Origin: Mactra quadrangularis
Taxonomy: Eukaryota > Mollusca > Bivalvia > Venerida > Mactridae
Direction of reading: 5' to 3'
DNA: 64,000 nt
Assembly: GCA_025267735.1 (NCBI GenBank)
Contig: CM046299.1
Location: forward strand, 26,562,468-26,626,467
Shown here in pieces: positions 1 to 64,000 of this stretch; the stretch's first letter is position 1; every line of letters begins with the position of its first letter. Below the pieces are notes generated by a model that searched no databases, was not told the DNA's origin, and saw only the letters and a program-made list of their open reading frames with translations. A program made the position numbers and the translations under genes.

Positions 1-82
1 TTAAATGTACTTCTAACAATATTAGTCACTTCAGTCTGAGGTGGTGTATCCACATATATAACACAATATGGATCAACGGCAC
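1..82 (-). CDS. C2CD2L: C2CD2-like exon: C2 domain strands (cut by window edge)
   Basis: The acceptor is at 83-84 (TTTCAG on the minus strand) and the exon starts in phase 1. With the G carried over from the previous exon it reads GAVDPYCVIYVDTPP and continues to RSTFN at the window edge. The VDPY-x-x-x-Y pattern is the usual second and third strand of a C2 domain (compare SDPYVKV). Only one acidic residue of the Ca-binding loop is visible here, so calcium binding cannot be judged. Confidence 0.75.
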
Positions 83-3000
83 CTGAAATATAATAAATAA
101 TCATTTAGCTTTTATACTCAAAGCTTCATAAAGCTTATCATGTGGAATCTTTCATATTATAAACTGTAGCCGTGGCGTAGTGGTTAGCATGTCGGACTTT
201 GAATCCAGAGATGGCCGGTTCGAGCCCGGTTGCAGTAGGTCATACTTATACCTTATACATGAGTTGTCAGGCCCGTGGAAGGGTAAGTTAGTACTGGCAA
301 TAGAAAAGCGCCAGGAAACCTATAGAAGAAAGAGCTGGCCATCGTATATATGACCTAAATATGTGTTGAATACAATGTTAAAGAAAACAAAACAATCTTT
401 CATATCATCAGATAAGTGTGGTTAACTTCATTCACTTAAAGAATACTGCATAATTCTTAATATTGGCACCTTTTTATATTGGAAGTTTGGGGGATCAACA
501 AAGCCTATAATTTTGAACCTAAATGTTCTGTCAAGAAATGGACATAATTATATGCATAATTTCTACAATACAATTAATAAAGAATTTTAAGCCTTATTCT
601 GAAGTTCAAGTTCACTCAGCCAACATTACAATCTTGTACAAAAGCCCACTGTCAAAGAAATTACCTTTAAATACTCATTTACATCTGGGTGGAGTGAAGT
701 GGTTGCATTTTAATCCATTGTTAAGGCACAAGCAGTATCCCTGGTGGTATTTGATCCCTAAGTGCAAATCCTGTAGTTGACAACAGCTCCAACTTAACAT
801 AATGTTAACTTTATATCAATACATTTATTTGATTGAATGATTCATTTGAGTTAAATAATGATGTTTATTTTCCTCCATCAAAATTAATATCATATAAGTA
901 GTAGTTGGTCATTTGGTAGGGTAATAGAGTACTTGTTATAGACAAAGAGTCCAGGAAAACCAGGTTAGGTGAGCTGGCTTTCTTGAAATGACCATCATTT
1001 ATGATGACATGGTGTTCAACGGTTAAAAAACAGCAAAAAATATATGGCTCTCAGAAATTAACCAACCTTCATTCTGCTTCAGTCCACTAGCCTTTATAAC
1101 TTTAACAAGCAAACGTTTATCAGATGGTGGCCGAGATTGTTGTACACGTTGAGGTGGTACTCTAGTTGGTGTCTGAAGTGTTGGTACATGGAACTGTAAT
1201 ATATAACAACATGTTAATACAGTCAATTTCAACTTTTAGGATTTTAAAAATCAAGGGTCTTAATATAGTAGATCGGTCTTGACAAAGGAACATTTTTTTA
1301 AGATTTTAAACATTAATTAAGCATTTGAGACTTAAATATACATTTAGTAAAAAATTGCTGAGTTTTGCAGTAACCAAGTGTATAAACCAGCGGAGTTAAT
1401 GAGTGTGCCAATGACAGCTGAATAAAATTTCTAAAAAATCTAATGTGAAATTAAAACAAATGTGAGAGCTAATCATCAAATCTGAATGCTAATAGCCAAG
1501 TTTAAAACTGAGACTCAGCCGCCTGGCTAGCTCAGTTGGTAGCACGCAAGTCTACTGATCGAGGGGTCGTGGGTTCGATTCTCGGGCGGGGCATACTTTC
1601 GTGGAGCTTGGTCATGAAATTATTTCTACGGCCATTCTTCCTCCTACCAATATTTTTAATTATGTAGGGCAGCTGTCAGTCACTGACGAAAGTATGTGCT
1701 TAGAAGTTGGTTAACAACTAAATCCAGAGATTTAGCCTTTCCAGGAGGAGTAAGTAGGTTGACTGACCGCTGTTATATAACCTATAATTGAGTTGCTACG
1801 GCATTAAGCCCAACAAACAAACAAACAAACAAAACTGAGACTATATATCTCAATCAGGCCCTGGTCCTACCAAATCTCGGATCATTAATAGTCATTCACA
1901 GTGATAGAGCCTCCTCATAGATATAATATGTATGTCTTCCATCAAGTCATTAGACAAGGTAAAGTACTATTATCATGTTATATCAAAGCCACATGTTATA
2001 TCTTACATCATTCAATGTATTAATGACAGATGTTGTTTCCTATTACACTTACATATATAAACATTACATACATTCATAGCAAAATATTTACATGGAGGAT
2101 CATGGGAAAACTAGGACAATTATTGTGAAAAATTTCCGAATGAATGAAACAAAAGAGAAAATGTCTAAGATTTTATGCTTTGAGTTCTGATAACTCATAT
2201 GCTGCAAGACCTGATCACATCCAACAAAACAAACAATCTTTGTTTTATGAAAGCAGAATTTTTGTTAAAGACTTTAACAAAAATTCTGCTTTCATAAAAC
2301 AAAGATTGTTTGTTTTGTTGGGTTAAACGCCGTAGCAACACACTGTATAGGTCATAAACGGCGGTCAGTCAACCTACTCACTGCTCCTGGAAATTTTAAT
2401 CTCTGGATTTAGCTGTTAACCAACTACTATTAGCACATACTTTCATCTGTGACTGACAACTGTCCTACATAATTAAGAATCATTGGTAGGAAAGAGAATG
2501 GCTGTAGAAATAATTTCATGACCAAGCTCCACAATAGTGGGGCATAATGTCCCACTTGGGAATCGAACCCACGACCCCTTGATTAGTAGACTTGTGTGCT
2601 ACCAACTGAGCTAGCCGGGCGGCTTACATAAAACAAAGAAGTTGCTATCATGGGTGGAAGTTTTGGGAATATTGATAAGGCCACAACAAATTGATCATAT
2701 GTTCTATGGATTCGCTCACACCTTAATTTTGACGGTTTTTACAAAAAAATTTTTTTTTTCCTCGCTCGCCCATAAAAATTTGGTCAAACCGCTATATAAA
2801 GTAAGTGGATAAAGACTTTTTCTAATTTTTTTCTTCGCTCGCTCGCGCCATTTTTTCCAGAAAAATCCGTAGAACATATGATCAACTTGTTGTGGCCTAA
2901 CCTATTATCAAAATACTAAAATAGACTAATTTCATAAAAAAACTAAATAGAGTTATTTATCCTGAAATACTGATATCAGTATACGGAAAAGTTTACGGCC

Positions 3001-6000
3001 TTGTGGAAGGGTAGGTGAGTAACGATTATAGATTCAGGAAAGCTAGGTTAGGTGTGCTGGACCCCATAAAATAAGTTAAACAAGTAAATCTGTGAGCTAA
3101 TGCTCACTAGTGATACCCCCGCTGTGAGAAATATGACTACAAACAGGAAGTAGATGAGCAAGGAGCATGAAATCGCTTTACACCACATGGGACTATGGGA
3201 TGAAGCAATATGCAAAGTATTGGGCTGCTGCATGTTATAGTTGCTGAGAAAACTGCAACGGAAATTTTGTAACGGACGGACGCACGCATGCAAGGACAAG
3301 GGTAAAACAGTATACTCCCCTCTTCTTCGAAGCGGGGGTATAAAAATTGTGTTGACACAGCGTTAGACCCAGCATAAACATGACCTCATTATAAAAGGGA
3401 GATAATTATATACTTACAGCACTAGTTTGTTGCAGTGGTGCATCCATTGCATCAAACACTACAGCTTGTTTTTGAGGCAGAATTATTTGTTGTTGAACTG
3501 GTGGTTCTTGTTGTGGCACCTGAACTGACTGTTGCTGAGGAACCGACTGCTGTTGTTGTAGTTGTTGTTGAAGTTGCATGGGTGGCTGTGTTTGTCTAGG
3601 ACTCTGAGGGGCAGAACCAGGAACCGGCAGATTTTCGGATGACCTTGACATCTCTTTCGAGTGAGTTCTACGCACAGGAATATGTTGTTCCATAGCTCCA
3701 AGAATCCACTCTGACAAGTTGAAAGTAGTGCTGGCTAGACAGATTGTATTTCTGACCACTTCCTGCACGACCCCTACATCGACCATATCACTAGGGTCCT
3801 AGAAAACATTATAATAATCCAATAAGTGCTATATTTAGTCTAACATATATATCAACACCATACAAACAACATCATATAAACACCATATTTAACACTTTAT
3901 AGTCTAACTCTTCCAGGTATATTGTAAAGCAATTGTCAAACATACTCAACACAATATCTCATGAAAAAAACCCAGTCAATTCAATATAGTATCACGATCT
4001 AATGTGACATGTAGAAAACACATGCAACCACTTGCGTGCGTAATTCCACCCTGTAGTTCCTTATTGCCAAAATGACAAAAAAATCTGAGAATGTATATAA
4101 AAAGTTCTCCAGCTGACTGTTTTTTCTATCATCACTAAGTAACACAGATGAGTATGTCACACATTAACACCCAAGTCAACATTAATGCATGGTTTACTAA
4201 GGAATCACCTCAAGTCATAGATCTAGGAGACAAGTCTTGGAGTAATATGATAATAAACACATGACTTATACATTGTATAGTGCCGGCTCAGCGCAAAATG
4301 GTCATAACTCAATACATAAAGAAAGAAAGAGTTATGACAATTTTGCGCTATGTCATCTACATGTATATGGCTTTATGGACCAATAATGCATTGTAAACAA
4401 GAAAATGGCCCACCGAATTCTAGTGATAATTAAGAGGCACACCAACACAATGAATGAAGAAACTCAGCTATGTTGATTTAATTAAATACCTACAATAAGC
4501 TAACAGCATCTCTGCCAAGAAACTTACAAGAGTGAGTTTTTCAATACATTGGACAATAGAACCTTAATTTAAGGTTTTTCCAAGCAGAAAAAACTTAATT
4601 GTACATGTACTATAGTTTTTGTAAAGAATGTTCATTGTTGAAAAAAATGAACAGTATGATTTAATCTGAATTGTATGCTTATCAGCAATAATATTTAAAA
4701 TAGTTCTGCAATACACACCCTGGAATAAAAACAGTTTCTAGGCTGGATATAACAACAGCTTTAAAATTTCAAATATACAAGTTAAACTATTGATATGAAA
4801 TTATTGCTAAGACCTTACAGGGAGTAAATGTAAGGTATTGCAAAGAAAGAAAGAGATAATGAATAGTGAAAACCAAAAATATTTCAACCAGTCAAGAAAT
4901 GCAAAGATTTCATTGGTCAATTTTTTAATATTACACAGAAATAACAATCATTGTACAATTCTCAACAAAGAAACATATGTTCTAAGTAATGTTTCTGAAG
5001 AATAATGGTTATTTCATATCAGAATTCACATAATAACTACGGAAGTACTAAAAGTAAGAACAAAGAACATTATCATTCCTTTAAGCACTCATGAATTAAA
5101 AATTCCAGAAACCCGATTTTGAAACCCACAAAACACAGTGATATCCACATGTACTAAAAGTTAAACAATGCCATGACCCTTGGAAACCAGACAGGTATAA
5201 AGGAATCTATTAGAATAGGTTTAGAGAGTTTTTATTCGAAACAGACATTTTGCCCAGTAAACAACCAGGTAGTTTAATATAGGAACATTTAATTGAATGA
5301 TTGGCACATTGTATATCAGATGTCATGACTTTAGATTTATAATTTCTATGTTTTTAGCAGGAGCATAGAAAAAACATGTAACCGATCTATTTGAGTGAAA
5401 TATTTCATTTTGATACAAATGTAAAAACATGTTGCATTATGAAGTAAAACAATTGGGTCGATTCTGATAAAACAGGAACTTAAAGAATGCCATTTTCTAG
5501 GTAAAAGTTATGAAATTATCAATGAAAGTATAATCAAAATAGTTTTGTGAAATTTATTTTAAGACAATCACGAACCCTTTACTGGTTGCAACATGGGAAA
5601 AAATTGGATGTTTTTTCACATTAATGCGATAGGTCTAATTCAAGATGCTCTCATTTCATTACTAATTGACAGACAGATATACAACTGGGCCAAGTTATTT
5701 TGTGGGTGATTGCCTTTCAGAAAAATCCAAGTTTAGACCCCAATAAGGTGTGTTTGGAAGGGTTTCAAACCAAGGCTGTTAAGTGCACTCAGACTATCAT
5801 CAAATAAATGTAAATACCAGTCAATCATTACAGTAAAATCCCACTGTTAGGACCATTGACAACAATGGTCTAAAAATGGAATAGTCTTAATACAGGGACC
5901 CTTTTCCTCACAAACTAAGCATTTGGTTTATCATAACTCCCATGATATCTAACCATGGTTAGCCTGATAACAGAAGTTTATTGAACTAATGTCTTTAACA

Positions 6001-9000
6001 ATGCCTTCTTATAATATATTGAGCTTTTTCACAAACCTGGAAATTTACATTTCGCAGGTTTAGTGGGAAAAGGTCTTAACTCAATATGAGAAAAGCGTGA
6101 GTTACAACTGTTTTGTGCTAAACCTGCGATATGTAAGTTGTATGTTATAATATAAATGTAACCTACCATATAAGGATTCACTGGCTTTCCTTGTACTTTG
6201 ATGTCTGGTCTACCACCGAAGCTAACCTCTGCCATCATGTCCTTATTCTGGCGGAAGCAACGAATCTTTAACTGAAAATATATTAAACGTCACAAAATGA
6301 TATAATTATTAAAATCATAATAAAACATACCCAATACTTTTAAATACACTCCATATTTAATAACCTAAATGTTTTGTCCAACATGATTTTTACCAATGAA
6401 ACCCCCCCATAATAGAAAAGGTAACTGCCTTGTTTCCTAGCAATGTTTTCTTTTACTAGGGTATAACACTGTATTTAATTCATTATAAAAATTAAAATCT
6501 ATTTTGAAAATGAAAATTGGATGCCAGAGTAAAATGAAAATTGAAAGGGGAGGAACAAGCAGCACATTAGTTAACAAACGCCTGTAAGGTATAAGATGAA
6601 CACTCAAATTAAAAAGATCAAACAAAAAATTACTGAGTAAGTAAATGAATCATGATACAATTATACAATTTATGTTGCCAAATTACATGTCTATCAATAT
6701 AAGTGTTATATACAACTAATATGTTTGAACTAACCATTAATATTAACTATTTGGCATATGATATATCTATATAATTATAGTAAATCATGATCTGTAAGGA
6801 GTTTGAATCCATTAGGCATCCACAGAATATCATTTAGTAATACTCAAGTTCTATGTAGGCCTTATTATCTGTTTACCTGGTGCAAGCTTCATACATAACA
6901 GAGCGTATGTTGTAAAATAGACATTATCATTTTTAGCAAGACTGTGAAACAGGCGAAGCTATAAGCGGCATTTCAGAATTGCGATCTTGAGTAGTGGTCC
7001 ATTTTTCCGCATGCCAGCAAATAGTTCAATATCAAAAACTCGATATATAACTGCCTTTATATTGCATTCACACATATTTCATAAAATTCATTGTGACATC
7101 AAATCTCTTCAATTTCGTGAACAATTAAACGATGTTAGAAAAGTAATAACACGACTGGTTACCGCGGATGTATACATGTACATCGATTTCATTCATGAAA
7201 AATTATGAATGAAAATATTTTACTCGGCCCCGTATCAAGCACTATAGTCACGTGATTAACAATTCAATAAACCTGAAAAGACTCGATCAAACGCTTTACT
7301 TTGAATTAGTAATAGCGGTTAAATTTCTCAATAATATAAACAGTGGAGTAAATGGTTTATTTCTGTGTAAAAAAATAAACAAATATTGAATGACACAATA
7401 TGCTAGTTGTGAAGTAGTCTATTCGCTGTGCAAATTCAAATATTTCATTATAAGTTCATTACTACTGTTCTTCGCAGTGAAACTTCGAATATTCGTAACA
7501 TTGAAATTAATGTGCATAATATCTTAATAATCATTTCAGGGAAGTAAATAGGTATTTCTTTCCAAAATTGTTTACAAATATTGTATAACGAGTATGTAAT
7601 TCGAATATTTCCTACGTCGAGATCTGCTGTGACTCCTTGCTATGATAATTCGATTATGCGTAATATTGTAACAAGCTCACCCCGGACAACTTTGGACGCG
7701 TGTATATATCTACGCACGATGTATCGTTTAGATCTATACCGCCGAAGTCGATCTACGTCAGTGGAGGTTTCTCCGAGGTGAACTGGTTGGTATCGGGGTT
7801 GAGAGGCCTGTCGAGTGGTTCTCTTACATCTGTGGTTCAATTGGTAGCGTAAACGAATGAAGTTCACTCGATGCTCTGGTCAGCACTGTCTGCGTACCAG
7901 GTACACAAGGGTGAACACAAAGACAACTCACAGAGTTCGATGTAAACATGACAGGAACGCTGACATAAAACAAAATGTTCTCATAACAAAATGGATCAAA
8001 ACTTGCGTTAAAACTGGATTTAAACATTGACATTCAGCAAAAGTGTACGGAATTAACCAATTCACATCTAGGATTAGGATTTAACATCGAAGGATACAAA
8101 TTAACTGGAATTATTATAGAGGATCCAAATATGCGAACGTCGCGAAAACTGGTTACGAAACATATGGATAAACAAACATTGATTTGAGCTCAGAATCCTA
8201 GTTCATAACCTACATATATGCGCTAATGTGTTCTGTGTGTTGCCCAGAACACTAGTCATTATGTGCTTTATGGCTAGAGACATGCATCATGCTCACTAAA
8301 CAGGAAACATGGTCACGGAACGCAGAAAATGTAAACATGAATTACAAGGTAACTTCTGATTTCAAACTGTAGTTATTATGTGTATTAAACCCCGGCCCGA
8401 TTCAATATTAGCTGGGGAGGAGGGGGCTATTGCATTTACCGGTACGTATAGTGCGGACACATTGACCCCGACCTGACCTTAATGCCAGAATATGTATTAC
8501 ATTGAATTCGAATGTAGTATTAATGTTAGAAAACAATCAGATTATACCGTCAAGGCTCGAATGTAATTATAACACAGGGATTAATTTCAAAGTACATTTA
8601 AAGTGTACAATGAGTCTCTATTACACATGGCAGTGGCTAGAGTTACAGTACCGTATGAGAACATACGTTTCCTGCATTATGACATGTTTAAGACTTTGAT
8701 TACACAAATCTGCTGACCTCCCTGTTTTATGTAATACCCGAGTCCAAAATATGTAAACAAATTGAGTCGTTTGTCTCAAATTATCCTAAACAAGCTATAC
8801 AGTACGCACGTTATTTGACTTCCGTAACTCTAGACAACCCTGTCACGGTTGTCTACAGTTACGGAACTTCCGTAACTCTAGAACCTGGGTCTAGAGTTAC
8901 GGTACTGTAACTCTAGACTCTGCCATTACACATAGGCCGGACCAGAATATTATAAGATGAGGCTAGCTACAAATTCAAAAGTTGTAGGTTTTAGCCCCAA

Positions 9001-12000
9001 AACCGCCATCCACGCCCATTTTATTATAATTTGTAATTACAAATGTAAGAAAACAAGTTTCACGTTTGAATGCATATATATACTCTATACATGTCTTCTT
9101 AAACTTATAATGTAACCCATAGACGAGATTACACCCTTGTAAATAATGATTTTAATTTTTTCTTCAAGTGTTCAACATGATTTTGATATTTTACTTGAAG
9201 TACAATATTTTGTGATTATAGACAGGATGTATGAAAGAATTGTGTTGACATTACAGAAAATCATTATTTCTATTGAATGAGGAAATAAGACTTCTCACAG
9301 CTCTTCATCAACTAGTAATTATACAAGTCCATTGATCAATGAGTTACTAGAAAATGTATGCCAATCTTTCTTAAAAAGCTCTTAATCATCAGATTTGATT
9401 TATACCTAAATTAATGACTGGTTATACGTGAGACTAAACTAAAACTTGAACTATTAATGGTTGTTTGAGCCTTCAACACAGTCTTGCTTCAGTGCTTTTC
9501 AGCACTTTGATTCATAAAGCCTTCAGCTTTGCATGTATTGAAATAGAATGTAAGGTTATGGTTCCAGACAAAATTGAACAATAAGGATTAACACTGCTAT
9601 TTCAATACATGCAAAGCTGAAGGCTTTACTCCAGTAATGATCCCAATGTCTTTCTCTTAAAAGCTTGGATGAGGTCCTTATTTGTTTAAAAGTGTAACTT
9701 GCTTAGTGTGATATTAGATAGTGTATATTAAAATATACAAAAAATATATACATGTATAAATAAAATATACAGTGAGAAGAAATGTAATGTGAAAACCACA
9801 TTAAAGCAGGATATAAAAACTTTAACGCAAAAATTACAAAGGGAAATAATCCATAATAAAGGCAGGGTACTAAGAGTTGTGGTTACTGTCTAATTCTGTT
9901 CTTGGCATGGTATGTTATCATTGTATAAAGTTTCATAAAGATCTGATATAAATGGCAGAAATATATGGTAAAGAAAAACTTAAATGCAATTGTTAACAGC
10001 ACCGGACGCCCCACACCCGCCCAGGTTTCACCAAACTAATATTAAGTCGAATTTTTTCATAGAAAAATCCGGCTAAAAATATATGTCAAATTCCTTCATA
10101 CAAAAACAATATGATCAAACTGATGTTCACTTTGATTTTACATGTATTTCAACTAGTTAGTCATTAAAATGATTATATTTTCACTTGGGGCTATAATGTG
10201 TCAACACTGTTAGAAATGTTTTCTACATAAAATTGGTCTACCATCAAAATTTTGAATATCAAATAGCTTTTTAAAACATGCTGGTATTTAAATATAACAA
10301 GTAGGGCTGTCACGATACGCCAGGAGCGTATTGTGGTGTATCGCGATGCGCTAGAACCAAACCACGATACGTACCATGATATATTGCTTGGCAAATCAAA
10401 GACAAGGCTGCATAGTACTTCTGTCTTACAGAACTTATTCAACTGTTCAGTATTGAACTATGTTATAGGATTTTGTAGGGAAAAATCCTGTAGCAGATTG
10501 GACTGAACAAACTTGGCATTTGAGAGTAATGTGAACATTCCTAACCGGCCCAAATTCTTTGAACTTAAGCTTTCATTGAATAAACCATGGAAAACAGACA
10601 TTTCGCTATTTTCATTTTGCAAAGAAAAACTTTCAATGAAAATAAAAAATATCGCTAAATACTGGTACATAAAATTCATACCGTGGGCGTGGTATGTATT
10701 GCCGCAGCTGCATATTGCAATAAACTGGTATATTGTGACAGCTCTAATAACAAGGTATAATTTACAACAAGGCATAATCAAATGTAGAATATTTTTTGCA
10801 GTTGTTTTTGGACCTGAGAACCAGGCTTGATATGGTTCTGAGTTTTACTAGCAACCCCACATAAGCCTGTGCATACACTAGAATTTTTGCCAATATCGAT
10901 AAAAATCAATAGGTCTGTAAGATTTATCAACAATTAAAATAGTTTTCTTAGTTCAATTTTTTTAAGTTATACATTTAATGAAAGCTTATAAAATTATCTT
11001 TCTGATGATGTTTTAGTGATAATGATCGATAAATTAATCGATAAGTAATTAGTGTTTATTTATGGACTAATTAAGTCATAAATTCGGGGGCGCTTAGTCA
11101 CGCTTCACGGACATGGGTTTATAACGGTATACTTCTTTGATCACGCACTGCCGCGTGATTTTTCAAGTTATATGTATAAAATCACGTGACTAAATAGTGA
11201 TTGGATGGCTCTTTCAAATGCAGGTTGCCGCTCTTTCATACGACGAAAAATACGTCTGCAATAAATGGTCAAAGTCAACGATGTATCACTCGAAAAATAC
11301 GGATATTTCAGAAGCGGCACACATCATTGCAATCGGCATTGCATAAGCTTTAAAATGATACCTTTGAATAAAAAATTGATAAAGAATTGATGATGCGCCG
11401 CGAGTTAAAAGACGTCGAGGTCACCCGCCGCCCGCGCGAGGAAAAAAAATAAACAAAGGGCCGCCATTTTGAAAATGTTCGATGCGATAAAAATTGCCAA
11501 TAATCGACGACTACTCACTTAAACCTGTGTTTATTTAATCAATATGCATGAAACCTCTCAATCAATAAGCTAAGTAATTGAAATTTGTTTCAAACACGTG
11601 TATTACGAGAGAAAAACGTCATGAAAATTCGAGTAAAATACCAACGGCCACAATGTCCGTGTCAAATATTTATGAACTTATCAACTGTTAGTTTGCGAAT
11701 CATTTATCAAAGTGATTGATTAAATATCATTATTTTATGTTTTTAAAATGAGTTTGACGTACAAATATGCCGATTGATCTGAATTAAAGCTGTATTACGA
11801 ATACGACGGTACCCGCGAAATAGCACATTTTCGGATACGGCCGTTTCGGATGAAATATTTTTATGACGGTTTTACTTATATATATTATTTTTTACATTGT
11901 AAATATTGTAAAAATGATCACATCTTGATAATTTTAAGTCACACCAACTGATTTGACAAGAAAACAACACAATTAAAATTGTGACGGAATATACAGAACC

Positions 12001-15000
12001 TAAAGTTCAAGATGTAGTGGGCACATTTATTTTGAAGTTATGAAAAAAGAACCAACTTCCTCTTGTACTGAAACAAATAATTATTGAATAGGAATGAATT
12101 TAAAGACATTAAAAAAACAATGAACAATATTTTTCAGGATACAAGCAAATAAAGAAAAGACTACGGAAAATCACTCAGTTTATTTATTTAAAACATATCA
12201 TTAATGATAGTTTTTTTTAAGTTACGCCACTTTAAAAAAATTCTAAGCTTTTACCAGTTAAGATATATTTTATATTTATATGTATTGAGATATACATGGT
12301 TCTTCCCAATATCAAGAGACTTATATAGCCTTCATCCCAGTAAAACAATAATTGCTATGATGGCATTCATGAAGGCTATTAAAAGTTTATATGCAGTACT
12401 GCGAATTTGTATTTATAGACACATGACTCTTCCTACTTTCTCAACAGGTTTTTTTTATTCCCATTTCATCATTTATGTTAAATTTGACACGAATAGCCTC
12501 ATGGTTCAAACTTAAACATTGAATACATTTGTGATACGTGGTTGTTTGAGATGTAGACCTGACAAATAAACATATCTCAGAATTTTGCAATTTCCATGCC
12601 AACGAAAGTAACTAAATTTTTAAAAAAATCCATACATTTCCATTAATATCTTAAAAATTATATCAGCTAACACAGTTTTAATGGAAAAAATGAATTCTGC
12701 ATGAAAAAATACATAGGCATGCTAAATTTTAGGAAAATTCATGGAATAATAAGAGTGTAGTACATTTTTTACCAAAAAATTGTCAGTAAAAAGTTCCGTG
12801 ATAAGCCTTTTGGCTTACTATATGCGTAATGGGAAGAAATTCTAGTGTTGGGGCGCATTTTTCACCCCTTAAAAATGGCATAACTTTAGTTCTAGAAGAG
12901 ATATACTTACAATTTAAACTGTTCTACAAAGCTTTCATCAAGAGCTTTTCAATGATATAACTTACAATACTATCTGACAAAAAATAAACTTGGTCTGGGG
13001 TTGCTAGTTTTACAGTAGGTTAACAGAAATAAATACTCTTACAGTATAAACAAACAGCAAATCATTCACAAACACTAAAAAACATGTAAAATTTTTCTCA
13101 GTTTAGAGCTTATTTCATAACACTGGACCAAACTGATAAAGTCTTATTGTATGGCACAGAACTGTGCGTGCACTGCATCTCAAGAAATCTTAGTAACAGC
13201 AGCTGGCAAACACAGCCATTTGGAAAATGAAAATCATTGTGATTTTTTATAATTTTTGATATTCATTTTATTTTTTTATGAATTCATTTGATTGCTTGTA
13301 AGCCGATATGCACAGTTTTTCTTAGAAAACAAGTTCTTTGATATTTTATATTTCCGCCGTACAATTAGTTCTATTTTTATTTTTGAAATACAATGATCAT
13401 GTGATTGTCTTATGTTACATTATAACTGCGTTGTAATCTGCGTTTGATTTTTAAACTGCAACGGATATAAAATAAAAAAGGTATTTACTACAGATGCACT
13501 TGTTTTCATTTAACAAACACAATAATAAGCCCCAGCAAACTTTAAAACAGAACAAAATCATGTTCAGGAACCAGGCCTAGGGAGCCGCCGATGTACAGCA
13601 CTTGTCCTCATACAGGTGAACTTAAAGAGTGATGGCTAAAAACCTGTAGTTTAATCAGTAAAACTTACAGGAAAAGTGCTGGAAACCAGCTACCAGGACT
13701 TGAATTCCATAAAATTTTACAGGATTTTTTTACAGAGTAAATATCAATAAAGTTAAACAAATATACCATTTCTGCCTAAGTACCAAAATGTTGCTTCATG
13801 GATTTCAACAATATTTTGTTTACACGTATAGTCCATTTTTTCTAAACTGTCAAAGTTTGAATAATTTCACGGTGAATGATTACACACTTATATCTCAATA
13901 TCATGAGTGTTAGACAAAGAGCACGAAGTCACCGTGAAATTGTTCATGTTTTGAAAGTAGAGAAAAAACGAACTATATTATTTGACAACATTAAACATGC
14001 ACTGTATGCATAGTCGCGAATTTCCGTATGAAATCTCCATAAATACACGAATGTATCACTTTAAGTTTTAGTAGTAGAATTCAAAGAGGCATCTAAGGAC
14101 TTAGTGTAGTTTAGTCTCACAATCAAGAGGTTACAGGTTCGACCCCACATCAAACCTTTTTTGCAATTTAAACATAATCGGTACATGCTTTACAAATACT
14201 TGTTAACACGACGGCGCACGGATTCCATGATTTTTAAAAAACCTGAGCGACAGAGTATTACACACATAATGGGCGTTTTCATGTATGAAAGTCCTCCAGT
14301 CTTTAACCATGTCACAAATTTATTATAAAATATAAATAAAGAAAAATGTATGATAATAACGAGACAAAAATGTCGTTAAATGATATATAATTAATATTCA
14401 GTCAATTAGTAAAAGTAATAAGTAAGTCATAGTGTTCCTACTATGTTACTGGTGTTTGCGAAATTACAAAAATATCAACCTGTGCGGGAATCGAACCCGG
14501 GGTGTTTCAACTGACAAGTCAGTACTTTACATCTGCACCACAAACCGTTTGATATAATACAATCGTTACATTTCATCCATATTTTGTATTGTCACTAATT
14601 AAAGCAACGAAACTTGACGAATGTATACGAACTATGCCGCAAATCGATACGGAAACTAATAAAGTGCATGTTTAATGTTGTCAAATAATACATGTATATT
14701 AGACAATATAACGTTTGTAAACATAAGAAGTATACATTTATACATGAATCTCAACACTACAGCCTTTAAACAAAACTGTCTCATACATCATTACAAGTTA
14801 TAAAGTCAATGAAAACAAATGTTGCACTTAAAGCTTCGACTTCAGAGACATAAAACCTAAACATCAAAATATTCGTGATTCCAACTAAAATACATATTGG
14901 CAACAATTCTATGGTTTCACGAGGTACAGGCGTATAACAGAGCCAACAAAGATTATAAGAATTATGTTTCTCTCCATGCAATCTACAACAAACTATTGTA

Positions 15001-18000
15001 TAAGACTCTACATAATCTGTCTACATATATATGAATGCTGTCAATATATATTGTATTAATTCTAAAACTCAGTATGGAACCTATTATATAAAGTATAGAG
15101 GATTTAAGAATAGTCAAAAGCTGAAAGCAGGAATAGGGATGTTGTACATACAATAATGAATAGGGCTGTGGATCCTCGAGCTAGTGGCGATCCGAATCGA
15201 ACCACAATTCATATGTAGCCATTCACGAATCTAACCACATGTTCATGTAGAAGCATAAAGCAATTTATGTTATAACAAATGCAAGTGAATAATTACAGAA
15301 GCTTTTACTACATGGAAAACCATGTTCTCCAAACATTTCTATTACCAGACGTTTTATGGGCATTTTCAGTGCTAACATTTTTGTTTCAATGTGTATATAT
15401 CGAAATTTTGACACAAGATTATAGTCCAATCCCTACATAAAATAAAATTTTCATAAGAGATGAGGCTCGTTTTCAGAGTTATTTAAGCTAAAAATATTTT
15501 TTCATTTTTTCCAAAAATAAATTGTGATCCAACGATTTTGGATGTGACAAATATTCGTACTCGAATTTCTGGGCGAGATTGCAAATATCCGAGTACTCGG
15601 TTACTGGCAGCAGCCCTTAAATGAATGACAAGCTATGTTTACTTTATGCTATTGCTTTAGTGATCCCCTTAACCCACTAGCTCAAGTTCCAGGACTTTCT
15701 GTCAGTTGAATCAGGCTATTAAAATGACCTAATTATATCAATTATGCATGTACCCTGAGTGGTATATCCATGGGCCATTGATAGTTTTGCCCATTACTAA
15801 AAAACATATTTTTAATAATAAAGCCCCTTAGTGATTGGCAGCTTAAGAAAATTTAAGGGTTTCCTTATCTGAATTTTGATCATGAATTTGTCCTAAAACT
15901 TGTTGCAGCCTATTGTTAATTAAACCAAAGCAGCTATCAGATAATAAAGCCAGGCTAGATGAAGTTTACATGAACTACCTGTACTTCAAATTGGAATACC
16001 ATCATTTATACCTATTCTAGTTTACTTCAATCCCTCCCCCTCACTCCTGTTGGGATATTTTTTTATACAACTTTTATAAGTAAGAGTAATTTCCCAGGTA
16101 AAACATACATTGTACATTACAAAAATATATCAGCAGTTCTCATTCTCTGAATTTTTGAAAAAACCTGAATGCCAGAACAAATATACCAGAGTATTTTATT
16201 CTAATTTACCAGCAGGTGCTTTATCCAGAAAGTGATAGGAGAATATATCTATTTACAAAATAAACCCAGCAATTGTATATCTTGAACTATTCATTGACAA
16301 GAACATATTTGTACCAGTATTTCCTAATGTATTTTTTTCGGCGTAGCTGTCTAAGCTGGATTTTGACCTACATTTCTGTATAATGACGTCTGTCTGGGGA
16401 TTTCGGAAATCCGCCGTTCTATTGGATGATCTTATAAGCACTGAAAATGACGTACGGGGGAAACAGAGAAAATCCCCTCTTCGATTGGATGGCCCTGACA
16501 CGCGCGAAGAAATAAAGGCCACACTATTGTAATGCAGTGTTTTACGAAATTTTGCTTCGTTCGTAGATTATTTTTTTTTGGGGTAGACTTCTATTGCTTT
16601 CCAAAGTGTTTTTTTATATTGTAACAATAAAAAGTTACGTGTCAAACACAATATTTTATGGGTAAAATGAATTACGTCTCCAGATGTGAACCGGTTTCTA
16701 GTAAAAAGTCTGACATATTACCCAATAATTACATTGGAACCCCTCTATTAAGACCACTGACCGTTCTTTTAAAAAGTGGTCTTATTAGCGGGGTGGTCTT
16801 ATTAGCGGATAAATTGGTCTAGCATAATTCATAGTACAAATATTGTCTGACATATACTTTGTTAACTTAAAACAAGGACCCTTTATAACATGTTATATAG
16901 AGTCCTTGCTTAAAGAACCATTTGAAAGCATAGTGGGTGTAATGAGGTTAGTGGGTGTAATAAGCTTTTACTAATTAGTCATTATCAAGAGAACAGTTTT
17001 CACATTGCATAAGATTTTCAAATTTTATCATGAAAAATTATATTTATGAAAAGTAATTGAGTTCAACTTCGTTATTATTCAACAGTATATAATGCGTGTA
17101 TCGGCGATCACGTACGGGAACGGTCAAAATGAATAATATAGCCTACCGGACCGTATAACGGACTTTATTCGGTACTGACGCTCTCTAATCGTAATCACTC
17201 GGCTATTTCCGTAGACCGAAAAAAACAATAGAGTTTATATTAGACCAGTAACAAATATTTGATCTTTCCGTCGAATTTATTCTCAAGATCTTCCATTTCG
17301 GATTTGCTATTCGCAGAACACTAAAACTTGTACCTCATTAACAATTTAACATTAAAAATGTATTTGTATCACGTGACGCGACTACTTTCGTTTTCGAGTA
17401 ATTTTGTTGTTTTATCAAATATTTTCAATAAATTCAATTTAAATGGTCTGTATTGGATAGGAAAATGACCCCTAGATTATGCAAGTGTCACATTGTTAGT
17501 TAAACAGGCGTGTTAATATCCCTTTATTTATTAGTTATCTAACAGATTGACATCCTTTGTTTTCAAACAATGGGTGCAGCGTATTATCTACACAGGTGTG
17601 AAAAACATATACCATAGTCAGACTGCTGGTCGCTCGCCGAATATTTCGCGAATTTTAAGTGGTCTTTTTAGCGGGGTCAAAATGCGCGCATTTAAAGCGT
17701 TTTGTCAGCAAGAAGTGGTCGTATTACGGAGTAGCGGGGTGGTCCTAATTTCGGGGTTAAAGACGATTAAATAAAGAGCAAAAAATTCCGTTCTTTTCAA
17801 AACCGGTCTTTTAAGCGGGGTGGTCCTTGAATCGGGGTGGTCTTTAAGCGAGGTTCCAGTGTATTTCCCAATTACCTATTTTCGTCAAGTTTCGTTTTTG
17901 CTATTTTTAGAAATTTTCACCACGTGACGTGGGTTTTTCCAGATGTCATAGGGTAACGCATTTTCCGAAAATGGTGAAACCAGACGCTCTACAGCGTGAT

Positions 18001-21000
18001 CGTAGTTAGTTATCGTAAAAATAATGGTTTATCGACATAAAAACAATGAAAAGCCGTAGTGGATCATAATATTTTTGTTGATTCTGTTTGTACAGGTGTA
18101 AAATACATTTTTTTTCATCTTTTTTGCGATGTAAATTGGGTATGACTGAAACACGAAATGGAGATTTTGAGGCGAAATGGACGAAATGGAGAATTTGGGG
18201 CAAAATGGGGTTTTGATTGTTTAATCTATTTTGTGTACTGAAAATGAACAAAGGTAAAATAAACTACACAAATATCGATAAACTGGAAAGAATGTTTAAC
18301 TTATATTGATTTATTGCCGAATTCCCACAAATAATCGTACCAAAGTCAGCATATAAAGACAAAATCGTTGCACATTTTCTGTTTTTAATATCATCATATT
18401 CTAATTATAAAAAAAAACAATACAATAAACAGCATAATTTGAAAGCTAAGGCACATAATATGCCAACATTACTAACTCTAGTGTCCAACTGTTAGTGCAA
18501 AAAACGACAACAGCAGAAAACATAGCTGGTACAAGTTTAATCCCCAAATAGTCCCCTCAAGCTTGCCAAAAAGCAATGGAGAGAAGGTTTTTGTATGATA
18601 ATGCAGAGTTTAACATACATTTTCCATCTCAAATACCAATTTTAGATGATATATTTGTATAAAGTAGTATTATTTGTAATTGACCATTTTGACGTTATTT
18701 TTCTCTATAAAATCTCTTGCAGTTTCAGTACAGTAATCTAATACAAATTCTTATAAAAAAATTTTAGAAACGGTAAAATTTCTTAAATTTTTCATTATAT
18801 GGGCAGTTAATACTGCAGAAAATTTTAAAACTAGTTGCATGTGTCTAACTAACTTCTAACTTGTGATATTTGCTTTTAAAGATAGGGTAAATTTTTTAAC
18901 ATTCTCAAAAACTCGGATTTTTGCTTGGGGTACATGTAAGCAAATCTCTGTATTTTTATATGTATTTGTCCAAAGTGTAACCTGGTTGCTCTGATTTGTC
19001 ATTACATGACTGTATAACAAGAAAATGGATTAAAACTTGGAAATAAAACAGCAGAATTTGAAAAAAAAGTTCTTTCACTTTTTGTCCCAGCACAATTTAC
19101 GGTCTTTCTGAAAATGAAGTGTCACGTTATAAAAATGCACATAAGTTACAAACGGTAAATTTCTTTAAAATTTCAGCATTCAATGTCTTTAATAGTATAG
19201 ATTCAAGAAACAATATCAGTATAAGAATTGTGGAAGGTCACTATTACAGTTCCAGAACCTTAAGAATAAATTCATAATTTTTGTTTTGTAGCATTAATGA
19301 ATAGGTTTTCACAATGCAATTCTCAAAAATCTTCTTGTCTGAAACTACAAGGCCTAGAGCTTTCATATTTGGTATATAACATCATCTAGAGGTCCTCCAT
19401 CACAGTTGTTCAAATTATGCCCCTGGGTCAAAATTGACCCCACCCCATGAATCACAATATTACATTGAATTATATAAGGAAAAGTTCAAACAACATCTTC
19501 TCTTGAACCGCTTATGATAATTTGCCCAAACTCAACAGGAATGGTCCGTGGGTGGTTCCCTACCAAAATTGTTCAAATAGGTCTGATCGGTTGGATAAGT
19601 AGGTCACTGGGTCAAAAAATAGGTTTTAACATTAGTGGTCCTCTGTAAATGGCTCTTCTGTGACCTTTGACCTTTTCCTCAGGTGAGCACACAGGGCCCT
19701 TTGGGCCCTCTTGTTTTTAAATCGACGCCGTTTGTCTTTTTTAAAGACATTTCTTGTTTAAGTCGTATTCAACAAATATCTAGGTCATATATACAACGGC
19801 CAGCTCTTCCTACTACAGGACACTTTTCTATCACTAGTATTAACTTACCCTACCACAAGGCCAAAAACTCATGTATAGGGTATGACCTACCGCGACCAGG
19901 CTCGAACCCTCTCCGGATTCGAAGTCATACATGATGTCCACAGCGCCACAACCGCAGCTAATGTATTTTTAATTGATTTGTACAATTATTGTATCTCTCA
20001 GTACCTGAGTCAATGCCCTTCTCCTCTAGTAGTGATGTTGAATGACAATGTTAATACATTTAGCAATATCTTGTGTTTTAAGTGTGTACATACTTTTAAG
20101 AAGCTATTTTTAAAATTGGATTTAACGCCATATCAGGTCATTTTACTGCGTCCAACGCACCTAACCTAGCTTTCCTGGACCCTTGTCTATAACCAGTACT
20201 CACAACCCTTCCACAAGGCCCGAAAATTGACATTATAGTCTAAATTTAATGGAAGGGTATAACCTCCTGGGTGGGGTTTGAACCCGCACCCCCCTACGGG
20301 TCATGAGATTCCAAATCCTGGCACACTACCAACTGCGCTATCCACCTGGGTTTAAGAAGCTATTCATGGTGGCCAGTTCACATAACTGAATATGATTAGA
20401 GGTTTAAGATTAGTTAAGTGTGCATGATGCCAAAGGTATTTAAATCAGTCTCTTTTCAAGACTATCTGTGGTAAGATGTTCTTTTTGTTCTACTTTTTAC
20501 ACAAATAAATAACAACATTAACAGGGTTGAACAGGGTATGACTTTGTTCCAATAACTATGTAACACTTTTTTTAAAGTGCTTATAATTATGTAGTAATTA
20601 GGAGTTCTACAGAATTACAAGTTTGGCTTCAAAGTAGCAAATCCAAGATGATGTCTTCTTTGTTTGCTATGGTCACCTCTTAATAGCATTCCCCTATGTA
20701 TGGAGCATTTGCGATGTACAAACCGCCAATTAAGCAAATGTTTGCAAACATTCTCATTAAGGAATGCAGGGTTGAACAACTTTGAGTCTTTACCAGTAGT
20801 TTTTCCCTTATCACTGACATCCAATTATCAAACATTCAAGAGAAACTTTTCAATCAAGTCTTTGTGATAAAGCAGGAATTCATTAAATAATCTAACGAAC
20901 AATTTGCATAAGAAATTTATCTTAAATAGTGAATTTTCTAAGTTTAATGTTTAATGCCTTACATGCTAAGCAAGATCATATAACATCAAGAGTTAAGCTA

Positions 21001-24000
21001 AAATTTACATTTCTAAGATTAAATAGGAATTTACAAATTGGCTTAATAAACTATTCCTGAAGATATTTTTTTATCTAAAATTGTGCATACATTGTGTACA
21101 TAAATCTTGTACCCAGACAATTAGTTTCTCGCCATGCAAACATCAGATGTAAGAATGTACTAGCAAATCCTACTCTCAGACTATGATCATGGCTTATAAA
21201 CTGCAAAACCTATCACATCTTTGAGCACGGAAGTAATCATAAATTTATTAGAAAATAATAAATTCACATATGTTACGCATTAGTTTTTAGATAAAACAAT
21301 AATAATATCTTATCAAGTTAGCAGGAAAACTTTGATTATTTTAATAGACTCATAAATTCACCAATCAAGGGATCATATATTTCTGCCAAGAAAAACCAAC
21401 CTAAATATTGTGACTTCAACAACCTACGCCGTTATCTCAGTCGGTAGCAAGTCTAACAAAAAATCAATTAAAAAGTGAAAAAGTGCAGTTTCAAGTCTGC
21501 TTCTATATAGATGTTAAGCCGACTTGACAGTTTTTTACAAAAACCCAAGGCGCTAATCATTGAAATCCCCTACAGGCAGGTAACCTTTGCAGTACCCATT
21601 TACATCTAGGTGGGGGTGAAACATCTGTAGGTAAATTTCTTGCTCAAGGAAATAAGCAGTGCCCAACGTGTGATTTGAGCCCATTATCTCTAAAAGTCTT
21701 GATCCCTTAGCCTGTGTCCTACCACTGGACCACTCCAACGTCATTCATGGGGTCAATTCCTTGATCATGACCTACATACCAGTATGTCTGTAGAGTTTGT
21801 TTATGACATATTTCATGAACATCCTCCTGGATCTGACTACATCTGAATCAAGTAGAGCAGTTGTCAGCAACTGGCCAAGGTATGTGCTTAGTACTAGGTT
21901 AAAAGCTTGGGTCCTGATATGTACAGTATAACCTGCATTAACAGCCACCTGCTATCAGCGGTCACCTGCTGTAAGGGGCCCATCTGGCTTCCTCCCAACA
22001 AACATTCCTCTATTTTGCATCTGTCTTAAGCAGCCAACAGCTGTCTGTGGCCATAGGTCACCTATATCCTTACAAATGTATCAATTTACCTGTATTAAGT
22101 GGTCATAGCAAATTAAATTTTAGTATTAACAAAGAGTCACCATCATTGTATAATGGTCCAGAGGTATGACATCCCATCCAGTTGAGTCTTTAAACAGTCA
22201 AAATTTATCAACTAAGTGTCATAACATAAAATAAGACTTCCAATTTACAACTGAACCTTGTTAAAGTTTAAGATCACCTGCTGTAAACAGCCAATCTAGT
22301 CACTTTCCTTCACTGGCTGCTTAATGCAGGTTCAACTGTAGATCATTCAATTTATTTATTTATTTATACTAGGTTTAACGCCATGTCAACACATTTTGGT
22401 TATTTTACAGCATCCAGCACACCAAACCTAGCTTTCCTGGAATCTCATCTATAGCCAGTACTCACCTACCCTTCCACAAGGCTAGAAACTTCTCCATATA
22501 CTTTATTAATGGAGGAAAATTGACATTATTGTCAAATTTTCATTGAAGGGTATGACCTGATTCAAAAGGATTCGAACCTGTACCCCCTTCTGGACATGAG
22601 ATTCCAAATCACGGCGCCCTACCAACTGTGCTAACAACCCAGGTAAGTTTTTTTGAAGGATTGTAAAAAGAACAATTGATGGCAAAGATTATAGGACAGC
22701 AATCAAGTTAGAATCCTAGATGGCTTCCAATTCTTTAAACAAATCATTTAGTGGTGTTAAATTAAATAAAATTTTAGCAAAAAAAGAACTAAAACAAGAA
22801 ATGTAATGTGGAAACCACATTTAAGCTGGATTTAAAAACTTTAACGCAAAAATTACAAAGGGAAATAATGCATAATATTAATAAAGCCAGGTAGAGTTGT
22901 GGTTACTGTCTAATTCTGTTCATCACATGGTAAGTTATCATTGTATGAAGTTTCATAAAGATCTAACAATAACTGGCAGAAATAGATGGTAAAGAGAAAC
23001 TTTAACGCTATTGAAAGCGACACTGTATCCACCCTCGTCTGGGTTTCGCCTAACTATAACTCTAATTTTTTCGTTGAAAAAAAGGCTAACAAGTAAATCT
23101 GTGAGCTAATGCTCACTAGTGATACCCCCGCAAAAATCTAAAAATATGCGACAAACAGAAAGTAGATGAGCAAGGAGCATGAAATCGCTTTACACCACAT
23201 GGGACTATGGGATGAAGCAATATGCAAAGTATTAGGCTGCTGCATGTTATAGTTGCTGAGAAAACTGCGACGGAAATTTTGTAACGGATGGACAGACGGA
23301 CGGACGGACGCACGCACGGACAAGGGTAAAACAGTATACCCCCCTCTTCTTCGAAGCGGGGGTATAACAATGTAGCAATGAATAGCTTGTACTAATGACT
23401 TAAATAGATTAAATTAAAAACGAGTTATAGTTTAAGGAAATGACTTCAGTTGATAATGTCATTAAACTTGAGTACAAGAAAGTCATGTGGAAACCACATT
23501 AAATATGAATTTTATCCTAATGGAGTAAAGTCTGTCTTGAGCTAAGGGTCATGTCTCAACAAGGGACACCTGTGGACAACATACACTTCAATCCCCCACC
23601 CCCCCCCCCCATGAAAATGCTCTTTAAAATTCTTTTGGACAGCAGTCACACATGTTGTCCATGGACAATGAACACTCATATAATTTGTCTCCCAAATCCA
23701 TAAAATTACTTAACACAAAGTAATTACAAGTAGTTTCACAGCTAACATACACTTTTAAAACAAACCATCAATTATGTTCTTATGTACTATAAATATTAAA
23801 TAACAATAGTAAACAAAATGTGTCTGCAAACATTTTACAATAAAAATGAGAGAAAATATGGAAAAACACCGCATGTGTAATGAAAATTATTGACTCAAAT
23901 GCACGTCTTCATTATGTTTTTGAACATCTGTAAAAATGTGGGATAGTATATTACACTGTATTTTTTTATATTCACCACGTGATAAAACTTAGATTCTTCA

Positions 24001-27000
24001 TAGACAACTTCCTTATTTCGTTACCGTATATAAACTCTCCCTTATCCACTAATTATTGATTTGGTTGTAAAGTTTTGCAGTTTGATTTGACAATCAACTC
24101 AAATTCAAAAAATAAATTGAAATATATTTTCTGTCTTTCGAATTTTATCACCAAAATAGGATGTCTTCGTGTGGTAATTTTATGTGGGTAAGTCTAATGA
24201 TTCTTTTAAAAATTAATGTAATAATGTTACCTAGATTTTAATGCAGTCTTGTATTAAACAAAGCTACTTGAATTTAAAGAAACAGGGTTTTTTCAGGGGT
24301 TTTGGGGAAAAAGGCCCCAGCCCAAATTGGGAATTTTTTACGCTAATTTGGGAAAAATTATTGACAAATCAACCCAATATAGAACTTTCATCATTAATTT
24401 TTCTGTATTAAATCTTTATATGCCTTGCTTTGGTGACTCTGAAAGTGTTGCAGTGCTATAAAAGAGTTTGTGCTGACAGTTCAATGAGGCATTCAAATCA
24501 AATTCTCATGTATTTATTATTTTTACATGATAAAATCTTGTGATTTCTTTTGTGACATCTGGTTCAAAGGGAATTATTTAACACGATTGGGAATTTTTTT
24601 CTTGAAATTGGGAAAAATGGTCATTATTTGGCATTGGGAACGGGGCCCATATTCGGCCCCGTGAGATAGGTTGAAAAGGCCCTGAGAAATAAAGTTTTTT
24701 GTTTTGAGTAGGCTGTAGATCATCAACAGAACCAAGTTAGGAAGTATGTAAAAGAGCCATCCAAAAAGAACATTACAGTCTTGTAAAAAAAAACTATTTT
24801 TTACTAATAGAATTGAATCTTATTTTCAGATGTACATATTTCACTTAATCTCTGTAAACAGATATCCAGTAGACCATTGTCGTACAGGATCTCTAAGGTT
24901 TGCATGGAGGGTCACATCGAGATTACCTTTGTGTCTTCCAGTCAATGCGTAGCTTTCATCTAGACAAAACAAAAGATAGATAGCATTTTGATTTCATAAT
25001 TTCAATTTTTAAACCAAGGTTTGCCAGCTAACTTGACAGCGGAATTATTCACAGTTTGCGATTGGACAGCTCATTTCAAATTGTGTGATGTAGACGATGT
25101 AGATAAGTTACTAAACATAACAATTTTGCCATGAATATTTTAATGAGAAAAGGTCACCTGAGCGTGACCCTCAAGAAAACTGCCAGTCTCATCTAAATCA
25201 GTGGTTATACAGGCCAGTGGAAAATTTTAGATGGGGATATAATCAGATTGACACATTATGTTAGTTAAAATATATCATATCATTTAAAAAGGAGTAATAA
25301 ATTCTTTATACAATTCTATTACATATAATATATTGATATTAACAAAAATACAAACATTTTGTTTTTTTGTTTCTCAAGTATAAATTAAAAATTTAAAACA
25401 AATCACACATTTACAAAAGTGAAAAGGTAATTATAGATGGCGTGCAATTCAGGGGTTTTAACTCATTTCATACTTGCACTTAAGCATTACGTTCACTTGA
25501 TACACAACTTGACCAAGTTATTCCCTAGGTGAATTGTCTTTCAGAAAATGCCAGCTGAAACCAAATCTCAGTTATCATGGGCAATGCTAGGGTAGAGCAA
25601 AAGGCCAAAATATGCAAATTTAGCTCTTTTTACATCCTTTTCAACCCAAAGTTTGCATTTCATTCAGTTCTGTTGTTCCAAAATGAGGTTTGAATCAGGG
25701 TTGGGTTTTTGCCGGCAAAAATGACTTTTTTTCTTTTCCACTGGCAAAAACTGGTAAAAACCGGCAATAACTGGAAAAAAACGGCAAAAATGGAAAAAAC
25801 TCCAAAATCATGAAAATGACTTTGTTTTGCTTAATGTTGTGCTTGTATCACACACTTAGTCAGTGCAAATACTATTATGATTGTTATTTGTTTATGGTTT
25901 GCTCTCAACTTCTGAATATTGGTACAATTTTGAATGGAAAAAAAATATGAAAAATTTGTCCATAATATAAATCTTGGGGATGAATCTAGGACCCCTCTCA
26001 TTGGCATCCAGAGGCATCTCATGATCTGTCAAATGTCAGTCTTTAACTATATTTCAAATTGAGACAAATTCTTTAACTGTGAATAAAAATGGAATGTTCA
26101 TATAAATAGGGACCTCGTGTCATCAAATTATGCATCTTATGATATAAAATACTATGTATGTAAAGTGAAATGTATATCTGTCATAAAGATGTGTCAATTG
26201 TGAATTTGTGGGAAGGTCTGTAGTTGATTACTATATGGGCACAAATATCATATTCAACATTAAAGTAATTAGTAATTTCAATATGTTTAAAAAATATAAT
26301 CATTCCACTATAAATTCTAAGAAACTTGTTATTTTCCAGTTTTAGCCACCCCCTTTTTCTAATTTTTTTCCACCAGAGGCAAAAACTTCCAAACTGGCGC
26401 AAAAATATATTCTTAATTACTGTATCATTCAATTTCTTTTGAATTAAAGTAATTAGCATTTTTTTTATCAATATTATGAAAATATTTACTTTAAATGTAA
26501 GAAATTTAGTTTTTTCCCAGTTTTTTGCCACCCTATTTTTTCCTTTCAGTTTTTTCCAAAGGCAAAAACTTCTAACCCTGGACACAAGCTCGACTGTTAT
26601 AAATGTTTATTAATGTATCAGTCAATTTTACACTCAATATGATAGTGATTAGCACATTCAATCAGTTTTAAGTACAAATTTATAAATTCTCCTTAAATTT
26701 GAGATACAAGTATTTAGTTTTTCCCAGTTTTCTCTTATTTTTTCCACTATATATTTCCTTGCATTTTTCCAACGGAAAAAAACTCCAACCCCAGACACAA
26801 ATATGATTATTATGTATTGTTTAATAATAATTTCAGTATCAGTCAAATTTTACACTTATTGTTAAAGTTACTAGCCTTGTCAATCAGTTTAAAACACAAA
26901 TTTATAAATATATCCTTCTAATTTTGAGAAATTTAGTTTTTGCCACCCTATTTTTTCCTTGCCGTTTTTTTTCGGTTTTTACCATGGTTTTTTCCACCAT

Positions 27001-30000
27001 GCGGCAAAAACTGTCCAACCCTGGTTTGAATATGTCTGTGCATGCGGAACCTTTCAGCTGTTACTGCCTAATTACTGTCTAACGCACTTTTCTTAGATAA
27101 CCATGGGGCCGCCATTGACCACTAACATCAAAATCTTGATTTTCATTGCAAACTAACGGATGTCATTCGTGACATCTTGAAGACGTGGTTTTAATAAAAA
27201 ATCTATGTTATTATATTGATTGCAGTTATTTGTAACTTAAGAATCGATCGGATTTTCTTATTAAACCAAATCAGTGAAGTGGTTATATATTCGGACAAAA
27301 ATGTCTGTTATGAATAAACAGAAATTTCGGATAAAACGAAATTAATAAAGATAAGACTAAAACACGTACGACTTCTTTGTTATCATACAGCTGAATCAGA
27401 GACATGGCTAAAATCCATGCTTTAGGTTTGTGAATTTTTCTCAAAATTGTCATAAAACAAAACAAAACAAGGTTTTTTGTAAATATTTAATTAATTTGGT
27501 AATATATTTTTGTTATTTATATTTTCTCTGTGGTTTAAACTAAAACACTTGACTTTTATGGTCTACATCGTCTATTTATACAAAACGAACTCGTATTGAC
27601 ATTTTGGAGACGGTCAAATCCACTGACGAAAAACATTGACACCATAAACAAGGAAGGATTATTAGACCATCACTGATATTAATCCTATTATTATTTTGTA
27701 CATTAATATACAAATGTAGGTGTTTACGTTTTAGTATAAACTATGCTTAATTGATTAAATTAGCAGTTATTATGCTATGTTTTAAGTTTAACTCTCACTT
27801 ATAGAGAATCACAGGCTTAAGGAGTATTTTCATGTTATTAATCATTTGCGCTCATTGATGCTTTGCATCAATATTTTCTTGTCAGTATAGTCTACCCAAT
27901 TTTCACACTCTCTATAACACCGATTTTTTTCTGAACACTTAGGTATACCATCAGCTTAGTTGGAGAATCCATTTTACACTATAATCATGATTGTAGAAAT
28001 GTAACAATTTGACTCATTGGTTGATTTTCAAAGGACCAAATTGTGTAAAATTTATTTCTAAATTTATTTTATTTCAATGCTTCATGATAGTCTGTTTGTT
28101 AGTTTTGTTGGGTTTAACGCTGTAGTAACACATTGTATAGGTCATGTAATGGTGGTCAGTCAACCTACTAACTGTTCCTGGAAAGGCAGTATAACTCTGG
28201 ATCTAGCTATAAACTAACTACTGTAAACGCTTACTTTCCTCAGTGACTGACAACTGCCCTCCATAAATAAGAATCATTTAGAGGAGGGAGAATGGCCATA
28301 GAAATAATTTCATGACCAATCTGCACGAAAGTAATGCCCTGCCCAGGGATCAAACCCATTTATATAACCATTCGATCAGTAGACTTGCATGCTACCAACT
28401 AAGCTAGCTGGGTGGTTTTCATGATAGTCATTTACCGGTATATCTTATATCATTGCAGAGAATGTTGACACTATGCTGTTCTGTACTAGTAATCAGCAGA
28501 CTTGTTTCAGCTCTACCAAAATATAGTCAGCCTATCTCAGCCAAGTCCATCTCTGCCAAGCCAATCTCTGATCTGCCATTTAAGCATGTCTACCCACAAT
28601 TGCCAATTTACCAACTATACAGTCCTATCCCGAAGAAAACATTTGAAGGTAAATACTAAAAAAATATAAATCTTAATTTTCATCTCAGAATCTGACTCGG
28701 AAATAGTTAGGACAGTGTGAGTGTTTGATGTACAGTTTTTTTTAACTGGACAACCTAAAATATTTACTTTCATAATCACGCAAACTAGAGTGAGGAAAAT
28801 AATCATTAAGACAGCAACGTAGACTTATTCAAACATCTCTACGTGTATTCAGTATAGTCCCTAATTTTTAAAATTTTCCAAAATCATTATAAGCAGAACC
28901 AATTCCTTTCAAATATGACTTCATCCTACATCCTACAAGTTTTAACACTAAAAATATAAATTTGAAAATACTTTTCAACATTAGCAATTTATTTTGGAAA
29001 GAGATTCCAAGGTTAGCTTCTAATCCCAAGTTATTGTTTTTATAGGTGCAGGATATTATACATGCAAGGGAGATAACAAGGGGCTTTATTATTCATCAGT
29101 CCCAAAATATATACCACCACGTTTGGTTTGTGATGGACATAACGACTGTCAACATGGCGATGATGAACACGGATGTTTGGAAAAACCAGAAATTCCACTA
29201 AGTAAATATGTCTTCTTTCACTGAAGATAAACTCGCTCAAAAATGTAACTTAATTAATGCAGATTTCTTTTGTTCTGTTAGTTAGCGTCACATTGACTTG
29301 GTCATATACATGTAACAGCGGTCAGTCCACTTACTCACTACTCCTGGAGAGGCTAAATCTCTGGATTAAGCTGTTTAAACCAACTACTAGACGCAATATA
29401 CTTACATTAGCGACTGACAACTGCTCTACATGATTAAGAATCATTGGTTACACTAAGGAATGAGAATGGCCGTAGAAATAATTTCATGACCAAGCTCTGG
29501 TAAAGTATGCCCTGCCCAGGAATCAAACCCACCACTTGCTTGATCAGTAGACTTGTGTGCTACCAGCTGAGCAAGCCGGATGGCTTAAAGCTTAAATACC
29601 TTGATGATCATGGCACAATGGCAGCTTTAGCTATATCTGGGAAAATCGAGAAGTAACAAACGAAAAATAGTTCATTAGTTGATTTAAACAAATAGACAAG
29701 TATCTGCAATCATGGTTTTCATAGTTAGCACAGAAAAACGAGCTGTTTTATTACTGAGTGTATAAAAGTTTTATGAAGCTCCAGACTGCCTTGTTGCTGC
29801 CTTGAGAAATCTTTTTTGTCAATACTTATCAGACAATCAATAGGTGGAAAATCAAGTTATTCATTTATGGTAATATAAAGTAATGTAAGATGTATCAACA
29901 CTCAGCATTTAAACATTTTTTTCTGAAATCTCAACAAACAGTTTGTTGGTCTACTCACTGTCACATTACAACCCTTAAGGGTATATCTCAATCGCAATTC

Positions 30001-33000
30001 AACTTTTTTGACATTTTAAGTAAATGATTAGCTTGAATCATCTAATTTAATGTTGTTTATGGTCTTGTTGGTTGAGTTATTGATGACATTTAGTTCAAAA
30101 AATAAAATCAAAGTAACCTCTAGCAAATGAAGTGGCTTCAAGTCTAAGCTCCAGGGTATTTTATGTAAGAAGGCAGATGTTTACAAGGTTTGGGAGTCTA
30201 GTACATGTGAATTGTCAAGAATATTACTTAGGTTAAACTGTCCTCCCATTATGGCTGTGGGTCAGAAACCACTAAATCGAAAATTCAATCTCTCATTTTC
30301 TCTAATATCATTTACCGCCGGCCTGAGTCGTCAGAATCTGATGACCATGGTAGGAGCAGTTCATGATTTCTATTACTTGTCTAATACATGTTTTGTGAAA
30401 TCAACTGTCTGTGGTGCATATATTAAGCCCACTCAGATTTAAATACTCCCTACTGTTCATCTGAACTCTCGATCAAAAAAGTATAAATATCCATTTTTAT
30501 AAATCAGTGGGGTTAATTTATGTGCCACATGAAGTAAACCATGTAGAAAATACGAACGAAACATCAAATAAGACAATTTTGATAATTAAGATTGTTTGAT
30601 TTTATTCAATTCTTGAGCCTAGAAAAACAAAATGTCCATCAGTTAGCCAATCAAGAAATTATGATTACTGAGCTCACTTCGTGATTAACACCAAAATTGA
30701 TGAAGATTCTACGTACCACATTATATGAATATCACATTCTATGGAAGGACTGATAGAATGGAATGTTCATCATCAAGGCTTTTGCCGAGGTTGACATTAC
30801 TTGTCTCGGGCGAACATTCTGTTCTATCGCCTTTTGTAACATGTGATATCTATTTTATTAAACCTAACTTCAAAAATCAGAAATTGTTTACAATTCAATA
30901 AGCAAAAACCGTTTAATTTTATCTGGTTTATTTGCATCTGAACTTAAAGACATTTTACACCATTAAGATTGTTGTCTGTAAAAAGCAAGCATATGCACAA
31001 GGGAGGTAACTCAAATTGAATGGCTAAAAACTTGGGTCAGGTATCGACAAACTCCAAGGCAGTATTCTCCCATCACTTTAAGCAAGCCAATAAGTGATGT
31101 CTAGAAGGTAATGTTAGAGATTGTCACCTGGTGACGTCATATTGGGCTATACAATACACAATCACGTGAGGTATGATAATATATCATTTCAGCTGATTTC
31201 AGTATTTGTCATGGCAAATATTTGTGTGAAGTTAAGCTAATCAATGGAGCAGTATATCCTATTTGTATTGGTGATCGCCATGTTTGTGATGACCATATTG
31301 ATTGTCCTAATGGAATAGATGAGCACGGATGTCCTCCTGTCTTACAAACACCAGCACCAACACCAGCCCCTCTTCCACCAGCTCCAGGTACTTATGATTA
31401 TACTTATACTGTTCCTTCTTAGGTTTATACAGATTTGTTATTATTGCTATCATATTATTATCATCATCATCAAAAATCATCATCGTTGTCTTTGTCGTTA
31501 TCATCATCATCACCACCACCACTATCATTATTTTCATTATTATTATAATCATTAATATTATCATCATCATTATAAGTTCAAGGGCAATCAAAGTCAGAAA
31601 TATAGTTACCATCCTTGTTTCCTTCAAGACAAGAAACTTCATCCTAAATGCCGAGTACATACCATACTTAAAATTGGTAACTGAGGATGCAGACATTCAG
31701 AATGATATATCTATAAAGTTGAAATACTAATATAAATTGAACTATAACAAATTTGCTTGAACTATACTTAAAGTAACTGACAGGGATGATTCAGGGCCTT
31801 GTTCACTTTGTTGTCTTCATTCAAATAAACCTGATGGTATGGTCAAGATTTATTATCTTTTACACAATTTAAATCAATTCTTTATTTCAGTGACTTTGCC
31901 AAGTTTCTATGCGTGTACAAACCGCCAGTTCACAAATGCTCAATTACAAGGACCTGATGGAGACCCTATTGTATTTGCTGATGTAGGAACAAATGTTGGA
32001 GGTGGTTATAATGAAAATACAGGCCAGTTTGTGGCACCAATAGATGGTGTGTATCAGTTTGATTGGAGCTACTTAATCAACCGAGATGGCAGTTTATGGA
32101 CTGAACTTAGGGTTGATGATGTCCTCTATGCAAAAGCTGCCTCTTTTGCTGAGTCTGGTCAATATGAACAAGTTCAAAGAAGTCTTCAGTTGGACCTTAT
32201 GGCTGGACAAACAGTAACTATAGCCTATCACCATGGAACAGGGTCCATATATGGTCAAGAAGGACGTTATACTTGTTTTCAAGGCACCTTTTTGCCACAG
32301 ACAGTATAATAACTCAGTTACTATCATTCTTATTATAACGCTAAACGAAATTTCTATACCTAATCAGTTATTTGACTTTATATACATAAAAAAATTTCAC
32401 TGGTTTGTGTAGAAGTTAAAGAACAGAATAGAACAGAATATTATCTGATATTGTACCTTGTATGTTTAAAGTAAAACAACTCCAACAATGATGAAATAAC
32501 CAACTCAGTTCTATGTTACGACTTCTAACAGTAAACATCTATATTATATTCTAGTGGTTATAGCTATTATGCATTTGACTTTACCATAAAACATAACAGC
32601 ATACATAGCACATAGTTATAATTTCAACATAAAATACAATAAATACAAACTACAATGTCAATGTTTCTGTCTAAAATAGGGTATAGATCCATATTTGAGG
32701 TAATTAACAATATACATGTACATATCAATATTTAGTAATACATGTAGTTGGAAAATAATTAGGAATGTTTTTGAATACATAAATTTAACCTCGCGGATTT
32801 AAGATATTGTTTCTAATGTAAATAATGCTGCCTTACAGTTTAGTCTAAGCAATTTACTGGTACTAAGGTTATTCCTCTATATTAATTAACATCATTTAAT
32901 TCCCCCTTTTTATGCATCTTAACAATAACCCGCTCCATTCATTTATCTTGAAAATAACCTGATTCTGAAAATGAATTAAAGATATCACAAAAATGTGAGC

Positions 33001-36000
33001 ATAAAATATCAGAACAAGAATTGAGAAACCGGTACCTATTTAAAATAATATCACAACCAGATGCATAGCTATTTTTTCAATAATTTAGTAGCAGTTTTTA
33101 CTTTGCTAATACATGTACTTATAGTTACATCCAAGTCTTCAAATCTAGGATTATTTACATTGTCACAATCATGATTATAGCAAAAGTATTCATAATTAAA
33201 ATCATAAGCATTAAAGATACTGTTACTTAATTCAGGAAAGTAATCGTTAAACTCTTCTTATATTACAAGAATTATTTTTTGAAGATTAAAAAAAATTTCC
33301 ATGCCTTAATTTCTCAAAAAAAAATAAAATAATAATCTGGATCGATAGCGCAGTTGGTAGCGTGCCGGGATTTTGATACTTGTGCCCGAGGGGGTGCGAG
33401 TTCAAATCCAACCTGGGGGAGGTTATACCCTTCCATGAAAATTTGACAATAATGTCTATTTTCCTCCATTGATTAGATAATATGGAGAAGTTTCCGGCCT
33501 TGTGGAAGGGTAGGTGAGTACTGGTTATAGACAATGGTCCAGGAAAGCTAGGTTAGGTGTGCTGGACGACGTAAAATGACCTACAATTGTGTTGACACGG
33601 CGTTAACTCCAATAAATCAATCAATCAAAAATAAAAATTCCCATATTTTAAGCATGTCGATTGAAATAATGTTTTGTAAGATTTGTCATGACATGATATT
33701 ACTCAATTTCTGTTTGATTTATTATGCTCAGATCAGCATAAAGATTGTTGATATTTTTTGTTTGCGCTTCAATACATTCATTGTGATGCTGAAATCTAAT
33801 AAATTGACATATTAAAAACAATTCCAATTGTAACCAATAAAATTAAATATTAACTACATATATTTGTGTGATTGTTTTTATCCCTCCCTATGATATACTT
33901 CAATAGCAACATCCATTTTACAATGACAAAGAAAGACAACTCATCATAGATTACATGTCAGCTAACACATGAGTTGTCCTTATCAAATTTACCTGGCAGG
34001 TTCTAATGTATATTATGTTCATACAGATCCCGGGTTCAGCACAAAACGGTCTTAACTCACTCTTTACTTATATTGAGTTACGACTGTTTTCCGCTAAACC
34101 CGCAACTGATGGTTACATGTAATGGTATTATATAAATACATGCACTATAAAGGTAAAAATTTGTATTCATGCCTTCTTTCAAAAGAGTGAAGAACAAAGT
34201 TTTCTTCAATATAGAAACTGTTACTAAATATAGAAACTGTTACTAAATATAAAAACTATCAGTAAATATAGAAACTGTTACTTAATATAGAAACTGGTGC
34301 TAAATATAGAAACTGTTACTTAATATAGAAACTGGTGCTAAATATAGAAACTGGTGCTAAATATAGTTACTGTTACTTTAACTTAATATAGAAACTGTCA
34401 CTATAAATATAGAAACTGTTACTAAATATAACTAAATATAGCAACAAGTGATTTAATCTTCAATGTTTTTCTATACAGGTACATAATTAATGAATATTTG
34501 TAGACTTACCATTCCTCTAAGTTTGAGAACAGTTACATTAAGATTTGTTAGCTTAACCCCATCATGAGTCTGCTGGGAGGCAAACACAGCGAACGAAAGA
34601 TCACGGGAGTCTACACGACAATTAACAATCTGAAAATAGAAAATCATATGCATGAATTATAATGTAGTTTTTTTGTATGTTTTTTTTGTGGGGTTTAACA
34701 CCATCACAATATATTGTATAGATTATATAATGACAGTCAGTCAACCTACTCACCATTCCTGAAAAGGCTAAATCTCTAGATTTAGCTGTTAACCAGTTAC
34801 TAGGTGGTTACATCTGTCAGTAACTGATAACTGCCCTACATGATTTAGAATCAGTAGTAGAAGAGAGAATGGCTGTAGAAAACATTTCATGACCAAGCTC
34901 CATGATCAGCCAGAGAATCTATCCTATGACCCCTCGATCAGTAGACTTGCTTGCTACTGACTAAGCTGGCATGGGGGCTCTACATGTAGTTAGATATGAG
35001 AAATTATTTAAATCAATACATTGATTATATATACAAGTTTATGAATACAACATTTTAAGAACTGAGAAAATTGATCATATTTGCATAATCTGTTATTTAA
35101 TGAGAAAATATGAGAATACTAATGAGAATAAATCAAGAAATCCGATGTTATAATATTTATAATTGGACAGTTAATCTTTAGTTTCGTATCTTATATCGCT
35201 GGCAATATTTTAATTTTTGTAATATTTTACTGTAAGCTAACTGTCAGACAAATTATAGTTTTATTCCATCAATTAAATAATTAAGAAAATGCAAAAAAAT
35301 GCTTTTTTTATATAATGAGACAATTATTGAAACTGATCTAATTATGAATAATTAAAAAGCTGCTCAGCTAGGTCAGTCGGTAGTAAACAAGTCTACAGAT
35401 CGAGGGGTTGTATGTTCAAAATAACGTCTAGGACCATTCTCCCTCTTACTACTGATTTTCAATCATGTTTGCCAGTTGTCAGTAACTGATGGAAAATTTT
35501 CCAGTTACTGCTTAACACCTTAAATCCAGAGACTTAGCCTTTGCAGGAACAGTGGGTAGGTTGACTGACCTCCGTGATATGATTGACCCATATAATGTGT
35601 TTTACAAAATGTAAAACCCAACTAAAAAAATTACTTAATGAATGAAATACCTGTTTGTCCAATGAAATTCACCTCCGGTATAGAGAAAAAGATATGATAC
35701 CATTGGTTATTAGTGATAAAAGTGTACATAGCTGGGACAGTAGTTGCTAACTTTTAATTTACTTTGTATATTATAGGTGACTTACTATTCAAATTGATTA
35801 TTCATTCACTGTGGTACGCTCCTAGCGGTATAACTTAAAACAGGGAATATCACTTCTAACAAAATTAACCCGGCATAGCACTGAAGATATTTCTTGATAC
35901 TATTACACTAAGAAAGCTAGTTTTATCAATCATCTGTGGATATCATGAGTTCATTTACCCAGTAGTCACTTCTAACTTCTATAAACCACACAGTTTGTTG

Positions 36001-39000
36001 GCACCAGTATACTATGTTATCTCAAGTCGCAAGCAATAAAGAATTTTTGCACATTAAGCAACTTTTAACAGAATGACTGAAGTTTATAAATTTTTGGCCG
36101 TGGAGTTCACTTTCCTGTAGCAACATGATTAGAAATCATTGTAAGGAAGCCAGAACTAAAGTTTGTAGATACCCCAACAAACAATTCAAATAACTTAACT
36201 TTTGTACTTATAACTTAGATATACATTCTGGCAACAGTTCTGACCAAAAACTTTAAAGAAAAAAAACATAATTATGAACCTTAACCAGAACAAACATCAC
36301 GCAGGTTTAGGACAAGTTAAAAAAAGTGAATTACGACTGTTTTGCGTTAAGCCCACGATCACATAACTACAGTTTTGAGGAAATACATGAAAATGTAAAG
36401 CTGGCATTGTTCATTGGGTAACTGCATGAGTATCTATATAAAATATGCTTAATCACAACAACAATTGTTTATTCCATCTTATACTTAGGCTTTCCATCAA
36501 CATATTTAGCTATTACAAACACTCATCCAACTCAGTATATATGTATATACATATATACTTGGTTTAACACCCTGTCAATAAAATTTAGGTTATTTTACGG
36601 CGCCAAGCCCACCTAACCTAGTTTTCCTGGACCCTTGTCTATAACCAGTACTCACAACCCTTCCACAAGGCCGGCAACTTCTCTATATACAATGTACCTT
36701 ATTAATGAGAAAAATTGACATAACTGTCAAAGTTTTATGAAAAGGCATAACCTCCCCATGTGGGATACGACCCATGCCCCTTTCTGGACACTAGATTGGA
36801 AATCCTGGCGCACTACCAACTGCACTTCTGACCCTGGTTTCATCCAACTGGGTTATAAACCATCAAGCTAGACAATGTTTTTATTTCAAATGAATAATCA
36901 TACAAATTCTTATACAATATTTATTTTTTAATCAGAATTTAAACTATTTTAGTATATAAATGTACAAGGAAGATAATCCAATCTTACTACTGTAAGACTA
37001 TCTAATTAAAATATAATGTACAGGTCGTATTCTAGGTCATGCGTGTTTTTGTACTTTAAACAATGGACTTGCCCACTAAATAGGCGATAAAGCTGATGCA
37101 TAAACAGCAATTTTCTTAATCATATATACCAATTTGATATTTAACATTTATTTTGATAGTGTTTATGCAAATTTAAATTTTGTATAATGATAATTATGTT
37201 TGTAAAATAAATGTAAACAAACTAAGCTGTAAAATTATAAAAATAATACACCCCTAAATATTGGTGTGTAATGAAATTGGCTATGTTTATATACGCAATG
37301 TTTACGTGGACGACCTGTATTATTTGACAACATTAAACATGCACTGTATGCATAGTCGTGAATTTCCGTACGAAATCTCCGTAAATTCACGAATTTATTA
37401 CTTTAAGGTTAAGTAATAGGACACAAAGATGCATCTAAAGACTTGGTGTAGTGGTAAAACCTACCACATCACAATCAAGAGTCCACGGGTTCGACCCCAC
37501 GTAAAACCTTATTTTTTGCAATTTAAACATAATCGGTACATGCTCTACAAATACTTGTAAACGACGGCGCATGGATTTCATGATTTTTTTTAAAAAACCT
37601 GAGCGAAAGTGTATTAATAATAGGCGTTTTTATTTATGAAAGTCCTTCAGTCTTGTCACAAACTTATAATAAAAATATAAATGAAGAAAAAAGTATGATA
37701 ATAAAGAGACATCAATTGTCGTTCAATGATATATAATTAATATTCCGTTAATTAGTAAAAGAAAGAAGTAAGTCATAGTGTTGCTACTATATTACTAGTG
37801 TTTGCAAAATTACAAAAAAAATATCAACATGAATGGGAATCGATCCTGGGGTATTTCGATTCCCAAGTCAGTACTTTACCTCTGCACCACACACCGTTTG
37901 ATAAAATACACTTGTTACTTTTTCATCCATACATTGTATTGTCACTCTTTAAAGCAACGAAACTTGGCGAATGTATACGAACTAAGCCGTAAATCGATAC
38001 GGAAACTAATGAAGTGCACGTTTAATGTTGTCAAATAATATATTGGTATAATACAATAGACCTTGTAATTCTATATAGATTTGGTATAATTACTTATTTA
38101 GTTATTTGATATATACAAAAAAATTTTACATAAGTCACTTAATATTTATTTACCTTAAGCAAGAATCAAGATGGCCCTAGATCGCTCACCTGAGTTAAAA
38201 AAGGTCATCTATATTATAAACTTACAGATGTAAGCATGACTATGCTTGAAAAAAGTTTGTGCAAGTGACTATTAGGTCCATAGGAGTCCCAGTCAATGAA
38301 ATTATTGGTTGTCTGGTTGCCCAGGACAACTAATTTTTATGTTGGGCAACCAACAATTTCTTTTGAGCAATCATAATTCTGCAGATGAGATAACACTTGC
38401 TGTTAATATGATCTGTTCGGACAACTATAATATCCTAATTTTGTAAACAGTAGGATTAGGACCCAATGTCCCATAATAAAACTAATCTGAGATTTCAAGA
38501 AAATATTGCATGTATACATGTATGTATGAAGCTTACAGTAACAGTCTGCATTTCATGAAAATTGCAGCAAAAAAACTCTGTGGGGGTATAAATAAGACCA
38601 CTGGAGACTGTTCACAAAGGTTGATAGGCACCATAGGGGCAACAGAAATCCCACAATCCTTAAAGTTTACTCTAAGCTCAAGATCTGGTGAGCTTGTAAT
38701 AAAACTTGTGCTCCAATTCTAGGGTTATAGGTGTTATAAGCATAAGATTTTAAGAAGCACTGTTAGTAATAAGTCATATAGATGGGTCAGTGCAAAACTA
38801 GTCTAAACACATGTAAGTATAGATGGATGTAGACTAGCAGGGACAAAACACCATTTTCAGGGAAGGGGCCTCAGCCCTTTATTAGGGGAAAAATAGCACG
38901 GTATTCACTTAATTGGGGAAAATGAACCCACTATATTGCCAGTAAAATAGGAATAGATGTATTAAATCACAGGTTTTACAAAATCAATTAGATATTAAAT

Positions 39001-42000
39001 TTATGTGGTAAAAGAAACAATATAGACTGCATTGTGAAGAAATCTTGAATATTTTTCCCTTTGTATGTCACAAATTATGGTTCAACATTATCTTTGGGAA
39101 TTTTTTATGGGATTTTATGGGGAGTTTGGAGGATCAAACTCAGGGGGAAAAAGTGTTAGTTTTGTTGGGGAAGCAGCCTGTATTCGGCTTCTGCATAGAA
39201 GAGTGTTTTGGCCCTGACTAGTTAAGCACTGATTCATTGATATAAATATCACACAACAGCAATCCTCTAGACAGGACAGACGTTAGAAGATCTAGCCGCC
39301 CGCTGTCTACCCCAGTCTCTGGGACACCGGCAGCAGATGACAAATAAACTATCGGATTTGATTGATGACGATTGATCATGCACTATATAATGGACTGAAA
39401 GGAAAATTTAAATAAAACTACAATACAAATAAAGGTAAAACAAAGTATATAATTTTATAATAAATGTGTACTTCAGCTATGAAAATACCCGGGTAATAAA
39501 TTAAACCTAAAACATATGCTGGTGTATCCCTGGTAGTAGTTTAATGGATCTGATTTCAAGATAGTTTTATATCTTTATTATTCCATGATGTAATCTAACC
39601 TGTTGGATTTCTATTTAGAAAAAAAAAACTCTACAGGCTTAGCAGATATGATCTCTTGAATAAATTCTATGCAGTAAACAGAGAAGTACAACCAGTGCTC
39701 CTTATTAGGGATGCTGCGAGTACGAAAAATCGAGTACGAATATTCGTCACGTCGCGAAATCGTCGGATCGCGATCTATTTTTGGAAAAAAAATAAAGAAT
39801 ATTTTAGCTTAATTAACAATGAAAACGAGGCGCATTACTTATGAAAATTTAAATTCATATATGGACTGAATTATCTTGTGTCAAAATTTCGTTTGATACA
39901 CATATAAACAAAAATGTTATCACTGAATATGCCTATAAAATGCTTGGAAATAGAAATGTTTGGAGTACATGGTTTTCCCTGTATTAAAAGCTTCTATAAT
40001 TCTTCACTTATTTTTGTTATAACATGAATTCCTGTATTCTCCTTCATTAACAAATGATTCGTGGTTCGATTCGTGAATCGCTACACATGAGTCGTGGTTC
40101 GGATCGGATCGCCACCAGCTCAACGATCCACAGCCCTACTCCTTAAACGCTAAATTTTGGCTGACATTATAACTGTGTTTTCACAATTTGAAAAAAAAAG
40201 ATGAAAATTCACAAAAAATTTGCAACAAACTTTAAAATTGTTGTGGACACAAAGCAATAACTCTAACTATCTGTTTTCTGTTTGATGCAAGATCAGAATG
40301 TAGAAATTTCATGACAGTCAAGTCTGCTGTCAGTAAAGGTCATTTGCGGTAAAGCTGGACCCCTAAAATCATGATATATCTCAATAACTATCGGATGGAA
40401 TTAACTCAAATTTTGTATGTGATCATAACTAGCATTTTCCTTCTCAAATCCAAAAATTCAGAATTTTTCTTTAATTACATAACATACTTCCCATAGACAT
40501 GCAATGCAAATTTTGAAGCCAAAAAGCGACTTTTGTTAAATGGGTATGTGCCATAATCAGAACAGCCACATAACAGTTGATACAAAATAATAGCTAAATA
40601 TGAGGCCCGGTTAGAAATTTTATTTAATTACAAAGAATAACAGTGTATACAAACTCAAATATCATCATCACTGTCATCTGCATCGTCAAAATCTATACAA
40701 ATTCTACACGTACGATTTTAAAGACGGGCCTCTGCTTTACAATTCAGTAGACCGTCGAGTGTTTATTTAAGCGACAAATTTACAGTAAACGCACGGGACT
40801 TTGTATAAATACACTGGAAGTATGACAATGTTATAATCAGAACAGCTTATTTTACCTCCCGCCGGATTTTTGATAAAAAATTCCAAATATTTTGCATTGT
40901 ACCTTATCGAAAACTTTTTTATTTATCTATTAAAAATTCTGAAAATTTTAATCCTAGAAGGAAAAATTAAAATAAGATTGTATTAAATTTTTTAGCAAAA
41001 TCGCTGTTATAGTTTAAAAGATATTTACGGCAAATAGGGGTCCAGCATTAACGCAAACGACCTATATAAGGTTTTTAAAATTCTGAATAATTGTCTCACA
41101 AATATTTGTCAACATTTTTTGAAAGTAAATATAAACCAAAAGTTCAAAATTTGAAAGGCATGGACTGAGGCACAAATATCTAAAACTATCTTTGATAACA
41201 GGTAAATTTAAATTATTCATACATGTGTACTTACATATATATCATCTGGTCCAGCATCGTGTGTGACCTCCCCAAACTTTGGCGGCAAGCTTCCAGATTG
41301 AACCTTTTCAAAACGTAATTGCACAGGGCCCTGAAAACAAAAATGTAGATTGATGATATTAATTTTGGCCATCAGGGTAACATTGGAAGAACATTATAAA
41401 ATAGACACTAAGAAATTAAGTAGCCTTTGATTGGCTGATATTAAGCTCATACAGGTATTTCATTGGAGGGAGAAGGCGTGGCCGAAGGATAACTAAGTTG
41501 GACTGCCAGCTCTACATTGGTTCAAATCTCATCCAAAATCTATCCTGTTGTTTCCTTGAGAAATTAAGACATTTGATTCTACTAGCTCAATACTGGGGGA
41601 CCAGGAAGTAAGTATCTGATTCAAAGTTGTAAAAACTTGTTTTACAATCAAGCTAAAGTATAAGTATTCACTAAATTAACATATAAATAAGGATAACATT
41701 GCATCTAGCACTGATCAGGAAGAAAATTTGCCAATATTGAATTGACGTAGCAAGTACCCATGCACTTACAATAATACCACATTTTAAAAAAGAAGATTAC
41801 ATACAACACAATAGAAATGCAACAATAATGTATGCATCTCTCATAGGTATATTCTGAATATTCTAAGGTGTTTTGATGTTTACTGCTGCAGTGCATGATT
41901 GCAGCGTGGAACGTTTTTCACTCAAGTATTTACTGAATTGATTGAAAATACTAAGACATTCTTAACAATCTCTTATTTCAATCTGACACCAAACTAATAA

Positions 42001-45000
42001 GCATAAAACGTTTAATAACCTAGTTGCCATGGTAACAGTAAGAAAACATGCAATCTCGTAATTCAAGGTATATTATTACACATAATAATAATGTTTTCCT
42101 CCATCATAGAACAGGAAATTTGAAAGCTTACAACAGTGTTTTTACAAATCTGACAATGATTTACTTCAATGGAACCAGAGATTCTAATAAAAGGGATCAT
42201 TTAAGTGACCCTACTCAATATGTTTCAAAATCTATTTTTGACGACCATTTAATGTAATAAATGACTGCGGTAAAAAAGAATTTTAAAGTTATTTCTGGTT
42301 CCACCCTAGCTTCTTAATTAAATCAGGCACAGTACATTCAAATCAACTTTAAATTCAAAAAGTTAAAAAAATTTAAGTGCAGTTTGAAGTCTACATCCAT
42401 CTGCTGACTTTACAATTTTGTATAACACCTGATCATTGAAATCAAATTATGATAATTCAAGCACTCATGGGTCCCCTCACAGTTCCCATTTACACCTAGG
42501 TGGAGTACGGGTCAGGTACAACTCAACCCGAAGACAACTCAACCCGAAGTTGGGACAACTCAACCTGTAAGTTGGGACAACTCAACCCGTGGACAACTCA
42601 ACCTGTGGACAACTCAACCTAGCTGGGTTGAGTTGTCTTCGGGTTGAGTTGTCCAGACCCTTGGAGTACGAACAGCTGTAGGTAAATTTCTTGTACAAAT
42701 TATCAGTGCCCTTCATGGGATTCGAACCTGGGGCCTCTTGATCCCTAAGCATAAGTCCTCCTACCACTGAAGCAATGTTCAAGCTTAAAAGCAGCAAATT
42801 CTTATAAATTATATGCACTTAGAGAGCCAATGAAACTTTTCTTATAAATTACTAAATGCTTTCAAAGTTAAGGAATTAATTAAACACTCTTCTGAAGTAC
42901 AATGTTTGACCAAATAAGGTCTTAAAATTCATATTTGTATTCTTTCCTTATCAAAATCAAACCTCATATATCACAATACATGTAATAAAATACCTAAGCT
43001 ATGTAATTTAGTAATGGTAAAAGGTTTTTTTTACAAATAACAATAACTGTTGAATGTAAGCTCTGATGCTTTATCTTAAATCTATAGCCCGAGACGATAG
43101 TGCAGTTGGTAGCGCGCCTGGATTTGGAATCTTGTGTCCTGAAGGGGGTACCGGTTCGAATCCCACCTGGAGAGGTTATACTCTTCCATGAAAATTTGAC
43201 AATGATGTCAATTTTCCTCCATTAATAAGGTATAATGGAGAAGTTTCCGGCCTTGTGGAAGGGTAGGCGAGTACTGGTTATAGACAAGGGTCCAGGAAAG
43301 CTAGGTTAGGTACGCTGGACGCCGTTATATGACCTATACAATGTGTTGCTACAGCGTTAAACCCAACAAAAACAAACTTAAATCAATACTATGATCAAAC
43401 AGAATAAGTTAAGTAAAAGAAATAACTGGTACAACTCAATGCTTCAATACAAGGCTAAAAAATGTTTTCCTATACATAAATAAAAGACCAAATCTTGAAG
43501 AAACAAGCTCAAAGTAAAAGTTTAATCATAGAACATCATTAATATCAAATAAAAGATGTAAAATCACATGGAATAAACTAGTAAGAAAGAAAAATCTGAG
43601 GTCACACAAAATGTAAGGCTAACAGAGGAAACATAAAACTAATATTGTTTGTTCATGCATATACCTTAAGGCCAAGACCAAATAATATCAGTGTGTTGGT
43701 CAATTATCACAATTTTATTCAACTGTCAGTGGCCCACACATTAACTCTATTATCTGATATACTACTTTATCGAAAATGAGTACAGAAGCACTGTGTGTTG
43801 AGTATTTAAATCAGTGAGGTTTAATGTAATTGTGCCACTGACAGTTGAAGAAAATTTAACAATATTGGTTGTCATGATGTAACCAGTATTTATAGTAAGA
43901 TTTCTTTCACCTTACGAAGGTCAAAGTGCATTGAATATTCATGAAGAAGATCCGAATGCGGTGAACAGGTGTGCAATACAATACGAGCAAGCGTTAATTA
44001 CAATTACTTTGACGCATCTCACTAACTGGTATTCTTAGCCCAGTGGTAACGCGTCAGTCGTCAAACCTAAAGGTTTAAGGTTCAAATCCCAGTAGCATAA
44101 TATTTTTTCAGACTAAAACCTTGCTACGTTTTTTTATCTTATTTATAATATGGAGTCAGTATTATATAAATTATCCAAGTTTTTCTCCCTCGTGAATCTC
44201 GTGCACACAAAGTGTATAGTGTATATAACGACCCAAATGTCTTTAAAGTGTTAGTTAGGTCATCATGTCTGAAACGTGTAAGCACGCAAAAATTGTCAAA
44301 AATGTAAAGAAATTATTTTAAAAAGTTATAATAAAACCCCAAAAACATTTAAAATATCCAATGAAAAAAATGATACCAGCATAGGATTTGAACCACCGAC
44401 CACTATGTCAAAAACGTTATTTTAGACGCAGCTGTATCCACTGTGCTAAGCAGTCTTTCGATAATTGCTACATTATAAATTTGATTACAATTAACATTGA
44501 CCAAGGGGAATAAATCCTCGGGGAATAAACCTTCCGAACAACCTCTTTTATAATGGTTTAGCCCATATTTACAAAGGTAAGCGCCGTGACCTTCGTAAGG
44601 TGAAAGAAATTTTACTATATATCAAAAGAACAATTTATCATCATCAACAATCTCCGTAAACAGATATCCTGTATAGGGATGTCGTACATGATCTCTAAGA
44701 TCTCAATGTCACGTCGATATATGTCGACCAATCAATGCGTAGCTTTCATCTAGAGGAAAAACTATTAATAACATTTTGATTTCGTAATTTCTATTTTTAG
44801 ACCAAGATTTGCAAGCTAATTTAACAGTGGTAATCCACAGTCTGTGATTGGACGGCTCATTTCAAATTGCGTGACGTAGACGATGTAAACAAGTTACTTA
44901 TCATAACAATTTCATCATAAATATTATGATGAGAAAAGGTCACCTGAAAGTGACCCTCCATAAAAAACGGCCAGATCTAAATTAGCGAGTAGACGAGCGG

Positions 45001-48000
45001 AAAGTTTTAGATCGGGTTTTAATCCGATTGTATTTATATCAAAAGTACAATTTATCATCATCAAGTTAAAAATTTAAAAAATGAGTTAGGACTGATTTGC
45101 GCTAAGCCTGCGATTATTGCTTGTATCACCAAATAGTTCTACCCACAGGCCACCGGCACGGTCTCCAATCAAAAAGGCTATATATACATATATTATGTAT
45201 ATACAGTGTTTTTGCTTCGAGACCGCGCCCACCACCTGTGGTTCTACCAATAGACTTCAGACTCCAAACATAACATTTCCCTGGCCTATAAAACCACAAA
45301 CAATTGTATACCTATGTACATAAAAATACAAGGAGTAAAAACATCAGATTCAGGTAGAAAAAAATAAGATAAACAATGATAAAGCTTCAAGTAGACACTT
45401 ATATAAGAAACACTATACAGAAAACTTAATATCTTGGAATTATGTACAATAATTATATACAATACAGAGTTTCTGGTTTCCTCAATCCAGAGCCAGTAAG
45501 TCATGGCCTGTTATTATTCCTATTATCTATTGTAAACAGTAAATGTTGTCTTATTAAGTTTACAGACACATGTCATTATAGGATCTCCAACATTGCAACA
45601 GGGGGGTGTCACCTTCAGATGACCTTTACGTCAACCAATCAATGTGGGCGTTATTCACAGGATGTGCTTGGACAATTCAATGAGAGTTGCATAATGAATA
45701 TATTAATATCAAAAGTCAGCAGAACATGACCTGTACTGCTACTTCCCCTGTGAGAAAAGTTCTTGAACTACAAGACTACTCAAGTTCTTAAACATTCAAG
45801 AACTATTATTAACCTCAAGAACTGTTCTTGAACAATCAGTTCTTGAACTTGCATTCTAGGACATAAAAAAGTTCATGAACTTAAACTATGCAAATGGCCA
45901 AAAAGTTCATGAACTTAAACTATGAATAGTTTGTGAACAACAAATGGCCATTCTAGGATCAAGTTCAAGAACTTTTCTAGAATTCCTTGCAGGGGAAATG
46001 TCCATACTAAAATAAGCAAGGACGCTAAGTGCCTAAAAATTCAATTTCTGATCAGGTTTTAATCAGACTGGTCATCATAATTCAGAGTAAGGAATGCCAT
46101 CATTCAGACAAACATATACATGTAAATGTATTATTTTAAAAATAAGGAAATAAAAGATAAAAAATAAAAGATACATCTTCCCACTTTGTAGTGCACAGAG
46201 AATGAAGCACCTGCATGATATCAAGTGATAACGACCCAATGTTTAAGAAATCAAAAGAGTGCACCATAAAAAAAATGGTCGAGGAATAAAAAATTTGAAT
46301 ACCTTCAATTAAAAAAAAACAGGATAAAATAAATAGATGTAAATGAACTTTCAGGAATGTATAAGGCGGTTTATATAACCATTGTTCAACCTGTTACAAA
46401 AACTGTTCTAAAATTGAAACCTTGCGGAAAATATGTAACTTACATGAATATGACACAGTGTTAAACTATTTTAATTGACAAAAATAACATGGCTGTATCT
46501 GATTGAAAATATGTAGACATTGCCAAAATTGTGAAACAGTCAAATATGTCAATCATTGGTAATAAAAACATCTGACTTCATTTACTTTTCTTTTATAACA
46601 TAAAAATTTTTTATATAATACAGTAGCAGTTGGTTAAAAAACAGGATTCTATTTAGATAGCTGAACTTAAAATCTAAGATCTAACAGGAAATTTTTGATC
46701 AGATTATCAATATGATCATAACTTCTAACATAACTGAAAAATCTCTGAACTGAATGGAACATTTTTACAAGTCTTGTTCTAGTCATGTTGTTGCTTCAGT
46801 CACAACATCATTACAGATATTCTATATACCAAATACTGCAATCATAGGTCTTCTGGCATCGCCAATTTTGGAACATGTTCAGATCATAAGCGGGCTGATC
46901 CAGGGGGTGGGGACCTGGTGCACTAATACCAAGAATCAAACCTATGAACCCGCGATAAGTAAATTTGTGTGATACAAATTGAGCTAAGTAAAATAAGAAA
47001 AGGAATGGTATTTTCAAGCTCAGCCTTAAGCACGTTCACTGAATTTACAACTGTTACCTCTTGTCATCAGGCTACTGGTATCTATCTATCTTCTTGATCC
47101 CTAAGCACCCAACCTTCCACTGGACTACTGCTCCTACATAAGCCAAGTGGCAAGCTTGTTGGATATAAAATAAGCCAGTATGCAAGTGGAGAATTTAATA
47201 TATATATATAGCACAATATATATCCTATATCTATTTACAAGGTCAAATATGATGAGTCAATTTACATCCTTGAACACCTGATCACAGGGATATTTGTAAC
47301 ATTCATTATCAGAGATATTAAGGTATGACACTCTCAAGATATTATAACACAGAAATATAATGACTTATATAGTTTTTATAACACAACTCCTACAATCAAT
47401 GTTATAATTCTATAAATATCAGAATATAATTACAGTAATACCCAAGAAATACAAATGCCTATTCAATACTTTAAGAACCCAACAAAAAGTATGGATGTGA
47501 CAGGCCTAGAGCATTGGTGAAAGTTGACAGTTTTGGAAATATTAAAAATTTATTATTTAAAATATTGATATAGACAGGTTTTCATATCAATTACATGAAG
47601 TAACTTATTCTATTTTCTAAGAACAGTAAAGTTCCGCTATTAAGACCACTTTTGTTATTTCAAAATCATGCGATTTTTGACAGTTATTAAGACCCAAATG
47701 CTTAATTTGTGAACAAAAGGGTCTCTATAATAAGACGGCTTCACTATTAAGACCATTGATTTTGCTGGTCTTAATACTAAATAGTCACTTTTCTGTACTG
47801 AAATCAGTATATTAATAATATTGATAATTTTCACCATGATGCAGGAGTCCAGATTTGGCAGCTTACAGTGTTCGGATTTCACAATTCACAAGGCATCCTT
47901 TCATTATATAAATATACCAAATAGTTCAAAATGTGACTGAAATAGTCAGTCTGAATTCTAATATACCTTTTATAATACATGTACATCAAATGGTCTATTC

Positions 48001-51000
48001 TACAAAATCCTCCTTAATTTACATGTAGTAAGTTTGTTTTGCTCTGATTCATCAATATTATATAAATATAATTCTTCTATCGTAAAATTTAATTCAAATT
48101 TTCAGTGGCGCACATTAACCCCTATAATTTAAATACTCAATCTTTGTCAATAATCCATGTATATTAGATATATGTATATGGGTATCTATTTATATCAATT
48201 GTGATATCAGCTGAGTACGTACTGTACTGTTGTGAGTATTTAAATCAGCGGGGTTAATGTAAATTTTTAAGACAGATGGCAAATCAACTCTCTTGTATTT
48301 GCCTAATTGTTTTCTCAGGATTCAGATTTCTCAGGTTAATCTGTATACAATATTATCATTTAATGTATAATAAGAGTACATTATCATCTTGGCAATGCAA
48401 CAAAACTTGTTACAAGGATGAAAATACCTTAGAATCTGAGGTAATTTTGGTAAAATGTTTTATGCGTGTTTTACGTGTTTTATGTGCTATCTATAAATAC
48501 TTAAAAACGTTGTATGTATAGTAACACATTACATACATGATTGTATAGTAAGTACAGCAAGTTATAACTCTACGTCCAATAATCAAATATGCAACCAGAA
48601 AATAACATTAACAATTTGCATTTTTCATAACAGGAAGGCCTTTGAGAAAATATCAGTAAAATTCATCTTTTAAGTAAAGTAAGGTTTTGATGACTTAAGT
48701 GAGAGAAGCATTAAAATTAAAAAAATACAATATTCATAATTGTCAAGTAGATAGTAATCAATTTTAGTTCTAACTCCAGGCTTCAAGATCTACTAAAATA
48801 GTTTAAATTATGCCCCTCCCATCAAAATCATCTGTAATAGAGGGTGATCTATCTAAAATATATCAACATACAGGTAGTTAAAATATTATTATTATTAAAT
48901 CAATGGTTTCTCTGAAAGTTATGATTTAGTTTATTGATGAGTCAGCACAAAAAAAGTCTACACCTTTCTTTATTTGCATGTAGTTAGACAACTTCTGCTC
49001 AAGACCATCCATACATCTTCATCTTAGGAACTAACACCCTAGGTGGGACAAGAACCAACCTGTCACAGTGCTTCAATTGCATTAAGTATTAACTATAATT
49101 GTTAAGACGTACCTAAGGTATCAGAAAGCAATCATAGTTGCAGCAATTTGCATTGGCTCTCCTAAACAAAGCCGAGCAAGACCAATTCAATATACAGCAC
49201 AAGAAATGTAATGTGGAGACCACATTAAAGCCATATTTAAAAACTTTAACCAAAAAAATACAAAGGGAAATAATCCATAATAAAGCCAGGTAGAGTTGTG
49301 GTTACTTTCTAATTCTGTTCATCACATGATATGTTATCATTGTATGAAGTATCATAAAGATCAGACAATAAATGGCAGGGATATATGCTAAATTGAAAAC
49401 TTTAACGCAATTGATAACAACACCGGACACCCTCCCAACCACCCGCCCGCCTGCGTTTCGCCTATTACAATTAGCCGAATTTTTTCGTTGAAAAATCCGG
49501 CTAAAAATCTTATGTGGATTACTTGGGCTGCGATATCATTATTACTGCAGTTCGAAAAAATGAGCACCCTCAGGGTGATCAATATGTTTCTGAAAATTGA
49601 CTGTAGCAGACTACAAATCTATTTTCAGCTGTTGGCAATAAAAGTCTTGTGAAAATCCCACATTTCTGTAAAAAATCTGCACACTTTAGAAGTTTTTACA
49701 AGTGAATGTAGCCTCATGATGAATATTTTTTACAAGTGGCACCATCCCATCAGTACTATCAGTACTTTGATATATTGTGTAACTGAATTATGTTAAATGT
49801 CAAGAGGTTCTTATATTGGATCTCTACAAGACTTATATTTATTATCATAAATCATGCTGAAGGAAAGTTTTGTCAGTGTTTCTGAACTCATCAGGAAATC
49901 CAGAATGACAAAGAAAAATAAACAAAAAACTTGAGATTGCTAATTATTGTGGAGTTGAAACAAATTATAGAGGTACAAGACTAAATGAATCTCCACTGTT
50001 GAAGATCTCCAAGATGGCTGACTAACAGGGTGGAGGTATAATCTCTAAGTACAGAATAAAAATATCTAAAAGTCTACATGAATCTCCACTGTTGAAGATC
50101 TCCAAGATGGCCGACTGACAGGGTGGAGGTATGATCTCTAAGTACAGAATAAAAATATCTAAAAGACTAAATGAATCTCCACTGTTGAAGATTTCCAAGA
50201 TGGCTGACAGACAGGATGGAAGTATGATCTCTAAGTACAGAATAAAAATATCTAAAAGACTAAATGAATCTCCACTGTTGAAGATCTCCAAGATGGCCGA
50301 CTAACAGGACCGTGGAGGTATGAACTGTAAGTAGCAATATAAATATATCTGAAAGACTAAATGAATCTCCACTGAAGAAGATCACTTCCAAGATGGCTGA
50401 CTTAAACAGGATGGAGGACTGATCACTTAATAACAATAAAAATAAATCTGTAAGAAGGAAAAGAAAAAAGGTTAATCACCAAAGATACCAAGACACATTC
50501 CAAGATACAGCAGCTGATTAACAAGAACAAACAATTGTTTAAACAACTCAAATAAGTTATAAGTATGCTAGTACTCAGAGAAAAAAAACAGAACAGGTAA
50601 AAAAAAATGTTTGTTCTTAGCAGTTTTAGCTTCCGGTCTGATGTAGTAGTAGTAGTAGTTATGTTGAATCTGAGCTACAGACAAACCTGAGTTTGTGGTT
50701 CCCAGTATTTAACAATTTTCTGGCTTTTTAGCAGCAAAGCAAAAAAAGTCATCAGATTTGATTTTTGTTCTTATTTACACCTGCATGAATTGGCCACCTG
50801 TCTTAGACAAATATTGTTTGAACAGTGCCGGCCCTCTGTCGCTGGGGTTAGAAGCAGGCACAGTATACCTTTAACTGTCCTTCATAGCCAGAAACAGATC
50901 AGGCTTCCATTGTGGTTCTCTAACACAGGTTTGACTGAGCAGATCTAAATTCTGGAAAAGGAAAGTGCTTTCTAGGTGAGTGAAAAGTGGTGTGTATTTT

Positions 51001-53805: not shown

Positions 53806-53846
53806 CTTGATTAATTTATTGGGATGGTACCACAAAACAAATTGAT

Positions 53847-53913
53847 GGGTCAGAGCATAACTAGTCTACATCATGTCTATATATTTTGTAGTTAGACTAG
53901 GTTTGCACTGACC
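53847..53913. repeat. P2 micro fold-back element, complete
   Basis: GGGTCAGAGCATAACTAGTC faces GACTAGGTTTGCACTGACC around an AT-rich loop. Other full or partial copies are at 38783, 48937, 54893, 55384 and 63668. Confidence 0.8.
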
Positions 53914-54000
53914 TTTCAAAATAAACCAATGGAAATACAATGTATACTACAAGAAGTATTGATGAGAACAGGCAGCTAGTTTTATATCTTGAGTATCATA

Positions 54001-54851
54001 GGCCATTCAGAACTACTTCGGCGATTTGCCACGCAAATACACCTCGGAAATCACGAGAAGCGAAAGTAGTTCCAACATAGAATCTAGCCTCGTTCCCGAC
54101 GTTTACTCAAAAGAACGCTGGCACACACCAAAAATGACGGACAATTATGGGCAGTTAAAGCTCTTCAATGCCTGTAACTGATATTTACTTAAATCAAAGT
54201 GGATCCTTAAACATTTTTTGTGTACTCGATACTTCCTGCAAAATGATCTGCCATGTTGGTTGTTTACATCGGCACTACTTAATAGGGGTGTAACGGTTAA
54301 CCGATATACCGGTTAATATTGCAATACGACTTCTGACGGTTTTTAACCGGTTCGTTTTTCTCTGAACCGGTTTTTCTAGTTATGTTCCATACTGATGGTA
54401 TTTATCAGAGTCGGAAATTTAAGTGTTTGAATAAATGTTTAAATGTGTTCGGAAACTTGAAATATATTTGGTAAAATTAGAGAAAATAATCTTTGAAAGT
54501 CCATTCAAAACCTTTTTTTCTAACTTATTCAAACAATTGCATAATACGTGTTTATCATTTGAAAATACAAATATCTAAGTACAATGTTGATCAAATTGAG
54601 ACGATGCATGTGCATTAATTCATGCTATGCATGTATGCGCAAAGAAAAATATGTATCGCAATATATTGCAATATATTGCAATACGGGTTTCGTGTATTGC
54701 AATATATTGCAATACGGTTTTTACCGTATTGTTACACCCCTACTACTTAACCTATGAGGTTAATTGCCTGACCTCATAACTTGGTTGTATTCCTACTACG
54801 TTTGATATCCGAGGTATATCTTCGTAGATGATCGCTGAGGTCGTTCCGAAT
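54001..54851. mobile_element. hAT-like element with 8-bp target duplication, hosting a nested MITE
   Basis: GTATCATA lies at 53993-54000 and 54852-54859. The ends GGCCATTCAGAACTACTTCG and GCTGAGGTCGTTCCGAAT are inverted with mismatches. The second element at 54283-54742 lies inside it. Confidence 0.7.
54283..54742. mobile_element. hAT-like MITE with perfect 8-bp target duplication, nested
   Basis: CTACTTAA flanks it exactly (54275-54282 and 54743-54750). The ends TAGGGGTGTAACGG and TTGTTACACCCCTA are inverted. Several GCAATATATTGCAATA repeats lie near the right end. Confidence 0.92.
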
Positions 54852-54892
54852 GTATCATAAGCATCATGGTAAGTGATAGAGAAATTACATTC

Positions 54893-55070
54893 ATGGGTCA
54901 GTGCGAAACTAGTCTACATCTTTTCTTTATTCTAAACCAGGTAGGTAGAGCAGTTGTCAGTCACTGACAGAAGTATGTCCCTAGTACATGTAATTGAAAG
55001 TAGAGTGTAGGTTGACCAACCCATAGTATGACCTATACAATGTGTTGCTATGGCGTTTACTGCAACAAAC
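54893..55070 (+). repeat. P2 half followed by a 5'-truncated SINE family A
   Basis: ATGGGTCAGTGCGAAACTAG is the P2 left half. AGCAGTTGTCAGTCACTGAC to GTGTTGCTATGGCG is the SINE 3' part. Confidence 0.65.
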
Positions 55071-55372
55071 ATGAAATGTAATGTGGAAACCACGTTAAAG
55101 CCGGATTTAAAAACTTTAACCCTAAAAATTACAAAGGGAAATAATCCATAATAAAGCCAGGTAGAGTTGTGGTTACTGTCTAATTCTGTTCATGGCATGT
55201 GGCATGGTATGTTATCATTGTATGAAGTTTCATAAAGATCTGACAATAAATGGCAGAAATATATGGTAAAGAAGAACTTTAACGCAATTGTAAACGACAC
55301 CTGACGCCCGACCGCCCGCCTGGGTTTTGCCTATAACCTAATTCTTTTCATTGAAAAATCCAGCTAAAAATG
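55071..55372 (+). repeat. Dispersed repeat, family G
   Basis: It starts CATGAAATGTAATGTGGAAA and ends TGAAAAATCCAGCTAAAAAT. Confidence 0.85.
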
Positions 55373-56105
55373 TATGTGTAGTTTGACTAGTTAAGCACTC
55401 ACAAATCCATCAATATAACACTACACCAAATATGAACATCTAACAGTGTGGCCTGAGAATTTACAACAATTTTCAATGAGAGTCCTTATATAATGAAACC
55501 AAAACACAGACATTTTCATTTCACACCATAGTAAATATAAATATTACTGATAATCATATTTTCAACCAATGAAGTGAGCAAGACAGCAATGCCATAAAGA
55601 AAAAAGCAGCCATCAAGAAAGCAATGCCAAAATAATATAAAACTTCAGCTGACTGACTACTCAGACTCTGACTTCACAGTATGATAATATTGTTTACATT
55701 CAATCTCTAACTTGCTATTATATATATTTCTAGAATAGTTCTTAGTCGTTATGTAGATTTTCTCTCATTCTATTCTCTACTGTGTGTTTCCATAGTAACC
55801 AAAACAACTGATTCCAACATTTTCACCAAGAAAAGTGTTTTGTAAAACTTATCCTGATATTAATGCTACAATGTTGGTACATTTTGTATAAGAAAATTTG
55901 GTTTGCAAGAAATAAATAACATGTTATAGCCAAGAGAGTAAAGTATTCACTGTTGTATCCCATCGAGGCATTATCAAGGATAAAACATTCAGTGCAGTAC
56001 TGCAGTTTAAATACAATTACTTACATATGCCAGTTGGAATTATACATATACATGTACATACATATCTTATGAAACAAAATTGTGTGCACCAATTGCAAGA
56101 AAACT
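55373..56105. other. Unassigned AT-rich stretch
   Basis: A P2 right-half remnant is at about 55384-55402 (TTTGACTAGTTAAGCACTC). Nothing else is recognised. Confidence 0.4.
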
Positions 56106-56426
56106 TTTGTTTGTTTGTTTGTTTTTGGGTTTAACGCTATAGCAACATACTGTATAGGTCATATAACAGCAGTCAGTCAACCTACTCACTCCTCCTGGAA
56201 AGGCTAAATCTTTGGATTTAGCTGTTAACCAACTACTAAGCGCATACTTTCGTCAGTGACAGACATTTTTCTGCCCAACATAATTAAAAATCATTGGTAG
56301 GAGGGAGTATGGCCGTAGATATAATTTCATGACCAAGCTCCACAAAAGTATGCTCCGTCCGGGAATCGAACCCACGACCCTTCGATCAGTAGACTTGCAT
56401 GCTACCAACTGAGCTAGCCGGGCGGC
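56106..56426 (-). repeat. tRNA-derived SINE, family A, full length
   Basis: TGCAAGAAAACT lies at 56094-56105 and 56427-56438. The head complement GAGCTAGCCGGGCGGC and B-box complement GGGAATCGAACCC are intact. Confidence 0.93.
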
Positions 56427-56538
56427 TGCAAGAAAACTGAAATGTTTCAATGAACAACAAAGGTGATTCAACACTTATATTGTACTCTACCTGGGTGATC
56501 CCAAAGGAATTCCTCATCAGTTATAACTCAAGGTTAAA

Positions 56539-56815
56539 CCCGAGTCGATAGCGCAACTGGTAGCGCGCCGGGATTCGGAATCTTGTGTCATGAGGGATAC
56601 AGGTTCAAATCCCACCGGGGAGGTAATATCCTTCCATGAAAATTAGACAATGTCAATTTTCCTCCATTGATTAGATAATATGGAGAAGTTTCCGACCTTG
56701 CGGTTGGGTATGTGAGAACTGGTTATAGACTGGTCCAGGAAAGCTAGGTTAGGTGCGCTGGACGCCGTGAAATGACCTAAAACGTGTTGAAACGGCGTTA
56801 AATCCAATGAATAAA
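56539..56815 (+). repeat. tRNA-derived SINE, family B, with 15-bp target duplication
   Basis: TAACTCAAGGTTAAA (56524-56538) and TAACTCAAGATTAAA (56816-56830) flank it. The head CGATAGCGCAACTGGTAGCG and tail GTTGAAACGGCGTTAAATCC are intact. Confidence 0.93.
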
Positions 56816-56830
56816 TAACTCAAGATTAAA

Positions 56831-57689
56831 ATACTCCTTAACAATTGAGATTTCTCTAATAAAATAAATTTTTGATACAGGTTTGCAATCAAAAACTGTA
56901 ATAAACAAATTCATGAAAACTCAAATTCATGTAAGATTAGGGTAATTTTTCAGGGACTCTGGACGAAGAGGCAAACCCTGTTTTGGTAGTTTATAAATTA
57001 TCATTAAAGAGAAAATGAGCTTTGAAATCAATATTTTAAGGTGAGTCACAGGTTTGATGTGTTACTCTCTCAGCATCATTAGTATATAACTCCCAGCCAA
57101 ATAATTCAATGTTATGAGAAAACAATAAAAAAAGATATCAAGGGAAATCAGCATAATCAGATTTAATTATGAATCAGGAATGTAATTCAAATTCAAATTT
57201 CAGTCACAGAATTGTTTCTATATCCTTAATGTATTCCAATATCAAATTATCTAAATTCTAAATTAAATTTCTACAAGTCTGAAGAAATTGTTTCTTTTGC
57301 ACTGACAGCGCTTAGACTACCTGAATAACAATTGCAATGTTAGAATTGAAATGTGCTAGGAGAGATATTTCAAGTCAAAATACAAGCTTTTTATTATTTT
57401 AGCATTTTAATAATAATATTCTAATGTTTAATATGACCCAGCTTTCACCAACATTAATTGTATAGATTCTTGAATAGAACATCATCGGAAATAGTCTTTA
57501 CTTATACTTATACTTGGATTAAGTTATTTACTAAACACTTATGTTTGCATACTTTAAGTTAAGTGCCCTGTAATCAAATACTTTGAAATAATTACATTTA
57601 AATCCAACCCATCAACTTTGATTAATACAAAACTAAGCGTTCTTAGTAACACATCCAGAAATAAAGTCAATGCACTACAACTATGTCAA
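56831..57689. other. Unassigned AT-rich stretch
   Basis: No repeat ends, tRNA-like boxes or coding frame were recognised. Confidence 0.4.
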
Positions 57690-57973
57690 ACCCAGGTTGG
57701 TAGCGCAGCTGGATTTCGAATCTAGTGTCCTGAAGGAGGTACAGGTTCAAATCCCACCTGGGAAGTTATATCCTTCCATGAAAATTTGATACTGTCCTTT
57801 CCTCCATTAAATAGGTATTTAGAGAAGTTTCCCGCCTTGTGGAAGGGTAGGTGATACCTGTTTGTAGACAAGGACCACTGGAAAGCCACTAGAAAGCTTG
57901 GTTAGGTGTGCTGTATGCCATAAAATAAACTAAAAAATTGTGTTGACATATCGTTAAACCCTGTATAAATAAA
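57690..57973 (+). repeat. tRNA-derived SINE, family B, degraded head
   Basis: GGTTGGTAGCGCAGCTGG, CAGGTTCAAATCCCACC and GTTGACATATCGTTAAACCC are readable. Confidence 0.8.
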
Positions 57974-57984
57974 CAACTACATCA

Positions 57985-58270
57985 GGTTTTGGTTTTTGGT
58001 AGAATTCAATGTATAATTGAATAATAACCATTTTTTGGGTGTAGCATTTAATACACTTGGGTTTTGGTAGAAATAAAATGTGTAACTGTTTTGATAATTA
58101 AATGATAACCATTTTCGAGGGGGGGGGGTGTAGCAACACTTGCTATTTGGTAGAATCATTACAATGTATTCAGGTGTAGCATTTTGGTTTTTGGTAGAAA
58201 TACAATGTATACATTTACATTAACTATTTTTCAGGGTGTAGCAACACTTTCCTTTTGGTAAAATATAATG
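57985..58270. repeat. Diverged tandem repeat with TTTTGGTAGAA-TGTAGCA words
   Basis: GGGTGTAGCA occurs three times and TTTGGTAGAA four times at uneven spacing of roughly 60-90 bp. Confidence 0.6.
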
Positions 58271-58503
58271 AATTAACTTATGTTTTATGTAGTTCCCTAC
58301 TCAAGTACTATTCTTAAATAATCTCTGACAGTGACTAGGTATAACAAATCATGACTGAACTAGACAAAAACATCAAATCAAAATCTAAGCTAAGACAAAT
58401 TATTATACTAAACATTCAGAAAAAACATGTTGAACTGACAATGTTTCAAGATAACAATTCAGATAAATTTATGAAGTCATATGTCTGATAATTAATCATA
58501 TTT

Positions 58504-58690
58504 TTAGCAGAGCGGGTCAGGGTGGAGAAAGATTTTCAACAACCTATAAGAGGGTGTGGTAAGGTTTTTAACAACCTATTGGTTATGGGTGGGGTAAGAT
58601 CTTTATCAACCTGTTAGCAGATGCAATAAGGTTTTCATAAGAGGGTGGGGTTAGTTTTTCATCAACCTACTGGGTACGGGTGGGGTGAGG
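58504..58690. repeat. Tandem repeat, about 55-60 bp unit
   Basis: Units contain GGGTGGGGTAAGATTTTTATCAACCTA-like words (not a single exact sequence); four imperfect copies. Confidence 0.65.
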
Positions 58691-59635
58691 ATGAAATACG
58701 GTTTCTGGTTTCTCGAAGACTTATCAGTTCAAAAAGAATGACTTACACATACAGTAGGATAAAATTCTGATATTGTATGATATTCATGTAAACAAGAAAT
58801 AATATTGATAAAGTATGAAATATGATAAAATATTGCCATGTGGGTAGCAATTCAATCAAAATTCCAAAAGCTTGGTAGGAGGACTAAGCATTAAATCTAG
58901 ACTGTAGAAGGTAAACCAGCAAGTTTTCCAATCCATTTAAGGTGGGCTCAAATTTTTTTTATTTTAAATCCTGTTTTCAATGTTTTCAATTTATATACAA
59001 GTTATTTTCTAACTTCCATTAAAAATTGGTCAGCCAGTGTTAAAGAAAGGTGAACAGTTTTTCTGGATGTTTTATTTCTTTAGAGATGATTTAAGAGGCT
59101 CACAGGGAAGATTGGGCTTTGCCTAACTGTGTTGCCTCTATAAATAAAGTCTTTATTATTATTATTATTATTTACCTGGATCTTTGCTTTAATCCACTAA
59201 CCCAAAGCCCAGGGCAAGTGAAAACAGATTCAGGCTAGAGAAAATTACTTATTTTACATAATCTGGCTAGTTGGTAACTGCTCTTTACTATAAAATATGA
59301 TATATCAGGCTAGTGTATGAGAAAATTTAAGACAATGACTGTTTATCGTAGGTACTATTATTTTACACTTAGGTTACCTGCAGGTTAGTCATGATGCCCT
59401 ATTACAAATTACTCTGTGTTTGTGGCTAATAATATTATTAATTAAACCACAAGGAAATTCTTGGTAACCTCATATTGTTCCATATTGCTACTAATATTAT
59501 ATTACTACTGTTTGGCAATCTTCTTTATAGTTATTGATAAGAGAAACATTTCATGTTACATTAGATAAGTGTAACTTAAAGCTGGCACTGAGTCATTGCA
59601 CATTAGGAAGTTAATATAGATCTAAATTAAGAGCT

Positions 59636-59970
59636 AAGGCCACAACCAATTGATGATAATGTTCTATGGATTCGCTCGCACCTTAATTTTGACGGTTTTT
59701 ACAAAAAAATATTTTTATTTCCTCATTATTTTTACAATAAGGTCAGTGTTAATTCATATAGACAACAATAGTCTCAGGTATTCAGACTGGTTTTATATCA
59801 TATTATATAATGAGTCATACGGACAATTAGTATACCAAAAATGAAAATTTGTTAAAACCACTTTATATAAAGCAACTGAATTAAGATTTTTTCAATTTTG
59901 TTTTCATTGCTCGTCGCCCAATTATTTTCCAGAAAAATCCATAGATCACCTCATCAATTTGTTGTGGCCT
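59636..59970. mobile_element. MITE family I carrying a 104-bp inserted segment
   Basis: The ends AAGGCCACAACCAATTGATG and CAATTTGTTGTGGCCT are inverted. Against the copy at 2677-2899, the segment 59734-59837 is extra, and it reappears at 60711-60815. Confidence 0.8.
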
Positions 59971-60279
59971 AACAATAAACAAGGTTCACTCTAAAATATA
60001 AATTAAATACATTTGTATACAAAATATATTGATATATTTTGACTTGTTTTTTGAAACAAGTTTTTATCACTTAATATATTAATCATTAAAACAATGACTC
60101 AAGTAATTGCCTTAGAAAATTGCTGCCCTCAACCCCCCCCCCCCCCGCCCCACTGCATTCTGAGCAGTGAGCCTAGGTTTGGATAGAAGCATAGAACCAA
60201 CGCAGAGCAGGCTACGTAATAATTACTAGTCCCATACCATCATAATTGCTTCTTTCACTTCTAGTGAGTCTGCAAGCAG

Positions 60280-60570
60280 ATGGGAGGGAACATATGCAGA
60301 TCCAGCAGGGGGTCAGGGGGGTTCAGACCCCGGCCCCTAGAATTTGGAAAATGTACTTGTCTATTAGTGTATTACAGTGTATTTCTTGACTGTAAGTCAT
60401 TTTTAAGTATCATGAAGCAATTTTTCTCGGTGATTAATATAGATTTAAAGGTTGAGTAGTTTTTATTAGTAATATATTGCATTTTTTCAGCCAAATGTGT
60501 ATTACGTGTTCAGACCCCCCCCCCAGAAAAGTTCAGACAGGCCCCCCTAGAAAAAAATCCTGGATCCCCC
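60280..60570. mobile_element. MITE-like unit with GGATCC/CCCCCC ends
   Basis: CAGATCCAGCAGGGGGTCAG (about 60298) faces CTGGATCCCCCCCTGGTG (about 60558), and GTTCAGACCCC occurs three times. A poly-C run lies at about 60129-60150. No target duplication was fixed. Confidence 0.45.
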
Positions 60571-60710
60571 CCTGGTGAAGCAATAAGTAAAGGCACTGAA
60601 CAAAAATATATCACAGATAGCCAACTCAGCTATAATAATAAACTAGTAGGAGAAAATTATAGACTGGACATTAATTAGTAGTTACATCAGATAATGAATG
60701 ATACAGTGAT

Positions 60711-60815
60711 ACAATAAGGTCAGTGTTAATTCATATAGACAACAATAGTCTCAGGTATTCAGACTGGTTTTATATCATATTATATAATGAGTCATACTGG
60801 TCAATTAGTATACCA
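60711..60815 (+). repeat. Second copy of the 104-bp segment
   Basis: ACAATAAGGTCAGTGTTAAT to ATTAGTATACCA matches 59734-59837 except for a few bases near GTCATACTGG. The overlapping short open frames in both copies are therefore duplicated sequence, not genes. Confidence 0.9.
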
Positions 60816-62600
60816 ATTAGAGCTGGTGGAAAATGGTTGTATGCTGCTGATGATAAAATATATAAGTTACAAGGTTTCTGCTCTCAAATTAATGTTCAAC
60901 ATATTTGCGCTAATTGTTGAGGTCATGCATTGGCTTTTTGCTTTTATTGACCTAGAGAAATAACTATAATTTTATAATTTGAGAACAGTGAACGAAACAC
61001 TATTGCAACTCTATTTGAAAACAAAGTGAGTTACAATAATGTTTCATTAATACTCCTCCAATTAATAAAAGGTTTTTGTTAACATTTTAAAGAAGAACAA
61101 TCCATCATTTTAAACTCTTCCTCTAACATCCTCAAAAAAGTATCATTTTATGTGATTTTCATCTTCAAGGAACATCTAGATCATGATTTGCTAGTACATG
61201 TATGATGAATCCTTTAGAGTAAAATCAAGGGCGGATCAAGCTGTTACTGGGCTAAGGACCTAACATAACCCTTTCTTATCTCTGGAATTTTTATAACAAG
61301 GAAAACAGTTCTAATGCTACCCATAGGAATAACTATTTTCTTATTCCTTGAATATTAATATGCTTTAATCTCCATAACAGTATTATATAGAGACATTTAG
61401 TGTCAAAAAACAATAGATTAATTTCTGATTATTTCAGAATACCGTAAAATAATGGAATATTTAATCCCTGAGTGACTGGAATCTATTAATAAGAGAAAAT
61501 GGTGATGTCAAGTTCATATAAAGATTTTAGAAGATGCTGCAGTATTCACCCTCAAGACAATTCACCTTCATTTATATTCAGCTTTATACCAAAGTATGTT
61601 TGTGACATTTACTGGCAATGATCTTTAGGCGCCAGGAGTTTCAGAATGATCCCTTGGCCCTAGAATTTTGAAAAAAAAACATTGAAAAGATTATTAATAA
61701 AATCTTAATCTTGAGGTCTGGTCCTCCTGTAAAGGATCTGGATGCACATACCCCCTTAACCCGTAATTATACAGAGTCATCTTTTAAGTGAAATGGTCCA
61801 AGAGTCACAACTCCATTTTTCATAAGCTGCACATTATAGGCTCTTTTGAACGTGATTCAAATAATTTTATATTTATCAAGGATAATCAATTAAAACTTAA
61901 TAATGCTATTGTGTTAGAATCACAATAATTACATTATTCATGATGTTCAGCAATACACTACAAAGTAAACTGTCATGTACTTCATTATGATATTTCAAAG
62001 TCCCTTTTATGGATCATGGACTTAATGCTTGCGTAGTAACCTGTACAAGTATGCAAATCAGCTCAGGCCTCAAGACTATTTTTTTTAAAGTAGTTGAACA
62101 ACAAACTTTATATTTTACTTGCCAGAAACAAATGTTTACTAGCAGTTAGGAGTTGCCACACCCCAAATATAGGTCATCAGGGGCAATAGAATATGATCAT
62201 AAATGTGAAGTCCTGCAGCTGAGTATTTAATCATTACAAATATGATACAGTTACATTCATGTTATTTTCAACATCATTATCTATAATACAATACACTGAT
62301 AAATGGTTGCCATTGGTTACCAAAATATTAATAATCACACTATGTAGTAGATAGTGTCATGATGATTAACAAGTAGGTGCAAATTGGTAAGATCCTACAG
62401 ATAAAGGCAAGCACATCATAAAAATATTGAATCTCATAGAAACAGTGCATAATGGAAAATATAAATGAACATCAATAACAAACGCAGCACTTAACTTTTG
62501 ATCAGTAAGAACACTTTATTTGTTCATAGCAGCAATATCATAATACTACTAGGTAAGTTCAAAATTATGATATATAAAGTACATAAAGGAAGTAACCGCA
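60816..62600. other. Unassigned AT-rich stretch
   Basis: No supported gene or repeat with defined ends. The missing first exon of the C2CD2-like gene would be expected between about 53.8 and 62.6 kb, but I could not find it. Confidence 0.4.
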
Positions 62601-62611
62601 AAACTCAACAG

Positions 62612-62617
62612 TTTATT
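62612..62617 (-). terminator. Candidate polyadenylation signal of the 62659-62898 gene
   Basis: AATAAA on the minus strand, about 42 bp after the stop codon. Confidence 0.6.
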
Positions 62618-62658
62618 ACTGGACAGTAGGTCTTTTGAGGTACAAAACTTTACTGGAC

Positions 62659-62898
62659 CTAACCAAAAGACGTAATTCGGAACTCCAATTTATGGGGTTG
62701 TTTTTTCGTCCGTGAATTCTGGATATAATCTACTCTAACACGACTGAAGAATATATTACTTATTTTGATGAGTTGCAAAATTGTGTGAAAGAGATCAAAT
62801 TCTTTGCGGAACAGTCTGTCCTGTAAACCTACAGATCTAGACGAACCTTCTAATTTTTTACGAGATTTGTCTGTTGGTCCCCCATGTTTAGGAAGTGA
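62659..62898 (-). CDS. Last exon of an unknown minus-strand gene
   Basis: The acceptor TTACCTTTACACAG lies above 62898, phase 0. The 240-bp exon encodes 79 residues and a TAG stop: SLPKHGGPTDKSRKKLEGSS, then LQDRLFRKEFDLFHTILQLI, KISNIFFSRVRVDYIQN, RTKKQPHKLEFRITSFG. It has no in-frame start early on, which fits an internal splice junction. The base mix is richer in G and C than its flanks. I do not recognise the family; the segment mixes a basic linker, an amphipathic helix-like stretch and a strand-rich end. The upstream exons lie beyond or were not found. AATAAA follows 42 bp after the stop. Confidence 0.7.
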   Translation of the reverse strand, partial: SLPKHGGPTDKSRKKLEGSSRSVGLQDRLFRKEFDLFHTILQLIKISNIFFSRVRVDYIQNSRTKKQPHKLEFRITSFG

Positions 62899-63097
62899 CT
62901 GTGTAAAGGTAATTAAGCATTATTTCTCTTCCTGAAAGAGGTGTTATCCAAAAACAACACAATTAGTCTGTCTGAGTATAATAATGAATAACATCTAGGT
63001 TAGTATTTTCTTGTTAACATAATTATGCATGATGATATATCATGATAAATTACCGTAGATTAAACCAAGTCTACAGCCTTAGTAACAGCTGATCATA

Positions 63098-63395
63098 GCC
63101 CACCCAGAACACATTCGATAGCACACATTTAGTCTTACTGATTGATGGTTCATGGGTTTGATTCCTGGGCGTGGCAGACTTTTGTGGAGTACAGTCGAAA
63201 ATAATTTCTAGGGTCATTCTCCCTCCTACTACTGATTCTTAATCAGTCCACTGATGGATGTATGTGCCAAGTAATTGGTTTAAACAGCTAAATTCAGATA
63301 TTTAGCCTTGCCAGGAATGATGAGTCGGTTGATTGACCGATGTAACATGACCTGCACAGTGAGTTGCTAGTATATTAAACAATTTGTTTGTGTGA
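63098..63395 (+). repeat. SINE family A, degraded
   Basis: CATGGGTTTGATTCCTGGGC, GGGTCATTCTCCCTCCTACT and the tail GTGAGTTGCTAGTATATTAA follow the family-A order. Confidence 0.7.
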
Positions 63396-63582
63396 ACTTA
63401 TTATGTATCGTAATAAATTAAACCATGTTTACAGATGATAATACAGGCTGAATTACAATTAAGTCCTTGTTGTTATGTAGGGTAAAGAACTTGAAACAAA
63501 CATTTTAATTAATAAACATACTCTTGAACATTACTATTACAGTCACTAGGTACAAAGTAATTTTAATGTTTCCAAACACATT

Positions 63583-63658
63583 TCGCGGGCTTAGCGCAAA
63601 ACAATCGTAACTCAATTTTAAAAATGAGTGAGCTGCGGGCATTTTGCACCAAGCCCAC
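63583..63658. repeat. P1 micro fold-back element, best-preserved left arm
   Basis: TCGCGGGCTTAGCGCAAAAC faces GCATTTTGCACCAAGCCCAC. A P2 left half follows at about 63668. Confidence 0.8.
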
Positions 63659-63800
63659 AATTAGTAGATTGAACAGTGAAAAACTAGTCTATATTCTTTT
63701 TTATTTACATGTAGTAAGACTGGGTTTTACGCTGTATAATATTATATTGTTTCAAATTGGAACAATACCATAAATAAGTTTCCATATTTAAGTTACCAAA

Positions 63801-64000
63801 ATCACAACCTGATTAAAACCCGATCTACAATTTTCCGCTCGCCTACTCGCTAATTTAGATCTGGCTGTTTTCTTAGAGGGTCACGTTCAGGTGACCTTTT
63901 CTCATTATGATATTCATGACGAAATTGTTATGTTTAGTTACTTGTTTACATCGACCACATCACACAATTTGAAATGAGCTGTCCAATCGCAGACTGAGAA
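63801..64000 (-). repeat. Dispersed repeat, family R, cut by window edge
   Basis: The inverse of the 44648-45034 copy: CCTGATTAAAACCCGATC, GATCTGGCTGTTTTC, GAAATGAGCTGTCCAATCGC. Confidence 0.8.

Follow-up and report, generated by a model that had tools for sequence, protein, structure and literature searches.

Terminal-inverted-repeat elements with paired, inward-facing Pol III-type units in the genome of Mactra quadrangularis

Introduction

Positions 43891-44619 of a 64,000-nt stretch of the Mactra quadrangularis genome (the window, with a G+C content of 33.5%) raise the question of whether a single transposon can carry, between its terminal inverted repeats (TIRs), two tRNA-like Pol III units that face each other. 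This arrangement had been proposed from the sequence of the window (the original prediction). If it is real, it has to be asked what type of element carries the units, how the pair arose, and whether the units serve the element or merely travel with it.

Ends, target site and type of the element

The predicted 33-bp inverted ends with a single mismatch are present at 43891-43923 (plus strand) and 44587-44619 (minus strand), TA included, and are 97% identical. The outermost TA at each end (43891-43892 and 44618-44619, both unstranded) is the target duplication, and thus the element proper spans 43893-44617. The whole unstranded feature, 43891-44619 with the TA duplication included, is a two-unit “long” copy of a family designated A. 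Loci of this family read TA, then TAGTAAGATTTC...TACTA, then TA, with differing flanks.

The joined flanks of 85 elements were compared with the analysed sequence for empty sites. Sites with a single TA were recovered for the A insertions L024, L026, L038 and L057 and for the B insertions L075, L088 and L093. At L036, L060, L068 and L080 a match runs across the junction, yet no clean single-TA site is present; the other joined flank pairs among the 85 gave no match across the junction.

The features characteristic of MITEs were identified: (i) TIRs; (ii) a short TA duplication, seen against empty sites; (iii) lack of coding capacity, the window’s A copy and both of its B copies being overlapped by no stop-to-stop frame of at least 150 aa; (iv) a large number of copies. 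The TA duplication of A and B is also that of the Tc1/mariner superfamily, which a TA target fits. The focal element and its kin are probably non-autonomous cut-and-paste TIR elements of the MITE type with a TA target. The proposed type, a TIR transposon with two convergent tRNA-like Pol III-type units, is borne out by these ends together with the boxes described below.

Several other features were recorded in the window. A C1q-domain reading frame occupies 31761-32309 (Pfam PF00386, E 5e-15), and perfect palindrome arms of 50 nt, with one base between them, lie at 2221-2321. A separate repeat adjoins the focal element at 44649-45030 and has relatives at 24847-25250 and 63805-64000; near-identical direct repeats, each about 28 nt long (TATCAAAAGWACAATTTATCATCATCAA), lie on either side of it, as though it had been inserted with a long target duplication (window 44620-45080). 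Another TIR element of about 727 bp with 29-nt ends is located at 40337-41063; the box scan finds no unit in it, and the A copy L026 sits at a TA inside one of its relatives. Nested in the A copy L047 lies a TIR element of 572 bp (ends TAGTGCGGACACATTGACC), which was rejected as a fourth family, no units having been found in it.

Pol III-type units

The predicted A boxes, B boxes and T-runs of the convergent units were all located. On the plus strand, the A box TAGCCCAGTGG (44036-44046) is followed by the B box GGTTCAAATCC (44079-44089) and a terminator-like T6 (44103-44108). The minus unit consists, on its own strand, of the A box TAGCACAGTGG (44438-44448), the same B box GGTTCAAATCC (44384-44394) and a terminator-like T7 (44364-44370). 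In both units the T-run begins 13 nt past the B box, and 294 nt separate the two facing B boxes. The expected distance of 43-44 nt between A and B box holds for the plus unit (43, start to start); in the minus unit the distance is 54.

A weight-matrix scan for A and B boxes revealed 19 units across the 64 kb of the window, whereas six Markov-random windows gave 0, 0, 1, 0, 0 and 0. Five of the 19 lie inside three TIR elements and 14 elsewhere, many of the latter being SINE heads. With scores of 17.0 and 15.7, the A boxes of the focal element rank first and third among the 19 units. Runs of at least five T beginning 11-15 nt past a randomly chosen point occur at a frequency of 0.023, and both focal units possess such a run. 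All five units of the window’s TIR elements have their T-run 13-14 nt past the B box, versus one of the 14 others, at 56362-56416 (14 nt). Chance resemblance was rejected on the basis of the box scan and of the recurrence of the units across copies.

The units are not true tRNA genes either, as judged by ARAGORN and by Rfam scores below gathering. ARAGORN reports no tRNA gene in the window or in eight loci, and nothing in the Rfam scan of the window reaches the gathering score. The tRNA model RF00005 gives no match in elements A and B1 even at an E-value cut-off of 10; it scores 19.2 bits (gathering 29) for a minus unit in the family D copy L108, and a match of 25.6 bits at positions 379-437 of L073 sits in the flank, outside the element. 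Remnants of tRNA stems were identified, with four of four D-stem pairs in the B units (best register) and four of five T-stem pairs in the minus unit of the B copy L095.

The units have the type 2 Pol III layout, in which A box, B box and T-run stand at tRNA-gene spacing. As in SINEs, a tRNA-related head provides the A and B boxes, but the elements have TIRs and a TA duplication instead of a longer one, and the T-run directly follows the unit. Two abundant SINE-like families occur in the window, with heads TAGCTCAGTTGG...GGTTCGATTCC and TAGCACAGTTG...GGTTCGAATCC (places: 1516-2624 and many more; 22359-22633 and others).

Family A across the genome

The searched assembly comprises 979 Mb in 447 contigs. 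The search with family A returned 409 first-look candidates, 40 of which were scored. The inner core of the A TIR, with at most one mismatch, matches 359 times in forward and 351 times in reverse orientation, against 0 and 3 in the reversed control; at two matches per element, this corresponds to about 350 pairs of A ends. The proposed search for full-length copies of 43891-44619 was successful: 14 long-form copies, drawn from the best genome matches and including the focal one, align end to end (715-742 bp, some flank included). In 12 of these 14 both units pass the box score, the minus unit being damaged in L014 and L015.

Other forms of the family differ in length. The short form, of about 540 bp, retains the plus unit and is missing positions 429-646, which include the minus unit, and some copies lack positions 119-250. 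A larger form of 859-902 bp contains a middle stretch absent from the long form; this stretch has 40 matching places, about 24 of them across its whole length. The larger form was read at six places: L039 (L041 has the same flanks), L098, L100, L101, L105 and the C18 duplicates (L102-L104, L106 and L107), with L099 left out of the alignment. Both units pass at four of the six (L039, L098, L101 and the C18 copies, in four of five), a count that leans upwards, since this form was located with a central query; in L105 the minus unit alone passes, and in L100 none. The smaller forms look like internal deletion derivatives of the 859-902 bp form, and in the simplest order the large two-unit form would have come first and several deletions later. 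The five larger-form copies at C18:14.93-15.15 Mb carry the same 15-nt flanks and are probably a segmental duplication array.

For a census, every TIR pair visible in the first 100 listed matches, of 710, was taken (19-nt core exact; C1-C5), 36 in all, 33 of them fetched for this purpose and three already among the sampled loci. Most copies of the TIRs lacking the units would have spoken against the original prediction, and the census goes half of that way: by box score both units are present in five of the 36, the plus unit only in 19 and neither in 12. After removal of three same-flank duplicates (n = 33) the counts are 4, 17 and 12. Some copies scored as lacking a unit carry a damaged one (e.g. 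L015 and L044). No transposase or autonomous partner was found, and none of the 36 pairs from the first 100 listed matches, of 710, exceeds 1.14 kb.

Families B and D and the common layout

Family B has ends that differ from those of A and the same layout of units. Its two window copies, unstranded and given with the TA duplication included, are B1 (13976-14690) and B2 (37318-38040). In B1 the plus B box lies at 14136-14146 and the minus unit at 14487-14540, the plus A box being damaged by a deletion. B2 possesses a plus unit at 37444-37498 and a minus unit at 37836-37889, with T-runs 13-14 nt after the B boxes. The genome search with family B gave 810 first-look candidates, of which 40 were scored. 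The 26 full-length copies among 30 fetched loci were aligned together with B1, to the exclusion of the partial L083, L084, L087 and L094. T-runs follow both B boxes in all 27 aligned copies; the box score is passed by both units in 21 copies and by one unit in six, counts that lean upwards with a full-length query. The minus B box of most copies nearest B2 is changed (GGATCGATTCC), while more distant copies read GGTTCGATTCC.

A genome-wide scan for convergent B-box pairs at a gap of 255-285 nt revealed 29 places: eight belong to A, two to B and three to a new family, D, and the rest are mostly chance SINE pairs, judged from the printed letters. No genome-wide convergent bias was seen at these gaps, with 29 convergent versus 42 divergent pairs (scan positions only). 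The three D loci (L108-L110) hold TIR elements about 630-650 bp long, with convergent units whose T-runs stand 12-14 nt after the B boxes. One is nested in a SINE and one has its right end cut; L108 and L109 are flanked by TA on both sides. The search with family D yielded 103 first-look candidates, and 40 places were scored: both units are covered at nine, only the ends at 28 and other pieces at three. Of the 28, 24 consist of the query up to position 94 and from 586 on, and in four the right part begins at 517-556.

At gaps of 350-380 nt the scan gave 77 places, with 17 of the B type among those listed with letters. At least four T follow both B boxes in all 17, which had been picked by intact B boxes, and the bases before the T-runs differ. 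Possible further pairs are located at C6:39478410, C8:4572208, C9:39892475 and C10:29992455. The first of these, together with C6:39488744 and C6:46052696, forms a set of convergent pairs whose 3' parts are identical (GGTTCGAATCCGGCTCGCGGGAG); amplification of a genuine tRNA gene pair along one chromosome may account for them.

Outside A and B elements, the loci, 219,586 bases in total, contained no other convergent unit pair, except a mixed pair in L028. Window positions 172-373 and 19765-19949 were considered as family D and rejected as a separate repeat. A search of phages and viral contigs returned nothing, and one further search yielded two isolated matches, neither with a partner end, which were attributed to chance.

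At least three families (A, B and D) share one layout, successively: end, about 100 bp, inward unit with T-run, centre, and the mirror image of these parts. In every unit listed, the A box starts 118-173 nt from the end, and the T-run stands 11-14 nt after the B box.

Mobility and role of the units

Taken as a whole, the observations are probably best explained by MITE-type families A, B and D in which the units are passengers and the pair goes back to an inverted duplication of a single arm. A transposase supplied in trans and acting on the ends would move the elements by cut-and-paste. Unit-free and one-unit copies have spread, so the pair is not needed for movement; the units would be passengers in amplifying lineages and dispensable in cis. 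Where intact, they would yield two separate RNAs of about 90 nt, each ending before the two meet.

The foremost alternative is that the units work: TFIIIC or Pol III on both arms would keep the ends open for the transposase or shield the element from silencing, in the manner of an insulator, and the layout would owe its spread to this. It draws on the single layout common to three families and on the T-runs, which persist in all 27 aligned B copies and, despite differing preceding bases, in all 17 B-type places. Boxes and T-runs in B also vary slightly less than the rest of the element (0.042 versus 0.064, with 0.10 of shifted masks as low). The A boxes, in contrast, are no less variable than the rest (0.030 versus 0.026, with 0.73 of shifted masks as low), and no clear extra constraint on the boxes is present: it is not seen in A and is weak in B. 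Moreover, the intact pair is missing in 31 of the 36 census A elements, only ends remain at 28 of the 40 scored D places, and the minus B box is altered in most B copies nearest B2. Working units are thus unlikely.

A related proposal, that of a lineage with an end and an inward Pol III gene per arm, kept for TFIIIC or Pol III occupancy and giving rise to unit-free derivatives as second-order parasites, is likewise rather improbable. If it were true, occupancy of the arms would serve open ends, protection from silencing, or small RNA.

Origin of the paired arms

For the origin of the pair, the two arms of each family were compared with each other and scored against shuffled sequences. Compared as inverted repeats without the TIRs, the B arms score 80 against 42.2 ± 7.4, a value reached in 0 of 500 shuffles. 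Whole B arms with the boxes masked retain a weak similarity (56 against 44.4 ± 7.3; 43 of 500), and the B plus and minus units match outside the boxes (35 against 18.8 ± 3.2; 1 of 500). The D arms match in L108, L109 and L110 (0 of 500 each, boxes unmasked); with the boxes masked the match persists in L108 (43 against 25.0 ± 4.0; 1 of 500) and is weak in L109 (55 of 500) and L110 (41 of 500). The A arms score 58 against 40.2 ± 6.4 (8 of 500), and no similarity is left once the boxes are masked (167 of 500).

That the two arms resemble each other outside the boxes as well, both in B and in the D copy L108, favours inverted arm duplication over two SINE insertions. One arm, end and unit together, would have been duplicated in inverted orientation to give the pair. 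On these alignments, arm duplication with the unit included is the favoured origin in B and D and a possible one in A, while descent of the two arms from a common source, in B and in D, is supported but not settled.

The relationship between the families was approached through their ends. The B end resembles the D left end (32 against 14.1 ± 2.8; 0 of 1000 shuffles; by copy 0 in L109, 0 in L108 and 18 in L110, of 500) and does not match the D right end (187-381 of 500 or 1000 shuffles). The A end is unlike the B end (793 of 1000) and does not match the D left end; against the D right end the count is 33 of 1000. Descent of family A from B was rejected, since the ends are unlike and the boxes account for all likeness between the whole elements. 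Over their full length, A and D score above shuffles whichever orientation is used (0 of 300 each), with boxes and AT-rich runs unmasked, so that no inference is drawn from this score.

Two independent SINE insertions within a TIR element are a quite improbable origin of the pair. The original prediction had named this outcome, with each SINE bearing its own target duplications, as one that would overturn it; no such duplications were seen. tRNA-headed SINEs are common in the window, A copies missing 119-250 exist, the outside unit at 56362-56416 also has its T-run 14 nt after the B box, and the A arms match through the boxes alone, all of which would suit two insertions. The position of the T-run nevertheless sets the TIR-element units (5/5) apart from the others (1/14), and units and window SINEs share only 14-nt B-box words (E 7.1). 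In the B units and in D copy L108 arm similarity extends past the boxes, and an A deletion of 430-499 passes through the minus unit, not around it.

It is very improbable that another protein, such as a transposase, uses the boxes as subterminal motifs and that they are tRNA-like by chance. Subterminal inverted motifs are indeed common in DNA transposons, but an A box, B box and T-run at tRNA-like spacing recur in six kinds of unit, and stem remnants (D-stem 4/4 in best register; T-stem 4/5 in the L095 B minus unit) accompany them. Double-stranded RNA from convergent read-through, proposed at the outset and imagined here as feeding small-RNA silencing, is hardly credible: the units do face each other, with their B boxes 294 nt apart, but T6 and T7 directly follow them and, with these included, three runs of at least four T in the plus sense and eight in the minus sense lie between the focal B boxes, which makes read-through into the opposite unit unlikely.

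Comparison with known systems

DNA transposons that bear a complete unit of this kind in each arm would disperse Pol III promoters and TFIIIC sites by cut-and-paste, a spread normally ascribed to SINEs. The presence of one-unit, two-unit and unit-free copies of the same family in one genome allows a direct comparison of how Pol III units affect chromatin, small RNAs and transposition. For annotation, a tRNA-like head alone does not prove a SINE.

The original prediction knew of no described family of this kind, and none was recognised here: the full-text literature searched, mostly without subscription papers, gave no description of a TIR element with paired Pol III units. The closest system found is MER6. 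MER6/MER6A is a Tc1/Mariner MITE of mammals that has captured a piece of a SINE; it is 865 bp long, has 24-bp TIRs and a TA duplication, is non-coding, and has a variant with an internal deletion (PMC6887750). It thus resembles A, B and D in its TIRs, TA duplication, lack of coding capacity and internal-deletion variant, and its inner part is SINE-derived. In contrast to these families, MER6 captured a SINE body and tail with no tRNA-related head, and the available part of the source mentions no Pol III unit pair (PMC6887750). The MITEs of bivalves are likewise abundant non-autonomous TIR elements, not further classified by their annotation; tRNA-like units are not mentioned for them in the accessible part of that report (PMC10294476).

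The tRNA-derived SINEs, represented by two families in the window, possess A and B boxes at similar spacing. In contrast to them, A, B and D have TIRs and a TA duplication, with a T-run directly after the B box, and their units face each other in pairs with no SINE body seen. Two tRNA-related regions also occur in the Twin SINE of Culex, where they are arranged in tandem and retroposed, whereas in the elements described here they are inverted and lie within a TIR element.
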